Shown here in pieces: positions 1 to 64,000 of a stretch of 64,000 bases of DNA. Numbering within the stretch: the first letter of the stretch is position 1; every line of letters begins with the position of its first letter. The stretch lies in NCBI GenBank assembly GCA_014239155.1, contig JAAZZQ010000060.1, positions 186,001 to 250,000 of the forward strand, written 5' to 3'. The notes below the pieces were generated by a model, which was given only the letters and a program-made list of their open reading frames with translations, was not told the DNA's origin and made no database searches. Source of the DNA: Lachnospiraceae bacterium (GTDB lineage Bacteria; Bacillota; Clostridia; Lachnospirales; Lachnospiraceae). The translations under genes were made by a program, and so were the position numbers.

Positions 1-1
1 T

Positions 2-2920
2 AGCATTGAGGATTTTGCAAAACGTGTGAAGGAATATATAGATAAAAAGGGCAATAACCATCATGTTGTGTTTATGGTGGATGAAGTGGGACAGTATATT
101 GGCGATGATTCTAACTTGATGCTGAATCTCCAGACGGTGAGAGAGGAACTCTCCAAGGAATGCAAAGGCAAGGCATGGGTTATTGTGACAAGCCAGCAAG
201 ATGTAGATTCTATTATGACAGTTAAGGGGAACGATTTTTCTAAAATTCAAGGGCGTTTTGCGACAAGGCTTGCACTCTCTTCTGCAAATGTAGATGAAGT
301 GATTAAGAAAAGAGTATTGGAGAAAAATAATATTGGTGCACAGACTTTAAGGCTTCTCTATGCGCAGAAGGCAACAATTATCAAAAATCTTATTGTGTTT
401 AATGATGGTGTGGAAAAGAAACTTTATGCCAATGAAACGGATTTTGCACTATGTTACCCGTTTGTGCCATATCAGTTTCAGCTCCTTGCAAGTGTGCTGA
501 CCTCCATTCGCACACATGGCGCATCTGGCAAACATTTATCTGAGGGAGAGCGTTCGATGCTTGCGCTCTTTAAAGAGTCGGCAGTTCAGATCATGAGTGC
601 GTCGGAGGGGGCAATTGTGCCATTTCACCGATTTTATGATGCCTTGGAGAATTTTCTGGATCACAGCCATAGAGGTGTTATTATTCGCGCTTATGATAAC
701 AGTAAAATTAACCCAGAAAAAAGAACTTCCAATGTATTTGCTATCAATGTATTGAAAACTCTTTTTATGATAAAATACATACTTGAGATTGAGGCAAATG
801 TGGACAATATTACAAGTCTTATGATTGATGACATTGATACAGATCGCATTGCTTTGAAAGAGGAGGTTTTGTCAGCGTTAAAAACACTTCATCAACAGAT
901 GCTAATTCAAAAAAATGGTAGTATTTATGTGTTTCTGACAAATGAAGAACAAGAAATCAATCGTGAGATTGACTGTCAAAGTGTGGAGATGACAGAGGTT
1001 GTTGAAAGGGTATCCGAGATGATTTTTGAGGATATTTTATCGGAAAAGCGGTATCGTTATTCTGCACCTGCCAAAAATCCTGCGTTTCAGGGGCGCTATA
1101 CATTTGCATTGAATCAGACAGTGGATGACAAACCTTATAAATCCAATCAGAATTATGGTGTGGGGCTTCGCATTCTGACACCGTGGTATGAGGGCGGGAA
1201 TGATGATGCAACGCTTCGCATGATGTCAGGGACAGGGAGAGAGGTACTTGTACTTTTGCCAAACGATTCGGCATTTCTTGACGAGCTAAAAACTTACTTA
1301 AAGATTGAGAAATTTTTGCGGTTTAATACAGCATCACGACTTCCCAAATATGAGACGATCAAAGAGGCAAAGCGTGTGGAAATGCGTGAGCGCAACGCAA
1401 ATGCAAAACTCTATCTGACAGAAGGATTGCGGGAGGCAGCAATCTATGTAAATGGCGATATAGTACATCTATCTGCAAAGGAAGTAACGGGGCGCATTAA
1501 TGAAGCGATTGGTCGATTAATCCAGATCGTCTATCACAAACTGTCATATATTGATGTCGCAATGGATGAAGCGGCTGTGCGCAAGATGCTTCAAACCAAC
1601 AATCAGGTTCGCTTGAATCTTGACAAAGAGACAGAGCCGAATATTCATGCGCTTGATGATGTGCTTAACTATATTAAAAATAATACAAATATTCATATTA
1701 AGACTTCCATGAAAACTATAAAAGACCATTTTATGAGTGTGCCTTATGGTTTTGTTGAGGAGGATGTCTATTGGCTGGTTGCGAGACTGTTTTGGCGCGG
1801 TGAATTAAATTTTACTGTAAATGGGGCAGTTGTGACACGAATGAATCAATCTGGTGATGAGATTGCAGATTATATTATCAAGAAACAGTATGCAGATAAG
1901 CTCTTGATGGAGGTGAGGGTCCATGTACCGGAGAAGGATAAGAAGGCAGTACAAAAAGTAGCAAAGGAATTGTTTGGAACATCTGTAATATCGGAAGATG
2001 AAGATACCAGTATGCGTAATTTCCAAAATGATTCACGAAGACGAATAGACGAGATGGAAAGACTGGAAACCAATTATCAGCATTATGCTTATCCCGGAAA
2101 AAAAGTAATCGCTGAGGGAAAGAAATTATTGTGTTCTGTGGTACAGATTTCAGAGCCAAAAGAGTTTTTTACGTATATTTCCAAACATCAGGACGATTTT
2201 ATGGATTATGCCGAGGACTATGAACCTGTTAAGACTTTCTTTGGCGGGGAGCAACAACAAATTTTTATGAGGGCATTTGATATGCTCGAAATTTATAATG
2301 ATAGTAAGACCTATATTGTAGATGAAGAACTTGAAAAGATTGTTGCACAGATGAGCGCCATTGTCAAAAAAGATATGCCATACAGGGATATTCCACAGCT
2401 TCCAGACCTTCGTAAGAAGTTTATGGACGCGTACACAAAGGTACTAGAAGCTGCCGCTGCACCAGTAATGCAGTCAATCGAGGAAGCAAAGGACAGAGTG
2501 GTACAAGTTGTTGATACAAAGGAGTATGCAGCAGAGAGAAAGCCAAAATATATTGAACTTTTTTTTGAGATTAGCAGTGGAGCAGAAAAGTGTAACAATG
2601 TCTCAAGTCTTAGAAGTTATGCAGATAAGGCAGAAGCGCTGAAAATCCGTCTGTTGAATGAAATGGATGCTATAGATGTCAAAATTGCGCAGAGAAAGGC
2701 AGAGGAGGAAGAGAAGAAAAAGAATCCAAACAATAAAACAGTGGATATTACTGTAAAAGTACCAATTAAGAAAACGAAGAACATCACCATAAAGAATATT
2801 ACACATACTGCATCGTGGCGTATAGAGAATGCGGAGGATATTGACAAATATATAGGACAGTTAAAAAAATCACTGTTGGCAGAACTGGAGGAAAATGATG
2901 TGGTAAATATTGAGTTTTAA
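2..2920 (+). CDS. brxC: BREX system P-loop ATPase BrxC (5' truncated by window edge)
   Basis: Frame open from base 2; Walker B-like 'HHVVFMVDEVGQYIGDD' followed by 'VIVTSQQDVDSI', characteristic of BrxC; followed by pglX and pglZ. Confidence 0.9.
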   Translation, partial: SIEDFAKRVKEYIDKKGNNHHVVFMVDEVGQYIGDDSNLMLNLQTVREELSKECKGKAWVIVTSQQDVDSIMTVKGNDFSKIQGRFATRLALSSANVDEVIKKRVLEKNNIGAQTLRLLYAQKATIIKNLIVFNDGVEKKLYANETDFALCYPFVPYQFQLLASVLTSIRTHGASGKHLSEGERSMLALFKESAVQIMSASEGAIVPFHRFYDALENFLDHSHRGVIIRAYDNSKINPEKRTSNVFAINVLKTLFMIKYILEIEANVDNITSLMIDDIDTDRIALKEEVLSALKTLHQQMLIQKNGSIYVFLTNEEQEINREIDCQSVEMTEVVERVSEMIFEDILSEKRYRYSAPAKNPAFQGRYTFALNQTVDDKPYKSNQNYGVGLRILTPWYEGGNDDATLRMMSGTGREVLVLLPNDSAFLDELKTYLKIEKFLRFNTASRLPKYETIKEAKRVEMRERNANAKLYLTEGLREAAIYVNGDIVHLSAKEVTGRINEAIGRLIQIVYHKLSYIDVAMDEAAVRKMLQTNNQVRLNLDKETEPNIHALDDVLNYIKNNTNIHIKTSMKTIKDHFMSVPYGFVEEDVYWLVARLFWRGELNFTVNGAVVTRMNQSGDEIADYIIKKQYADKLLMEVRVHVPEKDKKAVQKVAKELFGTSVISEDEDTSMRNFQNDSRRRIDEMERLETNYQHYAYPGKKVIAEGKKLLCSVVQISEPKEFFTYISKHQDDFMDYAEDYEPVKTFFGGEQQQIFMRAFDMLEIYNDSKTYIVDEELEKIVAQMSAIVKKDMPYRDIPQLPDLRKKFMDAYTKVLEAAAAPVMQSIEEAKDRVVQVVDTKEYAAERKPKYIELFFEISSGAEKCNNVSSLRSYADKAEALKIRLLNEMDAIDVKIAQRKAEEEEKKKNPNNKTVDITVKVPIKKTKNITIKNITHTASWRIENAEDIDKYIGQLKKSLLAELEENDVVNIEF

Positions 2921-2942
2921 AGATGGTGAGGAGGTTTTTTTG

Positions 2943-3434
2943 ATGGCATCATGGTCTGGAATCAGGTACAAATTAGAGAAAGAATATCTTGCAGATTCAC
3001 TGCGCGGGCATATTCAGTATTATGTGACAACATACAGTAAAAGTCCCGACCATGAAGGACGGGCAGCAATTCGGTTTGACGGAAAGGAAATTATCAAAGG
3101 CTGTTATTGGAATAATTGGTATAGAGCACACCTCTTTCCAAGGGATGATAAATATGCTCTTCGTATGGAACTAGAGTTTGCATATATAGATGATATAGCA
3201 ATACAGCTTGGGGTGTTTGATCAGCGCTGTTTTTACCATGCCTTTTTTGTGTTTGACAATCAGAGTATTGACAAGAGTCTTTCCAGTGAGGATATACTTG
3301 TCAGAATCTTTGCCATTTTGGATAGGCGCATTGGAAAAAGGCGGCTGCGTGCAATGAAGACAGATATAAAGAAAGAAAGTAAAACAATACAATGCTTTTA
3401 TGCGATTCGGGCAGCAGCCGAAAATATAATATAG
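2943..3434 (+). CDS. SF0329-like small BREX-associated protein
   Basis: 'MASWSGIRYKLEKEYLADSLRGHIQYYVTTYSKSPDHEGRAAIRFDGKEI' resembles the SF0329 family; RBS GAGGAGG upstream of ATG 2943; ORF track start 2910 is probably too early. Confidence 0.6.
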   Translation: MASWSGIRYKLEKEYLADSLRGHIQYYVTTYSKSPDHEGRAAIRFDGKEIIKGCYWNNWYRAHLFPRDDKYALRMELEFAYIDDIAIQLGVFDQRCFYHAFFVFDNQSIDKSLSSEDILVRIFAILDRRIGKRRLRAMKTDIKKESKTIQCFYAIRAAAENII

Positions 3435-3634
3435 ACAGGCAATATTCTCTAAAACAATAGGTTTTTAGAAAAACACACAAGTTATAATGTGCCATATCAA
3501 GAAGATATGAGAAAATAAGAAAGGAATGTTATTGAAAACAAGTAGCGTTATAAAAGGCAAAAAAGAAACTTTATATAAAAAACAATCATATAAAAATTGA
3601 CAGCTTTTTATACGCTTTCAATAATGGTACAAAA

Positions 3635-6600
3635 ATGAATAAAACTACAATTAAGAATTTTGCAATCTGGGCGAGAAATAAGCTGATTGCAGATGCTCAA
3701 TACAAAGCAGGGCTCATGGGAATTACAGCCAATGAGATACACCCTGCGTTGCCACAGTCAACAAAGGAAACAGAGTTTTATGATATTGGGACGGCAAAAC
3801 CATATATGATTACAGGAGAAGCTATCAGGCAGCGCAGAAGTCTTGTAGAGATTATAAATCAAAGGGCAGAAGAGACAAATTATCAGACTGCATACAAGTA
3901 CATTATAGAAGGTGTGGCTTATACATGGTTTAACCGCCTGATTGCAGTACGATTTATGGAGATTAATGATTATCTGCCATCGCATATTCGTGTGTTGTCC
4001 TCTGATCGCGGCAAGATAGAACCCGATTTGGTGAACGCTCCTTTTGATGCGGATTTGCCGTTTACAGAGAATGAGAAACAGGAAATTATTCGATTAAAGA
4101 ATGAAAATAACTTGGACGAATGTTTTCGCCTGCTGTTTATCAAACAATGCAATGCATTAAATGAAATTCTTCCAACTCTGTTTGAAAAGACAGCAGATTA
4201 TACAGAGCTTTTGCTGAATATCTCTGTCATTGATAAGGAGGGAGTTGTTTGTCATCTGATAAAGGATATATCAGAAGACGATTTCAACATTGAAAAAGGC
4301 GGTCAAGTGGAGATTATTGGCTGGTTGTATCAATATTATAATACAGAACCTAAAAACGAAGCTTTTGCAAAGCGTGGAAAAATTACAAAAGAGGAAATTC
4401 CCGCGGTGACACAGCTCTTTACCCCCGATTGGATTGTTCGTTATATGGTGGAGAATAGTCTTGGTCGCTTGTGGGTGGAGGGGCACCCAAATGAGTTGTT
4501 AAAATCCAAATGGAAATATTATTTGGAGGAGGCAGAGCAAGAGCCAGAAGTTCAAATAAAATTAGATGAAATACATAAAGCGTATGCAAAATTAAACCCA
4601 GAAGAAATTCATTTCATTGACCCTTGTATGGGCAGCGGGCATATCCTTGTGTATGCCTTTGAAGTATTGATGCAGATTTATGAGTCTGCTGGATATTCTC
4701 AGAGAGATGCTGCAAGAAGTATTCTGGAAAAGAATCTCTATGGATTAGATATTGACGATAGAGCATACCAGATGGCATATTTTGCGGTTATGATGAAGGC
4801 AAGACAGTATAACCGACGGATTCTCTCAGCAGAGACACCTTGTCATGTGTATTCGATACAAGAAAGCAATTCCATTCATAGAAATCAGCTCCCATATTTT
4901 GGGGCGGGTTTTAACGAGGAAGAGAAAAATAGTGCTTTGAATCAGATGGACCAGTTACTTGACACACTAAAAGATGCCAAAGAATATGGTTCCATTTTGA
5001 ATGTGGAGAATTATGATTGGGAACTGCTGAGGAGATTTGTGGAGAGTACAAATGCAGTTGGGCAGTTATCATTAGATGATTTAGGATTAGAACAGACAAA
5101 GGAAAAATTGCAAACACTCATTGCGATTGGTGAGACAATGGCAAGAAAATATGAAGTTGTTGTCACAAATCCGCCGTATATGAGTTCAGCAAGTATGGAT
5201 AAAAAGTTAGCAAAATATGCTGTTAAGAATTATTCTATAGGTAAGGCAGATATGTTTGCCATTTTTATTGAAAAATGTAAAACTATGATTGCCCCGAATA
5301 GATATGTTGCAATGATAACACAACAAGCGTGGATGTTTATTACATCATACGAAAAGTTACGAGAGTCTATGAGAAATTTTGAACTAATCAATATGTTACA
5401 TTTGGGAGCAAGAGCATTTGATGAGATAAGCGGAGAAATAGTACAAACAGTGGCTTTTATATATGCAAATCAAGGTATAGAAAATTATCGAGGATTATTT
5501 TGCAAGCTTACTGATGGAAAATCAGAAAAAGAAAAGGAACAACTTTTCTTATCAGGTATGGAACAATATGTGGCGTCGAAAGATAATTTTATATACATAC
5601 CAGAACAACCATATATATATTGGATGAGTGATAACATGATAAGTGTTTTTAAGAATGGTCTTTTAAAAGAAAGATTATATCCCAAAACAGGAGTTACAAC
5701 AGGAGATAATGAAATTTTTTTACGATATTGGAGTGAAGTGGATTTTAATAAAATAAATAGAAAATGGTATAAACTAAATAAAGGGGGAAGTTATAGAAAA
5801 TGGTATGGCAATAATGAATTTGTAATTAATTGGGAGAATCACGGAGAGAAAATAAAATTATTTGAAGGTTCAACTATAAGAAATGAGAATTTTTATTTTA
5901 AAGAAGGTGTAACATGGGGAAAGATATGCTCAGGAACTTTTAGCGCAAGATATTCCAAAGATGATAGAATGTTTGATGCCGTAGGATTAACTTGTTTTAC
6001 GAATAAAGAAATTACATTACAGTATATGCTGGGATATTTATGTTCTAAAGTGGTGGATACTTATGTTAAGATGATGAATCCAACATTAAGTTATACAGTT
6101 GGCACAATTTCTAATCTTCCTTTTATATATGACACAAAGTCTGAAGTGAGAATTGTACCATTGGTTGACCGTTGTGTTGAAATAGCGAAAAAAGAATATG
6201 ATAGCTATGAAATATCATATGATTTTCAGACGCATCCATTTCTAACAATGAACCAGAAATCCTTTGATTCAGACGGTATTACAATAACAACCATCTCAGA
6301 CAGCTTTGGACTATGGAAGGCATATACAGACATAGCATTTGAAAAATTAAAATATAATGAAGAAGAACTGAATCGAATCTTTATTGATATTTATGGCTTA
6401 CAAGAGGAATTGACGCCAACTATAGAGGACAGAGACATTACTATCCGCAAAGCAGACTTAGGCAGGGATATCCGCAGCTTTATTTCATATGCAGTTGGTT
6501 GTATGTTCGGACGGTATTCTCTCGCAAAAGAAGGATTGATATTTGCAGGAGGTCAGATGACAGAGGTATACCAGTATCATTCAGGATTAATGGATGAGAG

Positions 6601-7279
6601 TAGTACATTAGATGGAAGATTCCCACTAGATAGTAAGTCTTATTATTATTTGGAAGGCAGCGATTACTTGGTTGATGGAGATAATATTATTCCAATTGCT
6701 GATGAAGAATATTTTTCAGATGATATTGTATATCGTTTTGTAGAGTTTGTAAAAATAGTTTATGGCACAGATACATTAGAGGAAAACCTTGAATTTATAG
6801 CCAATGCATTAGGAAATAGAGGTAATACGACTAGAGAAACTATTAGAAATTATTTTTTGAAAGATTTTTATACAGATCATGTAAAAATATATCAGAAACG
6901 CCCAATATACTGGCTTTTTGACAGTGGTAAACAGAATGGATTTAAGGCGTTAATTTATCTGCATCGTTACAACGCAGATACGATTGGCAATTTGCGTGTT
7001 GATTATCTGCATCGTATGCAGATAATTTATGAATCAGAAATTGACCGTATGCAGGATATGATAGAGCACAGCACCAATAGCCGCGAAGTTGGTTCTGCCA
7101 CAAAGCGAAAGGAAAAATTGCAGAAGCAGTTAAAGGAATGCCATGATTATGATGAAAAGATTGGACATTTGGCACTATCACGAATAGAACTTGATTTGGA
7201 TGATGGTGTTAAAGTAAACTATGAAAAAGTACAGACTGCAAAAGACGGAAAAAAATATCAAGTATTGGCGAAACTATAA
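3635..7279 (+). CDS. pglX: BREX adenine-specific DNA methyltransferase PglX
   Basis: SAM-binding 'FIDPCMGSGHILVYAFEVL' and catalytic 'VVVTNPPYMSS' (NPPY); 1214 aa; BREX gene order. Confidence 0.95.
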   Translation: MNKTTIKNFAIWARNKLIADAQYKAGLMGITANEIHPALPQSTKETEFYDIGTAKPYMITGEAIRQRRSLVEIINQRAEETNYQTAYKYIIEGVAYTWFNRLIAVRFMEINDYLPSHIRVLSSDRGKIEPDLVNAPFDADLPFTENEKQEIIRLKNENNLDECFRLLFIKQCNALNEILPTLFEKTADYTELLLNISVIDKEGVVCHLIKDISEDDFNIEKGGQVEIIGWLYQYYNTEPKNEAFAKRGKITKEEIPAVTQLFTPDWIVRYMVENSLGRLWVEGHPNELLKSKWKYYLEEAEQEPEVQIKLDEIHKAYAKLNPEEIHFIDPCMGSGHILVYAFEVLMQIYESAGYSQRDAARSILEKNLYGLDIDDRAYQMAYFAVMMKARQYNRRILSAETPCHVYSIQESNSIHRNQLPYFGAGFNEEEKNSALNQMDQLLDTLKDAKEYGSILNVENYDWELLRRFVESTNAVGQLSLDDLGLEQTKEKLQTLIAIGETMARKYEVVVTNPPYMSSASMDKKLAKYAVKNYSIGKADMFAIFIEKCKTMIAPNRYVAMITQQAWMFITSYEKLRESMRNFELINMLHLGARAFDEISGEIVQTVAFIYANQGIENYRGLFCKLTDGKSEKEKEQLFLSGMEQYVASKDNFIYIPEQPYIYWMSDNMISVFKNGLLKERLYPKTGVTTGDNEIFLRYWSEVDFNKINRKWYKLNKGGSYRKWYGNNEFVINWENHGEKIKLFEGSTIRNENFYFKEGVTWGKICSGTFSARYSKDDRMFDAVGLTCFTNKEITLQYMLGYLCSKVVDTYVKMMNPTLSYTVGTISNLPFIYDTKSEVRIVPLVDRCVEIAKKEYDSYEISYDFQTHPFLTMNQKSFDSDGITITTISDSFGLWKAYTDIAFEKLKYNEEELNRIFIDIYGLQEELTPTIEDRDITIRKADLGRDIRSFISYAVGCMFGRYSLAKEGLIFAGGQMTEVYQYHSGLMDESSTLDGRFPLDSKSYYYLEGSDYLVDGDNIIPIADEEYFSDDIVYRFVEFVKIVYGTDTLEENLEFIANALGNRGNTTRETIRNYFLKDFYTDHVKIYQKRPIYWLFDSGKQNGFKALIYLHRYNADTIGNLRVDYLHRMQIIYESEIDRMQDMIEHSTNSREVGSATKRKEKLQKQLKECHDYDEKIGHLALSRIELDLDDGVKVNYEKVQTAKDGKKYQVLAKL

Positions 7280-7320
7280 CCAATACTTGATATGTTTCCA
7301 ATATTGAAAAGGGAAAATAT

Positions 7321-10300
7321 ATGAAAACAAAAGATTGTATAGAGAATCGTTTAAAGTTATTGGAAGATGAAAAAGCGTCTAATTTATGGAGCGTTTGCAA
7401 GGAAATTATAGGAGATGTGGTGGCACATAATAAGCGCATTATTGCGCAGATGAGTAATTATGACATGCATGATGAGACACATAGCGAAAAAGTGCTTGAA
7501 ATTATAGAGGCTCTGTTAGGGGACCAAATAGAAAAATTAACTTTTTATGAGTTAGTTTTGATTTATATGTCCGCATATCTGCATGACTCTGCTATGGCAA
7601 TGCCTGATTGGGAATACAATATTTTAAGGGCAGTGGAAGGCACAGAACAACTGCACGATAATACAATTGCATTTTTTATAAGAAACGATTTTAAACCTAT
7701 TCACAAATATTCTGAGGCATTAAAAATAGTAACTGAGAACAAGAAGAAAATTTTAAATTATGATATTGCGAAAACATATATATTTATACAAGAAAGTGAG
7801 GAGAAAGTATTTGATTTTCTTGCGAAACTAATCTGTGAATATGAAGAGTTCCGCAATGGATACATAGAAGATTTAAAACAATTTAAAGATTCTTTTCCTG
7901 ACTATAATAATATGAGTATAATGATACGAAGTGAATTTATAAGGAACACACATCATCTTAGAGTTGTTGAAAACATAAAGGCACTAAAGAGCAAATTTAG
8001 TGCAGTTTTAGGTGATAGATGCGCGCAATATTTTACGGAGGATTTATCAAAGATATGTAAATGTCATGGAGAGGAGCTTAAGGAGTTATTTGATTTAGAG
8101 CTGGAACGCAAAGATTGGACAGGAGCAGTTTCCAATATTCAATTTGTTGCAATGCTGTTGCGCTTAGGAGATGTTATTCATTTTAGTGCGGATAGGGCAC
8201 CGTTATCACTATTTGCTGAGAAACAAATAACAGATGAAATAAGCTTTATACATTGGAAGGCAAAATTTCAAGAATTGACTTATGAAATATATCAAGAAAA
8301 GAATAATGTTTGTATAAAATATATAGCGTATTGCAAAGAACCTGACACATATTATTTTATTCAAGACTATTTAGATTGGGTAGATAGAGAAATTGACAAC
8401 TATTATATTTTAAGAAACCGATGGAATATTGCTTGCCGAAAAGATTTAACAGCCTATGCAATTCCTTTGGAAATGGTAGTAAATCGTCAGGAGATTGAAT
8501 ATGATGAAAACTGTTTTAAGCCAGATAACAATTTGAAATTTGTGATAAATCAAGCAAAAATACTAGATTTATTAACTGGAATTCAATTATATAAAAATAA
8601 ATATTTATGTTTGAGAGAGGTGTACCAAAATGCACTAGATGCGTCAAAATGTATGCTGGCATACAATAAAAAGAGAAATATTATAGAGAAATTAAAGATT
8701 GAATTTGGTATAGCTAAGGAACAAGTTCATGGTGTAGAGAGAAAATATATTTATTGTTTAGATCATGGAACAGGTATGAACTTGGATATTATTAAAAACT
8801 GTTTTTTACATATAGGAAATTCTTATTACCAATCAAGAGATTTTGCAAGAAAAAATACAGATTGGGCATATGGTGTGAAGCCAACTTCACAGTTTGGAAT
8901 AGGCATTTTGTCAGGCTATATGTTGGCAGATAAAATAGGGGTTTCTACGATATATTATGAAGAACCAAACAAGTATTTGAGCTTTGTTCTTGAAGGAATA
9001 AGTGAACATTTTTATTATACAAAAACAAGTCAGTTGGATCAGGAACTTTTGGGAAAACATGGCACTATTATTAAGTTGTATTTAAAATCTGAGTTTGAAA
9101 AAAATGTGAATGTTAAGTATTTTGAAAAAATGCCATTAGTACTAATGAGATATTCTAACAAAATAAAGGAAATTGTTTGTGATGAAGATATATTAAAGGG
9201 AAATTTGTTTTATATTATAAGTAAACAGATTGGGATTGCAACACCAAATATAGAAGTTTATATTAAAGATGAGGATGAAATTTGTAGGGAAATTTATCAG
9301 AGTATATCAATTTTTGATGCTAGAAATTATAATGGAATAAGTGATTCTGACGTTAAAATGTTGTGGGATCAATATTATTATCTTGATAACAATTTAAATT
9401 TATCTAAAGAATATATTGCAAAGCGTAATATGATAGAAGATTATGTAATAAAAGTGGCAGATGAGAATTTAGAGATATATTCATGTCTGTCGTTACCAAA
9501 GAAAAATATTGGAAATGTGGATATAAGACTATTTGATTTCTGTCGTTTTTTAGGAGATAGGATAGGTTGCACTTATGTAGATGGAGTTATGATTAATAAT
9601 CAAATCAATAGTTTTGATGACACTAGTGACATTAGTGACATTTTAGGGGAAGATATTTTAAGACGTAGCATATTAAATTATTATGGTGTAAATCGACCAG
9701 GTTTATCTGTTGATAGGAACTCGATTGTAAAGTGGCCGAATATGGATGAAGAGTTAACGAAATTACGCGAGCAATTTATCGTAGAGATAGAGCGTATAGC
9801 AATAGAACATTTAAAAACAGAATCAATAGATTTAGAGAGTACAGAATTATCACTAGTTTTTGAAATATTAATACAAAGATTTCCGACTTTGTCTAGTGAT
9901 ATTATTTGTCTAATCAAGGATACAGATTATTCTAAAGCAAAAATTGATATATTATCCTTGGGAGATAAAAAGATATCAATACAAGATTTGTTTAATGAAA
10001 AGTTATTGTCCATTTCAGATGCGAATTTTTTAGAATATCAGGAAGTAACAAGGCAGATTTTAGTAGGAAAAATGATAAATGCAGAAAAAGTGTTTGTAGA
10101 GGAAGAAAAAGTGTCTATATTGGGAGGGGATTATACAAAACTTCAATATCCTAAGCATCTCTATAATAATAGGGATTTATCGCTATGCTCCGTTGCAATA
10201 AAACCAGATGGGTGGGATGGGAAATATACAGAATACGATTTGGTCAACAGATTTTGGCCAGTCATATCGCCAAATTTATTTTGTCAATTACAAGAAAATG

Positions 10301-10869
10301 ATATGATAAAATTAATAACAGAAAGGTGTAAAACCATAGCATATTTTGAAAGTGGAATATGTGATATTGCAACATTAGATCCAGTCTTGATACACCCTTT
10401 TTATGGTATAGGTGCGAAAAGAAATGATTACTTTTTAAAAGTTGATCGTTATGTTGGTGAACTTGCAAGGATAGGTTTTTATGTTGATGAATCTGAAAAT
10501 ATAGATTGTTATGTTGGTGAATTTGAAAATATAGAAAGGGATTTTAAGCTGTATGAATTATCTAATTTTGGTAAGTTGACCAGAGAGAAAAACATAAGTC
10601 CAGTGTTGTTCACATTTATAGCACCAAGAAAACTAAATGAACGAGAAGAGGCTCGATTGGCAGAATTGGAAATTGAGGCACAGAATGCACAGTATGTAAA
10701 AGGTGTGCGTGAAGGATGGAGTATACTGTTTTTAGGACTCATAGAGAAGTATATTATAGAACCGGGTATTGTAAGCAGGAAACAAATTGTGCAGAAAATT
10801 CCTGCAAGCTATAAACAAATAAAACCAGACATTCAATATATTTTTACAGATGGCAGCAGTGTGTTTTAA
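7321..10869 (+). CDS. Large HD-domain + GHKL (HSP90-like) ATPase protein
   Basis: HD-type motifs 'HDETHSEKVLEII' and 'SAYLHDSAMAMP'; GHKL N-box 'LREVYQNALDASK', G1 box 'LDHGTGMNL', G2 'SQFGIGILSGYML'. Confidence 0.75.
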   Translation: MKTKDCIENRLKLLEDEKASNLWSVCKEIIGDVVAHNKRIIAQMSNYDMHDETHSEKVLEIIEALLGDQIEKLTFYELVLIYMSAYLHDSAMAMPDWEYNILRAVEGTEQLHDNTIAFFIRNDFKPIHKYSEALKIVTENKKKILNYDIAKTYIFIQESEEKVFDFLAKLICEYEEFRNGYIEDLKQFKDSFPDYNNMSIMIRSEFIRNTHHLRVVENIKALKSKFSAVLGDRCAQYFTEDLSKICKCHGEELKELFDLELERKDWTGAVSNIQFVAMLLRLGDVIHFSADRAPLSLFAEKQITDEISFIHWKAKFQELTYEIYQEKNNVCIKYIAYCKEPDTYYFIQDYLDWVDREIDNYYILRNRWNIACRKDLTAYAIPLEMVVNRQEIEYDENCFKPDNNLKFVINQAKILDLLTGIQLYKNKYLCLREVYQNALDASKCMLAYNKKRNIIEKLKIEFGIAKEQVHGVERKYIYCLDHGTGMNLDIIKNCFLHIGNSYYQSRDFARKNTDWAYGVKPTSQFGIGILSGYMLADKIGVSTIYYEEPNKYLSFVLEGISEHFYYTKTSQLDQELLGKHGTIIKLYLKSEFEKNVNVKYFEKMPLVLMRYSNKIKEIVCDEDILKGNLFYIISKQIGIATPNIEVYIKDEDEICREIYQSISIFDARNYNGISDSDVKMLWDQYYYLDNNLNLSKEYIAKRNMIEDYVIKVADENLEIYSCLSLPKKNIGNVDIRLFDFCRFLGDRIGCTYVDGVMINNQINSFDDTSDISDILGEDILRRSILNYYGVNRPGLSVDRNSIVKWPNMDEELTKLREQFIVEIERIAIEHLKTESIDLESTELSLVFEILIQRFPTLSSDIICLIKDTDYSKAKIDILSLGDKKISIQDLFNEKLLSISDANFLEYQEVTRQILVGKMINAEKVFVEEEKVSILGGDYTKLQYPKHLYNNRDLSLCSVAIKPDGWDGKYTEYDLVNRFWPVISPNLFCQLQENDMIKLITERCKTIAYFESGICDIATLDPVLIHPFYGIGAKRNDYFLKVDRYVGELARIGFYVDESENIDCYVGEFENIERDFKLYELSNFGKLTREKNISPVLFTFIAPRKLNEREEARLAELEIEAQNAQYVKGVREGWSILFLGLIEKYIIEPGIVSRKQIVQKIPASYKQIKPDIQYIFTDGSSVF

Positions 10870-11133
10870 ATTTTGAACAGAATTATGTTATTAAGATTGG
10901 TTATTTATATATTAAGTACAGAAAAGTAAGAACGATCTTGAAGCACAAGGGGTATCATTTATTATGGAGATTGTTCTGAAACTTTTTTGCACAGTGAATA
11001 TACAAGCATATTATTGGAATAACATTTTAAGGCAAGGCGGGGATATGCAATAGAACAATTATATATAAAAAATTTAACAATCAAAAAAGTTAGACACTTA
11101 GAGGACATTTCTATTCCACTGTCTGAAAATCAA

Positions 11134-12306
11134 ATGAAACATTTAATTCTGACAGGGAAAAATGGTAGTGGAAAAACGAGTGTAGTTGAGGCTCTAACAG
11201 AGTATCTAAATAATGTGTTTACGGACAAATATTTTAATGAAAGAGAGAGCTGGTTAAAAAAAGCGCAAAATGAGTTAGATACCGCTATCCAAATGGAAAA
11301 GAAGGAAGCTGAAATAGAAAAATTGCAAAATGAGATTTGTAATAGAGAAAAAGATTTTGCGCAAAGTAGAAGAGGGTTATCTGTTGAGTTCAATCAAAAT
11401 ACTACAGACATTATTATATTGAAAAATAAATACCATTATATTATCGCATATTACAAAGCGGATAGAATTTTTGAGGCAGAACAGCCAAAACATGTGGAAA
11501 AAGTGCAGTTAAGAGACGATTATACATTGACGGAATTTCCACGTAGAGAATTTGTAAAGTATTTATTAGATTTAAAGATGACAGAAGCATTAGCAAGAAA
11601 TAACAAAAAAACAGAGAAAGCAGATGAAATAAAAACGTGGTTTGAAGAACTTGAAAAACTGTTAAGAATGATATTTGCAGATGAGTCAGTGAAGTTAGAT
11701 TTTGACGAGGAGACTTTTCAATTTCATATTTTGCAGCAAGGAAAAGAACCGTTTGATTTTAATACTTTATCTGGTGGTTATCAGGCAGTGCTTGATATTG
11801 TATTAGACATTATGATGCGTATGCAGTATCATACACAGCGCTCGTTTGACTTTCATCTTACAGGAATTGTATTGATTGATGAGATTGAAACACATTTGCA
11901 TTTGGAATTACAGAAAAATATTTTGCCGTTTTTGACAAAATTTTTCCCCAATATACAATTTATTGTAACATCTCATTCTCCGTTTGTATTAAATAGTATA
12001 AAAAATGTTGTCATTTATGATTTGGAAAATAAAATTCTAGTAGAGCATGGACTGGATGATGTGCCATATGATGGTGTTGTGGAAGGGTATTTTAGAGTTG
12101 ATAAGTTATCTGATATATTAAATCAAAAGTTTACAAAATACAAATATCTAATAACAAAGAAAGCGTTGTCCGATGATGATTTGAGTGAAATTGCAGAATT
12201 AGAGTTGTATTTAGATGAAATACCAGACTATCTTGCAATTGATATTGCAACGGAATATCAAAGGTTGAAGCTGGAATTTATGAAGCGGGAGGATATAGAT
12301 GGTTAA
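11134..12306 (+). CDS. AAA/RecF-like ATPase, PtuA/retron-ATPase type; N-terminus probably short
   Basis: Walker A 'LTGKNGSGKTS', signature 'LSGGYQAVLDI', Walker B 'GIVLIDEIETHLHLELQ', 'VTSHSPFVLNS'. In-frame homologous-looking sequence (IEQLYIKNLTIKKVRHLEDISIPLSENQ) extends upstream to about 11050 without ATG/GTG/TTG. Confidence 0.8.
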   Translation: MKHLILTGKNGSGKTSVVEALTEYLNNVFTDKYFNERESWLKKAQNELDTAIQMEKKEAEIEKLQNEICNREKDFAQSRRGLSVEFNQNTTDIIILKNKYHYIIAYYKADRIFEAEQPKHVEKVQLRDDYTLTEFPRREFVKYLLDLKMTEALARNNKKTEKADEIKTWFEELEKLLRMIFADESVKLDFDEETFQFHILQQGKEPFDFNTLSGGYQAVLDIVLDIMMRMQYHTQRSFDFHLTGIVLIDEIETHLHLELQKNILPFLTKFFPNIQFIVTSHSPFVLNSIKNVVIYDLENKILVEHGLDDVPYDGVVEGYFRVDKLSDILNQKFTKYKYLITKKALSDDDLSEIAELELYLDEIPDYLAIDIATEYQRLKLEFMKREDIDG

Positions 12307-12634
12307 AATAGTACGTTCTTTTCCAGCGCCAGAGTCATTGGTAGAAGAAGCAAAAAAAGTAAATGGAAGGGAATCGAACAAGGAAATATATAAAAGGACA
12401 GCATTATTGGTTACAGAAACATTTTCTCTGCAAAATACAGGAATGCGGACATATACCAGCGATGAACGACTGCGATTGCTTCAAAAGGAAATGAATATTT
12501 TATATAAACAACTTGAAAAATTACATAAAAATCCAAATTCTAAAATAACTATACGAACTATTTGCAGTCTATTAAAACGTGAGTCTGCATTTGCAGCATT
12601 TAAAAGATGTTATGTGCGAGAACATGTTCGCTGA
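12299..12634 (+). CDS. PtuB/TIGR02646-like partner lacking the HNH nuclease core
   Basis: N-terminus 'MVKIVRSFPAPESLVEEAKKVNG' and C-terminus 'TFSLQNTGMRTYTSDERLRLLQKEMN...LLKRESAFAAFKRCYVRE' match the ends of the ATPase-associated HNH family; no CxxC or H-N-H core in 111 aa; overlaps the ATPase stop. Confidence 0.55.
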   Translation: MVKIVRSFPAPESLVEEAKKVNGRESNKEIYKRTALLVTETFSLQNTGMRTYTSDERLRLLQKEMNILYKQLEKLHKNPNSKITIRTICSLLKRESAFAAFKRCYVREHVR

Positions 12635-12805
12635 TAAAAGACAAAAGCAAAGACATTTATTTGTTTTATCCGCACACAGAAAACGAAATACGATATTCTT
12701 TGTGCAACTTTTCAGATTTACTCATTTATGGTATATTATAAAGGAATTATGAGTTTGTTTATTTGTTGAGTGTTGACTACAAAAGATTAAGGAAAACATT
12801 ATTTT

Positions 12806-13360
12806 ATGGAAGATACTATTATTGCTTTAATAGGATTTGCAGTAGTATGCTTGCCGCTTTTTATACTGCTGTATGCGGCAGTCGTCGTAGGAGCCCGGCA
12901 AAAAAGATATATGGCAGAACAGAGGCAGACGAACGCAGATAAGAAACGGATGCACTATTTCATGCAGATTGTAATGAAAGAATTTTATGATAGATATACC
13001 TATGTGGCAGGAGACTATTGTATTCCCGTGAGCCGGTATAATAGAAAATTTTTCACGTATATTGTGTGTTTTAATGAGAAAGAAATGGTAGTTGTTTCAT
13101 ATAAAGTGCAGGATGGGACAATTATCTGTAAAAATGTACTGCCGATTGACAAAAGTTGTATAAAAATGAAGTACAAAGTCGTTAACGGAATGGTGAAACT
13201 GACCTTCAAACTGGGAACAACAAAAATGTGTGTGAATGTCAGCCCTGTTGTGGAATCAACAGGTGAGGGGGATGCGGCACCCCTTGGGATCTATCAGGAA
13301 AATGAGGTGGATTTGTTAATCCAATATTTACTAAACGGTGCATTAGGAGACTCCGAATGA
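12806..13360 (+). CDS. Hypothetical membrane-anchored protein
   Basis: N-terminal TM 'ALIGFAVVCLPLFILLYAAVVVGA'; 184 aa; translationally coupled to next ORF. Confidence 0.6.
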   Translation: MEDTIIALIGFAVVCLPLFILLYAAVVVGARQKRYMAEQRQTNADKKRMHYFMQIVMKEFYDRYTYVAGDYCIPVSRYNRKFFTYIVCFNEKEMVVVSYKVQDGTIICKNVLPIDKSCIKMKYKVVNGMVKLTFKLGTTKMCVNVSPVVESTGEGDAAPLGIYQENEVDLLIQYLLNGALGDSE

Positions 13361-14244
13361 AAAGGACAGGATGGATATTAAAGAGAATATTGACTATGAT
13401 AGCGATAACTACAGGAGTCAGCATTCTGTTTTTGGAATTGTTGCTTTGCGGTGCAGGGGAGTGGAAAATGCGGTTTGCGGTATTCCGTGAGCCTGTGGGC
13501 ATATTCTCAACGTCGTGCGATATGGCACAGCTTAAGGAGCTTGATGTTGTCAGTGGTACGGTTTCTGTGTTGTATGGCAGCTATTCATATCAGGGCATCA
13601 GCGATTCTGATGTATTGTATCATTATGTTCTTCCAATCAAAAACGACAACATGGTTTATTATATAGGAATCAAGGAGACAAAAGGGAGGGAGAAATTATT
13701 CCGCCAGTTATCCGAAAGAACAAATTTTGATGTGAGGATGACACGTATCATAATGGGAAATCCATATGAGATAATAGAAAACGAAAAGGCAGAAGAAGCG
13801 AGTAAAGACAGGAAACCGTTCCATGTAGAAGGCTGCCTGCGAAGAATGAATGACTGGCAGTATAATAATTACCTGAATTGGCTTGAGAAAGCGGGCTATT
13901 ACGGACAGACGCAACAGGGTCAGATTCTGCCTTTTTATATAGATGAAATAAATATAGACGAAAAGAAAGCGGACTGTATCACGGGTTTGGCAGCAACAGT
14001 GGCAGGGTGTTTTCTCATTATGGGCAGCGTGGCAGTGATTATCAGATGGAGAATACGGCGCCGCACCCAGACGCATGTAACTATTAATGGAAGGGTATAC
14101 GCCAAAGGAGAGCTGCAAAGCGTAGATCGCCTGGTAAATGATATTGAACTAATGCAGGCTGTACAGAGACTGAGTAGTATTACAGGTCTTAGTATGACTG
14201 AGGCTGAGAAAATTGTCAGGAAATGGGAAAGATATTATTTTTAA
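13357..14244 (+). CDS. Hypothetical membrane protein
   Basis: Two TM segments (N-terminal 'ILTMIAITTGVSILFLELLLC', C-terminal 'GLAATVAGCFLIMGSVAVIIRW'); start overlaps upstream stop. Confidence 0.6.
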   Translation: MKRTGWILKRILTMIAITTGVSILFLELLLCGAGEWKMRFAVFREPVGIFSTSCDMAQLKELDVVSGTVSVLYGSYSYQGISDSDVLYHYVLPIKNDNMVYYIGIKETKGREKLFRQLSERTNFDVRMTRIIMGNPYEIIENEKAEEASKDRKPFHVEGCLRRMNDWQYNNYLNWLEKAGYYGQTQQGQILPFYIDEINIDEKKADCITGLAATVAGCFLIMGSVAVIIRWRIRRRTQTHVTINGRVYAKGELQSVDRLVNDIELMQAVQRLSSITGLSMTEAEKIVRKWERYYF

Positions 14245-14264
14245 GCATGTATGGGGTATAATGG

Positions 14265-14357
14265 ATGAAAATTGACAGACAAAGGGCATCAAGTGCTTTT
14301 CAGGAATATACAAATAAATATGATGTAACGGATGAAGAAATAAAGTTAAAGCTATAA
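14265..14357 (+). pseudogene. N-terminal fragment of an HD-family phosphohydrolase
   Basis: 30-codon ORF 'MKIDRQRASSAFQEYTNKYDVTDEEIKLKL*' resembles the first ~30 aa of HD-domain hydrolases, then stop. Confidence 0.4.
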
Positions 14358-14596
14358 ACGAGCAAATTTAAAATTTTACTAAAGTTATTCCAAATTTTGG
14401 TGGCGTAGTTTTTTTGTGCAATTTTTTATAGTTGCTCCTTTATAGTTTGTAAATTATAAAAATTATGATTTGTAGAATACGAATTGCGCTGTAAATTGGT
14501 TTCATATTTAAGGGGACTGTAGGGAAATAACTTATACATCTTATCCTGTGCAATCTGTACAAATTATTTTTCTATAATTTTTTAGGGGGATTTGAC

Positions 14597-14979
14597 ATGA
14601 AGGATTTAACTCGATTAACAAATTTGCAGTCAAAGGAAGTATACGAAATATTTAATATTGCGGATGAAATCTGTGAAGGAAAATATAAAGATTTGTCAGA
14701 ACATGGGTAACCTTTGAAAAGGGAATAGCATTGCTTGGCGGTCAAGCAATATTATTTTCCAATGATGCGCTGGATAAAAAAGAAGATTTAAGGGATGTAT
14801 GTGGTTATTTGGATAATTGGACTGACGTTGTGATTGTGTGGCACAGAGACATACAATTAATTGAAAGAATTGCTCAGCATTCAAAAGTTGCTGTTATCAA
14901 TGCGATGACTGACAGTAATCATCCTTGTGAGATTTTGTTGAAAATTTTTAGATATCTTAAAAGAGAGGAAATGCTATGA
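14597..14979 (+). pseudogene. Carbamoyltransferase (ornithine/aspartate carbamoyltransferase family) remnant
   Basis: Frame A: 'MKDLTRLTNLQSKEVYEIFNIADEICEGKYKDL'; shifted frame: 'RTWVTFEKGIALLGGQAILFSNDALDKKEDLRDVCGYLDNWTDVVIV...VINAMTDSNHPCEIL' (cf. STRTRVTFE and HPC motifs), then truncated. Confidence 0.7.
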
Positions 14980-17495
14980 CTGAATTAAATCGAAAACAGA
15001 TAGTAGACAGACTAAATGCAGAGTTTACAGGAGAAATGAGAAAACTGGTTTTTTGGTATGATGACAATGCTGAGTTTATTGAGGATATTGAATCTATGGA
15101 ACTTGAGAATGCAAAAATATATTGTTTAGAGCCAGACAATCAGTTTTATACCAAATATTTTTTGGAGAAAGTTGATGTAAAAACAAATTATTTGATTTAT
15201 GCTCCGTTTCCAAAGCCAGCGATAAAGGACAACCATTTGGAAGATACAATGTTGTATTCCAAAAGATTTTTTGCAGACAGGGCATCATTGTTATGCGCTG
15301 ATTTGGGCATTGAAGAGAAGTATAAGCCAATAGTGGAAAAGTATATTAAATTTTTTGCCAATAAGGACAGAACACAGCGCTTTTATGATTTGGAAATAGA
15401 AAACTTTAATGAGGAAAATATTTTGGTTGGGCTGTTGAGTGTTCTATGTAAGACAAGAATCTGCTCCTTTGAGGAAGTTTTGCGAATCGTTATTTTGGAG
15501 AAACATATTGAAGAAAATAAGTATTTAATGGAAATGAAGAAGTATGAACTTCTTGAAACATTTTGGAGGTTTTGTGAACAACAGTTTGGATATGTTGATG
15601 CAAAGCCGACATTAGAAAGACTGGTACAAACCTTATTTGTGACATATACAGCCCGGTATATTCAAGGGGAAGCTCCAAAAGCGTGGCGAAATTTGATTTC
15701 TATGAAGCAGGGAAATATTGTTGCATTTCTGGATAATTTGATGAACAATATGCTTTACAGAGAGGGTTATGAACGATTGTCTATTGATGTGGCTTGCAGA
15801 TTAAAGGTAGCGGAGAATTTGGCAAAATACGAGCCAGATGAGATTGTACATTGTGATACTTTTTCGTATTTTGATGAGACGATTTTAAGATGGATGGTAA
15901 ATCGGCTAATATCAGAAGATATTGGAGCAAAGCTTGATGAGATAGGATTCTGCCAGCTCTGTGATATGCGTTCCAAGATGCATTTTGGAGCGAAGCACAA
16001 AGATGCGTATGCAATGTTAAAAAATGCCTATGTTATTGTAAAGGCTGCAAACGATAGCAGCAATGTTGGTATAAAGACCGTTGTGGAGAAATATCAGCAG
16101 GAGGATTATCTGATAGATTTTGCTTATCGAAAATTTTATTATTATTATGACCAGATGAAGGATATTGGACTTTATGAGCAGCTTCAAACACTTATTGAAC
16201 ATATATACACAAATGAATACTTAAACAATTTGCTTCCAAGATGGAATCAGGCGTTATTAAAAGAAGAGGGGCTTTTTATTCTGCCGCTCCAAAGAAATTT
16301 TTATAATCGCTTTGTGGGTCAGACAAAAGAGAAAACAGTTGTTCTTATCTCTGATGCAATGCGTTATGAGGTTGGATGGGAGTTGTTTCAGAGGTTGAAA
16401 GAAGATCTGAGATGTACTGTGAAATTGTCAGCAATGATGGGGGTATTGCCATCTTATACAAGGCTTGGAATGGCAGCTTTATTACCGCATAAGTCTCTGG
16501 TGATGAAAGATGACTATGAGGTTTATGCAGATGATGTGTTATGCAATAACTTAGCAGGACGGCAGATGGTGTTGCAAAAGCATTGTAAGGATTCTGTATG
16601 TGTGCAATTTGACGATATTAAGAAGTTAAAGATTGCAGCGCTTAGAGAGATATTTACAGGCAAGCAAGTTGTATATATTTACCATAATCAGATAGATGCC
16701 AGAGGAGATAAAGCAAATACAGAAGATGAGGTATTTCATGCCTGTGAAGATGCCATCTGTGAAGTGATGGAGCTGATACATAGAATTTCTACAAATGCAA
16801 ACACCTATCGTTTTCTTGTGACAGCAGATCATGGTTTTCTGTACAAGAGAGATAAACTTGATGAGAGTGACAAAATTGAAGGTGTAAATAGCAAGGGGGA
16901 AAAAATCAAACCTTGGATAAATCGCCGCTTTATTATCTCCAAAGAAACAATCAAAGATAATGGAGTGGAGAATATTAGTTTGGAAACTGTTCTTGGATAT
17001 AAGGAAGATAAGGTGGTAACAGTTCCTGTCAGCAGCAATGTGTTCAAGGTCGCAGGAGGCGGGCAAAACTATGTACATGGAGGCTCTTCTCCACAGGAAA
17101 TGATTGTGCCTGTGCTGGATGTGAAGATGGAGCGCGGTCATATAGAAAAAACACCCGTGCGAATCAGCCTTGTAAGTATTATACAAAAAATTACAAATTT
17201 GGTTATGAGTTTGGATTTTATTCAAGTTGAACCTGTGAGTGATACAGCAAAGGAGATGGCTTATCGAATGGTATTTCTGTCCGAGGAAGGTGAGCGCATT
17301 TCTAATGAAAATATTTATTTGGCGGACAGTCGGGAATTGGATTCTGCCAGAAGAATGTTTCGTGTGCGATTTCATTTTAAAAATCAGAAGTACGATAGAA
17401 GTAAGCAATATTATTTGGTGGTGACAGATGATAAAACGGGAATAGAGCAGTTTAGACATCCTGTGGTTGTTGATATTACATCTATGGAAAATTAG
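14976..17495 (+). CDS. pglZ: BREX alkaline-phosphatase-superfamily protein PglZ
   Basis: 'KTVVLISDAMRYEVGWELFQRL' and 'FLVTADHGFLYKRD' motifs; 839 aa. Confidence 0.95.
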   Translation: MTELNRKQIVDRLNAEFTGEMRKLVFWYDDNAEFIEDIESMELENAKIYCLEPDNQFYTKYFLEKVDVKTNYLIYAPFPKPAIKDNHLEDTMLYSKRFFADRASLLCADLGIEEKYKPIVEKYIKFFANKDRTQRFYDLEIENFNEENILVGLLSVLCKTRICSFEEVLRIVILEKHIEENKYLMEMKKYELLETFWRFCEQQFGYVDAKPTLERLVQTLFVTYTARYIQGEAPKAWRNLISMKQGNIVAFLDNLMNNMLYREGYERLSIDVACRLKVAENLAKYEPDEIVHCDTFSYFDETILRWMVNRLISEDIGAKLDEIGFCQLCDMRSKMHFGAKHKDAYAMLKNAYVIVKAANDSSNVGIKTVVEKYQQEDYLIDFAYRKFYYYYDQMKDIGLYEQLQTLIEHIYTNEYLNNLLPRWNQALLKEEGLFILPLQRNFYNRFVGQTKEKTVVLISDAMRYEVGWELFQRLKEDLRCTVKLSAMMGVLPSYTRLGMAALLPHKSLVMKDDYEVYADDVLCNNLAGRQMVLQKHCKDSVCVQFDDIKKLKIAALREIFTGKQVVYIYHNQIDARGDKANTEDEVFHACEDAICEVMELIHRISTNANTYRFLVTADHGFLYKRDKLDESDKIEGVNSKGEKIKPWINRRFIISKETIKDNGVENISLETVLGYKEDKVVTVPVSSNVFKVAGGGQNYVHGGSSPQEMIVPVLDVKMERGHIEKTPVRISLVSIIQKITNLVMSLDFIQVEPVSDTAKEMAYRMVFLSEEGERISNENIYLADSRELDSARRMFRVRFHFKNQKYDRSKQYYLVVTDDKTGIEQFRHPVVVDITSMEN

Positions 17496-17506
17496 GGATT
17501 GAAAAT

Positions 17507-17551
17507 AAAAACAGCATTGAAAATTGTTTTACAGTTTTCAATGCTGTTTTT
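17507..17551. terminator. Bidirectional rho-independent terminator
   Basis: Perfect inverted repeat AACAGCATTGAAAA...TTTTCAATGCTGTT flanked by A-run and T-run, just after pglZ. Confidence 0.8.
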
Positions 17552-17554
17552 GTA

Positions 17555-17637
17555 TGCCGGTGGCCGGACTTGAACCGGCACGAGGTTGCCCCCGGCAGAT
17601 TTTGAGTCTGCTGCGTCTGCCATTCCGCCACACCGGC
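17555..17637 (-). tRNA. tRNA-Leu (anticodon CAA)
   Basis: Minus strand GCCGGTGTGGCGGAATGGCAGACGCAGCAGACTCAAAATCTGC...GGTTCAAGTCCGGCCACCGGCA: acceptor stem GCCGGTG/CACCGGC, long variable arm, anticodon loop CTCAAAA. Confidence 0.95.
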
Positions 17638-17734
17638 GTTTTCAATAATATATCATAACGACAAAAAATATAATATCATAATTTGGCGGAATAGGCAAGT
17701 AAAAAATGAAAAAAATTTAAAATTTTTTGTTAAA

Positions 17735-17833
17735 GTTCAGCTCAGGATTTTGCATTTGCTGCAAAGTCCGTGAAACAGTGTTGTGGTTGAGAAGCATCAA
17801 GCCACCACGAAGTGGTTTTGCATAGCTTGATGC
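17735..17833 (+). repeat. Structured intergenic repeat, copy 1
   Basis: GTTCAGCTCAGGATTTTGCATTTGCTGCAAAGTCC hairpin followed by GCATCAAGC...GCTTGATGC hairpin; related to copy near 63.65 kb. Confidence 0.5.
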
Positions 17834-17854
17834 ATGTAACAGGAAGCCGAAGGC

Positions 17855-18619
17855 TTATAAATCAGCACCGTGGTCAATAACGATAATTTGCCCTGTAATG
17901 GCAGAGGATTCATCACCTGCTAGGAACAAGATTGCATTGGCAACTTCCTCAGGCATACAAACAGGCAGAGACAAATCAGCATGTTTTGCCATTGCGCCCA
18001 TCATATCTGGGTCAAGGTTTTCTTTCTTCATGCCCATTGTCATTGGTGTCACAACACTTCCGGGACAAAGAGCATTACAGCGCACATTAACATTGGCACA
18101 GCGCATCGCAATATTTTTTGTCATGCCAATGACTGCGGCCTTACTTGCCACATAAGCGACACCGCCGCCGCCTGTATAGCCTGCAACGCTGGAAACATTT
18201 ACAATAGAGCCAGCTTTTTTCTCAACCATAATCTTTGCCGCCTCTCTTGTCATGTAAAGCGTTCCTTTTGTATTGATATCGATCAGTGTGTCAATTGTCT
18301 GGTCAGTTACTTTTTCAATCGCTTCAATACCGCTGTCAACAACACCAGCATTATTAACTAAAATATCAATCGTGCCAAAAGTTTCCAATGTTTTAGCAAT
18401 GACTGCGCTGCATTGCGCCTTGTCAGAGATATCGCAAGGAACAGCCAGCGCCTCTCCGCCAGCAGCTTTAATTTTATTAGCTACTGCCTCAAGCTGTTCT
18501 ACGCGTCGTGCAGAGATAACAACCTTCGCGCCTTCCTTTGCAAAAAGTTCTGCTGCGCAGGCTCCAATGCCAGAGTTCCCTCCTGTTATTACAGCAACTT
18601 TTCCGTCTAATCTTCCCAT
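17855..18619 (-). CDS. SDR-family NAD(P)-dependent oxidoreductase
   Basis: 'GKVAVITGGNSGIGA' (TGxxxGxG), 'NNAG', 'SSVAG...YVASKAA' (YxxxK). Confidence 0.9.
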   Translation of the reverse strand: MGRLDGKVAVITGGNSGIGACAAELFAKEGAKVVISARRVEQLEAVANKIKAAGGEALAVPCDISDKAQCSAVIAKTLETFGTIDILVNNAGVVDSGIEAIEKVTDQTIDTLIDINTKGTLYMTREAAKIMVEKKAGSIVNVSSVAGYTGGGGVAYVASKAAVIGMTKNIAMRCANVNVRCNALCPGSVVTPMTMGMKKENLDPDMMGAMAKHADLSLPVCMPEEVANAILFLAGDESSAITGQIIVIDHGADL

Positions 18620-18940
18620 GTTTTTCCTCCTTGTTTTTCATAGTGCTTCTTGAATCTTTTTTGAATCTGCCTTTATATCAAATTTCTTTCATATACACAG
18701 ACGAAATCAATATATGCGCTACAAACGCCTTATAAATTTGTGTATTAAAAAATCTTGCAAAATTAGATACAAAAAGATTTTGAGAGCTTACGAATCGGTT
18801 ATTCGTTTTGGTGATACAGTTTCGTTATTGTTTTTCCTGTGCTGCCAAAAAGGTATTACAGATAGTTTGATTATACCACAAGTATATGGAAAATAAAAAC
18901 AAATTTTGTTGCTTTTCGCAGGCTAGGAATGCGTATTGGC

Positions 18941-18974
18941 AACAGTTCAGACAGGACTTTGCACTGTGCTGTCA
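18941..18974 (+). repeat. Structured intergenic repeat, short copy
   Basis: ACAGTTCAGACAGGACTTTGCACTGTGCTGTCAA, similar to 5' part of copies at 17.7 and 63.6 kb. Confidence 0.35.
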
Positions 18975-19188
18975 AGTTGGTAAGAAAATATCCATATAGC
19001 AAGTAAAAATCCGTGAGAACATAATTGAGAAGTGAGGGCGATAAATATCACTACAATAAAAAAGTCAGAATATTACCAAGTTAATAAAGTAAAAATGAAA
19101 TATATTACAAAGCGTAAAGAGTAGTATTCTATATTCGTAGAAAATTTGGAAGAATTTGGAATGGACTAAGTCTGTGTATTTGGTTGCC

Positions 19189-19223
19189 TTTTTGTCCTTA
19201 TTTATTTAAAATAAGGACAAAAA
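19189..19223. repeat. Putative recombinase site, left (inverted repeat with 20226-20253)
   Basis: TTTTTGTCCTTATTT-ATTTA-AAATAAGGACAAAAA: 15-bp arms; asymmetric core TCCTTATTTATTTAAAATAA is exactly repeated in inverted orientation at 20231-20250. Confidence 0.7.
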
Positions 19224-19291
19224 ATAATTTGCCAACAATAATAAAATTATCACAAAAAGAGAGATGTGTATAGATCTAAATTAAAAAAGTT

Positions 19292-20218
19292 TTAAAAAAG
19301 TTCTATACATGCTCTTTTTTGCTTTAAATCAGGGTGAACATACATATTCATTGTAGTATTAATGTTGGAATGTCCTAGTAGTTCACTAACGCATTTATAA
19401 TCTGCTCCTTTTTGAATTAGTCTTGTTGCAAAGCTGTGGCGAAGGGAATGAAAATTTAGGTATGAGATATTGTGTTTTATTAGAAAACGCTCATAAAATC
19501 TTCTGTATGTCCGCGGCTCCATAAATGCAGGGCTGTTTGTCAATACATATCCTTGCGTATTAATATTGGGCAGAGATTTCATTGTCTCGTGCAGTTTTTT
19601 GGGAAGTGGAATTCTTCGAGCAGATTTTGCAGTCTTGGGGATTCCTACAATGATTTTTGTGGTTGGCTGCATATCTTTTTGATAGACACGCTGTAAAGTA
19701 TTCTGTATGGTGATAATTTTCTGAACGCAGTCAATATCGCTCCAATGCAAGGCGCACAGTTCGCCAATCCGCATGCCAGTAATTAAACTTAAAAGAATAC
19801 CAAAGGACTTAAAAGACAAATCTGAAGCCACCGCCTCAATAATTGCATCTTGCTCCTCATCTGTAAAAACTTTATTTTTGCTGCTTTGCATTTCAGGAAT
19901 GTAGGAAATTTCTAATTCAAATGGAGAAAGCATATTCTTTTTTGCCCCATATTTTAAAATTTGTTTAATTAACATTACTAGATTTGAGATGGTTGATTTT
20001 TTGATGGTCTTATGCTCTGCATTGTCGCCAGTCTGCCATGCATAGACTTTTTTCTGTATGAATTCCTCATTTAAGTCATTTATTTCCATGTTACCCAAAG
20101 CGGGGAGGATATAATTTTGTAGCTCAAAAGCATAGTAAGCGCTGGTGGATTCTTTAATGTAGTTTTTCTTGTTTTCAAACCATTCCCATGCCAAACATTC
20201 AAACTTCATAGTGAACAC
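19292..20218 (-). CDS. Tyrosine recombinase / site-specific integrase
   Basis: 'GMRIGELCALHWSDID', 'FHSLRHSFATRLIQKG', 'ELLGHSNINTTMNMYVH' (R...HxxR...H...Y); 308 aa; RBS AAAGGAG. Confidence 0.93.
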   Translation of the reverse strand: MFTMKFECLAWEWFENKKNYIKESTSAYYAFELQNYILPALGNMEINDLNEEFIQKKVYAWQTGDNAEHKTIKKSTISNLVMLIKQILKYGAKKNMLSPFELEISYIPEMQSSKNKVFTDEEQDAIIEAVASDLSFKSFGILLSLITGMRIGELCALHWSDIDCVQKIITIQNTLQRVYQKDMQPTTKIIVGIPKTAKSARRIPLPKKLHETMKSLPNINTQGYVLTNSPAFMEPRTYRRFYERFLIKHNISYLNFHSLRHSFATRLIQKGADYKCVSELLGHSNINTTMNMYVHPDLKQKRACIELF

Positions 20219-20225
20219 TCCTTTC

Positions 20226-20253
20226 TGTCTTTATTTTAAATAAATAAGGATGA
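20226..20253. repeat. Putative recombinase site, right (inverted relative to left site)
   Basis: TGTCTTTATTTTAAATAAATAAGGATGA; reverse complement matches left site over 25 nt with one mismatch; lies between divergent integrase and glycosyltransferase starts. Confidence 0.7.
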
Positions 20254-20288
20254 GAATGCAACCATATATGGCACAAAGGAAGAGATTT

Positions 20289-22679
20289 ATGACGGATATA
20301 AAATATGCAGTGGTTATCACAACGTACAATAGGGAAGAACTATTACGGGAATGTGTGGACCATGTGCAACATCAAACAATTCCTCCAGACAGTATCATTA
20401 TTGTAAACAATGCATCGACAGATGGCACAGAACTCTATTTGAAAACATTGAGTGAACAGGACAAAACAGTTAATATTATAAACCTTTTAGAGAATACAGG
20501 CGGTGCAGGTGGATTTGCTGTAGGTATAGAGCGTGCAGCAAAAACTGCCACAACGTGGATGTTGGCAATTGATGATGATGCTGTTATTGCCATTGATTAT
20601 ATGGAGAAAATTTTTGCGGTGGCACAGCAGAATCCCACATATCGGGCATTTGCCGGTGCAGTGACAGTGAATGGCAAAATTGATACCTGTCATAGAAGAA
20701 AGTTGACCGGAATTGGTCTAATGTCAAAAAATTGCAAAGAGCAGGCGTACACACAGCCTTGCTTTACCTGCGATATTGCATCGTTCTGTGGAATGGTGGT
20801 GGACTTATCTCTTGTGCGTCAGATAGGTCTGCCACATGCAGAATATTTTATTTGGTATGACGATACAGAATATTCTTTGCGTATTCATAGACACAGTTGC
20901 TTTCTTGTAGTGCCGCAGGCAGTGCTTCTTCATAAGATTGCGCAGATTAGAAAAGCATTGCAGTATATTGAAGACAAAATAATCTGGGAACAGAAAAATA
21001 TGGACAGCAGTTGCAAGCTTGAGGCAATGTCTCTAAAAAAACAGCAAAGAGACTTAGGGGTTAGGGTGTTTTATGAGTTTGTTGAAATTATGCCAAGACA
21101 AATTCTGATAGAAGGGTGTATCAAAGGAGATTTACAACAATTTTCAGATATAAATTTAATTTTGAAAGTTAGAAATATAGATATTTGCTTAGAAGCGCTT
21201 CGGGCGACATCTTTGGAGAGAGAGCAGTTTCGATTTCGGTTTTGTATTAAGCGGGATTTGTTGCCAGAGAAGGCAGATTTGCAGGTGTGCTGTCGTTTGC
21301 AAAATACAGATATCACACTCCAACAGATCTGGTTTGGAAAATTTTTTCCATTGACCAATCAGTTCAAAAGCAGTTACCTCTATGAAGCTGGAATTTTGCT
21401 GACATATCGCGACAACATGCTTTGTCTTTTAAAGTCCGTCAGAAAAGGAACGCTTATGGCATATGAGAAAAATTTTCAGAGAGAAATGCTGTTAAAGCGA
21501 GATAAAAAAGTTTTTCGAGGTTGGATTGCGCGAACAATTTACCAGATTTTAAGTCCGTTAAAAAGAAAAGAACTTTGGCTGATCAGTGACAGATTGATGA
21601 AAGCAGACGACAATGGAGAGGCGTTTTTTACTTATATGAATACAGAAGGAAAAAATGTAGATATCCGCACTTATTTTGTACTAGAAAAAGCTTCCACAGA
21701 TTATAAACGGCTAAAGAAGATTGGTCGAGTGGTGCCATATCATTCAACAAGACACAAGATTTTGTCGCTTTTATGTGATAAAAAGATATCATCTCAGGCA
21801 GATGAATATGTATATAACCGATTTTTCGACTTGTCTTATCTATATGGTGATATACAGCATAAACAAAAGTTTGTCTTTTTGCAGCATGGTGTGACAAAAG
21901 ATGACTCTAGCACATGGCTTAAAAAAACAGATACCAATATTAGCCTGTTTGTGACAGCGACCAATCGAGAATATGAGTCCATATTGGAGTATGCATATGG
22001 TTATGATAAAAGACAGGTAATCTGTACTGGGTTTCCTAGATATGATTATCTGTATAATGATTCTCGCAAGAAAAATAAAATTACCTTTATGCCTACATGG
22101 AGGTTGTATTTGACAAGTGGTTTCGATGACAGAACAGATATGCGTGGATTGACAAAAGGGTTTGCTGACAGTGCATATTGCAGAATGTATCATCAGGTAT
22201 TTTCAAGCAGCAAACTGTTTGAGGCAGCAGACAGATATCATTATCAGATTCGGCTAATGCTTCACCCTGCCATGCCAAGGGAATGTATCTCTTATTTTCA
22301 TTGTGCTGGACAAATGGAGATTTTGGATAGAAACACAAGATATAGAACATTGTATGCGGATTCTAGTTTGATTGTCACAGATTATTCGTCAGCAGTGTTT
22401 GATTTTGCATATTTAAGAAAGCCCATCTTGTATTATCAGCAGGATGCGGAAGAGTTTTTTTCTGGCAGACATGTATGCCGCAAAGGGTATTTTGATTATG
22501 AAAAGGATGGCTTTGGCGAAGTGGAGTACACAGCAGATGCACTGATAGACCGCATGATTGAATATATGAAAAATAGGTGTCAGTTAAAAGAGTGTTATCG
22601 GGAACGAATAGAGAGAGTATTTCGCTATTCGGACCAAAAGAACTGCCAAAGGGTTTACGACGAAATAAAAAAATTATAG
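20289..22679 (+). CDS. Fusion: GT2 glycosyltransferase + CDP-glycerol glycerophosphotransferase (TagF/TagB-like)
   Basis: 'YAVVITTYNREELLRECVDHV...AIDDDA' GT2; C-terminal 'FVFLQHGVTKDDS', 'FPRYDYLY', 'LIVTDYSSAVFDFAYLRKPILYYQQD'. Start 20289 has RBS AAAGGAAG; ORF track start 20250 too early. Confidence 0.85.
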   Translation: MTDIKYAVVITTYNREELLRECVDHVQHQTIPPDSIIIVNNASTDGTELYLKTLSEQDKTVNIINLLENTGGAGGFAVGIERAAKTATTWMLAIDDDAVIAIDYMEKIFAVAQQNPTYRAFAGAVTVNGKIDTCHRRKLTGIGLMSKNCKEQAYTQPCFTCDIASFCGMVVDLSLVRQIGLPHAEYFIWYDDTEYSLRIHRHSCFLVVPQAVLLHKIAQIRKALQYIEDKIIWEQKNMDSSCKLEAMSLKKQQRDLGVRVFYEFVEIMPRQILIEGCIKGDLQQFSDINLILKVRNIDICLEALRATSLEREQFRFRFCIKRDLLPEKADLQVCCRLQNTDITLQQIWFGKFFPLTNQFKSSYLYEAGILLTYRDNMLCLLKSVRKGTLMAYEKNFQREMLLKRDKKVFRGWIARTIYQILSPLKRKELWLISDRLMKADDNGEAFFTYMNTEGKNVDIRTYFVLEKASTDYKRLKKIGRVVPYHSTRHKILSLLCDKKISSQADEYVYNRFFDLSYLYGDIQHKQKFVFLQHGVTKDDSSTWLKKTDTNISLFVTATNREYESILEYAYGYDKRQVICTGFPRYDYLYNDSRKKNKITFMPTWRLYLTSGFDDRTDMRGLTKGFADSAYCRMYHQVFSSSKLFEAADRYHYQIRLMLHPAMPRECISYFHCAGQMEILDRNTRYRTLYADSSLIVTDYSSAVFDFAYLRKPILYYQQDAEEFFSGRHVCRKGYFDYEKDGFGEVEYTADALIDRMIEYMKNRCQLKECYRERIERVFRYSDQKNCQRVYDEIKKL

Positions 22680-22700
22680 GAATACGGGGATTGGATTGTT

Positions 22701-25418
22701 ATGGAAGAAACAAAGGAATACAAATATAAGGTGTCCATTGTGACAGCGGTATATAATGTTGCGGATTATCTGACAGAGATGATAGAAAGTATTATTGCAC
22801 AGAATATTGGATTTGAGTATGTACAGCTTATATTGGTAGATGATGGTTCACAGGATAGTTCTGGAGAGATTTGTGATCAGTATGCGGCACAATATCCAGA
22901 TAATATTGTAGCGATACACAAAGAAAATGGCGGTGTATCATCTGCGAGGAATGAGGGGTTAAAGTATATTGAAGGAGAGTATGTCAATTTTACAGATGCG
23001 GATGATAAACTATATTTCAATGCATTGGATAAAATGTACACTTATTTAAAAAGTAACGAAGAATGGATAGATTTAGTGGCAATACGAACAGATTTTATAG
23101 GGGCAAAAAAAGGAGGTCATCCATTAAATTATAGATTTAAGAAAACTAGATTGGTTGATTTGAGGAAGGAACACACATGTATTCACCTTGCAATTAACAG
23201 TGTGTTAATAAAGAGTACGTGTTTTGAAAACAGAAGGTTCGATACGGGTTTGTCATATGCAGAGGATGCACAGCTTGTAGTGGATATATTGTTAGAAAAG
23301 ATGCGTTATGGACTTGTAAGGGGGACTTGTTATCTATATAGAAAACGTTTAACGGAAGATTCAGCGCTTGATTTGGGAAGGAATAAAGCAGCCTATTATA
23401 TTCCATATATGGAGAGATTTATACTATATTCTCTTAAAAATGCATTGAGCAAAAGAAATTATATTCCTCAATTTGTTCAATATACATGTATGTACGATTT
23501 ACAATGGCGCTTAAATAAAGATCCATTGGTGAATCCAGGGGTGCTATCGGAAGAAGAGACACAAAGGTATAAGGAGCTAATTACACAGACACTACAGTGT
23601 ATTGATAATAAAATAATACTGGAACAAAAAAATATTGGAAACAACTATAAAATAGCATTATTGCTGTTTAAGGAGGACAATAAGAAAAAAGTCGAATTAG
23701 TTCCCTGTCCTAACGATTATAAAGTTTGTATAGAAGATATTTCGTCAGCTTATGCGAGTTCTTATACAATGATTTTTGAATTTGCGGAAATTTTACCGCA
23801 AGAAATATTGATTGAAGGATATATTCGATACTTTGCAGAACTAGATAATATTGAAGTGATTTTAAAAGAAAAAAATCCAGAGACATCTATTGAATTTCAG
23901 GCAGAACTTATAGAACGCGAAGAAAAACAGACACTTTGTATGGATGAAGTGATAACTAAGGCGAAAGGCTTTAAATTTCGGATTTGCCGTGATGAGATTC
24001 CAGATTCTTTGAATTTGTTGTTGTATATACGCTATCGAGGAAATGATATAAAATGCAGTAATGTGTTATTTGGTAAATTTTTCCCAATTTCGACAAAACT
24101 AAAAAATAGTTATTTCTATCAGGAAGGAATGATTTTGGCATATGCGGGAAAGATGCTAAAATTATGCAGTTGCCCAAATAAAAAAATAGCAAAAGAATGG
24201 GAAAAGAGGTTTCAAAAAGAGATATTTTCTAAGAAAAATAAGATGATCCGTAGAGGCTGGATTGCCAGAAATATTTATCTTGTATTAAAACAATTTAAAA
24301 AGAAGGAGCTGTGGCTTATTAGCGATAGATTGACCAAAGCAGATGATAATGGAGAGGCATTTTTCACTTATATGAATACCATTGGAAAGAATGAAGACAT
24401 TGATACTTATTTTGTACTTGACAAAGGTTCGGAGGATTATGAACGATTGCGAAGTATAGGAAAGGTAGTTCCTTTTCATTCTACAAAACATAAGATCTTA
24501 TCCTTGCTATGCGACAAAATAATTTCATCACAAGGAGAGGATTATGTTTTTAATCGTTTTTACGATATGTCATATTTATACAAAGATATACAGCACCATC
24601 AAAAGTTTATATTTTTGCAACATGGGGTTACAAAAGATAATTTGAGTCAATGGTTAACAAAAGCAAATAAAAATATAAGTTTGTTTGTTACTGTTACAAA
24701 TATGGAATATCAATCTATTTTAGATTATGCATATTATTATGATGAAAAGCAAGTTAAATGTATAGGTTTTCCCAGATACGATTATTTGTATGATAATTCT
24801 AAAGACCAAAATATAATTACTTTTATGCCTACTTGGCGCGCTTACTTAGTAGGAAAAATTGATGTAAAAACGGATTCTCGAAAATTAAAAAGCGGATTTG
24901 AAAACAGTGCTTATTGCAAAATGTATCAAATGGTATTTTCGGATAGTAGACTATATCAAACAGCAGAAAAATATCATTATCAAATTCGGTTGATGTTACA
25001 TCCAACAATGCCGCGTGAGTGCATTGAATATTTTGGCTGTAATGATTGTATTGAAATACTTGATAGGAATACGCGCTATCGAGATTTATTTGCAGATTCA
25101 AAATTAATTATTACTGATTATTCTTCCGCGGTATTTGATTTTGCATATCTTCGCAAACCAGTTCTGTATTATCAGCAGGATGCAGAAGAATTTTTTTCGG
25201 GAAAACATACTTATGACAAAGGATATTTTGACTATGAAAGAGATGGATTTGGAGAGGTAGAATATACAGCGGAAAACTTGATAAATCGAATAATTGAATA
25301 TATGGAAAATGGATGTCAGTTGAAGGTGCAATACCAAGAACGGATTGAAAAAACATTTCCATATAACGATAAAGAAAATTGCAGGCGGGTTTATGAGGAG
25401 ATTATAAAGCTCTCTTAG
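22701..25418 (+). CDS. Fusion: GT2 glycosyltransferase + CDP-glycerol glycerophosphotransferase (paralogue of previous)
   Basis: 'YKVSIVTAVYNVADYLTEMIESI...LVDDGSQDSS' GT2; C-terminal 'FIFLQHGVTKDNLSQW', 'IITDYSSAVFDFAYLRKPVLYYQQDAEEFFSGKH'. Confidence 0.87.
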   Translation: MEETKEYKYKVSIVTAVYNVADYLTEMIESIIAQNIGFEYVQLILVDDGSQDSSGEICDQYAAQYPDNIVAIHKENGGVSSARNEGLKYIEGEYVNFTDADDKLYFNALDKMYTYLKSNEEWIDLVAIRTDFIGAKKGGHPLNYRFKKTRLVDLRKEHTCIHLAINSVLIKSTCFENRRFDTGLSYAEDAQLVVDILLEKMRYGLVRGTCYLYRKRLTEDSALDLGRNKAAYYIPYMERFILYSLKNALSKRNYIPQFVQYTCMYDLQWRLNKDPLVNPGVLSEEETQRYKELITQTLQCIDNKIILEQKNIGNNYKIALLLFKEDNKKKVELVPCPNDYKVCIEDISSAYASSYTMIFEFAEILPQEILIEGYIRYFAELDNIEVILKEKNPETSIEFQAELIEREEKQTLCMDEVITKAKGFKFRICRDEIPDSLNLLLYIRYRGNDIKCSNVLFGKFFPISTKLKNSYFYQEGMILAYAGKMLKLCSCPNKKIAKEWEKRFQKEIFSKKNKMIRRGWIARNIYLVLKQFKKKELWLISDRLTKADDNGEAFFTYMNTIGKNEDIDTYFVLDKGSEDYERLRSIGKVVPFHSTKHKILSLLCDKIISSQGEDYVFNRFYDMSYLYKDIQHHQKFIFLQHGVTKDNLSQWLTKANKNISLFVTVTNMEYQSILDYAYYYDEKQVKCIGFPRYDYLYDNSKDQNIITFMPTWRAYLVGKIDVKTDSRKLKSGFENSAYCKMYQMVFSDSRLYQTAEKYHYQIRLMLHPTMPRECIEYFGCNDCIEILDRNTRYRDLFADSKLIITDYSSAVFDFAYLRKPVLYYQQDAEEFFSGKHTYDKGYFDYERDGFGEVEYTAENLINRIIEYMENGCQLKVQYQERIEKTFPYNDKENCRRVYEEIIKLS

Positions 25419-25443
25419 GAGTATAAGTAAAGGGGAGAATGAA

Positions 25444-26973
25444 GTGTGCACAAAAGACAATCTAATTAAAATATTTCATGTTTTTTTCTTTGGCATATTC
25501 TATTATTTACTAATTCTAGCAATTGGAAATATGAATTTGCAGTCACCGCTCAGTGCATTAGCGATTGTTCCAATTGTTCTATTATTATATTATGCTGCAA
25601 AAACTGGGAGATTTACTGTTGTAAATTCTGTCAGAACATGGTATGTATTGCAGATGGCATCTAGTATGGTTATGCTAATAATCGCCTTTCAGTTGGAAGT
25701 TGACACAACATGGGATTGGGGAAGACTGATTCTCACATCGTACAATTATGCAACGACAGGTGTAATTGACCATCTGGAATATTTTATTCGATATCCGCAA
25801 CAGCAATTTTGGCTAACTTGTCTGATTATACTCTTTAAAATTATCTCAAAATGTACTGGCAGTACAACATTTTTTGTTTATAAAGCGGCTTCTATGGCAG
25901 TGAGCGTGTTGATTGTTCAGGTAAGTATCAACATAATTTACAGGACGGCAAAATTAATTTGGAATGAACAAAGAGCGTTTTGGGTAGGAATAGCAGCATT
26001 ATTATATATTCCTTTTTATCAATACGCATTATTTTTATACAATGATACACCTGGGGCATGTGGAGCAGCACTATTAATATATTGCTATATAAAATTATGT
26101 CAAGAACCAAAATCCCATAAAAAGATGTTTTGGGCAGCAACCATTGGCGTACTGGGAGCTTTTGTATTGCATATAAAAATTATTACTTTTATTGTGTTTA
26201 TCGCACTTATGATAAATGGACTTCTGAAAAATAGGATAAAAACTATTGTTATGTTGGGTGTGATAATTGTATTCTTTTTTATTATAGGTTATCAGTTGAT
26301 GGAGATTCCTGTCAGAACAGTTTTCAAAATTGAAGAGAGTGAGGTCAACCGATATGAATTTCCAAACACGCATTATATTATGATGATGCTAAATACGAAC
26401 GGTGGATTTAAGCAAGAAGATGTGGATTATACATGGAGTTTTGATTCTTACGAGAAGAAAAAAGAAGCGAATATACAAAGGATAAAAGAACGATTATCAG
26501 AGAGAGGGGTTTTGGGAACAATAAAACATATTTTATATACAAAACAACTTAGGACATGGGCAGATAGTTGTATTGCAGGAGATAATTATGTGAGCAGGAC
26601 CCCTATTTATGAAAATTCCTTTAGCCAGCGCTTATTTTCCATCAATGGGGATTGGCATTGGGTTTGTTTGTTATGTACATGGATAGTACATATTATGTTG
26701 CTTACAGGAATGTTATTGTCAGCAGCATTATCTTTTCAGAAAAAAGCGGACGAACAAAAAATGCTTGTTGGACGGATTGCAGCTTTTGGGTTATTTTTGT
26801 TTCTCTCTATATGGGAGTGCAATCCAAGATATTTGTTTACAATGATGCCAATAATGATTCTAGTGGCAGCAGATGGTATTTTTTTATTGTTAGATAGAAT
26901 GACAGAAAATGAAAAAGAAACACTTGTTTATCAAGTTGATACCTCGGGGGGGGTATTGGTGGAGGCAGTATGA
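25444..26973 (+). CDS. Polytopic membrane protein, GT39/PMT-like glycosyltransferase
   Basis: 509 aa, many TM segments; GTG start; cluster context. Confidence 0.6.
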   Translation: MCTKDNLIKIFHVFFFGIFYYLLILAIGNMNLQSPLSALAIVPIVLLLYYAAKTGRFTVVNSVRTWYVLQMASSMVMLIIAFQLEVDTTWDWGRLILTSYNYATTGVIDHLEYFIRYPQQQFWLTCLIILFKIISKCTGSTTFFVYKAASMAVSVLIVQVSINIIYRTAKLIWNEQRAFWVGIAALLYIPFYQYALFLYNDTPGACGAALLIYCYIKLCQEPKSHKKMFWAATIGVLGAFVLHIKIITFIVFIALMINGLLKNRIKTIVMLGVIIVFFFIIGYQLMEIPVRTVFKIEESEVNRYEFPNTHYIMMMLNTNGGFKQEDVDYTWSFDSYEKKKEANIQRIKERLSERGVLGTIKHILYTKQLRTWADSCIAGDNYVSRTPIYENSFSQRLFSINGDWHWVCLLCTWIVHIMLLTGMLLSAALSFQKKADEQKMLVGRIAAFGLFLFLSIWECNPRYLFTMMPIMILVAADGIFLLLDRMTENEKETLVYQVDTSGGVLVEAV

Positions 26974-28040
26974 AAGCAACCACATTAAAGAGAAGTTTTG
27001 GAGTCGATATCTCCCTAGCGATAAAAGGGATTGCCATTGCAATGATGCTTTTTCATCATCTGTTTCGGAATGGGTTAGGAGCTCATGAACAATATAATAT
27101 TGTATATTTTCCTTTTCCAGAAACAAATATGCGAAATATTGCCACAGTGTTCAAAATCTGTGTTGCGCTGTTTACATTCATCAGTGGATATGGTCTATAT
27201 CTAAATTATAAAAAAACTGACTTATCTGATTCCCAATGGGTATTGCGGAGGATTGCCAAATTATTGTCTTCCTATTGGTTTGTAGTGATACTCTGTTGGG
27301 GAATCCTAAGCATTTTAAATGGATATCCACAAAAACAGTATTTTGGAGATGGACTCTACCAAGGGATTACAAATATGGTCGTAGAATTTTTTGGCTGTGC
27401 AAATCTATTTAGAACGCCAACAATAAATGACGTTTGGTGGTATATGAGTGCGGCAGTCATCTACATTGTAGTGCTGCCTTTTATAGTGGCACAGGAGGAC
27501 AAACTTTTGCTGTTATTGTTTGTAATTACAATATTACCTAGGATTTTGGGCGTTGGATATCAAGGTGGAACATCAGCGTATTCCTTTTTGTTTATGTTCT
27601 TGCTGGGAATGTTTTGCGCAAAATATGATTTGGTGAATAAATGGTTGAACTATAAACAGGAAAGGATTTTTTTAAAATTTTTGTTGGAATTGGTTCTTAT
27701 TGTTATTGGATATAAATTTTATAGAAAAATTCCGTTGAAACTGTTTTGGGAATATCATTTTGGATTGTATCCGCTTTTAATAATTTTGTTTGCAGTAGAA
27801 TTTATATGTTTTCTGCCAGTTATAGGAAAAGCATTTTCCTTTTTGGGAAAACATTCCGCGAATATTTTCTACATTCATTCGTTTTTTATAATGTTTTCAG
27901 GATTTATTTATGAATTACGTTATTTTGGGCTTTCCTATATTGTGCTGATGGGAATTTCATTAGGAGGTTCTGTTTTTATAGAAGCATTAAAAAAGGCATC
28001 TGGATATTATAAAAAAATGATACGAAGAGGTTTGAGATGA
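26970..28040 (+). CDS. Acyltransferase family 3 membrane protein
   Basis: 'GVDISLAIKGIAIAMMLFHHLFRNG', polytopic, 'FLGKHSANIFYIHSF' typical of acyltransferase_3. Confidence 0.8.
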   Translation: MKATTLKRSFGVDISLAIKGIAIAMMLFHHLFRNGLGAHEQYNIVYFPFPETNMRNIATVFKICVALFTFISGYGLYLNYKKTDLSDSQWVLRRIAKLLSSYWFVVILCWGILSILNGYPQKQYFGDGLYQGITNMVVEFFGCANLFRTPTINDVWWYMSAAVIYIVVLPFIVAQEDKLLLLLFVITILPRILGVGYQGGTSAYSFLFMFLLGMFCAKYDLVNKWLNYKQERIFLKFLLELVLIVIGYKFYRKIPLKLFWEYHFGLYPLLIILFAVEFICFLPVIGKAFSFLGKHSANIFYIHSFFIMFSGFIYELRYFGLSYIVLMGISLGGSVFIEALKKASGYYKKMIRRGLR

Positions 28041-28581
28041 TTCAAGCAATAGCGATTTTATATTGGCTTTTGTAAAATTCTAATTTATATTATGTGCCAT
28101 ATTTATTCATTGGAATTCGTATTATGTATAGTTTTACAATGTGGAAAGATGTGATGTTTGGCGGTTTTGTATTATTTTTTATAAAGATATAAGGACAATC
28201 TATATACTTATTATGTTGTTTCTAAATTTGTAAAAACATATACTTTTTCGGTGCATCATATACGCAGTAAAGATTTCAATATAATGTATCTCTTTTATAG
28301 CTTGTAGTAATTTATAGCTATAGGATAACATTATTATTGAAGTCTTTTTATTTTAACTGGGTAAACTGGCTAAGCTAATAATAAAAGCAAGTCGAAAAGA
28401 ATTTTGACATATCAAAAAAACCAAATTGTTTTCTATGAAAATAATCTATTCTTTTCTAATGGTTTTTATAATTACTATTAGCTATTTTAAATAGAAAAGA
28501 AAACAGGACTATTTAAAAGTGCATTTGGGTAATATAAATAGATTCGTATTATTGTAAATTATTATTGAATATTATTTTTAT

Positions 28582-28612
28582 TTTCTCAGAATATAACCAT
28601 CTGGGAAAAAAT
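28582..28612. repeat. Putative recombinase site, left (perfect 31-bp inverted repeat with 30072-30102)
   Basis: TTTCTCAGAATATAACCATCTGGGAAAAAAT; imperfect internal arms TTTCTCAGA/TCTGGGAAA around a 9-nt asymmetric spacer. Confidence 0.85.
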
Positions 28613-28872
28613 TTTTATTACATTTTTTTCTTTTTGATTAATTAGTATAATTTTACCATAAATTTTTTAATACTGCAACCTTTTAAGATAAAAGATCACT
28701 TAGCATTTTTAACAAAATTTATGAAAAGCTCTAAAAATACGCAAAAAAATTTATGAAAAAGGGTAGTCAATTTAAAAATTTAGACCGAAAATTAAATAAT
28801 TATAATATATATGGTCAAATTCATGGTCAAAAAATAAAGATATTAGAAAACACGAAAGAGAAGGAGAAAATA

Positions 28873-30042
28873 ATGGGAAGACACGGAGAAAATATCAGGA
28901 AACGCAAAGATGGGAGATGGGAAGCTCGCTACATGGTATATGATACCCAGAAAGGAAAAAAAATTGGAAAATCCGTATATGGACATACTTATGATGAAGT
29001 AAAAAGGAAACGTGCTAACATCATATATCTGCTAAAAAATTCGTCTAAAAAAACAGACTCAAATGCAGAAAAGCAAGAAAAGAACTCATTGAAAGACGTT
29101 TTATTTAAAACAGTTGCTGAACAATGGTTAGTTACAACAAAGGCAGATGACAACTTAAAGCCATCAACCCTTGAAAAATATAGTGTAATTTATCACACTC
29201 ATCTTAAAGAGGTATTTGGTGAAACAAGCTTGGATACATTGACAGAATCTTTTGTAAAAGAAAAGATTTCAAACCACCTAGCTACAGTTATGCTGGCATG
29301 TAATACGCAAAAAGGAATTTATTGTGTATTAAATCAGATTTTGAAATATGCTTCTACGCGTTATCCTATTATACTACCTTCTATAAAAAGACCATCTTTT
29401 AATAAGTATCAGAAACCAGTGAAAATATTTACAGAAGCAGAACAATCAAAGTTGCTTATAGCACTTTATTATCAAACTGATATTTTTAAGATGGCAATGT
29501 TGTTGTGTATGTTTGCAGGTTTGCGTATAGGAGAAACTTGTTCTCTAAAATGGTCAGATATTGATTCGGATAATAAAATACTTACCATAAAAAGAACAGT
29601 GCAGCGGTTATATGTAGAGGGCTTCAAAACAAAAACTGCATTGGTGGAGACTGTACCTAAAAGTATCCATTCTATGCGTGAAATTCCTTTGCCAAATTCT
29701 ATTATAAAGTTACTCTTAGATTTTCAAAATGATAAAGAATATATATTTGGCGGTGATAAGCCACTTGACCCCAAAACAATGAGAAATCATTACAAGAAAA
29801 TTCTTAAAGAAGTAGGCATTACTTATAAAACTTTTCATACATTGCGTCATACTTATGCCACAAATTGCGTTGAAGGTGGTGTAGATACAAAATCTTTATG
29901 CGAATTGCTAGGACATTCTAGTGTCAAGATTACACTAAATTATTATATGCATCCATCAATTGATACCAAACGCAGATATGTTGATAAACTATATGATTTT
30001 TATGAAAAAATTCGTGGTCAGAATGAGGGTAAAGCAAGTTAG
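28873..30042 (+). CDS. Tyrosine recombinase / integrase with N-terminal AP2-like arm-binding domain
   Basis: 'MGRHGENIRKRKDGRWEARYMVYD', 'GLRIGETCSLKWSDID', 'FHTLRHTYATNCVEGG', 'ELLGHSSVKITLNYYMH'; RBS AAGGAG before ATG 28873 (ORF track start 28753 likely early). Confidence 0.93.
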   Translation: MGRHGENIRKRKDGRWEARYMVYDTQKGKKIGKSVYGHTYDEVKRKRANIIYLLKNSSKKTDSNAEKQEKNSLKDVLFKTVAEQWLVTTKADDNLKPSTLEKYSVIYHTHLKEVFGETSLDTLTESFVKEKISNHLATVMLACNTQKGIYCVLNQILKYASTRYPIILPSIKRPSFNKYQKPVKIFTEAEQSKLLIALYYQTDIFKMAMLLCMFAGLRIGETCSLKWSDIDSDNKILTIKRTVQRLYVEGFKTKTALVETVPKSIHSMREIPLPNSIIKLLLDFQNDKEYIFGGDKPLDPKTMRNHYKKILKEVGITYKTFHTLRHTYATNCVEGGVDTKSLCELLGHSSVKITLNYYMHPSIDTKRRYVDKLYDFYEKIRGQNEGKAS

Positions 30043-30071
30043 TTTTTTTAATAATTTCTGGAATTTTAATT

Positions 30072-30102
30072 ATTTTTTCCCAGATGGTTATATTCTGAGA
30101 AA
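30072..30102. repeat. Putative recombinase site, right (perfect inverted copy of 28582-28612)
   Basis: ATTTTTTCCCAGATGGTTATATTCTGAGAAA, exact reverse complement of left site. Confidence 0.85.
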
Positions 30103-30172
30103 TTTTATTATATCAAACTCATAAAACAGTATATCAACAATAAAAATAAAAGAGTGTAAAAGGAAGTAAGGA

Positions 30173-31561
30173 ATGCCTAAAAAGGGAACAAGGGCGAAAC
30201 TGTTGGTCAGTGATGACAAAAAAGTATGTAAAGCCATACATCAGTATAGCAAGGGGAAAATCAGCAGTGAAAATATGGATGTACTCATGGAAATAGGACA
30301 TGGGTGTATGGTGACAAAAAATTATATATATCAAAGATATGGAGGTATTAAAAGCCTTGAAAAGTTATATCCTGGCTATGTTATAGAAGCAGAGGTAAGG
30401 GAAGCAGGATTTCGAGAAAAAATAGGGCTTCCAAGTGTGTATTTTTCCGCAGCTATGGATAGAGCACTAGGAGATATTAGAATTATGTGGGCACAAGTGA
30501 AAAGTGGAATTAATGATGCAGCCAGCAAAAATGAAAGATTTTCACCGGAAGATAGGCATTATATTCGTTTTGCAATTAAAGTAAGCGGATGCTTTGAAAA
30601 TATACTAAATGGAAAACCAGTGTCAGTGCCAAAGGAGATGCAGCCTAGATATAATAAAATTTTAATGGAACTTGGTGAGGAAAGCGAGCAGCGTGTCAGA
30701 GATCTCAATAGATTTGTATGTAGACAAGCTAGAAAGAGATTACGCAAGCAACATACAGATAATGAAACATATTTTGCCGTAAAAATGAAAGGGTACAAAT
30801 ATGGGGAGTTAGACGGAAAACATGGAATATTTCTTACGACAAAAGTGAGCAGGAAAAGAATGTTTATACCACTGACTGACACAAACGTATATGACAGGAC
30901 GCTCGACATAAAATTAAACACACAAAAGAGAAGCATAGAAATAATTGTACCACTTTTTGTAAATGTAAAACAACATGAAGACTATACAAATGAAATAGGT
31001 ATTTCACTTGGTTTGTGGAATATGATTACGACAAGCACTGGAAATGTATACGGAAGTGAATTTGGAAAAATGCAAAATGAAATTTCCATGTATGTACTGA
31101 AGGAAATGAGTCAAAACGGAAAAGTAAAAACATCTGATACAAAAAAATATATAGCACATAAGGCAAAAATGGATGCAGCACTTAAAAACTATGTGAATAT
31201 GGAGATAAATAGAATGCTAGGAAATGAAAAAACCAAAGTAGTTTATATGGCAAAGCTTCCACGTAATCCCGGTATGTCTATGAAAGGGACAGGTGATACT
31301 TATTTCCTTAGAATGTGGAAGAAGGGGTTTGTGACTGAAAGGATACAGTGGAAATGTCGAGAGAACGATATCAGACTTATAGAAGTGGTTGGAAAGGGAA
31401 TTGGTACAGATTGTAGTGTTTGTGGGCAGAAGGGGTATATCGAAGATGAAAACTTTAAATGTCCAGTCTGTGGTTTTAATGAAAATAAAAAGGTAAATGG
31501 AGCAAGAAATGCTCTGAATAGAGGGAAAACAGGAAAACAACTTAACAAGAAATTGCCATAG
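30173..31561 (+). CDS. TnpB/OrfB-like Zn-ribbon protein, apparently nuclease-dead
   Basis: C-terminal 'CSVCGQKGYIEDENFKCPVCGFNENKKVNGARNALNRG' aligns to the TnpB Zn ribbon + RuvC-III; 'EIGISLGLWNMITTSTGNVYG' aligns to RuvC-I with D to S. Confidence 0.7.
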   Translation: MPKKGTRAKLLVSDDKKVCKAIHQYSKGKISSENMDVLMEIGHGCMVTKNYIYQRYGGIKSLEKLYPGYVIEAEVREAGFREKIGLPSVYFSAAMDRALGDIRIMWAQVKSGINDAASKNERFSPEDRHYIRFAIKVSGCFENILNGKPVSVPKEMQPRYNKILMELGEESEQRVRDLNRFVCRQARKRLRKQHTDNETYFAVKMKGYKYGELDGKHGIFLTTKVSRKRMFIPLTDTNVYDRTLDIKLNTQKRSIEIIVPLFVNVKQHEDYTNEIGISLGLWNMITTSTGNVYGSEFGKMQNEISMYVLKEMSQNGKVKTSDTKKYIAHKAKMDAALKNYVNMEINRMLGNEKTKVVYMAKLPRNPGMSMKGTGDTYFLRMWKKGFVTERIQWKCRENDIRLIEVVGKGIGTDCSVCGQKGYIEDENFKCPVCGFNENKKVNGARNALNRGKTGKQLNKKLP

Positions 31562-31820
31562 AACAAATACAAGGAGATTACACAAAAAAATAAATGGTCA
31601 AACGATACATCTGGAAGATAAACCGATTGGAAAGTCTGGTTTTACTGCAAGTAGATTTGCGTTAGCAAAAACAATGCAGACTGTGGCAGATGGTATCTTG
31701 ATATAAAAAATTAAAAGGCATTGGGGATATACAAAAACAGGTATGCCTGTGTCTTGTGAACTTAGATTTTCAATAGATAAAATTAAGAGTAGCAGGACAC
31801 GAAGCTGAATCAATTGATTT

Positions 31821-31899
31821 GGTACCACTTTGAAAGGTGGCTGTGGTTCCCTATTTATCCACTGCATAGCGCATAGCGCTCAAATGCTGTGCGCGGATA
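31821..31899 (+). ncRNA. Candidate structured RNA downstream of the TnpB-like gene
   Basis: Hairpin GGTACCAC/GTGGTTCC (31821-31850), then TATCC/GGATA enclosing GCGCATAGC/GCTGTGCGC (31856-31899). Confidence 0.4.
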
Positions 31900-31948
31900 T
31901 TGCAGGAATGATTTATTAGGAAGTTAAGAGCATGTAGAAAGGTAACAA

Positions 31949-34516
31949 TTGTTATTAGATGATAGAAGAATCCGTAGAGGGGAAGAGCTTATGAGGAAAT
32001 CGCAGAAGAAAGAAATACTTGATATTTTAAATAGTCTGCAAAAGGCTCATGAAGAAATAAGACAAGCACTGACAGGGCAAAATCATATGCTTGCTCAAAA
32101 TATGCTTACGCAATGCCAGACAGCAGCAGTATCTCTTGGAGAGACAATTGAGAGATTGGAAGGTGAGGGACATATTACAGTGTCCTTTTTTGAAGAATAC
32201 TGCGAACTGCTGTTTAAAATTTATGAGGATATCAATAAGGGAAATATAAATAAAAACAAAGATTATAAGATGTTGCGCAAGCAACTTGTAAAAATAGAGA
32301 ACAGTATAAAGAATGATATTGTTGTAAAAAAAGAGATTGTATTTTTTCCTTACAAAGCGTCTATGTGGGACAGCTTAGAGAGTATTTATTTTGCGGTAAA
32401 GGCAGATCTGGACTGCAATGCATATTGTGTTCCAATTCCTTATTACGATTTGTGTCCAGATCATAGTCTTGGTCAGATGCATTATGAGGGATATAACTAT
32501 CCAAAAAATATAGAGATTATCGACTGGCAAAAATATGATTTTGAGAATAGAAAACCAGATATTATCTACATACACAATCCTTATGACGACTGGAATCTCG
32601 TCACAAGTATTCATCCAAGATTTTATTCGGCAAACCTTAAAAAATATACAGACTGTCTTGTATATGTACCATATTATAGCACAACAGGCGGCATGAGTGA
32701 GGGACAAAGGACGCTTCCTGTATATTTTAATGCGGATTACATTGTGACACAGGCACCAATGTTTCGAGATTACTTTGACGAAAGAATACCTAACAAGAAG
32801 TTTCTGCCGTTTGGTAGCCCTAAGTTTGACAGAATTATTAATAAATGTAAGAATCCGCCAGAACCACCGGCAGAGTGGAAAAAGAAAATGGAAGGACGAA
32901 AGGTATATTTCTATAATACTAGTATTGGTGGAATGCTTGATAACACAGAAAATTTTTTAAAGAAAATGCAATATGTATTTTCTTGTTTTAAGGATAGAAG
33001 AGATGTCTGCTTATTATGGCGGCCGCATCCATTGTTAGAATCGACATTTGATTCTATACGCCCACAGTATAAGAAAAGATATGAAAGTTTAAAAAGTGAA
33101 TTTGTATCATGGAATTTTGGAATACTTGATGAGACTTCCGATATTGCAAATGCAATTGCATTAAGTGACATATATATTGGTGATGGAGGGACATCCGTTA
33201 CCTCACTTTTCGGATTAGTCGGAAAGCCAATATTTATATTGAACAATCACCTACATAGTGAGCCAAAGGAAGATAGCTGGAGAGGGGAAATCTATCTAAA
33301 TATAAACCCTTTTGAACAGGATCAATGGCTTATCACACAGGGAAATAGGCTTTATAAGTCAGAACCGTTTGCTTATGATTATAAGTATTGTTTTGACTTG
33401 TCTAATTATATTGGTCCATATTACTCAATTATTTTGGAGATAAATGGAAAAAAATATGCTTGTCCAGGAGATGCACAACATATCCTTGTACTTGGAGAAA
33501 ACGGAATTGAAAAAAGAATAGAATTAGAAAAGAAAACTGCAAAGAACGGTGCATTTTGTACAGCATATAAATATAAAAAATATTTGCTCCTTATTCCTTT
33601 TAACTATCCTGCTTTGGTATTGTATGATACCCAAACCGAAAAAATTATATATTTGCCAGAACACATTGATATTTTCATAAGAAAAGATGAAAAAGGTCAA
33701 ACAATTATAGGTGGTGTATGGATTTATAAAGATTTCCTTTATATAGCTTCTCCAACAGACAATTATGTATATAAATTAGATATAGAGAGTGAAATTTCAC
33801 AGATATTAGAAATTCCGGTGGAAGGTTGGCAGGGATGCGCGATACTAATGGAATATGAAGGGGATTTTTGGTTGATGCCATACAAGGGAAAAGTGGTTCT
33901 TAGATGGAATATTGACAGGAATGAAATAAAAGAATACACAGATTTTCCAGAAGACTATAAATGTGTAAATAAATTGTATGGATATGAATGTGATGAATTA
34001 CCATTTGGTACACCTGCATTTTACAAAAATAAAGTTTACTTGCCTCCGCTTTTTGGGAATATGTATTTGAAATTGAATATGGATACAGGAAAAATAACAA
34101 AATGGCAACCGTTATTTGAGGAAGGTGCAGGAGAAGAATATTACTACACAACTGTAAATGGATTTTTCCTTTGGCATACTCCACAACAAAAAAAAGGAAA
34201 TTTGAAACTATATTCATATCCGAATCGTAAATTGTATGACATTAATCCTGAAACAGATGCGTGCAAAGAAATATCAGTCAAATTTGACCTTGATGAATTA
34301 AAGGCAAATGAACATGGATTTGGTGAATATTCTGAATGGATAGGGTATATATGCCTTGAAAATGCATTTAATTCTCTTACGAATTTTCTTGATGGAAAAA
34401 TTAGAGGAAAAAAGTTTGATAGAGTAACACAGATAGCTACATATCAAAAGATAGCAGCAAATAATGATGGAAGCTGTGGGGAGAAAATACATAAGTTTAT
34501 AAAAGATCTTGTATAA
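31949..34516 (+). CDS. CDP-glycerol glycerophosphotransferase-like GT-B protein with extra C-terminal domain
   Basis: 'VCLLWRPHPLLEST', 'ALSDIYIGDGGTSVTSLFGLVGKPIFILNN'; followed by a ~350-aa repeat-rich region suggestive of a beta-propeller. Confidence 0.6.
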   Translation: MLLDDRRIRRGEELMRKSQKKEILDILNSLQKAHEEIRQALTGQNHMLAQNMLTQCQTAAVSLGETIERLEGEGHITVSFFEEYCELLFKIYEDINKGNINKNKDYKMLRKQLVKIENSIKNDIVVKKEIVFFPYKASMWDSLESIYFAVKADLDCNAYCVPIPYYDLCPDHSLGQMHYEGYNYPKNIEIIDWQKYDFENRKPDIIYIHNPYDDWNLVTSIHPRFYSANLKKYTDCLVYVPYYSTTGGMSEGQRTLPVYFNADYIVTQAPMFRDYFDERIPNKKFLPFGSPKFDRIINKCKNPPEPPAEWKKKMEGRKVYFYNTSIGGMLDNTENFLKKMQYVFSCFKDRRDVCLLWRPHPLLESTFDSIRPQYKKRYESLKSEFVSWNFGILDETSDIANAIALSDIYIGDGGTSVTSLFGLVGKPIFILNNHLHSEPKEDSWRGEIYLNINPFEQDQWLITQGNRLYKSEPFAYDYKYCFDLSNYIGPYYSIILEINGKKYACPGDAQHILVLGENGIEKRIELEKKTAKNGAFCTAYKYKKYLLLIPFNYPALVLYDTQTEKIIYLPEHIDIFIRKDEKGQTIIGGVWIYKDFLYIASPTDNYVYKLDIESEISQILEIPVEGWQGCAILMEYEGDFWLMPYKGKVVLRWNIDRNEIKEYTDFPEDYKCVNKLYGYECDELPFGTPAFYKNKVYLPPLFGNMYLKLNMDTGKITKWQPLFEEGAGEEYYYTTVNGFFLWHTPQQKKGNLKLYSYPNRKLYDINPETDACKEISVKFDLDELKANEHGFGEYSEWIGYICLENAFNSLTNFLDGKIRGKKFDRVTQIATYQKIAANNDGSCGEKIHKFIKDLV

Positions 34517-34586
34517 AAGGCAAGGATGATTGGTACAGGAACAAAGCAATGTTTTCTGTATAAAATAGAAAGCTGTAGGACGCACT

Positions 34587-35936
34587 ATGGGAGACGGGAT
34601 GATAAAGGTAATAACATATGGGACGTTTGATCTGTTACATGAGGGGCATTATAGGTTGTTACAGCGTGCAAAGCAGCTTGGTGATTATCTGATTGTTGGG
34701 GTGACCTCAGAAGAATATGACCAAGCAAGGGGAAAACTTAACGTGATGGATTCCTTGATGACACGAATTGAGAATGTCAAAAAGACTGGTTTTGCAGATG
34801 AAATTATTGTTGAAGAGTCACAAGGTCAGAAGTTTCAGGATATTCAGAAATATGGGATTGATATTTTTACAGTGGGTTCTGACTGGATAGGGCAGTTTGA
34901 TTATTTAAAGGACTACTGCAAGGTAGTGTATCTCGATAGAACAAAAAATATATCAAGTACAATGCTGCGCACTAAAAGAACTTCGATACAGAGAATAGGA
35001 ATTATAGGAACAGGGCGTATAGCAAATCGTTTCATACCAGAAGCAATGCTTGTAAGCGGAGTAAATACACAAAGTGTGTATAATCCACATATTGAAAATG
35101 CACAATTATTTGCAAACAAGTGGGAAATTGATGCATATGAAGATCTGGAAGAATTTTATAATTCATTAGATATTGTATACATAGCATCACCACATGAAAC
35201 ACACTACAAGTATATAAAACAGGCATTAGAACACAAAAAACATGTTTTATGCGAGAAACCGATGTGTCTTTCAAAAGTGCAATCAGAAGAAGTGTTTAAA
35301 CTTGCGATGGAGAAGGATCTAGTTTTATTTGAGGGTATTAAGACAGCATATTGTCCGGGATTTATAAAGTTGCTTGGAATTGCATGTGGCGGGATAATAG
35401 GAAATATTAAGGATGTAGAAGCCTGTTTTACAAAATTGGAAGATGACAATAACAGGGAATTAAAAGACAAAAAATATGGTGGAAGCTTTACAGAACTTGG
35501 AAGCTATTGTCTACTCCCAATTTTGAAAATATATGGTCATGATTATGAGGACATAAGGTTTGAGACAATCTGTGATGCCAATGGAATAGATATTTATACG
35601 AAGGTTTATCTGCGTTATCCAAATGGTCTTGCTACTGCAAAATGCGGACTTGGCGTAAAATCGGAAGGAAAGCTTTTGATATCAGGGACAAGAGGTTATA
35701 TCACAACAGAGGCACCGTGGTGGAAGACAAGTTACTTTGAAATACACCGAGAAAGACCAGATGATGTGGAACGCTTTTCGGAACGGTTTCTTGGAGATGG
35801 GCTTAGATATGAAATAAGTGACCTATTGTCTATGATTAATGGAGATAAAAAAAAGGATTTTAAACTGACAAGAGGCGACAGTGTTGCTATGGCAGGGATT
35901 ATGGAGGCATTTTTGAAGTCGCAGGGAAGGATTTAA
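34587..35936 (+). CDS. Fusion: glycerol-3-phosphate cytidylyltransferase (TagD-like) + Gfo/Idh/MocA oxidoreductase
   Basis: 'VITYGTFDLLHEGHYRLLQRAKQLGDYLIVGV' (HxGH) then 'RIGIIGTGRIANRFIPEA...HVLCEKPMCLS'. Confidence 0.9.
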   Translation: MGDGMIKVITYGTFDLLHEGHYRLLQRAKQLGDYLIVGVTSEEYDQARGKLNVMDSLMTRIENVKKTGFADEIIVEESQGQKFQDIQKYGIDIFTVGSDWIGQFDYLKDYCKVVYLDRTKNISSTMLRTKRTSIQRIGIIGTGRIANRFIPEAMLVSGVNTQSVYNPHIENAQLFANKWEIDAYEDLEEFYNSLDIVYIASPHETHYKYIKQALEHKKHVLCEKPMCLSKVQSEEVFKLAMEKDLVLFEGIKTAYCPGFIKLLGIACGGIIGNIKDVEACFTKLEDDNNRELKDKKYGGSFTELGSYCLLPILKIYGHDYEDIRFETICDANGIDIYTKVYLRYPNGLATAKCGLGVKSEGKLLISGTRGYITTEAPWWKTSYFEIHRERPDDVERFSERFLGDGLRYEISDLLSMINGDKKKDFKLTRGDSVAMAGIMEAFLKSQGRI

Positions 35937-35939
35937 GAC

Positions 35940-36668
35940 ATGAAAATATGGGCACATAGAGGATGCAGTCAGATGTATCCTGAAAATACGTTACTTGCGT
36001 TTGAAAAAGCAATAGAGATACAAGGACTTACAGGAATTGAGCTTGATGTTCAGCTTACAAAAGATGGAGAACTTGTGGTAATCCATGATGAGCGAGTGGA
36101 TAGGACTACGAAAAGTATAGGGTATGTAAGGGACTATACATTGAAGGAATTGAAAAAGCTTGATATATATGCAGGAGAAAATAAGATACAACATATTCCA
36201 ACAATGAAGGAAGTGGTTGATCTAATGGAACCAAATTTGAAATTGGGAATGAAATTAAATATTGAGCTGAAAAACAGTATTTATCCATATCATAGTATGG
36301 AGGAGAAAATTATAGAATTTGTACATAAACGAGGCATCGAGAATTTTGTAGTATATTCGACATTTTATGCGAAATCTTTGGAAAAATTAAAAGAATTAGA
36401 TTCACAGGCAGAACTTGCGATACTTGACAGTAAAGTGTCAGATTGTCTATACAAGTTAAGAGGCGGATGCGGCGCTGTAGCAGTTCATCCGTTTTTATAT
36501 GGAATTGATGTATTATTGGAAGAGTTGAAGGGATATAGAGTGAGAGCATGGATGGGAGGACATCTCTATCCAGAAAAACCAACTGGAACGAGACTTGATT
36601 TGGGTAAGCTGGAGAATCAGGGGATTACAGATATATTTTTAAATGAGCCTGAGAGATATTTAATATAA
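35940..36668 (+). CDS. Glycerophosphodiester phosphodiesterase family protein
   Basis: 'WAHRGCSQMYPENTLLAFEKAIE...GIELDVQLTKDGELVVIHDERVDRTT'. Confidence 0.93.
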   Translation: MKIWAHRGCSQMYPENTLLAFEKAIEIQGLTGIELDVQLTKDGELVVIHDERVDRTTKSIGYVRDYTLKELKKLDIYAGENKIQHIPTMKEVVDLMEPNLKLGMKLNIELKNSIYPYHSMEEKIIEFVHKRGIENFVVYSTFYAKSLEKLKELDSQAELAILDSKVSDCLYKLRGGCGAVAVHPFLYGIDVLLEELKGYRVRAWMGGHLYPEKPTGTRLDLGKLENQGITDIFLNEPERYLI

Positions 36669-36808
36669 TTCAGAGGCGATGAAAGTGACTATTGAGATTA
36701 AATAAAAGGAAATATAAAAAGAGAGTTGAGTACGACTATTTGGTTTGGAGGAAGACAAGTATATTTTTGAATTATATTAATAAAAAGTTTATTATAAAGG
36801 TAAAAAAT

Positions 36809-37864
36809 ATGACAGAATATTATGAAAATAACTTATATAAAACAGAAATTAAAGAAATTGTGAATTATAGTTTACTTGATATATTAAAAGACAAAGTATT
36901 TGTTATTGCAGGTGCAAGAGGAATGATTTGCAGTGAACTGATTGATACAATTATGTATGCTAATTTGAATTATGGATTAAATTGTAAAATTTATGGTATA
37001 GTCAGAAATATGCAGGCAGCTGAATATAGATTTAAAGCATATAAAAAAAGTATATATTTTCAGCTTGTACAGGCGGATATAAACAAAGATGTGATTAATA
37101 TTGACAAAGATGTCGATTTTTTTATACAAGGGGCTAGTAATACACATCCAGTTTATTATTCGATATATCCGATAGATACAATATTAACCAATACTGTTGG
37201 GACAAATCGTATGTTGGAATTTGCTTCAAAACATAGATGCAAAAGATTTTTATTTTTATCTTCTGTTGAGGTGTATGGTGAAAATAGAGGGGATATAGAT
37301 AAATTTACGGAAGGTTATTTGGGATATTTGAATTGTAATACACTTAGGGCTGGCTACTCGGAAGCGAAAAGATTAGGAGAAGCGCTTTGTCAGGCATATA
37401 TAGCTGAAAAGGGATTAGACTGTGTAATACCAAGAATAGCAAGAGCTTATGGGGCGGGTCTTTTAAAGGAAGATTCTAAAGCACTATCGCAATTTATTCA
37501 TAATGCATTAAAAGGTGAAGATATTGTATTAAAAAGTAAAGGGGACCAGTTTTATTCTTATGTTTATATTGCGGATATTGTAAGTGCGCTTTTGTTTCTT
37601 ATTGCAAATGGAAAAACAGGAGAAGCTTATAATTTATCAGGTATCGAATCGGATATTACACTTGCAAAGTTGGCAGACTATATTGCCAACTTTGTTGGGA
37701 CAAGAGTAGTATATGATATTCCTAGTGAACAAGAGGCAGCAGGTTATTCAAAAGCGACGAAGGCTATCTTGGATACTAAGAAAATAGAAAATCTTGGATG
37801 GCATTCGCGTTATTCGATCAGAGAAGGAATAAAACGGACATTGCAAATACAAGGGATTAATTGA
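36809..37864 (+). CDS. NAD-dependent epimerase/dehydratase
   Basis: 'VFVIAGARGMICSEL', 'LSSVEVYGE...GYSEAKRLGE' (YxxxK-like); start 36809 preferred over 36692. Confidence 0.85.
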   Translation: MTEYYENNLYKTEIKEIVNYSLLDILKDKVFVIAGARGMICSELIDTIMYANLNYGLNCKIYGIVRNMQAAEYRFKAYKKSIYFQLVQADINKDVINIDKDVDFFIQGASNTHPVYYSIYPIDTILTNTVGTNRMLEFASKHRCKRFLFLSSVEVYGENRGDIDKFTEGYLGYLNCNTLRAGYSEAKRLGEALCQAYIAEKGLDCVIPRIARAYGAGLLKEDSKALSQFIHNALKGEDIVLKSKGDQFYSYVYIADIVSALLFLIANGKTGEAYNLSGIESDITLAKLADYIANFVGTRVVYDIPSEQEAAGYSKATKAILDTKKIENLGWHSRYSIREGIKRTLQIQGIN

Positions 37865-37874
37865 GGAGTCGCTG

Positions 37875-38576
37875 ATGAATACAGCAATTGTGATAGCCGC
37901 AGGCGTAGGACGTAGAACAGGTCAATGTATACCAAAACAGTTCATTAATGTATTAGATAAGCCTATTATTGTATACACATTAGAAAAGTTTCAAAATTCA
38001 AAAAATATAGACAATATTGAAGTTGTTTGTTTAAGTGGGTGGGAAGAAGTTTTAAAGGTGTATGCTATGCAATATGGTATTGCAAAACTAAAGTGGATTG
38101 TTTCAGGTGGAAATAGCAGTCAAGAATCGATTTACATAGGGTTGAAGAATTTGGGAAGCATTTGTAAAAAAGAGGACATTGTAGTAATTCACGATGGAAT
38201 CAGGCCAATGGTTGATGAGGAGATTATTGATTCCTGTATAGATATATGCCAAAAATACGGAAATGGAATTACCGCACTTCCAGTTTATGAACAAGTTTTT
38301 AAGACATATGATGAGGTTTCATCAAGGGAGTATATTCCAAGAGATCGTTTGAAAATTTTACAGACTCCGCAAGCCTATAAATATCAAGAAATAAGGACAG
38401 CGTATGATGAAGCATTCGCTAAAAAAATAGGCGTTCATATATCATCATATGCAAATACAATGATGACAGAATTGGGAAAAACACTTTATTTTTCTAAAGG
38501 TTCGACTAAAAATATCAAGATTACAACAAAAGATGATATAAAAATATTTAAAGCAATGTTGAGGGCAGAACAATGA
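37875..38576 (+). CDS. IspD/TarI-family cytidylyltransferase
   Basis: 'AIVIAAGVGRRTGQCIPKQFINVLDKPIIVYTLEKF', 'VVIHDGIRPMVDEEIID'. Confidence 0.9.
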   Translation: MNTAIVIAAGVGRRTGQCIPKQFINVLDKPIIVYTLEKFQNSKNIDNIEVVCLSGWEEVLKVYAMQYGIAKLKWIVSGGNSSQESIYIGLKNLGSICKKEDIVVIHDGIRPMVDEEIIDSCIDICQKYGNGITALPVYEQVFKTYDEVSSREYIPRDRLKILQTPQAYKYQEIRTAYDEAFAKKIGVHISSYANTMMTELGKTLYFSKGSTKNIKITTKDDIKIFKAMLRAEQ

Positions 38577-39388
38577 TTGAATTAGATCAAGAGACGCTTC
38601 GTAAACTCCAAATGACAGAATTGGAAATGTTGAAAGAGGTTGACAGAATATGTAAAAAATATAATATTAAATATTCTCTTGATGGTGGTACACTGTTGGG
38701 GGCAATACGACATAAAGGATTTATACCTTGGGATGATGATGCAGATATCGTAATGTTAAGATCTGAATATATCAAATTTTACCAAGCGTGCAAAAAAGTA
38801 TTAGATACTGATAAGTTTTTTTTACAGGATTTTAGAACAGATCCAAACTATCGTTGGGGATATTCTAAGTTACGTAGAAATGGGACCATCTTTTTGCGAG
38901 AAGGCCAAGAACATGGAAGATGGAATCAAGGTGTTTTTATAGATATTTTCGTGTATGACCAAGTACCAGATACATTTATTTTTCGCAGATTGCATTTGCT
39001 AATTTGTTTTTGCATTAGGAAAGGCTTGTATTCAGAAGTTGGAAAGAGAAATGCGGCGAATATATTAGTAAGAAAACTGTATCAAGTACTCAATATTGTT
39101 CCACGTGACAGATGGGTTAGGCAACTTGAAAAAATTGCAGAGATTACAAATAGGAAAAGAACAGAACTTGTTAGGCACATGACATATCCATATAGAAAAG
39201 AATGTCGATATGGATTGCCAAGAGAGTGTTTCGATTCATATATAGATAAGGAGTTTGAGGGACACAATTTCAGAGTATTTAAAAAATATGATCTCTATCT
39301 TTCACATTTGTATGGAGAGTATATGAAACTTCCGCCAGTAGAAAATAGGAAAGCACATTCCGTAAGTGAAATAAAACTAATTCATTAA
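38573..39388 (+). CDS. LicD family protein
   Basis: 'YSLDGGTLLGAIRHKGFIPWDDDADIVMLRSEY'. Confidence 0.93.
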   Translation: MIELDQETLRKLQMTELEMLKEVDRICKKYNIKYSLDGGTLLGAIRHKGFIPWDDDADIVMLRSEYIKFYQACKKVLDTDKFFLQDFRTDPNYRWGYSKLRRNGTIFLREGQEHGRWNQGVFIDIFVYDQVPDTFIFRRLHLLICFCIRKGLYSEVGKRNAANILVRKLYQVLNIVPRDRWVRQLEKIAEITNRKRTELVRHMTYPYRKECRYGLPRECFDSYIDKEFEGHNFRVFKKYDLYLSHLYGEYMKLPPVENRKAHSVSEIKLIH

Positions 39389-39536
39389 AGAAGCAGAGAA
39401 AAGGGAGGCAGCAGGAATTGACTGAATATTCTATGAAATGATGACATAAATGTTGTATTTTTGTTGTATAAGATTGAATGTAGAGGATAAGAATTAATAG
39501 GGTTCTAAAAAAGGATTTTGCAGAATAGGAAAGGTT

Positions 39537-40739
39537 ATGTGGGATTTAGAAGAACGGATTGTAAAAGAAAAACAGCGATATTTAGATTTTGTCGAATTGA
39601 ATAAGGGAAAACATATATATATCTATGGAGCAGGGAAACAAGCAATTCCAATCGCTGATTTTTTCAAAGAAAATAATATTATAATAGATGGATTTTGTGT
39701 TACAGATCGATCAAGTAATAGAGGAAAGATTAATAAACTGCCTGTGTATCAAGTTGATGAGCTCCCATATCAGGATGCAGCATTTGTACTTGGAGTGCGC
39801 GTGCAATTAAACAATGAAATAGAAGCAATATTAAAGAACAATGGATATACAAATTATTTACTTGCATCAGATTTAGTACGATATTTAGGACCATATGGGT
39901 ATAGTTTTTATATTAGTCCAATGATTGAAATTACAACGAAGCTTGGGTGTGCGATAGATTGTAAATACTGCCCACAGGAATTATTTATTAGAGAATATTT
40001 AAAAGAAAAAAAATCGGATATGGTGTTATCTTTTGAAAATTATAAAATATGTATTGATAAATTGCCTGAGAATACATTTGTTGAGTTTGCTGGTTTTACG
40101 GAACCATTTTTTAACGCACAATGCATGAAGATGATTCAATATGCAAAAGAAAAAGGACATCGAGTTAATTTATTTACAACGCTCAGGGGACTACGATTAG
40201 ATCAAGTGGATGAACTGTTGAAAATAGATTTTGAAGAATTTGTATTGCATGTTCCAGATCAAGAAGGTTATGCCATTATTCCTGTGGATCAACAGTATAA
40301 AGAAATTGTCAAAAAACTAAGCAGGGCGAAAAAGAAAAATGGAAATAATTTTATTGACTATGCATGTGCTCAGGGAACAGTATTGAATGAAGTAGGAGAA
40401 ATTCTGAAAAACAATATTAGGGTCTATGTAGTACTCAATAACCGGGCGGGTAATTTACAAGATAAGTGTCTGTATGGAAGAAAAGATATACAAGGTAGAT
40501 TAAGATGTGAGCTTTCAAGAGATATTAATCATAATGTGTTATTGCCGGATGGGCGTGTAATTTTGTGCTCAAATGATTGGGGAATGAAGCATGTTATGGG
40601 TAATCTGATATATGAAAGTTATGAGCAGATTTTAAACGGAGAGGAAGCGCAAAAAATAAGGAAATCAATGAGTAATGAGTGTCAGGATTTTGTTTTGTGC
40701 AGAAACTGTTTTCAGGCAATAGAAGAAGGAGATCCCTAA
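39537..40739 (+). CDS. Radical SAM/SPASM-like protein with N-terminal Rossmann-like module
   Basis: 'GKHIYIYGAGKQAIPIADF' N-terminal; 'CAIDCKYCPQE' (CxxxCxxC); C-terminal cysteines 'LPDGRVILCSNDWG...CQDFVLCRNC'. Confidence 0.85.
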   Translation: MWDLEERIVKEKQRYLDFVELNKGKHIYIYGAGKQAIPIADFFKENNIIIDGFCVTDRSSNRGKINKLPVYQVDELPYQDAAFVLGVRVQLNNEIEAILKNNGYTNYLLASDLVRYLGPYGYSFYISPMIEITTKLGCAIDCKYCPQELFIREYLKEKKSDMVLSFENYKICIDKLPENTFVEFAGFTEPFFNAQCMKMIQYAKEKGHRVNLFTTLRGLRLDQVDELLKIDFEEFVLHVPDQEGYAIIPVDQQYKEIVKKLSRAKKKNGNNFIDYACAQGTVLNEVGEILKNNIRVYVVLNNRAGNLQDKCLYGRKDIQGRLRCELSRDINHNVLLPDGRVILCSNDWGMKHVMGNLIYESYEQILNGEEAQKIRKSMSNECQDFVLCRNCFQAIEEGDP

Positions 40740-42512
40740 ATGTACATAGAAAGAATTGATAGCCTAATGGATTTAAAGAAATTAAATTTAGATCAATGTA
40801 TGGTTCTGGCAGATGAAATACGAGAAGCGCTATTGAATACGATTAGTGTGACAGGAGGACATTTATCTTCAAATTTGGGGATTATTGAAGCGACAATTGC
40901 ATTGCATTATGTATTTAATTCTCCTGAGGATAAGATTATATTTGATACGTCACATCAATGTTATACACATAAGATACTGACTGGAAGAAAAAATGCGTAC
41001 TTAGAACCACAACAATATAAAAGATATTCGGGATATACAAATCCGGATGAAAGTGTGCACGATCATTTTAAGTTAGGGCATACTTCAACATCGATCAGTT
41101 TGGCATGTGGTTTGGCAAGGGCAAGGGATTTAAGAGGGGATAAGTCGAATGTGATAGCAGTTATAGGGGATGGTTCACTGAGTGGGGGAGAAGCGCTTGA
41201 AGGGTTAAACTACGGAGGGGCAGAAATAAAAGGTAATCTTATTATTTTGATCAATGATAATCAAATGTCTATTGCGGAAAATTATGGAGGAATATATAAA
41301 AATATAAAAACATTACGTGAAACAAAGGGGAAAACAGATAATAATTTGTTTAAACTGTTAGGATACGATTATAGATATGTGGAAAATGGAAATGATATTC
41401 GGGAATTAGTGCCTGTATTGCAGGAAATTAAAAATATTAATCATCCAATTATTATTCATGTATGTACCATGAAGGGAAAGGGATATGATATAGCTGAAAA
41501 TAATAAGGAAGAGACCCATTTTGTAAAACCATTTGATTTAAAGATTGGGGATATACAGAAACCAGTTATAGGCGAGAGATATGATGTGATTATTAGAGAA
41601 TTCCTAATTAAAAAAATAAGAGCAGATAGAAATATTGTAATTATGACAGCAGCTATGCCAGTTGTTTTAGCGCTATCAAAAGATGTAAGGGAATCTATAG
41701 GGGAACAATACATAGATGTAGGCATTGCAGAAGAACACGCAATATCAATGGCTGGAGGAATAGCAAAAAGTGGTGGAAAACCAATATTTTTTACTAGGGC
41801 AACATTTTATCAAAGAACATACGATCAAATATCACAGGATATTTGCATCAATAATCTCCCAATAACAATGATATTGATAAATGCATCTATATATGCTGCT
41901 ACAGATATGACGCATATAGGGATTTTCGATATTGCAATGATGGCTAATATTCCAAATCTCGTAATGTTGGTACCAACTAATAAACAAGAATATTTAGCAA
42001 TGCTTAATTGGAGTATTGAACAGAATAAACATCCCGTGGCAATCAGAGCACCAAGAAATGGAGTGTATTATGCAAACTATGAAGTTGATACAGACTATGA
42101 TGAGCTAAACAAATTTAAATTGGTTATTCAGGGAGAAGATATTGCGGTTATAGCATTAGGAGATTTTTATCAATTAGGGGAAGAGGTCATCAAATTAATG
42201 AAAGATAAGATTCATATTAATGCAAGTTTGATTAATCCAAGATATGCGACCGGAATTGATGAGACATTATTGAAACGAATTTCTGAAGACCACGATATCG
42301 TGATTACTTTGGAGGATGGTATATTGGACGGTGGATTTGGACAGAAGATTTCTGCATTTTACGGAAATTCAGATATAAGAGTATTAAATTATGGATTCAA
42401 AAAGGAATTTACGGACTGCTATCTGGTGGATGAAATTTTAAGGAAAAATAGACTACAACCAGAAATGATAGTAGAGGATATTATTTCCTTAAAAGAGAAG
42501 ATAAGTGTATAA
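40740..42512 (+). CDS. 1-deoxy-D-xylulose-5-phosphate synthase-like TPP enzyme
   Basis: 'FDTSHQCYTHKILTGRK', 'GHTSTSISLACGLARARDL', 'AVIGDGSLSGGEALEGLN', 'INDNQMSIAENYGG', 'DVGIAEEHAISMAGGIA'. Confidence 0.88.
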   Translation: MYIERIDSLMDLKKLNLDQCMVLADEIREALLNTISVTGGHLSSNLGIIEATIALHYVFNSPEDKIIFDTSHQCYTHKILTGRKNAYLEPQQYKRYSGYTNPDESVHDHFKLGHTSTSISLACGLARARDLRGDKSNVIAVIGDGSLSGGEALEGLNYGGAEIKGNLIILINDNQMSIAENYGGIYKNIKTLRETKGKTDNNLFKLLGYDYRYVENGNDIRELVPVLQEIKNINHPIIIHVCTMKGKGYDIAENNKEETHFVKPFDLKIGDIQKPVIGERYDVIIREFLIKKIRADRNIVIMTAAMPVVLALSKDVRESIGEQYIDVGIAEEHAISMAGGIAKSGGKPIFFTRATFYQRTYDQISQDICINNLPITMILINASIYAATDMTHIGIFDIAMMANIPNLVMLVPTNKQEYLAMLNWSIEQNKHPVAIRAPRNGVYYANYEVDTDYDELNKFKLVIQGEDIAVIALGDFYQLGEEVIKLMKDKIHINASLINPRYATGIDETLLKRISEDHDIVITLEDGILDGGFGQKISAFYGNSDIRVLNYGFKKEFTDCYLVDEILRKNRLQPEMIVEDIISLKEKISV

Positions 42513-43680
42513 CAAGAAGAAAGGCATAATAATGGTAGTATCAATAATTGTACCTATTTATAATATAGAAGCATATGTGGGAAGGTGTATTGAGAGTATT
42601 ATCAACCAACAATATCGAAATATCGAAATTATATTAGTAGATGATGGATCGGTGGATCATTCAGGAGATATATGCGATATGTATGCCCAAAAGGATTCCA
42701 GAATTAAAGTAATACATAAAACAAATGGAGGACGTGTATCTGCTAGAAAAAGTGGAGCTGTTGTAGCAACAGGGGACTATATTATAAATGTAGATGGTGA
42801 CGATTGGATAGAAAAAGCATATATCTCAAATTTTGTATCTGCAATAAAGAAAAGAGATTGTGATGTTGTATGGGGGATATCATATATTAAAGAACAAAAT
42901 CAACACAATGAACTTCAAATACCGATCTTTCTAAAAAATGTAACTGTAGAGACAGAAGAAATGCAAGAAAAATGTTTGCAATTAATTAAAGGGAATAGGG
43001 GATTTCAAAATGAAATAGACTATTCTATTTGGCTTCAATGTACTCGAAGAGAAGTATATATTTCTGTTCAAAAGGAAGTAGATTGTAGAATATCCCGTGG
43101 GGAAGATTTGATATTATCATTGTTCCTTATCAATAAAACTAACAATATCTTTTTTATAAGGAATGATGGATATCATTATGTTCAGAGAGCTACATCATTG
43201 ACACATAACAAAGCTTCTTATAGTTGGAATGAGTATATGATATTAAAGAATGCTTTGTCTAAGTATATGATAAAATATATATCTTTATATAATATTGCAC
43301 AAGGATATTTAGTAAGTACGTATATGGCATATTTTTTTGGAAGTTTACAAGATGAATCAAAAGAATATTTGTATCCTTTCCTAAAGGTAAAAAAGAATAG
43401 CCGTGTGGCTATCTATGGGGCGGGTAATATAGGAGAAAATATAGTTTCGTATTTGAATAACTCTAACGATTATCAAATGTGTATATGGATAGATAGAAAT
43501 AAGTCCGACAAAAAAATAGGAAAATGGCAGGTAAAACCGATAGAGCAAATAGTAGATGTAGAATTTGATTTTATCATTTTGGCGACAAACAGAACCATAT
43601 ATATTGGTGAAATGTGGAACATGGTTAAGAAATTAGGTGTACAAGATGAAAAAATTGTATCTGCATTTGATAATTTTTAA
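42505..43680 (+). CDS. GT2 glycosyltransferase with C-terminal Rossmann-like module
   Basis: 'VSIIVPIYNIEAYVGRCIESIINQQYRNIEIILVDDGSVDHSG'; C-terminal 'VAIYGAGNIGENIVSYLNN'. Confidence 0.9.
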   Translation: MYNKKKGIIMVVSIIVPIYNIEAYVGRCIESIINQQYRNIEIILVDDGSVDHSGDICDMYAQKDSRIKVIHKTNGGRVSARKSGAVVATGDYIINVDGDDWIEKAYISNFVSAIKKRDCDVVWGISYIKEQNQHNELQIPIFLKNVTVETEEMQEKCLQLIKGNRGFQNEIDYSIWLQCTRREVYISVQKEVDCRISRGEDLILSLFLINKTNNIFFIRNDGYHYVQRATSLTHNKASYSWNEYMILKNALSKYMIKYISLYNIAQGYLVSTYMAYFFGSLQDESKEYLYPFLKVKKNSRVAIYGAGNIGENIVSYLNNSNDYQMCIWIDRNKSDKKIGKWQVKPIEQIVDVEFDFIILATNRTIYIGEMWNMVKKLGVQDEKIVSAFDNF

Positions 43681-43776
43681 TATAACTTATTGGAGTTAGT
43701 ACTTGAATTTTTGTTTAGATAGAATATTAGAGAGAAAATACAAGGGTAACTAATAAGGTGAAAGGTTATAACAATC

Positions 43777-44946
43777 ATGATTGAATTCAGTATTATAATG
43801 CCGGTATACAATAATGAAAAATATTTTCCATTGGCGGTAAAAAGCATTGAAAACCAAAATTATGATAATTACGAGCTTATTGTAGTAGAAGATGGTTCTA
43901 CTGATAGAACGCCTCAAATAGCAGATTTTTTGGCAACAAAGAATATGCACATGAAAGTAATACATCAAAAAAATCAATGGATATACAATAGCTTTAATAA
44001 TGGAATTGCCTTAGCATCAGGAAAATATATTTATATTTTAAATTCAGATGATGCCTTGATGCCAGGGACACTTGCATTATTTGAAAGAAAGATTAGAGAG
44101 TACAATCCAGATATTATATGGACAAAAGTATTAATACATGAGTGCGATGCAGAGCAGAATATTATAACTTATGATAAATTGCATTTGAATCAATATGTAA
44201 TAGAGGAACACTTTTATGGGAATAAAAGTGAGGTGGAAAAAGCTTGGCCGTATTTTGTATCGAGTAAATTAGCTTGGAACCAGGCAAATTTGTATCGTCG
44301 GGAGATTATGCAGAGTCAATTATTTCGGAATGATGTATACGGAGCAGATACTTTATATAATATTAGTATAGCTGATAAGATTCGTTCAGCATTGGTTTTG
44401 CAAGAACCAGTATATTTTCATTATATATATGGCAATGAGACAATGAATGCATCAATTGGAAAATATTATTCTTATACGCAGGCAATGCATAATGAAATAT
44501 ATAATAACTATTTACATTTGTTTCAAAATTGGGGATTAGAACAAGAAAACTATATGGAGATGCTTTACAAGATCAGAATGTCAGCATTGACGGGTGAATT
44601 AAGAGCTTTACAAGCAGCAAATTGCCCATTGTCTATAGAAGATAAATTACAATATGCATTTTGCGGATGCATAGATGAAACAGTTAAAAAGTGTGTGTTG
44701 AAAAGTAACCGTGATGAAGAGCTGGAGAGTCGTATTCTTTCTGGAGTAAGAGAATTGCTTTTAAAAGAAGATATAAATATAGATAATAAAATGTATTTTG
44801 CATATGAATTACTGAATTCTCTTTTATGTTATGAGAAAGATGACCAAGATTATAGAACGATTGAAAATGCAGTTAATCATCCGCTTAATCCATATCATAT
44901 AGGAGGAGTTTTTTATAGAAAGTTAATAACAAATAAAGCACATTAA
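43777..44946 (+). CDS. GT2 glycosyltransferase
   Basis: 'FSIIMPVYNNEKYFPLAVKSIENQNYDNYELIVVEDGSTD'. Confidence 0.9.
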   Translation: MIEFSIIMPVYNNEKYFPLAVKSIENQNYDNYELIVVEDGSTDRTPQIADFLATKNMHMKVIHQKNQWIYNSFNNGIALASGKYIYILNSDDALMPGTLALFERKIREYNPDIIWTKVLIHECDAEQNIITYDKLHLNQYVIEEHFYGNKSEVEKAWPYFVSSKLAWNQANLYRREIMQSQLFRNDVYGADTLYNISIADKIRSALVLQEPVYFHYIYGNETMNASIGKYYSYTQAMHNEIYNNYLHLFQNWGLEQENYMEMLYKIRMSALTGELRALQAANCPLSIEDKLQYAFCGCIDETVKKCVLKSNRDEELESRILSGVRELLLKEDINIDNKMYFAYELLNSLLCYEKDDQDYRTIENAVNHPLNPYHIGGVFYRKLITNKAH

Positions 44947-44964
44947 GGGAAGGAATGTCAAGAG

Positions 44965-46134
44965 ATGTTTAATGGAAATATCTTATGTGCAAAAGAAACT
45001 GAGAAGATGGAGGAGGCAGATAAATTGAAAATTTTAGTTACTGGTTCAAATGGTTTTATTGCAAAAAATCTAATTGTAGAATTGCGGAATAAAGGGTATG
45101 AAAATTTGTTGCTTTGTAATCGGGATACGACACCAGAGAAGCTGGAACAATATATAGAAGAATGTGATGTTTTAATACATTTAGCGGGAGTAAATCGACC
45201 TTCCAGTGAAGAGGAATACTATATAGAAAATGTCGGTTTTACGAAAAAAATCGTAAGATTACTTAAGAATAATCACAAAAGGATATGTATACTTTTTTCA
45301 TCAACTATTCATACAGGACGACACAAATGCTATGAGGAAAGTAAACGACAAGGAGAAAAGATATTGCAAGACTATGCAAAGGAATCAGGTTCCTCGCTTT
45401 TTATATTTCGTTTACCAAATGTTTTTGGAAAATGGTGCAGACCAAATTATAATAGTGTTGTAGCCACTTTCTGCTATAATATTTCACATGGACTAGATAT
45501 TAAAGTTAACGATCCGGATGTGCAAATGAATTTAGTTTATATAGATGATGTTGTAAATGAATTTCTCTCTGTTATAGTTTTGGAAGTTGAAGAAATAGTT
45601 AAATATGTAGAGATTTCACACGCTTATCAAATAACAGTTGGAGAAGTGGCACAGGCAATTATATCTTTTGGTCAAAAACATAAAAGACTTGAAGTCCCAC
45701 AGGTTGGCAATTCTTTGATAAAAAAGTTATATAGTACATATTTGAGTTATGTGGAACCTGAGAATTATCGCTATGAACTTAAAATGAATATAGACGCACG
45801 TGGTTCATTTACAGAGTTTCTACATTCACAGGATTTTGGACAGGTGTCCGTAAATATTGCAAAACCCGGGATTATAAAGGGAAACCATTGGCATCATACA
45901 AAAGTTGAAAAGTTTCTAGTAGTGAAAGGTATAGCTTCCATTAAATTTCGTCATATGATAACAGGAAAAATGGTTGAATATATTGTGTCAGATAGAAAAT
46001 TAGAAGTAGTGGATATTCCTGTAGGATATACACACAATATTACGAATATTGGAATAGAAGATTTGGTTACAATTATGTGGGCAAATGAAACATTTGATAG
46101 GGATAGACCAGATACATATTATGAGGAAGTATAG
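44965..46134 (+). CDS. capF: CapF-like epimerase/reductase with C-terminal cupin
   Basis: 'KILVTGSNGFIAKNLIVEL' plus C-terminal 'FTEFLHSQDFGQVSVNIAKPGIIKGNHWHHTKVEKFLVVKG'; next to WecB-like gene as in capEFG. Confidence 0.85.
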   Translation: MFNGNILCAKETEKMEEADKLKILVTGSNGFIAKNLIVELRNKGYENLLLCNRDTTPEKLEQYIEECDVLIHLAGVNRPSSEEEYYIENVGFTKKIVRLLKNNHKRICILFSSTIHTGRHKCYEESKRQGEKILQDYAKESGSSLFIFRLPNVFGKWCRPNYNSVVATFCYNISHGLDIKVNDPDVQMNLVYIDDVVNEFLSVIVLEVEEIVKYVEISHAYQITVGEVAQAIISFGQKHKRLEVPQVGNSLIKKLYSTYLSYVEPENYRYELKMNIDARGSFTEFLHSQDFGQVSVNIAKPGIIKGNHWHHTKVEKFLVVKGIASIKFRHMITGKMVEYIVSDRKLEVVDIPVGYTHNITNIGIEDLVTIMWANETFDRDRPDTYYEEV

Positions 46135-46137
46135 TGT

Positions 46138-47277
46138 ATGAAACAGTTGAAGTTAATGACTATTATAGGAACAAGACCAGAAATTATTAGGCTTTCGGAA
46201 GTGATTAAAAAATGTGATTTGTATTTTGATCATATTTTAGTTCATACAGGTCAAAATTATGATTATTCTTTAAACCAAATTTTTTTTGAAGAATTGGGAT
46301 TGAGAAAGCCAGATTTTTATTTAGATGTTGTGGGTAAAAATTTAGGGGAAACAATAGGAAATATTATCAGTAAAAGTTATGATCTGATGTTGGAGCAAAA
46401 GCCAGATGCACTTTTGATATTGGGAGATACAAATTCGGCGCTTTCAGCAATTTCAGCAAAACGATTAAAAATTCCTATTTTTCATATGGAAGCAGGAAAT
46501 CGGTGTTTTGATGAAAATTTGCCGGAGGAAATCAATCGGCGTATTGTAGATCATATTTCTGATATTAATATGTGCTATTCAGAACATGCTAGGAGATATT
46601 TGAATGTTGAAGGGATGGCAAAAGAAAGAACCTATGTGACAGGTTCTCCAATGGCAGAGGTTTTAAGTATGCATTTGAATAAAATTTTGGCAAGTGATGT
46701 TTTGGACAAATTAGGGTTAAAAGCTAAGGAATATATTTTGTTATCTGCGCATAGGGAAGAAAACATTGATAATGAAGATAATTTTTATAAACTAATGGAT
46801 GCGGTTAACTGTATTACAGATACATACCAGATACCAGTAATATATAGTATGCATCCGCGAAGTAAGCATTTTATAGAACAACGAGGATTTCAGTTTGGTT
46901 CTTTGGTACGAGAGATGCAACCATTTGGTTTTATTGATTACAATTGCCTACAAATAAATGCGAAGTGTGTAGTGTCAGATAGCGGAACACTACCAGAAGA
47001 GAGTGCATTTTTTAGTGTAAAGGGATATCCATTTGCGGCTGTCTGCATTCGTACATCTACGGAAAGACCAGAAGCAATGGACAAAGGGAATTTTATTCTT
47101 GCGGGAATTGGTAGGAAAAGTGTATTGCAGGGAATTAATGTTGCAATACAAATGAGTGAAGCAAATATTATGGCATCCGAAGTTCCTGATTACAGAGAAG
47201 AAAATGTCAGTATGAAGGTAATAAAGATTATACAAAGTTATGTATCTATTATAAATCGTATGGTTTGGAGGAAATAA
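46138..47277 (+). CDS. wecB: UDP-N-acetylglucosamine 2-epimerase (non-hydrolysing; CapG/WecB-like)
   Basis: 'LMTIIGTRPEIIRLSEVIKKCD', 'VHTGQNYD', 'FHMEAGNRCFDENLPEEINRRIVDHISDIN'. Confidence 0.92.
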   Translation: MKQLKLMTIIGTRPEIIRLSEVIKKCDLYFDHILVHTGQNYDYSLNQIFFEELGLRKPDFYLDVVGKNLGETIGNIISKSYDLMLEQKPDALLILGDTNSALSAISAKRLKIPIFHMEAGNRCFDENLPEEINRRIVDHISDINMCYSEHARRYLNVEGMAKERTYVTGSPMAEVLSMHLNKILASDVLDKLGLKAKEYILLSAHREENIDNEDNFYKLMDAVNCITDTYQIPVIYSMHPRSKHFIEQRGFQFGSLVREMQPFGFIDYNCLQINAKCVVSDSGTLPEESAFFSVKGYPFAAVCIRTSTERPEAMDKGNFILAGIGRKSVLQGINVAIQMSEANIMASEVPDYREENVSMKVIKIIQSYVSIINRMVWRK

Positions 47278-47300
47278 AGTATGGTTTATTATGATAATGA

Positions 47301-48575
47301 ATGTGGGAGGAAATGATGAGAGTATTATGGTTGTGCAATTTAGTCCTTCCAGATTTCAGTCAGGAATTTGGAATAAAAAGAAATAATTTTGGTGGTTGGA
47401 TGACAGCCATGATGTATGAATTGGAAAAAAGAGAGGAAATAAACATCAGTTTATGCTTTCCTATTTACGATAAAAGTCGATTGAAAGATGGAAGCTGTAA
47501 TAACCATGATTATTATACATATTTAGATAATATAAATGCAGAAACTTATGGTCCAGAATTGATTGAAGCATTTGAACAGATATTAAGAAAGGCAGATCCA
47601 GATATTGTCCATATTTGGGGAACAGAGTATCCGCATACAACGGCGATGTTACAGGCATGTAAAAACAAAGGATTTTTGAATAAGGTTGTTGTAGATATTC
47701 AAGGACTTGTATCTGTTTGTTCTAAGCATTATTTGACTGGAATACCAAAGAAGTATAGAGCCTTAAAAAGTGGAGATATCACAAGTATGGAAGAGGACAA
47801 GATTTTATTCGAGAAACGTGGAAAGTACGAAATAGAAAGTATAAAGATGGCTTATCATGTATTGGGTCGGACAGATTGGGATAGGGCGTGTATTGAGACA
47901 ATAAATCCCAATATTCAATACTATATCTGTGATAGGATTTTAAGAACTATTTTTTATGAGTATGCTGCTAAATGGAAATATAAGGAATGTAAGAAGCATA
48001 GTGTCTTTGTAAGTCAAGCTTCTTATCCAATTAAAGGATTTCACTATTTATTACAGGCATTACCTGTTATTATCGAAAAGTATTCAGATACGCATGTATA
48101 CGTAGCAGGAAAAGATATTTTTAATGTAGAAGAAAAGGAACCTTATGCGGTTTATCTTGAAGCGCTTATGGAACAATTGAATTTAAGAGAACATATATCT
48201 TTTATTGGCAAGTTGGATGAGAGGCAAATGATACAACAATACCTTAATGCAAATGTGTTTGTTTCAGCCTCTACAATTGAAAATTCTCCTAATTCGTTGA
48301 GTGAGGCGATGATACTTGGGGTGCCTTGTGTGGCTTCTTATGTTGGAGGGGTTTATAGTAAGATGACTTTTAATGTGGAGGGTTTTTTATATCCGCATAA
48401 TGAACCGATACTGTTGGCATATTATATTTGTAAAGTGTTTGAGAATAAAGATAATTTATGCGAAAAGTTTTCTAATAATTCGGTACATAAGATGCTAAAA
48501 ATTGCTAGTCCTAAGCATAATACCAATAGAATAGTACAGATATATAGAGAGATAGAGAGTAAAAATACTAAATAA
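47301..48575 (+). CDS. GT4-like glycosyltransferase
   Basis: 'VFVSQASYPIKGFHYLLQALP', 'ANVFVSASTIENSPNSLSEAMILGVPCVASYVGG'. Confidence 0.9.
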   Translation: MWEEMMRVLWLCNLVLPDFSQEFGIKRNNFGGWMTAMMYELEKREEINISLCFPIYDKSRLKDGSCNNHDYYTYLDNINAETYGPELIEAFEQILRKADPDIVHIWGTEYPHTTAMLQACKNKGFLNKVVVDIQGLVSVCSKHYLTGIPKKYRALKSGDITSMEEDKILFEKRGKYEIESIKMAYHVLGRTDWDRACIETINPNIQYYICDRILRTIFYEYAAKWKYKECKKHSVFVSQASYPIKGFHYLLQALPVIIEKYSDTHVYVAGKDIFNVEEKEPYAVYLEALMEQLNLREHISFIGKLDERQMIQQYLNANVFVSASTIENSPNSLSEAMILGVPCVASYVGGVYSKMTFNVEGFLYPHNEPILLAYYICKVFENKDNLCEKFSNNSVHKMLKIASPKHNTNRIVQIYREIESKNTK

Positions 48576-48608
48576 GAATTTATAATATTAGTTTATTGAT
48601 GGTTATTA

Positions 48609-49382
48609 ATGGGGGCATTTATGGAAACATTTCAAGATTATGCATATTATTATAATTCTTTTTACAAAGATAAAGACTATGGAGCGGAGGCGGGGATAAT
48701 TGGTAGAATATTAGAAGGGTGTAACCCTCAAATAAGAGATATTATAAATTTGGGTTGTGGTACAGGGAAGCATGATATTGAAATGCATAAGCTGGGGTAT
48801 TATTGCAAAGGAATTGATATAAGCCCTTTGATGATTCAAATTGCAAAAAACAATGCTTCTACAAATGAATACAATATTGAATTTGAGATAGCAGATGTGA
48901 GAAATTATAAGACAGAGAAAAAGTATGATGCAGCTATCTCGCTATTTCATGTGATGAGCTATCAAAATACGAATAAAGATATTTTTGATGCTTTTTGTTC
49001 AACACGAAAACTGTTGAAAGATAAAAATGGATATTTTATTTTTGATGTCTGGTATGGACCGGGGGTGCTCAGTGAAAAACCATGTGTCAGGGTGAAAGAA
49101 GTTGAAGATGATGAAAATAGACTAATCCGAATAGCACAGCCAATTATGCATGATAAGAAAAATATAGTGGATGTTAATTATGAAGTATTAATAATTAATA
49201 AAGAAACCAACATTGTGCAAACAATAAAAGAAACACATAGTATGCGCTATTTTTTTAGACCTGAACTAGAAAAACTGCTGTCAGAAACGGGTTTTCAATT
49301 ATTGGATAATATGGATTGCCAAACTTTACGCGAGACAGATTATAATTCGTGGACAAGTTACTTTATTGCGAAGGCAGTTTAG
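48609..49382 (+). CDS. Class I SAM-dependent methyltransferase
   Basis: 'IINLGCGTGKHDIEMHKLGYYCKGIDISPLMIQIAK'. Confidence 0.9.
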   Translation: MGAFMETFQDYAYYYNSFYKDKDYGAEAGIIGRILEGCNPQIRDIINLGCGTGKHDIEMHKLGYYCKGIDISPLMIQIAKNNASTNEYNIEFEIADVRNYKTEKKYDAAISLFHVMSYQNTNKDIFDAFCSTRKLLKDKNGYFIFDVWYGPGVLSEKPCVRVKEVEDDENRLIRIAQPIMHDKKNIVDVNYEVLIINKETNIVQTIKETHSMRYFFRPELEKLLSETGFQLLDNMDCQTLRETDYNSWTSYFIAKAV

Positions 49383-49400
49383 AAGGAGAGTAATAGATAG

Positions 49401-50702
49401 ATGGTTAAATTGATGTCATATGAGGATAATTATTTTGACATTTGTGAGGCTTTGGGATATAAGACTGTGATTTATGGGGCTGGGAAGTGTGCAAAAAAAG
49501 CTTTTCCTTATTTGAAAAACGTAGCTTATATATGTGACAAACGTGCAAATGAATTGAAAGAGTTAAACGGGGTTCCTATCATATCGCTGAATGAGCTTCA
49601 AAAAATTAAAAAAAAATTGCTGATCGTCATCTGTATAAAATCAGAAAGTGTAAGGGAGGAGATCAAGAATAATTTGGTAAATACACCAATAGAGGCTTTA
49701 ATATTTGATTATTTTCATAATGTGGCGTTCAATCTTTACAAAGAAAGAAGATTGGTAAATTGTGATGGTAAGAAAGAAATACATTATGTACATTTGATAT
49801 GTGAAGATGAAGGGTGGATTCTAAGAAAATTTGCCGTGAGGATAAAGGAAGAGTTGGAAAAACAAGGATATAAATGTTCTATTGGTAGTATGGTAGATCC
49901 CCTAGCAGATATAAATCATCATGTTATTTATGCAAGTTGTGAACCGATAATTCCATGTAATGATACTTTTATGATTACGCATATTGATTCATATGATAAG
50001 ATGGAATTTTTAAAACATCAGTTAAAATATGCGAAGATGGGAATATGTATGTCAAGGGAAACTATGGAGCGATTAGCAGCCTATGGTATACCACGGGAAA
50101 AATTGTGTTATATTAATCCAGCTCAGGATGGAGTAATAAAACCTAAGAAGTATGTATTAGGTATAACACATAAGACACATAATGATCATAGAAAAAATGA
50201 AAGTGTATTAATTACTTTATGTGAAGATTTGGATCCAAATTATTTTATATTTAAAATAATGGGTTCGGGTTGGGATGATGTTGTAAAATCTGTAAGAAAT
50301 ATGGGATTTCAGGTAGATTACTATAATGATTTTGATTATGAGGAATATATGAAATTGATACCTTCACTTGACTATTATTTATTTTGGGGATTTGATGAAG
50401 GGTCAATGGGATATTTGGATGCACTTGCTGCAGGAATCGAAACAATTGTGACGCCTCAAGGGTTTCACTTGGATATAAAAAATGGAATAACATATCCATG
50501 CCGCATACTATCTGATTTCAAAAATGTCCTTTTGGAACTTCAAAATAAAAGGAAAAAAATTATAGAGTCTGTAGAAACATGGACATGGAAGAATTATGTG
50601 GACAAGCATCTTGAAGTATGGAATTATCTGCTTGGCAATACCAAAGATATGTATAAAAATCAGCATTTATATGAGGATGGTATTTTTTCAGTGCTAAAAT
50701 AA
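49401..50702 (+). CDS. Rossmann-like module + glycosyltransferase-like domain
   Basis: N-terminal 'KTVIYGAGKCAKKAFPYLKNVAYICDKRANEL'; C-terminal GT-B-like 'LDYYLFWGFDEGSMGYLDALAAGIETIVTPQGF'. Confidence 0.65.
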   Translation: MVKLMSYEDNYFDICEALGYKTVIYGAGKCAKKAFPYLKNVAYICDKRANELKELNGVPIISLNELQKIKKKLLIVICIKSESVREEIKNNLVNTPIEALIFDYFHNVAFNLYKERRLVNCDGKKEIHYVHLICEDEGWILRKFAVRIKEELEKQGYKCSIGSMVDPLADINHHVIYASCEPIIPCNDTFMITHIDSYDKMEFLKHQLKYAKMGICMSRETMERLAAYGIPREKLCYINPAQDGVIKPKKYVLGITHKTHNDHRKNESVLITLCEDLDPNYFIFKIMGSGWDDVVKSVRNMGFQVDYYNDFDYEEYMKLIPSLDYYLFWGFDEGSMGYLDALAAGIETIVTPQGFHLDIKNGITYPCRILSDFKNVLLELQNKRKKIIESVETWTWKNYVDKHLEVWNYLLGNTKDMYKNQHLYEDGIFSVLK

Positions 50703-50723
50703 TCATATAGAGGAAGAAGAGAT

Positions 50724-51848
50724 ATGAGCTTTATACCAGTTAATGAACCATTATTAGATGGAAATGAGAAAAAATATTTGTGCCAATGTATCGACACAGG
50801 ATGGATTTCTTCTGAGGGTCCATTTGTAAAAGAGTTTGAACAGAAAATGAGCGCAATCGTGAACAGGAAGTATGGTATTGCAGTATCAAGTGGTACTGCC
50901 GCGTTAGAGGTAGCTGTACAGGCACTAGGAATTGGGGTAGGCGATGAAGTTATTATGCCAACATTTACAATTATATCTTGTGCGATGGCTGTTACCAAAG
51001 TGGGGGCTGTTCCAGTGTTGGTTGACAGTGATATACATACCTGGAACATGAATATCGGCGAGATAGAGTCGAAAATAACTTCAAAAACAAAAGCTATTAT
51101 GATTGTTCACATATATGGTTTACCTGTTGAAGCTAATAAAGTTCTTGAACTCGCAAAAGAGTATAATTTGAAAGTGATAGAGGATGCAGCGGAGATGCAT
51201 GGTCAGACGTGTAATGGGGATCCATGTGGTAGTTTTGGAGATATCAGTACGTTTAGTTTTTACTCGAATAAGCACATAACCACAGGAGAGGGCGGTATGG
51301 TGGTAACAGATAATGAAGAATTGGCGGAGCGGTGCAGATTACTTAGAAATCTTTGCTTTAGAAAAGATATTCGTTATATACATGACGAAATCAGTGATAA
51401 CTATCGACTTACCAATTTACAGGCTGCAGTTGGACTTGCTCAATTAGAACGATTGGAGGAATTTATAAAGAAAAAAAGACAGATGGGAAGATACTATACA
51501 GAAAGATTGAAAGATGTAAAGGGGTTGATACTTCCAATTGAAAGAATGAAATATTCTGACAATATTTACTGGGTTTATGGAATTGTATTGGATAAAGAGA
51601 TTAAGGCTGACAATAAGGCTGTGCAAAGTTTTTTAGCACAAGAGGAGATTGGAGCAAGAACATTCTTTTGGTGTATGCATGAGCAGCCTGTATATCGAAA
51701 GAAAGGGTTGTTTGGAAACAAATCTTATCCAAATGCGGAATATTTGGCGAGAAAGGGATTTTATATTCCAAGTGGACTGGCTTTGACGGAAATGCAAATG
51801 GATAAAGTGATAGACAAATTGGTAAAAATGATGGACATAATAGAGTAA
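50724..51848 (+). CDS. DegT/DnrJ/EryC1/StrS aminotransferase
   Basis: 'YGIAVSSGTAALEVAVQALGIGVGDEVIMPTFT', 'VIEDAAEMHG', 'FSFYSNKHITTGEGGMVVT'. Confidence 0.95.
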   Translation: MSFIPVNEPLLDGNEKKYLCQCIDTGWISSEGPFVKEFEQKMSAIVNRKYGIAVSSGTAALEVAVQALGIGVGDEVIMPTFTIISCAMAVTKVGAVPVLVDSDIHTWNMNIGEIESKITSKTKAIMIVHIYGLPVEANKVLELAKEYNLKVIEDAAEMHGQTCNGDPCGSFGDISTFSFYSNKHITTGEGGMVVTDNEELAERCRLLRNLCFRKDIRYIHDEISDNYRLTNLQAAVGLAQLERLEEFIKKKRQMGRYYTERLKDVKGLILPIERMKYSDNIYWVYGIVLDKEIKADNKAVQSFLAQEEIGARTFFWCMHEQPVYRKKGLFGNKSYPNAEYLARKGFYIPSGLALTEMQMDKVIDKLVKMMDIIE

Positions 51849-52043
51849 GGTTAAGCGGATTATAAATTACTAAGAATATTATTTATCAATTGCACATTGA
51901 TAATTTCATACTTATATTAACAAATTTATTATTAATAACTAAAATATATTTTATAGTATTATAACTTTAAATTAGATAATAGTATGAGGTGATTCATGTG
52001 GAGTAAGAAAGAGATAGTTTAACAATGCACTCAACGAAAGATG

Positions 52044-52087
52044 CGGATATAAGTATGAAACAAAAAATGCTTATATCCGGATTTTTT
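52044..52087 (+). terminator. Terminator/attenuator-like hairpin
   Basis: CGGATATAAG (52044-52053) / CTTATATCCG (52070-52079) followed by GATTTTTT, just upstream of RBS/ATG 52103. Confidence 0.65.
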
Positions 52088-52102
52088 ATTAAGGAGATTG
52101 TG

Positions 52103-52537
52103 ATGAGACAAGTAGAAGAAATCAAGAAAAAGGATAGATTGTTAGCAATAATCATTCGTGACAATTATAATTGTGATGGGGTAGATTTTATTACTCCAAA
52201 TGAATATTCACAGCAGGTGGCATATATGCATCATCCAACAGGTAAAGCGATAGATGCGCATATACATAATTTAGTTCATAGAAACGTTGTATTGACACAA
52301 GAAGTTCTGTTTATTAAAAAAGGTATGTTAAGGGTAGATTTTTATGACGAGTATGAGGATTATTTGGAAAGCAAAGTTCTGCATATGGGAGATATTATCT
52401 TATTAGTTTCAGGGGGGCATGGTTTTACTGTTTTGGACGAAGTGGAAATGGTTGAAGTAAAACAGGGACCGTATGCAGGCGACAATGATAAGAAGAGATT
52501 TATAGGTGTAGACGAGAGCCAGATTATATATAAGTAA
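52103..52537 (+). CDS. Cupin-fold protein
   Basis: 'MRQVEEIKKKDRLLAIIIRDNY...QVAYMHHPTGKAIDAHIHN...EVLFIKKGMLRVDFYDE...DIILLVSGGHGF'; RBS AAGGAG before 52103; ORF start 52025 runs through a terminator-like hairpin. Confidence 0.65.
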   Translation: MRQVEEIKKKDRLLAIIIRDNYNCDGVDFITPNEYSQQVAYMHHPTGKAIDAHIHNLVHRNVVLTQEVLFIKKGMLRVDFYDEYEDYLESKVLHMGDIILLVSGGHGFTVLDEVEMVEVKQGPYAGDNDKKRFIGVDESQIIYK

Positions 52538-52591
52538 AGGAGGCATCTGGTATAAAAGGCGAGAGTTATATAGGTTGAAAGGAATTACTAA

Positions 52592-53857
52592 ATGAAGGTA
52601 GTGTTATTTGGAGTTGGAAGACATATTAACACAATAGAAAGTTATCTGCAAGAAGATGTTAATGTCTTATTTTATTTAGACAATAATTCTGAAAAACAGG
52701 CAGGATTGAAAAATGGGAAGAAAATTTATTCTTTAAAAAAATTACTAGATGTATATTTTGATTATGTCATTATTTCTGCACTACACTATCAGGATATGGT
52801 GCAGCAGATATTGGAAGTGGGATGTGAAAAAGATAAGGTTATTCCGTTTTTTAAAGAGAATTTTCCTTTTGAAAATTATGGGCATATTTTGAAACCTATG
52901 CAGTGTATGCGATATAGTATGGAGTGCCGATTTCAGTATCGCATAGAACAGATAGAAAACAAACAAAAGGTATTTTGGGAAAATATTATTTATGAGATGG
53001 CTGATAAAGTTAAAAAAGAAAAGATTGAACTGCCACAGATATGCACAGCAGAGGAGACTATGCAGAAAATAATTCATGACAAGGTATCTATCAGCAGGTA
53101 TGGAGACGGTGAATTCCAGATTATTTTAGGAGCTGCAAAGGATGTGTATCAAGATGATGATAAAGAATTAGGCAGGCGGTTACAGGAAATATTAACTTCA
53201 AATCTGGAAGGGCATATTGTAGCATTGGCAGATGATTATGGCTGCATGGAACATATACGGGAAGAAAATAAGAATGCAATTCGCAGATATATGAATCCAA
53301 AAAAACGTAAAGAGCATTATCGCTATATTGATATAAAGAAGCAATACTATAATGCGTATATTAGCAGACCATATGTTATTTATCCGCATGACAGAAGAGA
53401 AGAAGCATGTGCTAGATTTGATACTTGGAAGAAAGTTTGGGATGGGAAAAAAATACTTTTCGTTGAAGGCTGTTATACCCGAATGGGGGTTGGCAATGAT
53501 TTATTCAACAATGCTGCATTGATAGAACGGATTATAGCGCCTGATAAGAATGCGTTTTCCGTTTATCAGGAGATATTGGAAGTTGTACTGCAGACCGAAA
53601 AAGACAGAATTGTATTAATCGCGTTAGGACCTACAGCAACAGTTCTTGCATATGATTTGGCAAAAGAAGGGTATTGGGCGATTGATATTGGACATCTTGA
53701 TTTAGAATATGAGTGGTATTTAAAAGCAGAAGGTTACAGCAGGGTACCTAATAAATATAATAATGAAGTGCCGGGGGGAACCAATGTGGATGCAATTTTT
53801 GACGAAGCATATGATAAATCCATTATAAAAACAATAAAGCAGAGGGAAGAACGATGA
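52592..53857 (+). CDS. Rossmann-like module + GT-D fold (DUF1792) glycosyltransferase
   Basis: N-terminal 'MKVVLFGVGRHINTIESYL'; 'SISRYGDGEFQIILG' (RYGDGE) and 'LFVEGCYTRMGVGNDLFNNA'. Confidence 0.85.
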   Translation: MKVVLFGVGRHINTIESYLQEDVNVLFYLDNNSEKQAGLKNGKKIYSLKKLLDVYFDYVIISALHYQDMVQQILEVGCEKDKVIPFFKENFPFENYGHILKPMQCMRYSMECRFQYRIEQIENKQKVFWENIIYEMADKVKKEKIELPQICTAEETMQKIIHDKVSISRYGDGEFQIILGAAKDVYQDDDKELGRRLQEILTSNLEGHIVALADDYGCMEHIREENKNAIRRYMNPKKRKEHYRYIDIKKQYYNAYISRPYVIYPHDRREEACARFDTWKKVWDGKKILFVEGCYTRMGVGNDLFNNAALIERIIAPDKNAFSVYQEILEVVLQTEKDRIVLIALGPTATVLAYDLAKEGYWAIDIGHLDLEYEWYLKAEGYSRVPNKYNNEVPGGTNVDAIFDEAYDKSIIKTIKQREER

Positions 53858-55191
53858 TAAAAGTTTCTGTTATATTGCCATCATTGAATGTAGCAAAATA
53901 CGTAAGAGAGTGTATTGAAAGCGTAATAAACCAGACATTGCGAGAAATAGAGATTATTTGTGTAGATGCAGGCTCTGATGATGGCACGCGTGAGATATTG
54001 CAGGAATATGCACAGAAAGATGATAGAATATTAATTATTGATAGTAACATAAAGAGCTATGGCTTACAGGTAAATATGGGAATAAAAGCAGCAAAGGGAG
54101 AGTATATTGCGATTTTGGAAACAGATGATTATGTGCTAAATGACATGTATGAAAAATTATTTAATGTTGCTCAAAAGCATAAACTTGATTATGTTATGGC
54201 AGATTATATGGCATTTTATGATGATATTGATGGAGAAAGAAAATTCTTTAAGGTACAAAATTTTTCATCAGTTCCTGAGTTGTATCATGAGGTTTTGTCA
54301 ATGGAAGCTCATGCACGCCTTTACAGTATTGATGATACTACATTATGGAGAGGAGTTTTTTCAAGAAAATTTCTGTTGTCAAACGACATCAGACTTAACG
54401 AAACGCCGGGAGCAGCATATCAGGATATATGCTTTATGCACAGAGTTCGGATGAAAGTAAAAAGAATTATGTATATAAATGAATTCGGATATTGCTATCG
54501 CACAGACAGGGCAGAGTCGTCAACAAATTCTATTAAAGGACTGCAATATGCAAAATATGAATATCAGTATTTGTTGGAACAGGATTGTATTCCAGAAATA
54601 TACAAATCAAAAATATATTATACAATGTCTTTGTCATTAGTGAGCGAGAGTAGAAATATTCTTCCAAGAACAGGGAATGTGTGGTGTACAGCAGATTTAG
54701 AATGTTATGAGTGGTTTAGAGATATTCTTCTAAAAGCGATTAAAGATGGACAACTTGTAGAATCGATGGGAGGAGAATCTTGGTGGAAACCACTTTTAGT
54801 ATTGCTTGCCTCTAGCGAGGATTTTGCCGACAGGCTGAAAGCTGTTTCGGATAATCTTGAGAGGATTAAGAGGATAGCGTCAGATGCGGGATTTATAATA
54901 ATATGTGGTGCTGGAATACGAGGGCAAGGGTTGGCAAGGATATTAAAAAAAGAAATTATATATGGTAGCAAAATAGATATACTATATGCTGACAATGATA
55001 GTAAGATTTGGAATAGCTGTATAAGTGGAATAAAAGTTTTACCAATAGAATTGTGTGTGGAACAGCATCCAGATGCTTTTTTTGTAATAGCAAATAAGAT
55101 GCACCATATGCAGATAAGAAATCAATTACTATCAAAAGGGATTTCTGAAGAAAGAATATATGAATACAGACCAACAGCAAAATGGAAATAA
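53854..55191 (+). CDS. GT2 glycosyltransferase with C-terminal Rossmann-like module
   Basis: 'VSVILPSLNVAKYVRECIESVINQTLREIEIICVDAGSDDGT'; C-terminal 'IIICGAGIRGQGLARIL'. Confidence 0.9.
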   Translation: MIKVSVILPSLNVAKYVRECIESVINQTLREIEIICVDAGSDDGTREILQEYAQKDDRILIIDSNIKSYGLQVNMGIKAAKGEYIAILETDDYVLNDMYEKLFNVAQKHKLDYVMADYMAFYDDIDGERKFFKVQNFSSVPELYHEVLSMEAHARLYSIDDTTLWRGVFSRKFLLSNDIRLNETPGAAYQDICFMHRVRMKVKRIMYINEFGYCYRTDRAESSTNSIKGLQYAKYEYQYLLEQDCIPEIYKSKIYYTMSLSLVSESRNILPRTGNVWCTADLECYEWFRDILLKAIKDGQLVESMGGESWWKPLLVLLASSEDFADRLKAVSDNLERIKRIASDAGFIIICGAGIRGQGLARILKKEIIYGSKIDILYADNDSKIWNSCISGIKVLPIELCVEQHPDAFFVIANKMHHMQIRNQLLSKGISEERIYEYRPTAKWK

Positions 55192-55206
55192 GTAGAGGGG
55201 ATTAAC

Positions 55207-56277
55207 ATGAAAATTTTTATATGGGGGACAGGTCATGTCGCGCATAGCTATTTATGCCAAAATGAGGTAACTGAAAAAGACATTGTAGGATTTATTCAGA
55301 CAAATCGTACTCTGAAGGAATGGAAAGGCATAAAGGTGTATAAACCTGATGAAATAGAAAAGATAGCGTATGATTACATATTAGTATGTATATACGGCGA
55401 TGCAAGAAATATAATCAATACCTGTAATAAGAACAAGATACCTCTTGAAAAAGTTTTATTAATAGACAACTATGAGTGGATAGATGGATCGTCAATGCGA
55501 AATATTCCAGAAAGTTTATATCAAAGTATTCAAATATCTAATGCGCAAGTACATGCAGAGAAATATTTTCCAATATTCCAAAGCATAAGGCTTGGAAGAG
55601 AAAATGAATTTAAAGAATATGGTATTATAAAGAAGAATAAATCAGATCATATAGAGAATAATTTACTTCAATCAGGATTGTTTGAGGATATAGTATATAA
55701 ATTAGATTATTTTCGCTATCGAACATTTGAACTAATTGCTAACGAAATTGAAAGAAATGGAATTTGTGGAAATTGTGCAGAAGTAGGTGTATATAGAGGA
55801 GAATTTGCAAGATTGATTAATGCAAGGTTTAAAGAACGCAAAATGTATTTGTTTGACACATTTGAATCATTTGATAAAAATGAATATATAGATGAGTTGG
55901 CAAGCGGAAATTGCAGTGAGGGATTTAGAGAAACATTTACAGATACAAGCATAGAAAAAGTGTTACATAATATGATTTATCCGGAACAGTGCATTCCACG
56001 CGTTGGATTTTTTCCAGATACCGCCATAGGGCTTGAGGAGGAGCGCTATGCATTTGTATCTATAGATGTCGATTTTGAGAAATCTATATTGGAAGGATTA
56101 CGTTATTTTTATCCAAGGATGAGTGAAGGAGGAAGAATTTTTATTCATGACTATAATAATTGTTTTCTTGGAGGAGTGAAGACCGCCGTTGACAAATATG
56201 AGATCGAAAATGAGATGCAGATTGTAAAAATTCCCATTGCAGACGAAGGAGGAACATTAATCATTGTTAAGCAGTAA
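55207..56277 (+). CDS. Rossmann-like module + TylF/MycF-like methyltransferase
   Basis: 'MKIFIWGTGHVAHSYL'; 'NCAEVGVYRGEFARLINARFKERKMYLFDTFESF', 'FVSIDVDFEKSILEGL'. Confidence 0.85.
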   Translation: MKIFIWGTGHVAHSYLCQNEVTEKDIVGFIQTNRTLKEWKGIKVYKPDEIEKIAYDYILVCIYGDARNIINTCNKNKIPLEKVLLIDNYEWIDGSSMRNIPESLYQSIQISNAQVHAEKYFPIFQSIRLGRENEFKEYGIIKKNKSDHIENNLLQSGLFEDIVYKLDYFRYRTFELIANEIERNGICGNCAEVGVYRGEFARLINARFKERKMYLFDTFESFDKNEYIDELASGNCSEGFRETFTDTSIEKVLHNMIYPEQCIPRVGFFPDTAIGLEEERYAFVSIDVDFEKSILEGLRYFYPRMSEGGRIFIHDYNNCFLGGVKTAVDKYEIENEMQIVKIPIADEGGTLIIVKQ

Positions 56278-57421
56278 AAATGTGATTGGATCGTTAGATA
56301 AGTTATATAATATATTTAATTCGGATAAGCGTGTGAATTTCTATGGTGCAGGGGTGCGTTTAGGGTTGTTTTTTCAGACAATGGATGAATGTAAAATGAC
56401 AGTCAGAGCTAATAGAATTCTTGTTTCATCAGCGAAAGGGAATCCCGAACAAATACGTGGTATTCCTGTCGTGGGATTTTCACCGGAGCTTCTCACAAAA
56501 GAAGATATTGTGCTTCTAACATTAAGTGAATGTTATGTTGAGGAAGTGGAAAAGATGTTGGCATACACAGAGGCACAAATATATAGAATTGATTTTGATA
56601 TTATTGATGATATTCCTTCAAGTGAGATAAGGAATTGTATTGCCCCATTTACGAAAAAATTTGAAACAGATTTTTCACAATGGAATATACCAAATGAAAA
56701 ATATACTAGATGTGCATGGACTATGTGGTGGCAAGGAGAAAATGTTGCACCTGATATTGTTAGGATATGTTGGAAAACTCAAAAAGAAAACCTTCCACAT
56801 GGAGTGAAGCACAAAATTATTACCAAAGATAATTTCAGAGAATATATAGATATTCCAAAGTATGTGTTGGATAAGTATGAAAAAGGTTATATTATGCCTG
56901 CACACCTTTCGGATATTGTAAGATGCTGCCTGTTGTATAAATACGGTGGGATATGGTTAGATTCTACGATACTGATGTGTGAATTAATGCCAGAAGAGTG
57001 TATGCAGTATCCTATCTATACAAGAACGACAGTTGGGAGGGAATTTAACTCTAAGGCTGTATGGGCTATTTGGTTTTTGTGTGCTCGGAAAGGCGAAAAG
57101 CTTTTCAGGTTTGTGATGGATGCGTATTTTTATTACTTTCAGCATTATGATAAGGTAAAATATTATTTAATGACAGATTATCTAATAGGGATTGCATGTA
57201 ATATGTTTCCAGATATATGTAAAAAACTGAATAAAATACCATATAACAATATAGGAGCTATGGAACTTGGAAAACATTTGGAAGAATCATATAATGAACA
57301 AGATTATAGAAAATATACAAAAAATACTTTTATTCAGAAACTAACATGGCATGGAAACCTGTATGCTGAAAATTCTATTTATAGTCATATAATACGCACA
57401 TATGGAGGAATAGAAAACTGA
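56264..57421 (+). CDS. Rossmann-like module + GT32-like capsular polysaccharide synthesis protein
   Basis: 'VNFYGAGVRLGLFFQTM'; 'PAHLSDIVRCCLLYKYGGIWLDSTILM' (DxD-like region). Confidence 0.8.
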   Translation: MLSSKNVIGSLDKLYNIFNSDKRVNFYGAGVRLGLFFQTMDECKMTVRANRILVSSAKGNPEQIRGIPVVGFSPELLTKEDIVLLTLSECYVEEVEKMLAYTEAQIYRIDFDIIDDIPSSEIRNCIAPFTKKFETDFSQWNIPNEKYTRCAWTMWWQGENVAPDIVRICWKTQKENLPHGVKHKIITKDNFREYIDIPKYVLDKYEKGYIMPAHLSDIVRCCLLYKYGGIWLDSTILMCELMPEECMQYPIYTRTTVGREFNSKAVWAIWFLCARKGEKLFRFVMDAYFYYFQHYDKVKYYLMTDYLIGIACNMFPDICKKLNKIPYNNIGAMELGKHLEESYNEQDYRKYTKNTFIQKLTWHGNLYAENSIYSHIIRTYGGIEN

Positions 57422-58512
57422 TGGATTTTGATAGGGAAATACAAGAAATACTTGAATTCGCACACAATATGAAGGAAATAAGAGCTATTAAAGAACAGGT
57501 GCTAGCTGGGAAAAAAATTGTTATTTTTGGTGCAGGCAACTGTGGGCATGAAGTTTGGCGTTCTTTGTTAGATGAGGGAATAGAAGTGAAAGCATTTTGC
57601 GATAATCGACGTGCAGGAACTATAGATAGAGAAACTTCTTTGCCAATAATTGACGCTATACAGATGGCAAATGACATAAAGAATTATTTTATATTAATAA
57701 GCGTAGCTGATAAACCTGTATATGAATTGATATATCATCAACTGATACAGATGGGATTTCAGAGCAGTCAGTGTCTTTTTATGAAGGATTATATAGAAAA
57801 GATACCTGCCAGTTTCCTAATAAAATATAAGTATCAGTATCATAAAGTGTTTCATATGCTAGAAGACGAACTTTCTAGAAAAGTATATATTGAACGTATA
57901 AAAAGGGTATATATATTGTCCGATATATTAGATGTGATGCAACCTGAAAAAGATCAATATTTTGACAAATTGGTAAAATTGACAGAGCAGGAGGTATTTA
58001 TTGATTGTGGAGCATACATAGGTGATACAGCCATTGAATTTATAAAAAGAACAAATGGAAAATATCAGCAAATATATATGTTTGAAGCGGAGGAGTCTAA
58101 ATATGCTCAAATTAAGAGCAGTTTGAAAGATTTTAAATACAAGTTGTATCCGTATGGTGTTTGGTCAGAAAATACAAAATTGTATTTCGAGGCTGGAGGG
58201 GGTTCTGCTTCAAAGGTGTCAGCAACAGATACTGGGAAAACAGAAATTGAAGTAGTTGCTTTGGATCATATTGCGTTTGATAAAGTTCCTACGTTTATAA
58301 AGATGGATATTGAGGGTTCTGAAAAACAAGCATTACTTGGAGCCAGAGAACTTATTTCAAAGTATACACCAAAACTAGCAATATGTGTTTATCATAAACC
58401 AGAGGATTTGTTTGAACTTCCGCTTCTTATTAAAGAAATCAATCCAAAATATAAATTGTACATGCGGCAGTATTCAGATCATTTTGCAGAAACAGTTTGC
58501 TATGCATTATAA
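57421..58512 (+). CDS. Rossmann-like module + FkbM-family methyltransferase
   Basis: 'KKIVIFGAGNCGHEVWRSLLDEG'; 'VFIDCGAYIGDTAIEFIK', 'TFIKMDIEGSEKQALLGA'. Confidence 0.92.
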   Translation: MDFDREIQEILEFAHNMKEIRAIKEQVLAGKKIVIFGAGNCGHEVWRSLLDEGIEVKAFCDNRRAGTIDRETSLPIIDAIQMANDIKNYFILISVADKPVYELIYHQLIQMGFQSSQCLFMKDYIEKIPASFLIKYKYQYHKVFHMLEDELSRKVYIERIKRVYILSDILDVMQPEKDQYFDKLVKLTEQEVFIDCGAYIGDTAIEFIKRTNGKYQQIYMFEAEESKYAQIKSSLKDFKYKLYPYGVWSENTKLYFEAGGGSASKVSATDTGKTEIEVVALDHIAFDKVPTFIKMDIEGSEKQALLGARELISKYTPKLAICVYHKPEDLFELPLLIKEINPKYKLYMRQYSDHFAETVCYAL

Positions 58513-58548
58513 GATTGTTTCATAATATAAAAAGGAAAATAAGCGGGA

Positions 58549-60897
58549 ATGACAGCAAAAGAACTAATTCACGAGTTGCCAAAGGGATTGATTAAATGGC
58601 ATTCGTTTGAAAAAGGAAAACAGGCTTTATACATCACAGCATATACAGATTTGGACAGTGCATTTGCAGAGGCGCTTTCTGAGAGCGGAATTATAGTCGA
58701 ATGTGTATCTGTGAAAGAGATGAAAAGTATTGTAAAAAATAGATACCATTATATTGTAGCATCATCAGTAGTTGAGAAAACGCAAGATGTATCATGTGTC
58801 CAAAATATTTTAAGAGAAACCTACAGATTGTTGGAGAAAGATGGAAAGTTATTTTTGATTACTGAAAACCGGCTTGCAATTCGTTATTTTTGCGGAGACA
58901 GAGATCCGTTTACAGAGCGTAATTTTGATGGGATAGAGAATTATAGACGTGTCAATTTTAGGGACAGAGATTTGCAGGAAGGAAAATTGTATTCTAAAGC
59001 AGAGTTTATAGAGGTGCTAGAGAAATCTGGTTTTAGATATCACAAATTTTATTCTATTTTTCCGGATATTTCATGTCCACAAGTAATCTTTGCTGAAGAC
59101 TATATTCCACAAGAAGAACTTAACATCAGAATTTTTCCACAGTACCATAATCCAGATACTGTTTTTATTGAGGAAGAGAATTTATATACATCTTTCATAA
59201 AAAATGGTATATTCCATGCTATGGCAAATGGATTTTTAATTGAATGTCCATTGAACAATGAATTTTCAACTGTGAATCAAGTTACAGTTTCGATGGATAG
59301 AGGGAAAGAAAATGCTCTTTGCACTATTATAAGACAAAATGATTTGGTAGAGAAAAAACCATTGTATGATGAAGGTGTCTGCAAATTAGCTGAATTGGCG
59401 AAAAACAGTAGGTATTTACAAGAACACGGTATTAGAATGATAGAAGGAAGAGTAAAAGATCATTCATATATTATGCCATATGTAAATGGAATCCCTCTTG
59501 TGAGATACTTTCGATTATTGGCGAAAACTGATAAACAGAAATTTTATAGGCAGTTTGATGCATTGTGGGATTTGATACAAAATTCATCAGAACATATATC
59601 TTATGACAAGATAGACTGGGAACATTTTAATCCAATGTGGGATGAGATAAAAAGTGAAGTAGAACAAAGGAGAATTGACAGGGAAGAATGGAAACGTGTT
59701 TCGGAGTCGCAAAAAGGGAAAAAATATTTAGGACCTATATTGGCAAAAGGCTTTCCAGATTTAGTACTGGTGAATGGCATTATGACAAATGAAGGATTTG
59801 TGTTTTTTGACCAAGAATTATATGTAAAACAGTTTCCAGCAAAAGCAGTAATGATTAGAAATATTGATTTTTTATATCATGGTGATAATGAGATAGAGGT
59901 TATATTACCCAAAAAAGAATTGTTGGAACATTATGGAATACAGGAAGCGTATTTTGAAATATATTATGCACACATCTCTCATTTTCTAACAAAACTTCGG
60001 AATGATGATATTCTTTTGGAGTATCATAAATTATGTAGGACAAATTATGAAACGCTTCATTCCAATCGTCAACGCATGAACTATTCTGCTGAGGAATATC
60101 AGCGTATTTTTGTAGATATTTTTAAAGGTTTGGAAAACAGAAAATTATATCTGTTTGGTTCCGGAAATTTTACAAGAAAATTCCTTGCAATGTATGGAGA
60201 GGATTATCATGTGTGTGGAATTTTGGATAATGATAGACAGAAATGGGGAAATGAACTCGAGGGAATAAAGATTCAAGCCCCTTCCTTATTGGAAACGATG
60301 GAACCAAGTACTTATAAGGTAATTATTTGCATAAAAGAATATACAGGAGTACTTAGACAAATTAGAAAATTGGGTGCCAAAAATATTGGAATTTATGAAA
60401 CAAATATGGAATATCCCAGAAAAACAAAGAGAATATCAGTGAAAGATACAGCACAGAATACTGATAAAAAGAAATATCATGTAGGATATATCGCGGGAGT
60501 ATTTGATTTGTTTCATATGGGGCATTTAAATTTGCTTCGGCGTGCGAAGGAGCAATGTGATTATCTTATAGTCGGCGTGGTGACAGATGAAGGTGTCAAA
60601 CAGAAAAAAAAGACAGAAGGATTTATTCCATTTGAGGAAAGGCTGGCTATTGTACAATCGTGCAAGTATGTGGATGAGGCAGTAGCAATCCCACTAGAAT
60701 ATAATGACACAAAAGATGCATATTTAAAATTTCAGTTTGATGTACAATTTTCTGGAAGCGACTATAAGAATGACCCAATTTGGTTGGAAAAACGAGAGTT
60801 TTTGCGGAAACATGGAGCAGAACTTGTATTTTTTCCATATACAGAAAGTACAAGTTCTACAAAGATAAAAGAAATGATTGAGCGAAAATTAGTATAA
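58549..60897 (+). CDS. Multidomain: methyltransferase-like + Rossmann-like module + TagD-like cytidylyltransferase
   Basis: 'ETYRLLEKDGKLFLITENRLAIRYFCG'; 'KLYLFGSGNFTRKFLAMYG'; C-terminal 'VGYIAGVFDLFHMGHLNLLRRAKEQCDYLIVGVVTDE' (HMGH). Confidence 0.85.
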   Translation: MTAKELIHELPKGLIKWHSFEKGKQALYITAYTDLDSAFAEALSESGIIVECVSVKEMKSIVKNRYHYIVASSVVEKTQDVSCVQNILRETYRLLEKDGKLFLITENRLAIRYFCGDRDPFTERNFDGIENYRRVNFRDRDLQEGKLYSKAEFIEVLEKSGFRYHKFYSIFPDISCPQVIFAEDYIPQEELNIRIFPQYHNPDTVFIEEENLYTSFIKNGIFHAMANGFLIECPLNNEFSTVNQVTVSMDRGKENALCTIIRQNDLVEKKPLYDEGVCKLAELAKNSRYLQEHGIRMIEGRVKDHSYIMPYVNGIPLVRYFRLLAKTDKQKFYRQFDALWDLIQNSSEHISYDKIDWEHFNPMWDEIKSEVEQRRIDREEWKRVSESQKGKKYLGPILAKGFPDLVLVNGIMTNEGFVFFDQELYVKQFPAKAVMIRNIDFLYHGDNEIEVILPKKELLEHYGIQEAYFEIYYAHISHFLTKLRNDDILLEYHKLCRTNYETLHSNRQRMNYSAEEYQRIFVDIFKGLENRKLYLFGSGNFTRKFLAMYGEDYHVCGILDNDRQKWGNELEGIKIQAPSLLETMEPSTYKVIICIKEYTGVLRQIRKLGAKNIGIYETNMEYPRKTKRISVKDTAQNTDKKKYHVGYIAGVFDLFHMGHLNLLRRAKEQCDYLIVGVVTDEGVKQKKKTEGFIPFEERLAIVQSCKYVDEAVAIPLEYNDTKDAYLKFQFDVQFSGSDYKNDPIWLEKREFLRKHGAELVFFPYTESTSSTKIKEMIERKLV

Positions 60898-60954
60898 ATT
60901 TATGGGGGAGAATCGAAGAACATTATATGCAATAATAAGATTTGGAGGGGGATT

Positions 60955-62181
60955 ATGAATATAGGCTGTCAAAGTGTCATCAATATAAAAAGACCAGAGC
61001 AGGGAACAGCAGATTTAAGGAATGCTGGTATTAATAGGGTTTTTCTGTCCATATATGTAAGATTTCCTCAACAAGAAAGCGGGGAAAAGGCAGAGAAAGC
61101 TATAAAAAAATATTCTTCGGTAACAATTAAGGAACGTTATGAAACAGTTGTCAAAAAGTGTATAGACAAGGGGATTCATATTACATTTATAAAAGCTCCA
61201 ATTATTCCAAGAACATTAGATATATATTCTGTGTTGCCAATACTGCAAACTGCCATAACACAATGCCTTGAACTATGTAGGATGGCAAAGTGTGGTTTTT
61301 TGCTCATAGAACTGCCGATTCAATTTAAAGGGAATTATAGGGAAGTTCAACAGACAGTGTATGATTATTGCTTGGCTATGGCAAAAAAAGCTTGGGAATG
61401 TGGTGTAACGCTTCTGCTGAAAAACCAGATAAGGGATATAGGTGGGCATCTGGTGCGCGGTTTTTGTGCGGAAGCATCGGATGCTGTAAAATGGGTGGAT
61501 AGTTTAAATAATAAACTTGGTTATAATGCTTTTGGTTTCTGTGTGGATATGGGGATATGTAATCTTTGTGGAAATGATATTCAAGCTTATATTAACACGC
61601 TTGGAAGTCGTATAAAGGTAGTGATTCTAAGGGATAATGATGGACGTAATGATATTTCACTTCTCCCATTTACATATGCAGATTCTGGAACAGACTGGCT
61701 CGGTGTTATCAGAGGACTTCGTGATATAAATTTTGATGGAGAACTTGTGGTAGATTTTTCAAGCACATATAGTTCATTTTCTCCACTTATTAGACCAACG
61801 CTTTTTAAACTTGCGAAGGAAATTGGAGATTACTTTCAGTGGCAAATTGAGATAGAAAATAATTTAAAGAAACACCAAAAATTTGTTCTTTTTGGCGCGG
61901 GGAATATGTGCCGCAATTACATGAAATGTTATGGCGAGAAATATCCACCATTGTTTACCTGTGACAACAATCCGAAACTTTGGGGAACAGCATTTGAAGG
62001 ACTAGAGGTAAAAAATCCGGAGATTTTAAGAGAGCTTCCCAAGGATTGTTGTGTGGTTATCTGCAATATTTATTACCGTGAGATAGAGGTACAGCTTCGT
62101 GAAATGGGAATTGAAAATATTGGGTATTTTAATGATGAATATATGCCGTCGTTCTATTTTGATAGATTGGACAATGAATGA
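60955..62181 (+). CDS. Sugar phosphate isomerase/epimerase-like TIM barrel with C-terminal Rossmann-like module
   Basis: Xylose-isomerase-like barrel ('FGFCVDMGICNLCGNDIQAYINTLGSRIKVVILRDNDG'); C-terminal 'FVLFGAGNMCRNYMKCYG'. Confidence 0.8.
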   Translation: MNIGCQSVINIKRPEQGTADLRNAGINRVFLSIYVRFPQQESGEKAEKAIKKYSSVTIKERYETVVKKCIDKGIHITFIKAPIIPRTLDIYSVLPILQTAITQCLELCRMAKCGFLLIELPIQFKGNYREVQQTVYDYCLAMAKKAWECGVTLLLKNQIRDIGGHLVRGFCAEASDAVKWVDSLNNKLGYNAFGFCVDMGICNLCGNDIQAYINTLGSRIKVVILRDNDGRNDISLLPFTYADSGTDWLGVIRGLRDINFDGELVVDFSSTYSSFSPLIRPTLFKLAKEIGDYFQWQIEIENNLKKHQKFVLFGAGNMCRNYMKCYGEKYPPLFTCDNNPKLWGTAFEGLEVKNPEILRELPKDCCVVICNIYYREIEVQLREMGIENIGYFNDEYMPSFYFDRLDNE

Positions 62182-62202
62182 GAGATTTCAGGAGGGAACA
62201 TA

Positions 62203-63141
62203 ATGGATATTGGTGTACAAACCAAAAATATAATAAAGGACGAATGTCCGTTGGAAGGTTTTGAATTGTTACAGCAGACAGGTTTTACTTGTTGTGATTT
62301 CAGCCTAAATTCGTATCTATTAAATTCGTCTCTATATAGATTTGAAATTAATAATTTTTTTGACCAATCGGAGGTAGAACTTGAGACATTTTTTACACCA
62401 CATAAAAGAGCAGCAAAAACTGCAAATATCAAGATAAATCAGATGCATATGCCATATCCAAATTATGTGCCAAATGGCGGAGATGAATTAAACGATTATC
62501 TAAAAAATATTGTTGCGCCAAAAAGTATGAAGATATGTGCTTTTATGGACTGCCAATATATTGTGATACACGGTTTTAAACTTGCGCACTACTTAGGATC
62601 AGAAGAAGTAGAATGGAAGAAAACTCTGGAATTTATCGAGTTTCTTGCGCCGCTGGCAAAGGAGCTGGGCATTACCATATGTATTGAAAATATTTATACT
62701 AATATTGGAAATCATATTGTGGAAGGACCATGCTGTGATGCTAGAAAGGCAGCAGCTAGAATAGACACTGTAAATGAAAAATATGGTGCAGAAGTTTTGG
62801 GATTTTGTTTTGATACTGGACACGCAAACCTTGTTGGGATTGACTTTGAGGATTTTATAATGGTTCTTGGAAATCGACTAAAAGTTTTGCATATTCATGA
62901 TAATGATGGTGTTCGCGATTTGCACCAAATTCCTTTCACGTTTACAAGAAGTCGTGAAAATAAAACTTCCACGGACTGGGAAGGTTTTATTACAGGACTT
63001 AAAAAAATACATTTTAATCGTGTACTAAGCTTTGAGACTGCGCCAGTACTCACAGCTTTTCCAGATGCTATGAAGGTAGATACGCTCAGTTTTATTGCCA
63101 ATATAGGAAAATATTTTTCTGGCGTTTTGGGGAAGAAATAG
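62203..63141 (+). CDS. Sugar phosphate isomerase/epimerase (xylose-isomerase-like TIM barrel)
   Basis: 'ITICIENIYTN', 'LGFCFDTGHANLVGIDFEDFIMVLGNRLKVLHIHDNDGVRDLHQIPF'. Confidence 0.9.
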   Translation: MDIGVQTKNIIKDECPLEGFELLQQTGFTCCDFSLNSYLLNSSLYRFEINNFFDQSEVELETFFTPHKRAAKTANIKINQMHMPYPNYVPNGGDELNDYLKNIVAPKSMKICAFMDCQYIVIHGFKLAHYLGSEEVEWKKTLEFIEFLAPLAKELGITICIENIYTNIGNHIVEGPCCDARKAAARIDTVNEKYGAEVLGFCFDTGHANLVGIDFEDFIMVLGNRLKVLHIHDNDGVRDLHQIPFTFTRSRENKTSTDWEGFITGLKKIHFNRVLSFETAPVLTAFPDAMKVDTLSFIANIGKYFSGVLGKK

Positions 63142-63189
63142 GATAATTAGAAAATACATAATCACATCACAGCAGGAGATACTATAATA

Positions 63190-63222
63190 TGCAGTCTGTT
63201 ACAGACTGCATGAGATTTTTTG
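63190..63222 (+). terminator. Rho-independent terminator of glycan cluster
   Basis: TGCAGTCTG-TTA-CAGACTGCA followed by TGAGATTTTTT. Confidence 0.75.
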
Positions 63223-63251
63223 TAGCGCATAGATAAGAATGAGGTGTGATT

Positions 63252-63458
63252 ATGGATTATACAGATGGTTTGCAAGGCGGTGTGCTGCCGCTTGGGCTGG
63301 CGTTTGGATTAGCGATGGACGAGCAGGCAATCAATAATTATGGTAAGTTGACAGAATATGAAAAAGAACGAATTCTTGCGGAGAGCAAAAATGTGAAGAG
63401 CAAAGAAGAAATGCAGGAGTTGATACAGCGTATCAGTGATGGAGATACAATGATATAG
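63252..63458 (+). CDS. Small conserved-looking protein of unknown function
   Basis: 'MDYTDGLQGGVLPLGLAFGLAMDEQAINNYGKLTEYEKERIL'; RBS-like AGGTG upstream; followed by a terminator. Confidence 0.5.
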   Translation: MDYTDGLQGGVLPLGLAFGLAMDEQAINNYGKLTEYEKERILAESKNVKSKEEMQELIQRISDGDTMI

Positions 63459-63474
63459 TCAACAGAACGGCAGA

Positions 63475-63524
63475 AATGGCGGCAGAGGTCTAGAAAATGG
63501 CTTTGCCGCCATTGTTATTTTATA
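63475..63524 (+). terminator. Rho-independent terminator
   Basis: AATGGCGGCA...TGCCGCCATT followed by T-rich GTTATTTTAT. Confidence 0.7.
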
Positions 63525-63640
63525 CAAAAAATCATGGAATAAACTGTAAAAAAGTGAAATTTTTTTATTTCGCTCTTTTAATATAATAGGATTTAGTGTA
63601 TCATTGAGGAAGGAACATATTCAGAAACTGTAAGGATAGG

Positions 63641-63741
63641 TTACAGTTTGGTCTAGGACTTTGCATTTACTGCAAATTATGGCTTTATAAGCCACGTAAA
63701 ATTGCGTAGTGGTAGAAACGCATCGAGCATGTGGCTTGTGA
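63641..63741 (+). repeat. Structured intergenic repeat, copy 2
   Basis: ACAGTTTGGTCTAGGACTTTGCATTTACTGCAAA followed by AAGCCAC...GTGGCTT structure; resembles copy at 17735. Confidence 0.5.
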
Positions 63742-63784
63742 TGGCGCGGTTTTCGTATGATATAGAGTGATTAAGAGGGCAGCA

Positions 63785-64000
63785 ATGGATTGTAAAGAGG
63801 CGCAGCGATACATTCATCTGTTTTTGAAAGATGAACTAGACAGGGATACGGAGTATCAATTGGTGGAACATATAACTTCCTGCAGTGAGTGTATGGAGGA
63901 ACTTACGGTTGAATACCTTTTATTAGAAGGTATCAGCAGACTTGAGAATGATGAGGATATAGATGTGCAGAGTGAACTGGAAGATAGGCTGAATCGGATT
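63785..64000 (+). CDS. Zinc-finger (zf-HC2, anti-sigma-like) protein, truncated at window end
   Basis: 'MDCKEAQRYIHLFLKDELDRDTEYQLVEHITSCSECMEEL' contains HxxxCxxC. Confidence 0.7.
   Translation, partial: MDCKEAQRYIHLFLKDELDRDTEYQLVEHITSCSECMEELTVEYLLLEGISRLENDEDIDVQSELEDRLNRI

Follow-up and report, generated by a model that had tools for sequence, protein, structure and literature searches.

The window, the whole 64,000-nucleotide stretch of Lachnospiraceae DNA that was analyzed, carries a tyrosine recombinase gene (int) between inverted repeats, followed on the same strand by a TnpB-like gene, a structured RNA, and a locus of about 20 kb that, judging by its sequence, is a teichoic-acid-type surface polymer operon (Table 1). 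The gene that directly follows the RNA belongs to one family in most relatives, and a reading of its motifs suggests that its product in the window is TagB/TagF-like. Behind it lie a glycerol-3-phosphate cytidylyltransferase-oxidoreductase fusion, a glycerophosphodiesterase-type gene, an epimerase, a ribitol-5-phosphate/MEP cytidylyltransferase, a LicD-type gene, glycosyltransferases, and an aminotransferase.

Table 1. Features of the recombinase-TnpB-polymer locus in the window, and classes of switch found at the same position in related loci
Feature	Position	Strand	Basis or description
Invertible segment, 1.5 kb	28582-30102		Inverted homologue in L086; L094 scaffold holds the two orientations
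Left recombination site	28582-28612	+	Repeat search; arm and spacer layout from 11 sites in relatives
27-bp core of left site	28582-28608		9-bp arm TTTCTCAGA, 9-bp spacer ATATAACCA, 9-bp arm TCTGGGAAA
Outward-facing promoter (predicted)	28650-28678	-	Aligns with the promoter in 14 other invertible segments
Tyrosine recombinase gene (predicted invertase)	28873-30042	+	Pfam PF00589 and PF14659
Right recombination site	30072-30102	-	Exact inverted copy of the left site
Nuclease-dead TnpB-like gene	30173-31561	+	NCBIfam, profile alignment, Cas12f alignment
Structured RNA between TnpB-like gene and operon	31562-31910	+	Conserved core 31711-31904; folding z-score, covariation
First surface-polymer gene, 855 aa	31949-34516	+	No family match; motifs resemble TagB/TagF-type CDP-glycerol transferases
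Remaining surface-polymer operon	34587-51848	+	Later genes named from sequence, no profile scan
Switch class a			1.4-1.5-kb segment; tyrosine recombinase inside
Switch class b			~340-bp segment; class-a-type site, no int
Switch class c			~110-160-bp segment; CAAAAAGTgtACTTTTTG-type repeats, adjoins a serine recombinase

The segment is bounded by a 31-bp sequence (TTTCTCAGAATATAACCATCTGGGAAAAAAT) and its exact reverse complement, and the repeat arms reach 36 nt at 94% when mismatches are allowed. No match to this inverted repeat appeared in 100 dinucleotide shuffles with 3 mismatches allowed. The whole 4.57-Mb genome holds two copies only, both here (27-bp core, up to 3 mismatches), and the exact core was absent from the viral contigs searched. 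The repeat search, the shuffles, and the genome-wide count together confirm the location and exactness of the repeat given in a preliminary description of the locus, which had also correctly named the recombinase gene and its 260-bp leader (28613 to 28872) as the sole content of the segment. That description had further read each repeat as two arms around a spacer, as in other tyrosine recombinase sites, and this layout is supported as 9 + 9 + 9 bp by 11 sites of relatives, in which the arms are conserved (TTTCGCAGA / TCTGCGAAA type) and the spacer varies from locus to locus. Although spacers differ among loci, the two window sites have the same one. Conserved arms together with a spacer common to both copies fit what a tyrosine recombinase requires of its sites.

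The recombinase matches Pfam Phage_integrase with an E value of 1.9e-26, and the catalytic set R...K...HxLRH...GH...Y is present in the alignment. Because Phage_integrase is a family of tyrosine and not serine recombinases, the label "Hin-like" first given to the cassette holds for its mode of action and has to be dropped for the enzyme, which lies outside the Hin/DNA-invertase family of serine recombinases. Hin-type serine recombinases do occur in sister loci, with sites unlike those of the window. The window recombinase would act on the two sites that enclose it, to which it is linked by association and by its intact catalytic residues. Elsewhere in the window, a second integrase gene (19292 to 20218, minus strand) is 31% identical to the first and is enclosed by inverted repeats of its own (19177 to 19223 and 20222 to 20268), which are 47 nt long and 85% complementary and contain an internal palindrome; a glycosyltransferase gene starts at 20250, inside the right arm. 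This cassette may be a further switch that works by inversion at this surface locus.

Inversion of the segment, predicted from the repeats in the preliminary description, is well supported by int-bearing segments that are inverted between related loci. In L086, int lies on the opposite strand between the repeats; compared with L081, the segment is inverted over 1,511 bp at 72% while the downstream region is collinear, and compared with the window it is likewise inverted. In the scaffold of L094, identical copies of opposite orientation lie on either side of a run of N. This suggests that the population was mixed, although an artefact of assembly or a genuine inverted duplication could also account for it. 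In the serine-recombinase class, about 180 bp are inverted between L058 and L061, with collinear flanks on both sides. The search for flipped alleles thus succeeded among these relatives, while the near-identical loci L018 and L056 proved to be oriented as in the window. As a separate observation, the homology of the window with L057 breaks off precisely at the outer boundary of the left repeat (28581); the DNA upstream is unrelated, as if entire loci had been swapped at the recombination site.

Each segment has one conserved, outward-facing predicted promoter, located near the end beside the int start and on the strand opposite int. The pattern conserved across segments consists of an A-tract, TTGnCA, 17 nt containing TG, TArACT or a similar hexamer, and then ccGATATA. 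In the window, a −35 element of TTGCAG (28678 to 28673) is separated by 17 nt from a −10 element of TAAAAT (28655 to 28650); these hexamers are imperfect, and the upstream A-tract and the TG before the −10 element are common to the window and the 14 aligned segments. A generic promoter scan of the window gave no excess over shuffles, so the promoter assignment stands on conservation. The predicted promoter is aimed at the TnpB-like gene in L061, L072, L075, L086, and L091 and away from it in the window and 16 others. Because it reads away from the TnpB-like gene, the orientation present in the window is predicted to be the OFF state. The earlier proposal that inversion would reorient a promoter relative to the TnpB-like gene and the glycan genes therefore keeps its target and changes its promoter: the key element appears to be this outward promoter in the leader, conserved in the alignment and opposite in strand to int, and not the promoter of int itself.

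The protein encoded directly after the cassette scored 54.7 bits against NCBIfam guided_TnpB, under the family cut-off of 100, and was aligned to the intact TnpB proteins of the same genome with an hhalign probability of 92%. In the profile alignment with these intact TnpBs, the RuvC residues D, E, and D correspond to S278, A360, and K440; the position of K440 agrees with an alignment to solved Cas12f, in which we take the aligned residue to be catalytic. All three acidic residues are missing in 47 of 47 TnpB-like proteins. Values of dN/dS for the gene were 0.05 to 0.22 in ten pairs, with 0.057 for the window and L057. Because the catalytic residues are lost throughout while dN/dS is low, the gene is exapted, nuclease-dead, and under purifying selection, and not decaying. 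An inactivated RuvC domain in a TnpB homologue is one feature of TldRs (TnpB-like nuclease-dead repressors), and the window protein shares it. An AlphaFold2 model of the protein, built with 7 sequences, had a mean pLDDT of 37 and was set aside.

Between the TnpB-like gene and the polymer operon, the window RNA folds with a z-score of −4.58 and shows covariation within the window's clade. At the homologous position in a sister clade (19 sequences), an RNA with 34 pairs, including a pseudoknot helix, has 94.5% of cells paired and compensatory changes in 24 of the 34 pairs, and none of 500 shuffles did as well. The model of this sister-clade RNA gave 38 hits in 116 genomes. By coordinate comparison, all hits except one duplicated copy lie directly downstream of a TnpB-like gene, and further copies, again beside the TnpB-like gene, occur in different families as well as in viral contigs. 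The sister-clade covariance model had no hit on the window RNA, so the two RNAs are taken as homologous from their position, a GGCAT/ATGCC element, and the same general layout. Rfam 15 contained no match to the structured RNA above the gathering score. The preliminary description had recognized neither this RNA nor the loss of the nuclease. In L093 (G017 contig 3), two RNA copies (8669 to 8804 and 7136 to 7271, minus strand) flank a gene resembling Rpn-type nucleases/transposases. Two IMG/VR contigs classed as viral (L149 and L150) carry a dead TnpB with the RNA and further genes behind it, which in L149 are of the surface-polymer type; in addition, L149 encodes a serine recombinase and contains a 28-bp inverted repeat. 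These contigs may be misclassified chromosome or cargo.

Using the TnpB-like protein as a marker, 40 loci were fetched and their upstream regions were searched for repeats. Relatives of the protein were present in 28 of the 144 genomes searched, the window's own aside, nearly all of them from the window's genus; further relatives come from different families within the order, and genomes carry several such loci. Across about 40 loci, mostly from one Lachnospiraceae genus, the order is the same: usually a switch, then a dead TnpB homologue, the structured RNA, and surface-polymer genes. Three types of switch are exchangeable at the same position, with int inside the segment, with int absent, or with a serine recombinase outside, and about 10 relatives have no detectable repeat upstream. 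One int-less segment of about 340 bp (class b) is found on contig 27 of the window's genome. A stand-alone recombinase gene (G000 contig 54, 55359 to 56465), 51% identical to that of the window and without flanking repeats, could flip the contig 27 segment in trans.

We consider it highly probable that the window contains a self-encoded, tyrosine-recombinase promoter switch that makes expression of the polymer operon phase-variable, together with that of the dead TnpB and its RNA. As in known invertons, identical inverted sites (31 of 31 positions) flank a promoter, here recognized by sequence conservation, and both orientations exist, here between related loci and in one scaffold. Recombinase made inside the segment would recombine the inverted 27-bp sites and flip the 1.5-kb segment along with its own gene. 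In the ON state, int would be directed away from the TnpB-like gene, and transcription starting at the promoter would cross the site and enter that gene, the RNA, and the 20-kb operon. In the OFF state, as in the window, int would point toward the TnpB-like gene and the promoter outward in the other direction; some transcription might still reach the TnpB-like gene by read-through from int. The TnpB-like protein, kept by selection with its RNA after loss of the nuclease, would most likely be a regulator made in ON cells only. We infer from these comparisons that the promoter is active, that inversion takes place in this strain, and that the protein and RNA have a regulatory role.

The repeats could instead be the termini of a small tyrosine-recombinase transposon that sits beside the TnpB-like gene, with the two orientations arising as separate insertions, a possibility raised in the preliminary description itself. 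In favor of this reading, the homology shared with L057 begins precisely at the outer boundary of the left repeat. However, from species to species and even between families, the cassette keeps its place immediately ahead of the TnpB-like gene, and no copy at an unrelated position was found in the genome or in the related loci. Int-less cassettes with a like site and promoter also exist, the site occurs only twice in the genome, and in the serine-recombinase pair L058 and L061 the segment alone is inverted between flanks that are both collinear. A transposon is thus improbable. A further reading takes the cassette for the decayed or inactive remnant of an integrase, with a repeat devoid of function, but int is intact, retains its catalytic residues, and has a dN/dS of 0.13 between the window and L057, and the two sites have stayed identical despite spacer differences between loci; we regard a remnant as very improbable. 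The evidence therefore favors the promoter switch.

Of particular interest is how the dead TnpB and its RNA would act once the switch is ON. A TldR-type, RNA-guided repressor that silences other surface loci in the ON state has its appeal, since hin is known to invert promoters at csrA-TldR loci, and the csrA-linked TldRs behind these hin-controlled promoters use guides against fliC (PMC13418256). The loss of all three catalytic residues under strong purifying selection, a structured RNA of its own immediately 3′ of the gene, and the presence of several loci per genome are consistent with such a repressor. Searches for a guide gave nothing beyond chance. The 20 nt after the inferred scaffold, the end of which is uncertain, had no genomic target with up to 3 mismatches save one likely chance hit; 16-nt matches with 2 mismatches were near the chance number; and the RNA region of one locus, compared with further loci in its genome, gave no promoter matches. 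The stretch after the scaffold either runs into the ribosome-binding region or folds into hairpins, is not hypervariable between close relatives, and does not resemble a guide. Given the uncertain scaffold end, these searches fall short of a clear negative; guided repression is possible, although we lean against it.

The main alternative to a guided repressor is that the dead TnpB works in cis without a guide, binding the leader RNA of its own operon to control transcription elongation or polymer-gene translation. In nearly all loci, the RNA lies inside the operon, from the TnpB-like gene to the first polymer gene, and none was found apart from these genes. The empty guide searches agree with such a role, and an analogy exists in UpxY, the leader-specific antiterminators of Bacteroides capsule operons. 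TnpB guide RNAs, however, also sit directly 3′ of tnpB, so that position alone cannot separate the two readings; we rate cis action as rather unlikely. What we put forward tentatively, at somewhat under an even likelihood, is a new type of phase-variable regulator, in which a dead TnpB with a large new RNA, switched by a self-inverting tyrosine-recombinase cassette or its serine-recombinase counterpart, picks which of several teichoic-acid-type loci is expressed, via either guided cross-repression or guide-free leader action.

Several known systems share parts of this arrangement. In the Hin segment of Salmonella, the gene for a serine recombinase and an outward promoter are contained within the inverted DNA; the window has the same layout of gene and promoter, but with a tyrosine recombinase and 9 + 9 + 9-bp sites instead. 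Switches run by tyrosine recombinases include those of RecV in Clostridioides difficile (PMC5386303, PMC9286219) and PsrA in Streptococcus pneumoniae (PMC7096588). In these, as in fim and as predicted for the window, a tyrosine recombinase inverts DNA between short inverted repeats. The recombinase of such switches is usually encoded outside the segment, whereas in the window it is inside, so a flip alters what int transcription runs into. The first genes of Bacteroides capsule operons (UpxY/UpxZ) are regulators. Both these operons and the phase-variable capsule operons of Akkermansia (PMC13343947) resemble the window in having invertible promoters ahead of surface polysaccharide operons, but the first gene in the window encodes a dead TnpB with its own RNA, and the host is a Gram-positive Lachnospiraceae.

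The csrA-TldR loci of Oscillibacter and Flavonifractor have an upstream hin, promoter inversions of about 120 bp, and identified guides (PMC13418256, Nat Microbiol 2026). They likewise place a nuclease-dead TnpB and an adjoining structured RNA behind a recombinase-flipped promoter, with several loci per genome. Features, and not a tree, are the basis of this likeness, and the differences are clear: the csrA-TldR loci combine a serine recombinase, a FliA-type promoter, csrA/fliC, and identified guides, whereas the window has a tyrosine recombinase inside the segment, a sigma-A-like promoter, a teichoic-acid-type operon, and no guide found.

Inversion of promoters, invertases of the tyrosine type, and regulators derived from dead TnpB have each been reported singly, as has the pairing of a serine invertase with a TldR. 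In the open-licence literature, no paper was found in which a dead TnpB accompanies a tyrosine-recombinase inversion or a surface-polymer operon; within that literature, the combination of a tyrosine recombinase inside the segment, a surface-polymer operon, a new RNA, and exchangeable recombinases appears to be new. The covarying RNA gives a direct handle on how the dead TnpB acts, guided or not. If the proposed switch is correct, exapted TnpB proteins would control surface polymers besides flagellin, their expression would be bet-hedged through DNA inversion, and the recombinase that does the flipping would be swappable, tyrosine for serine, at one locus. Such a switch would also explain surface variation in a gut Lachnospiraceae group.
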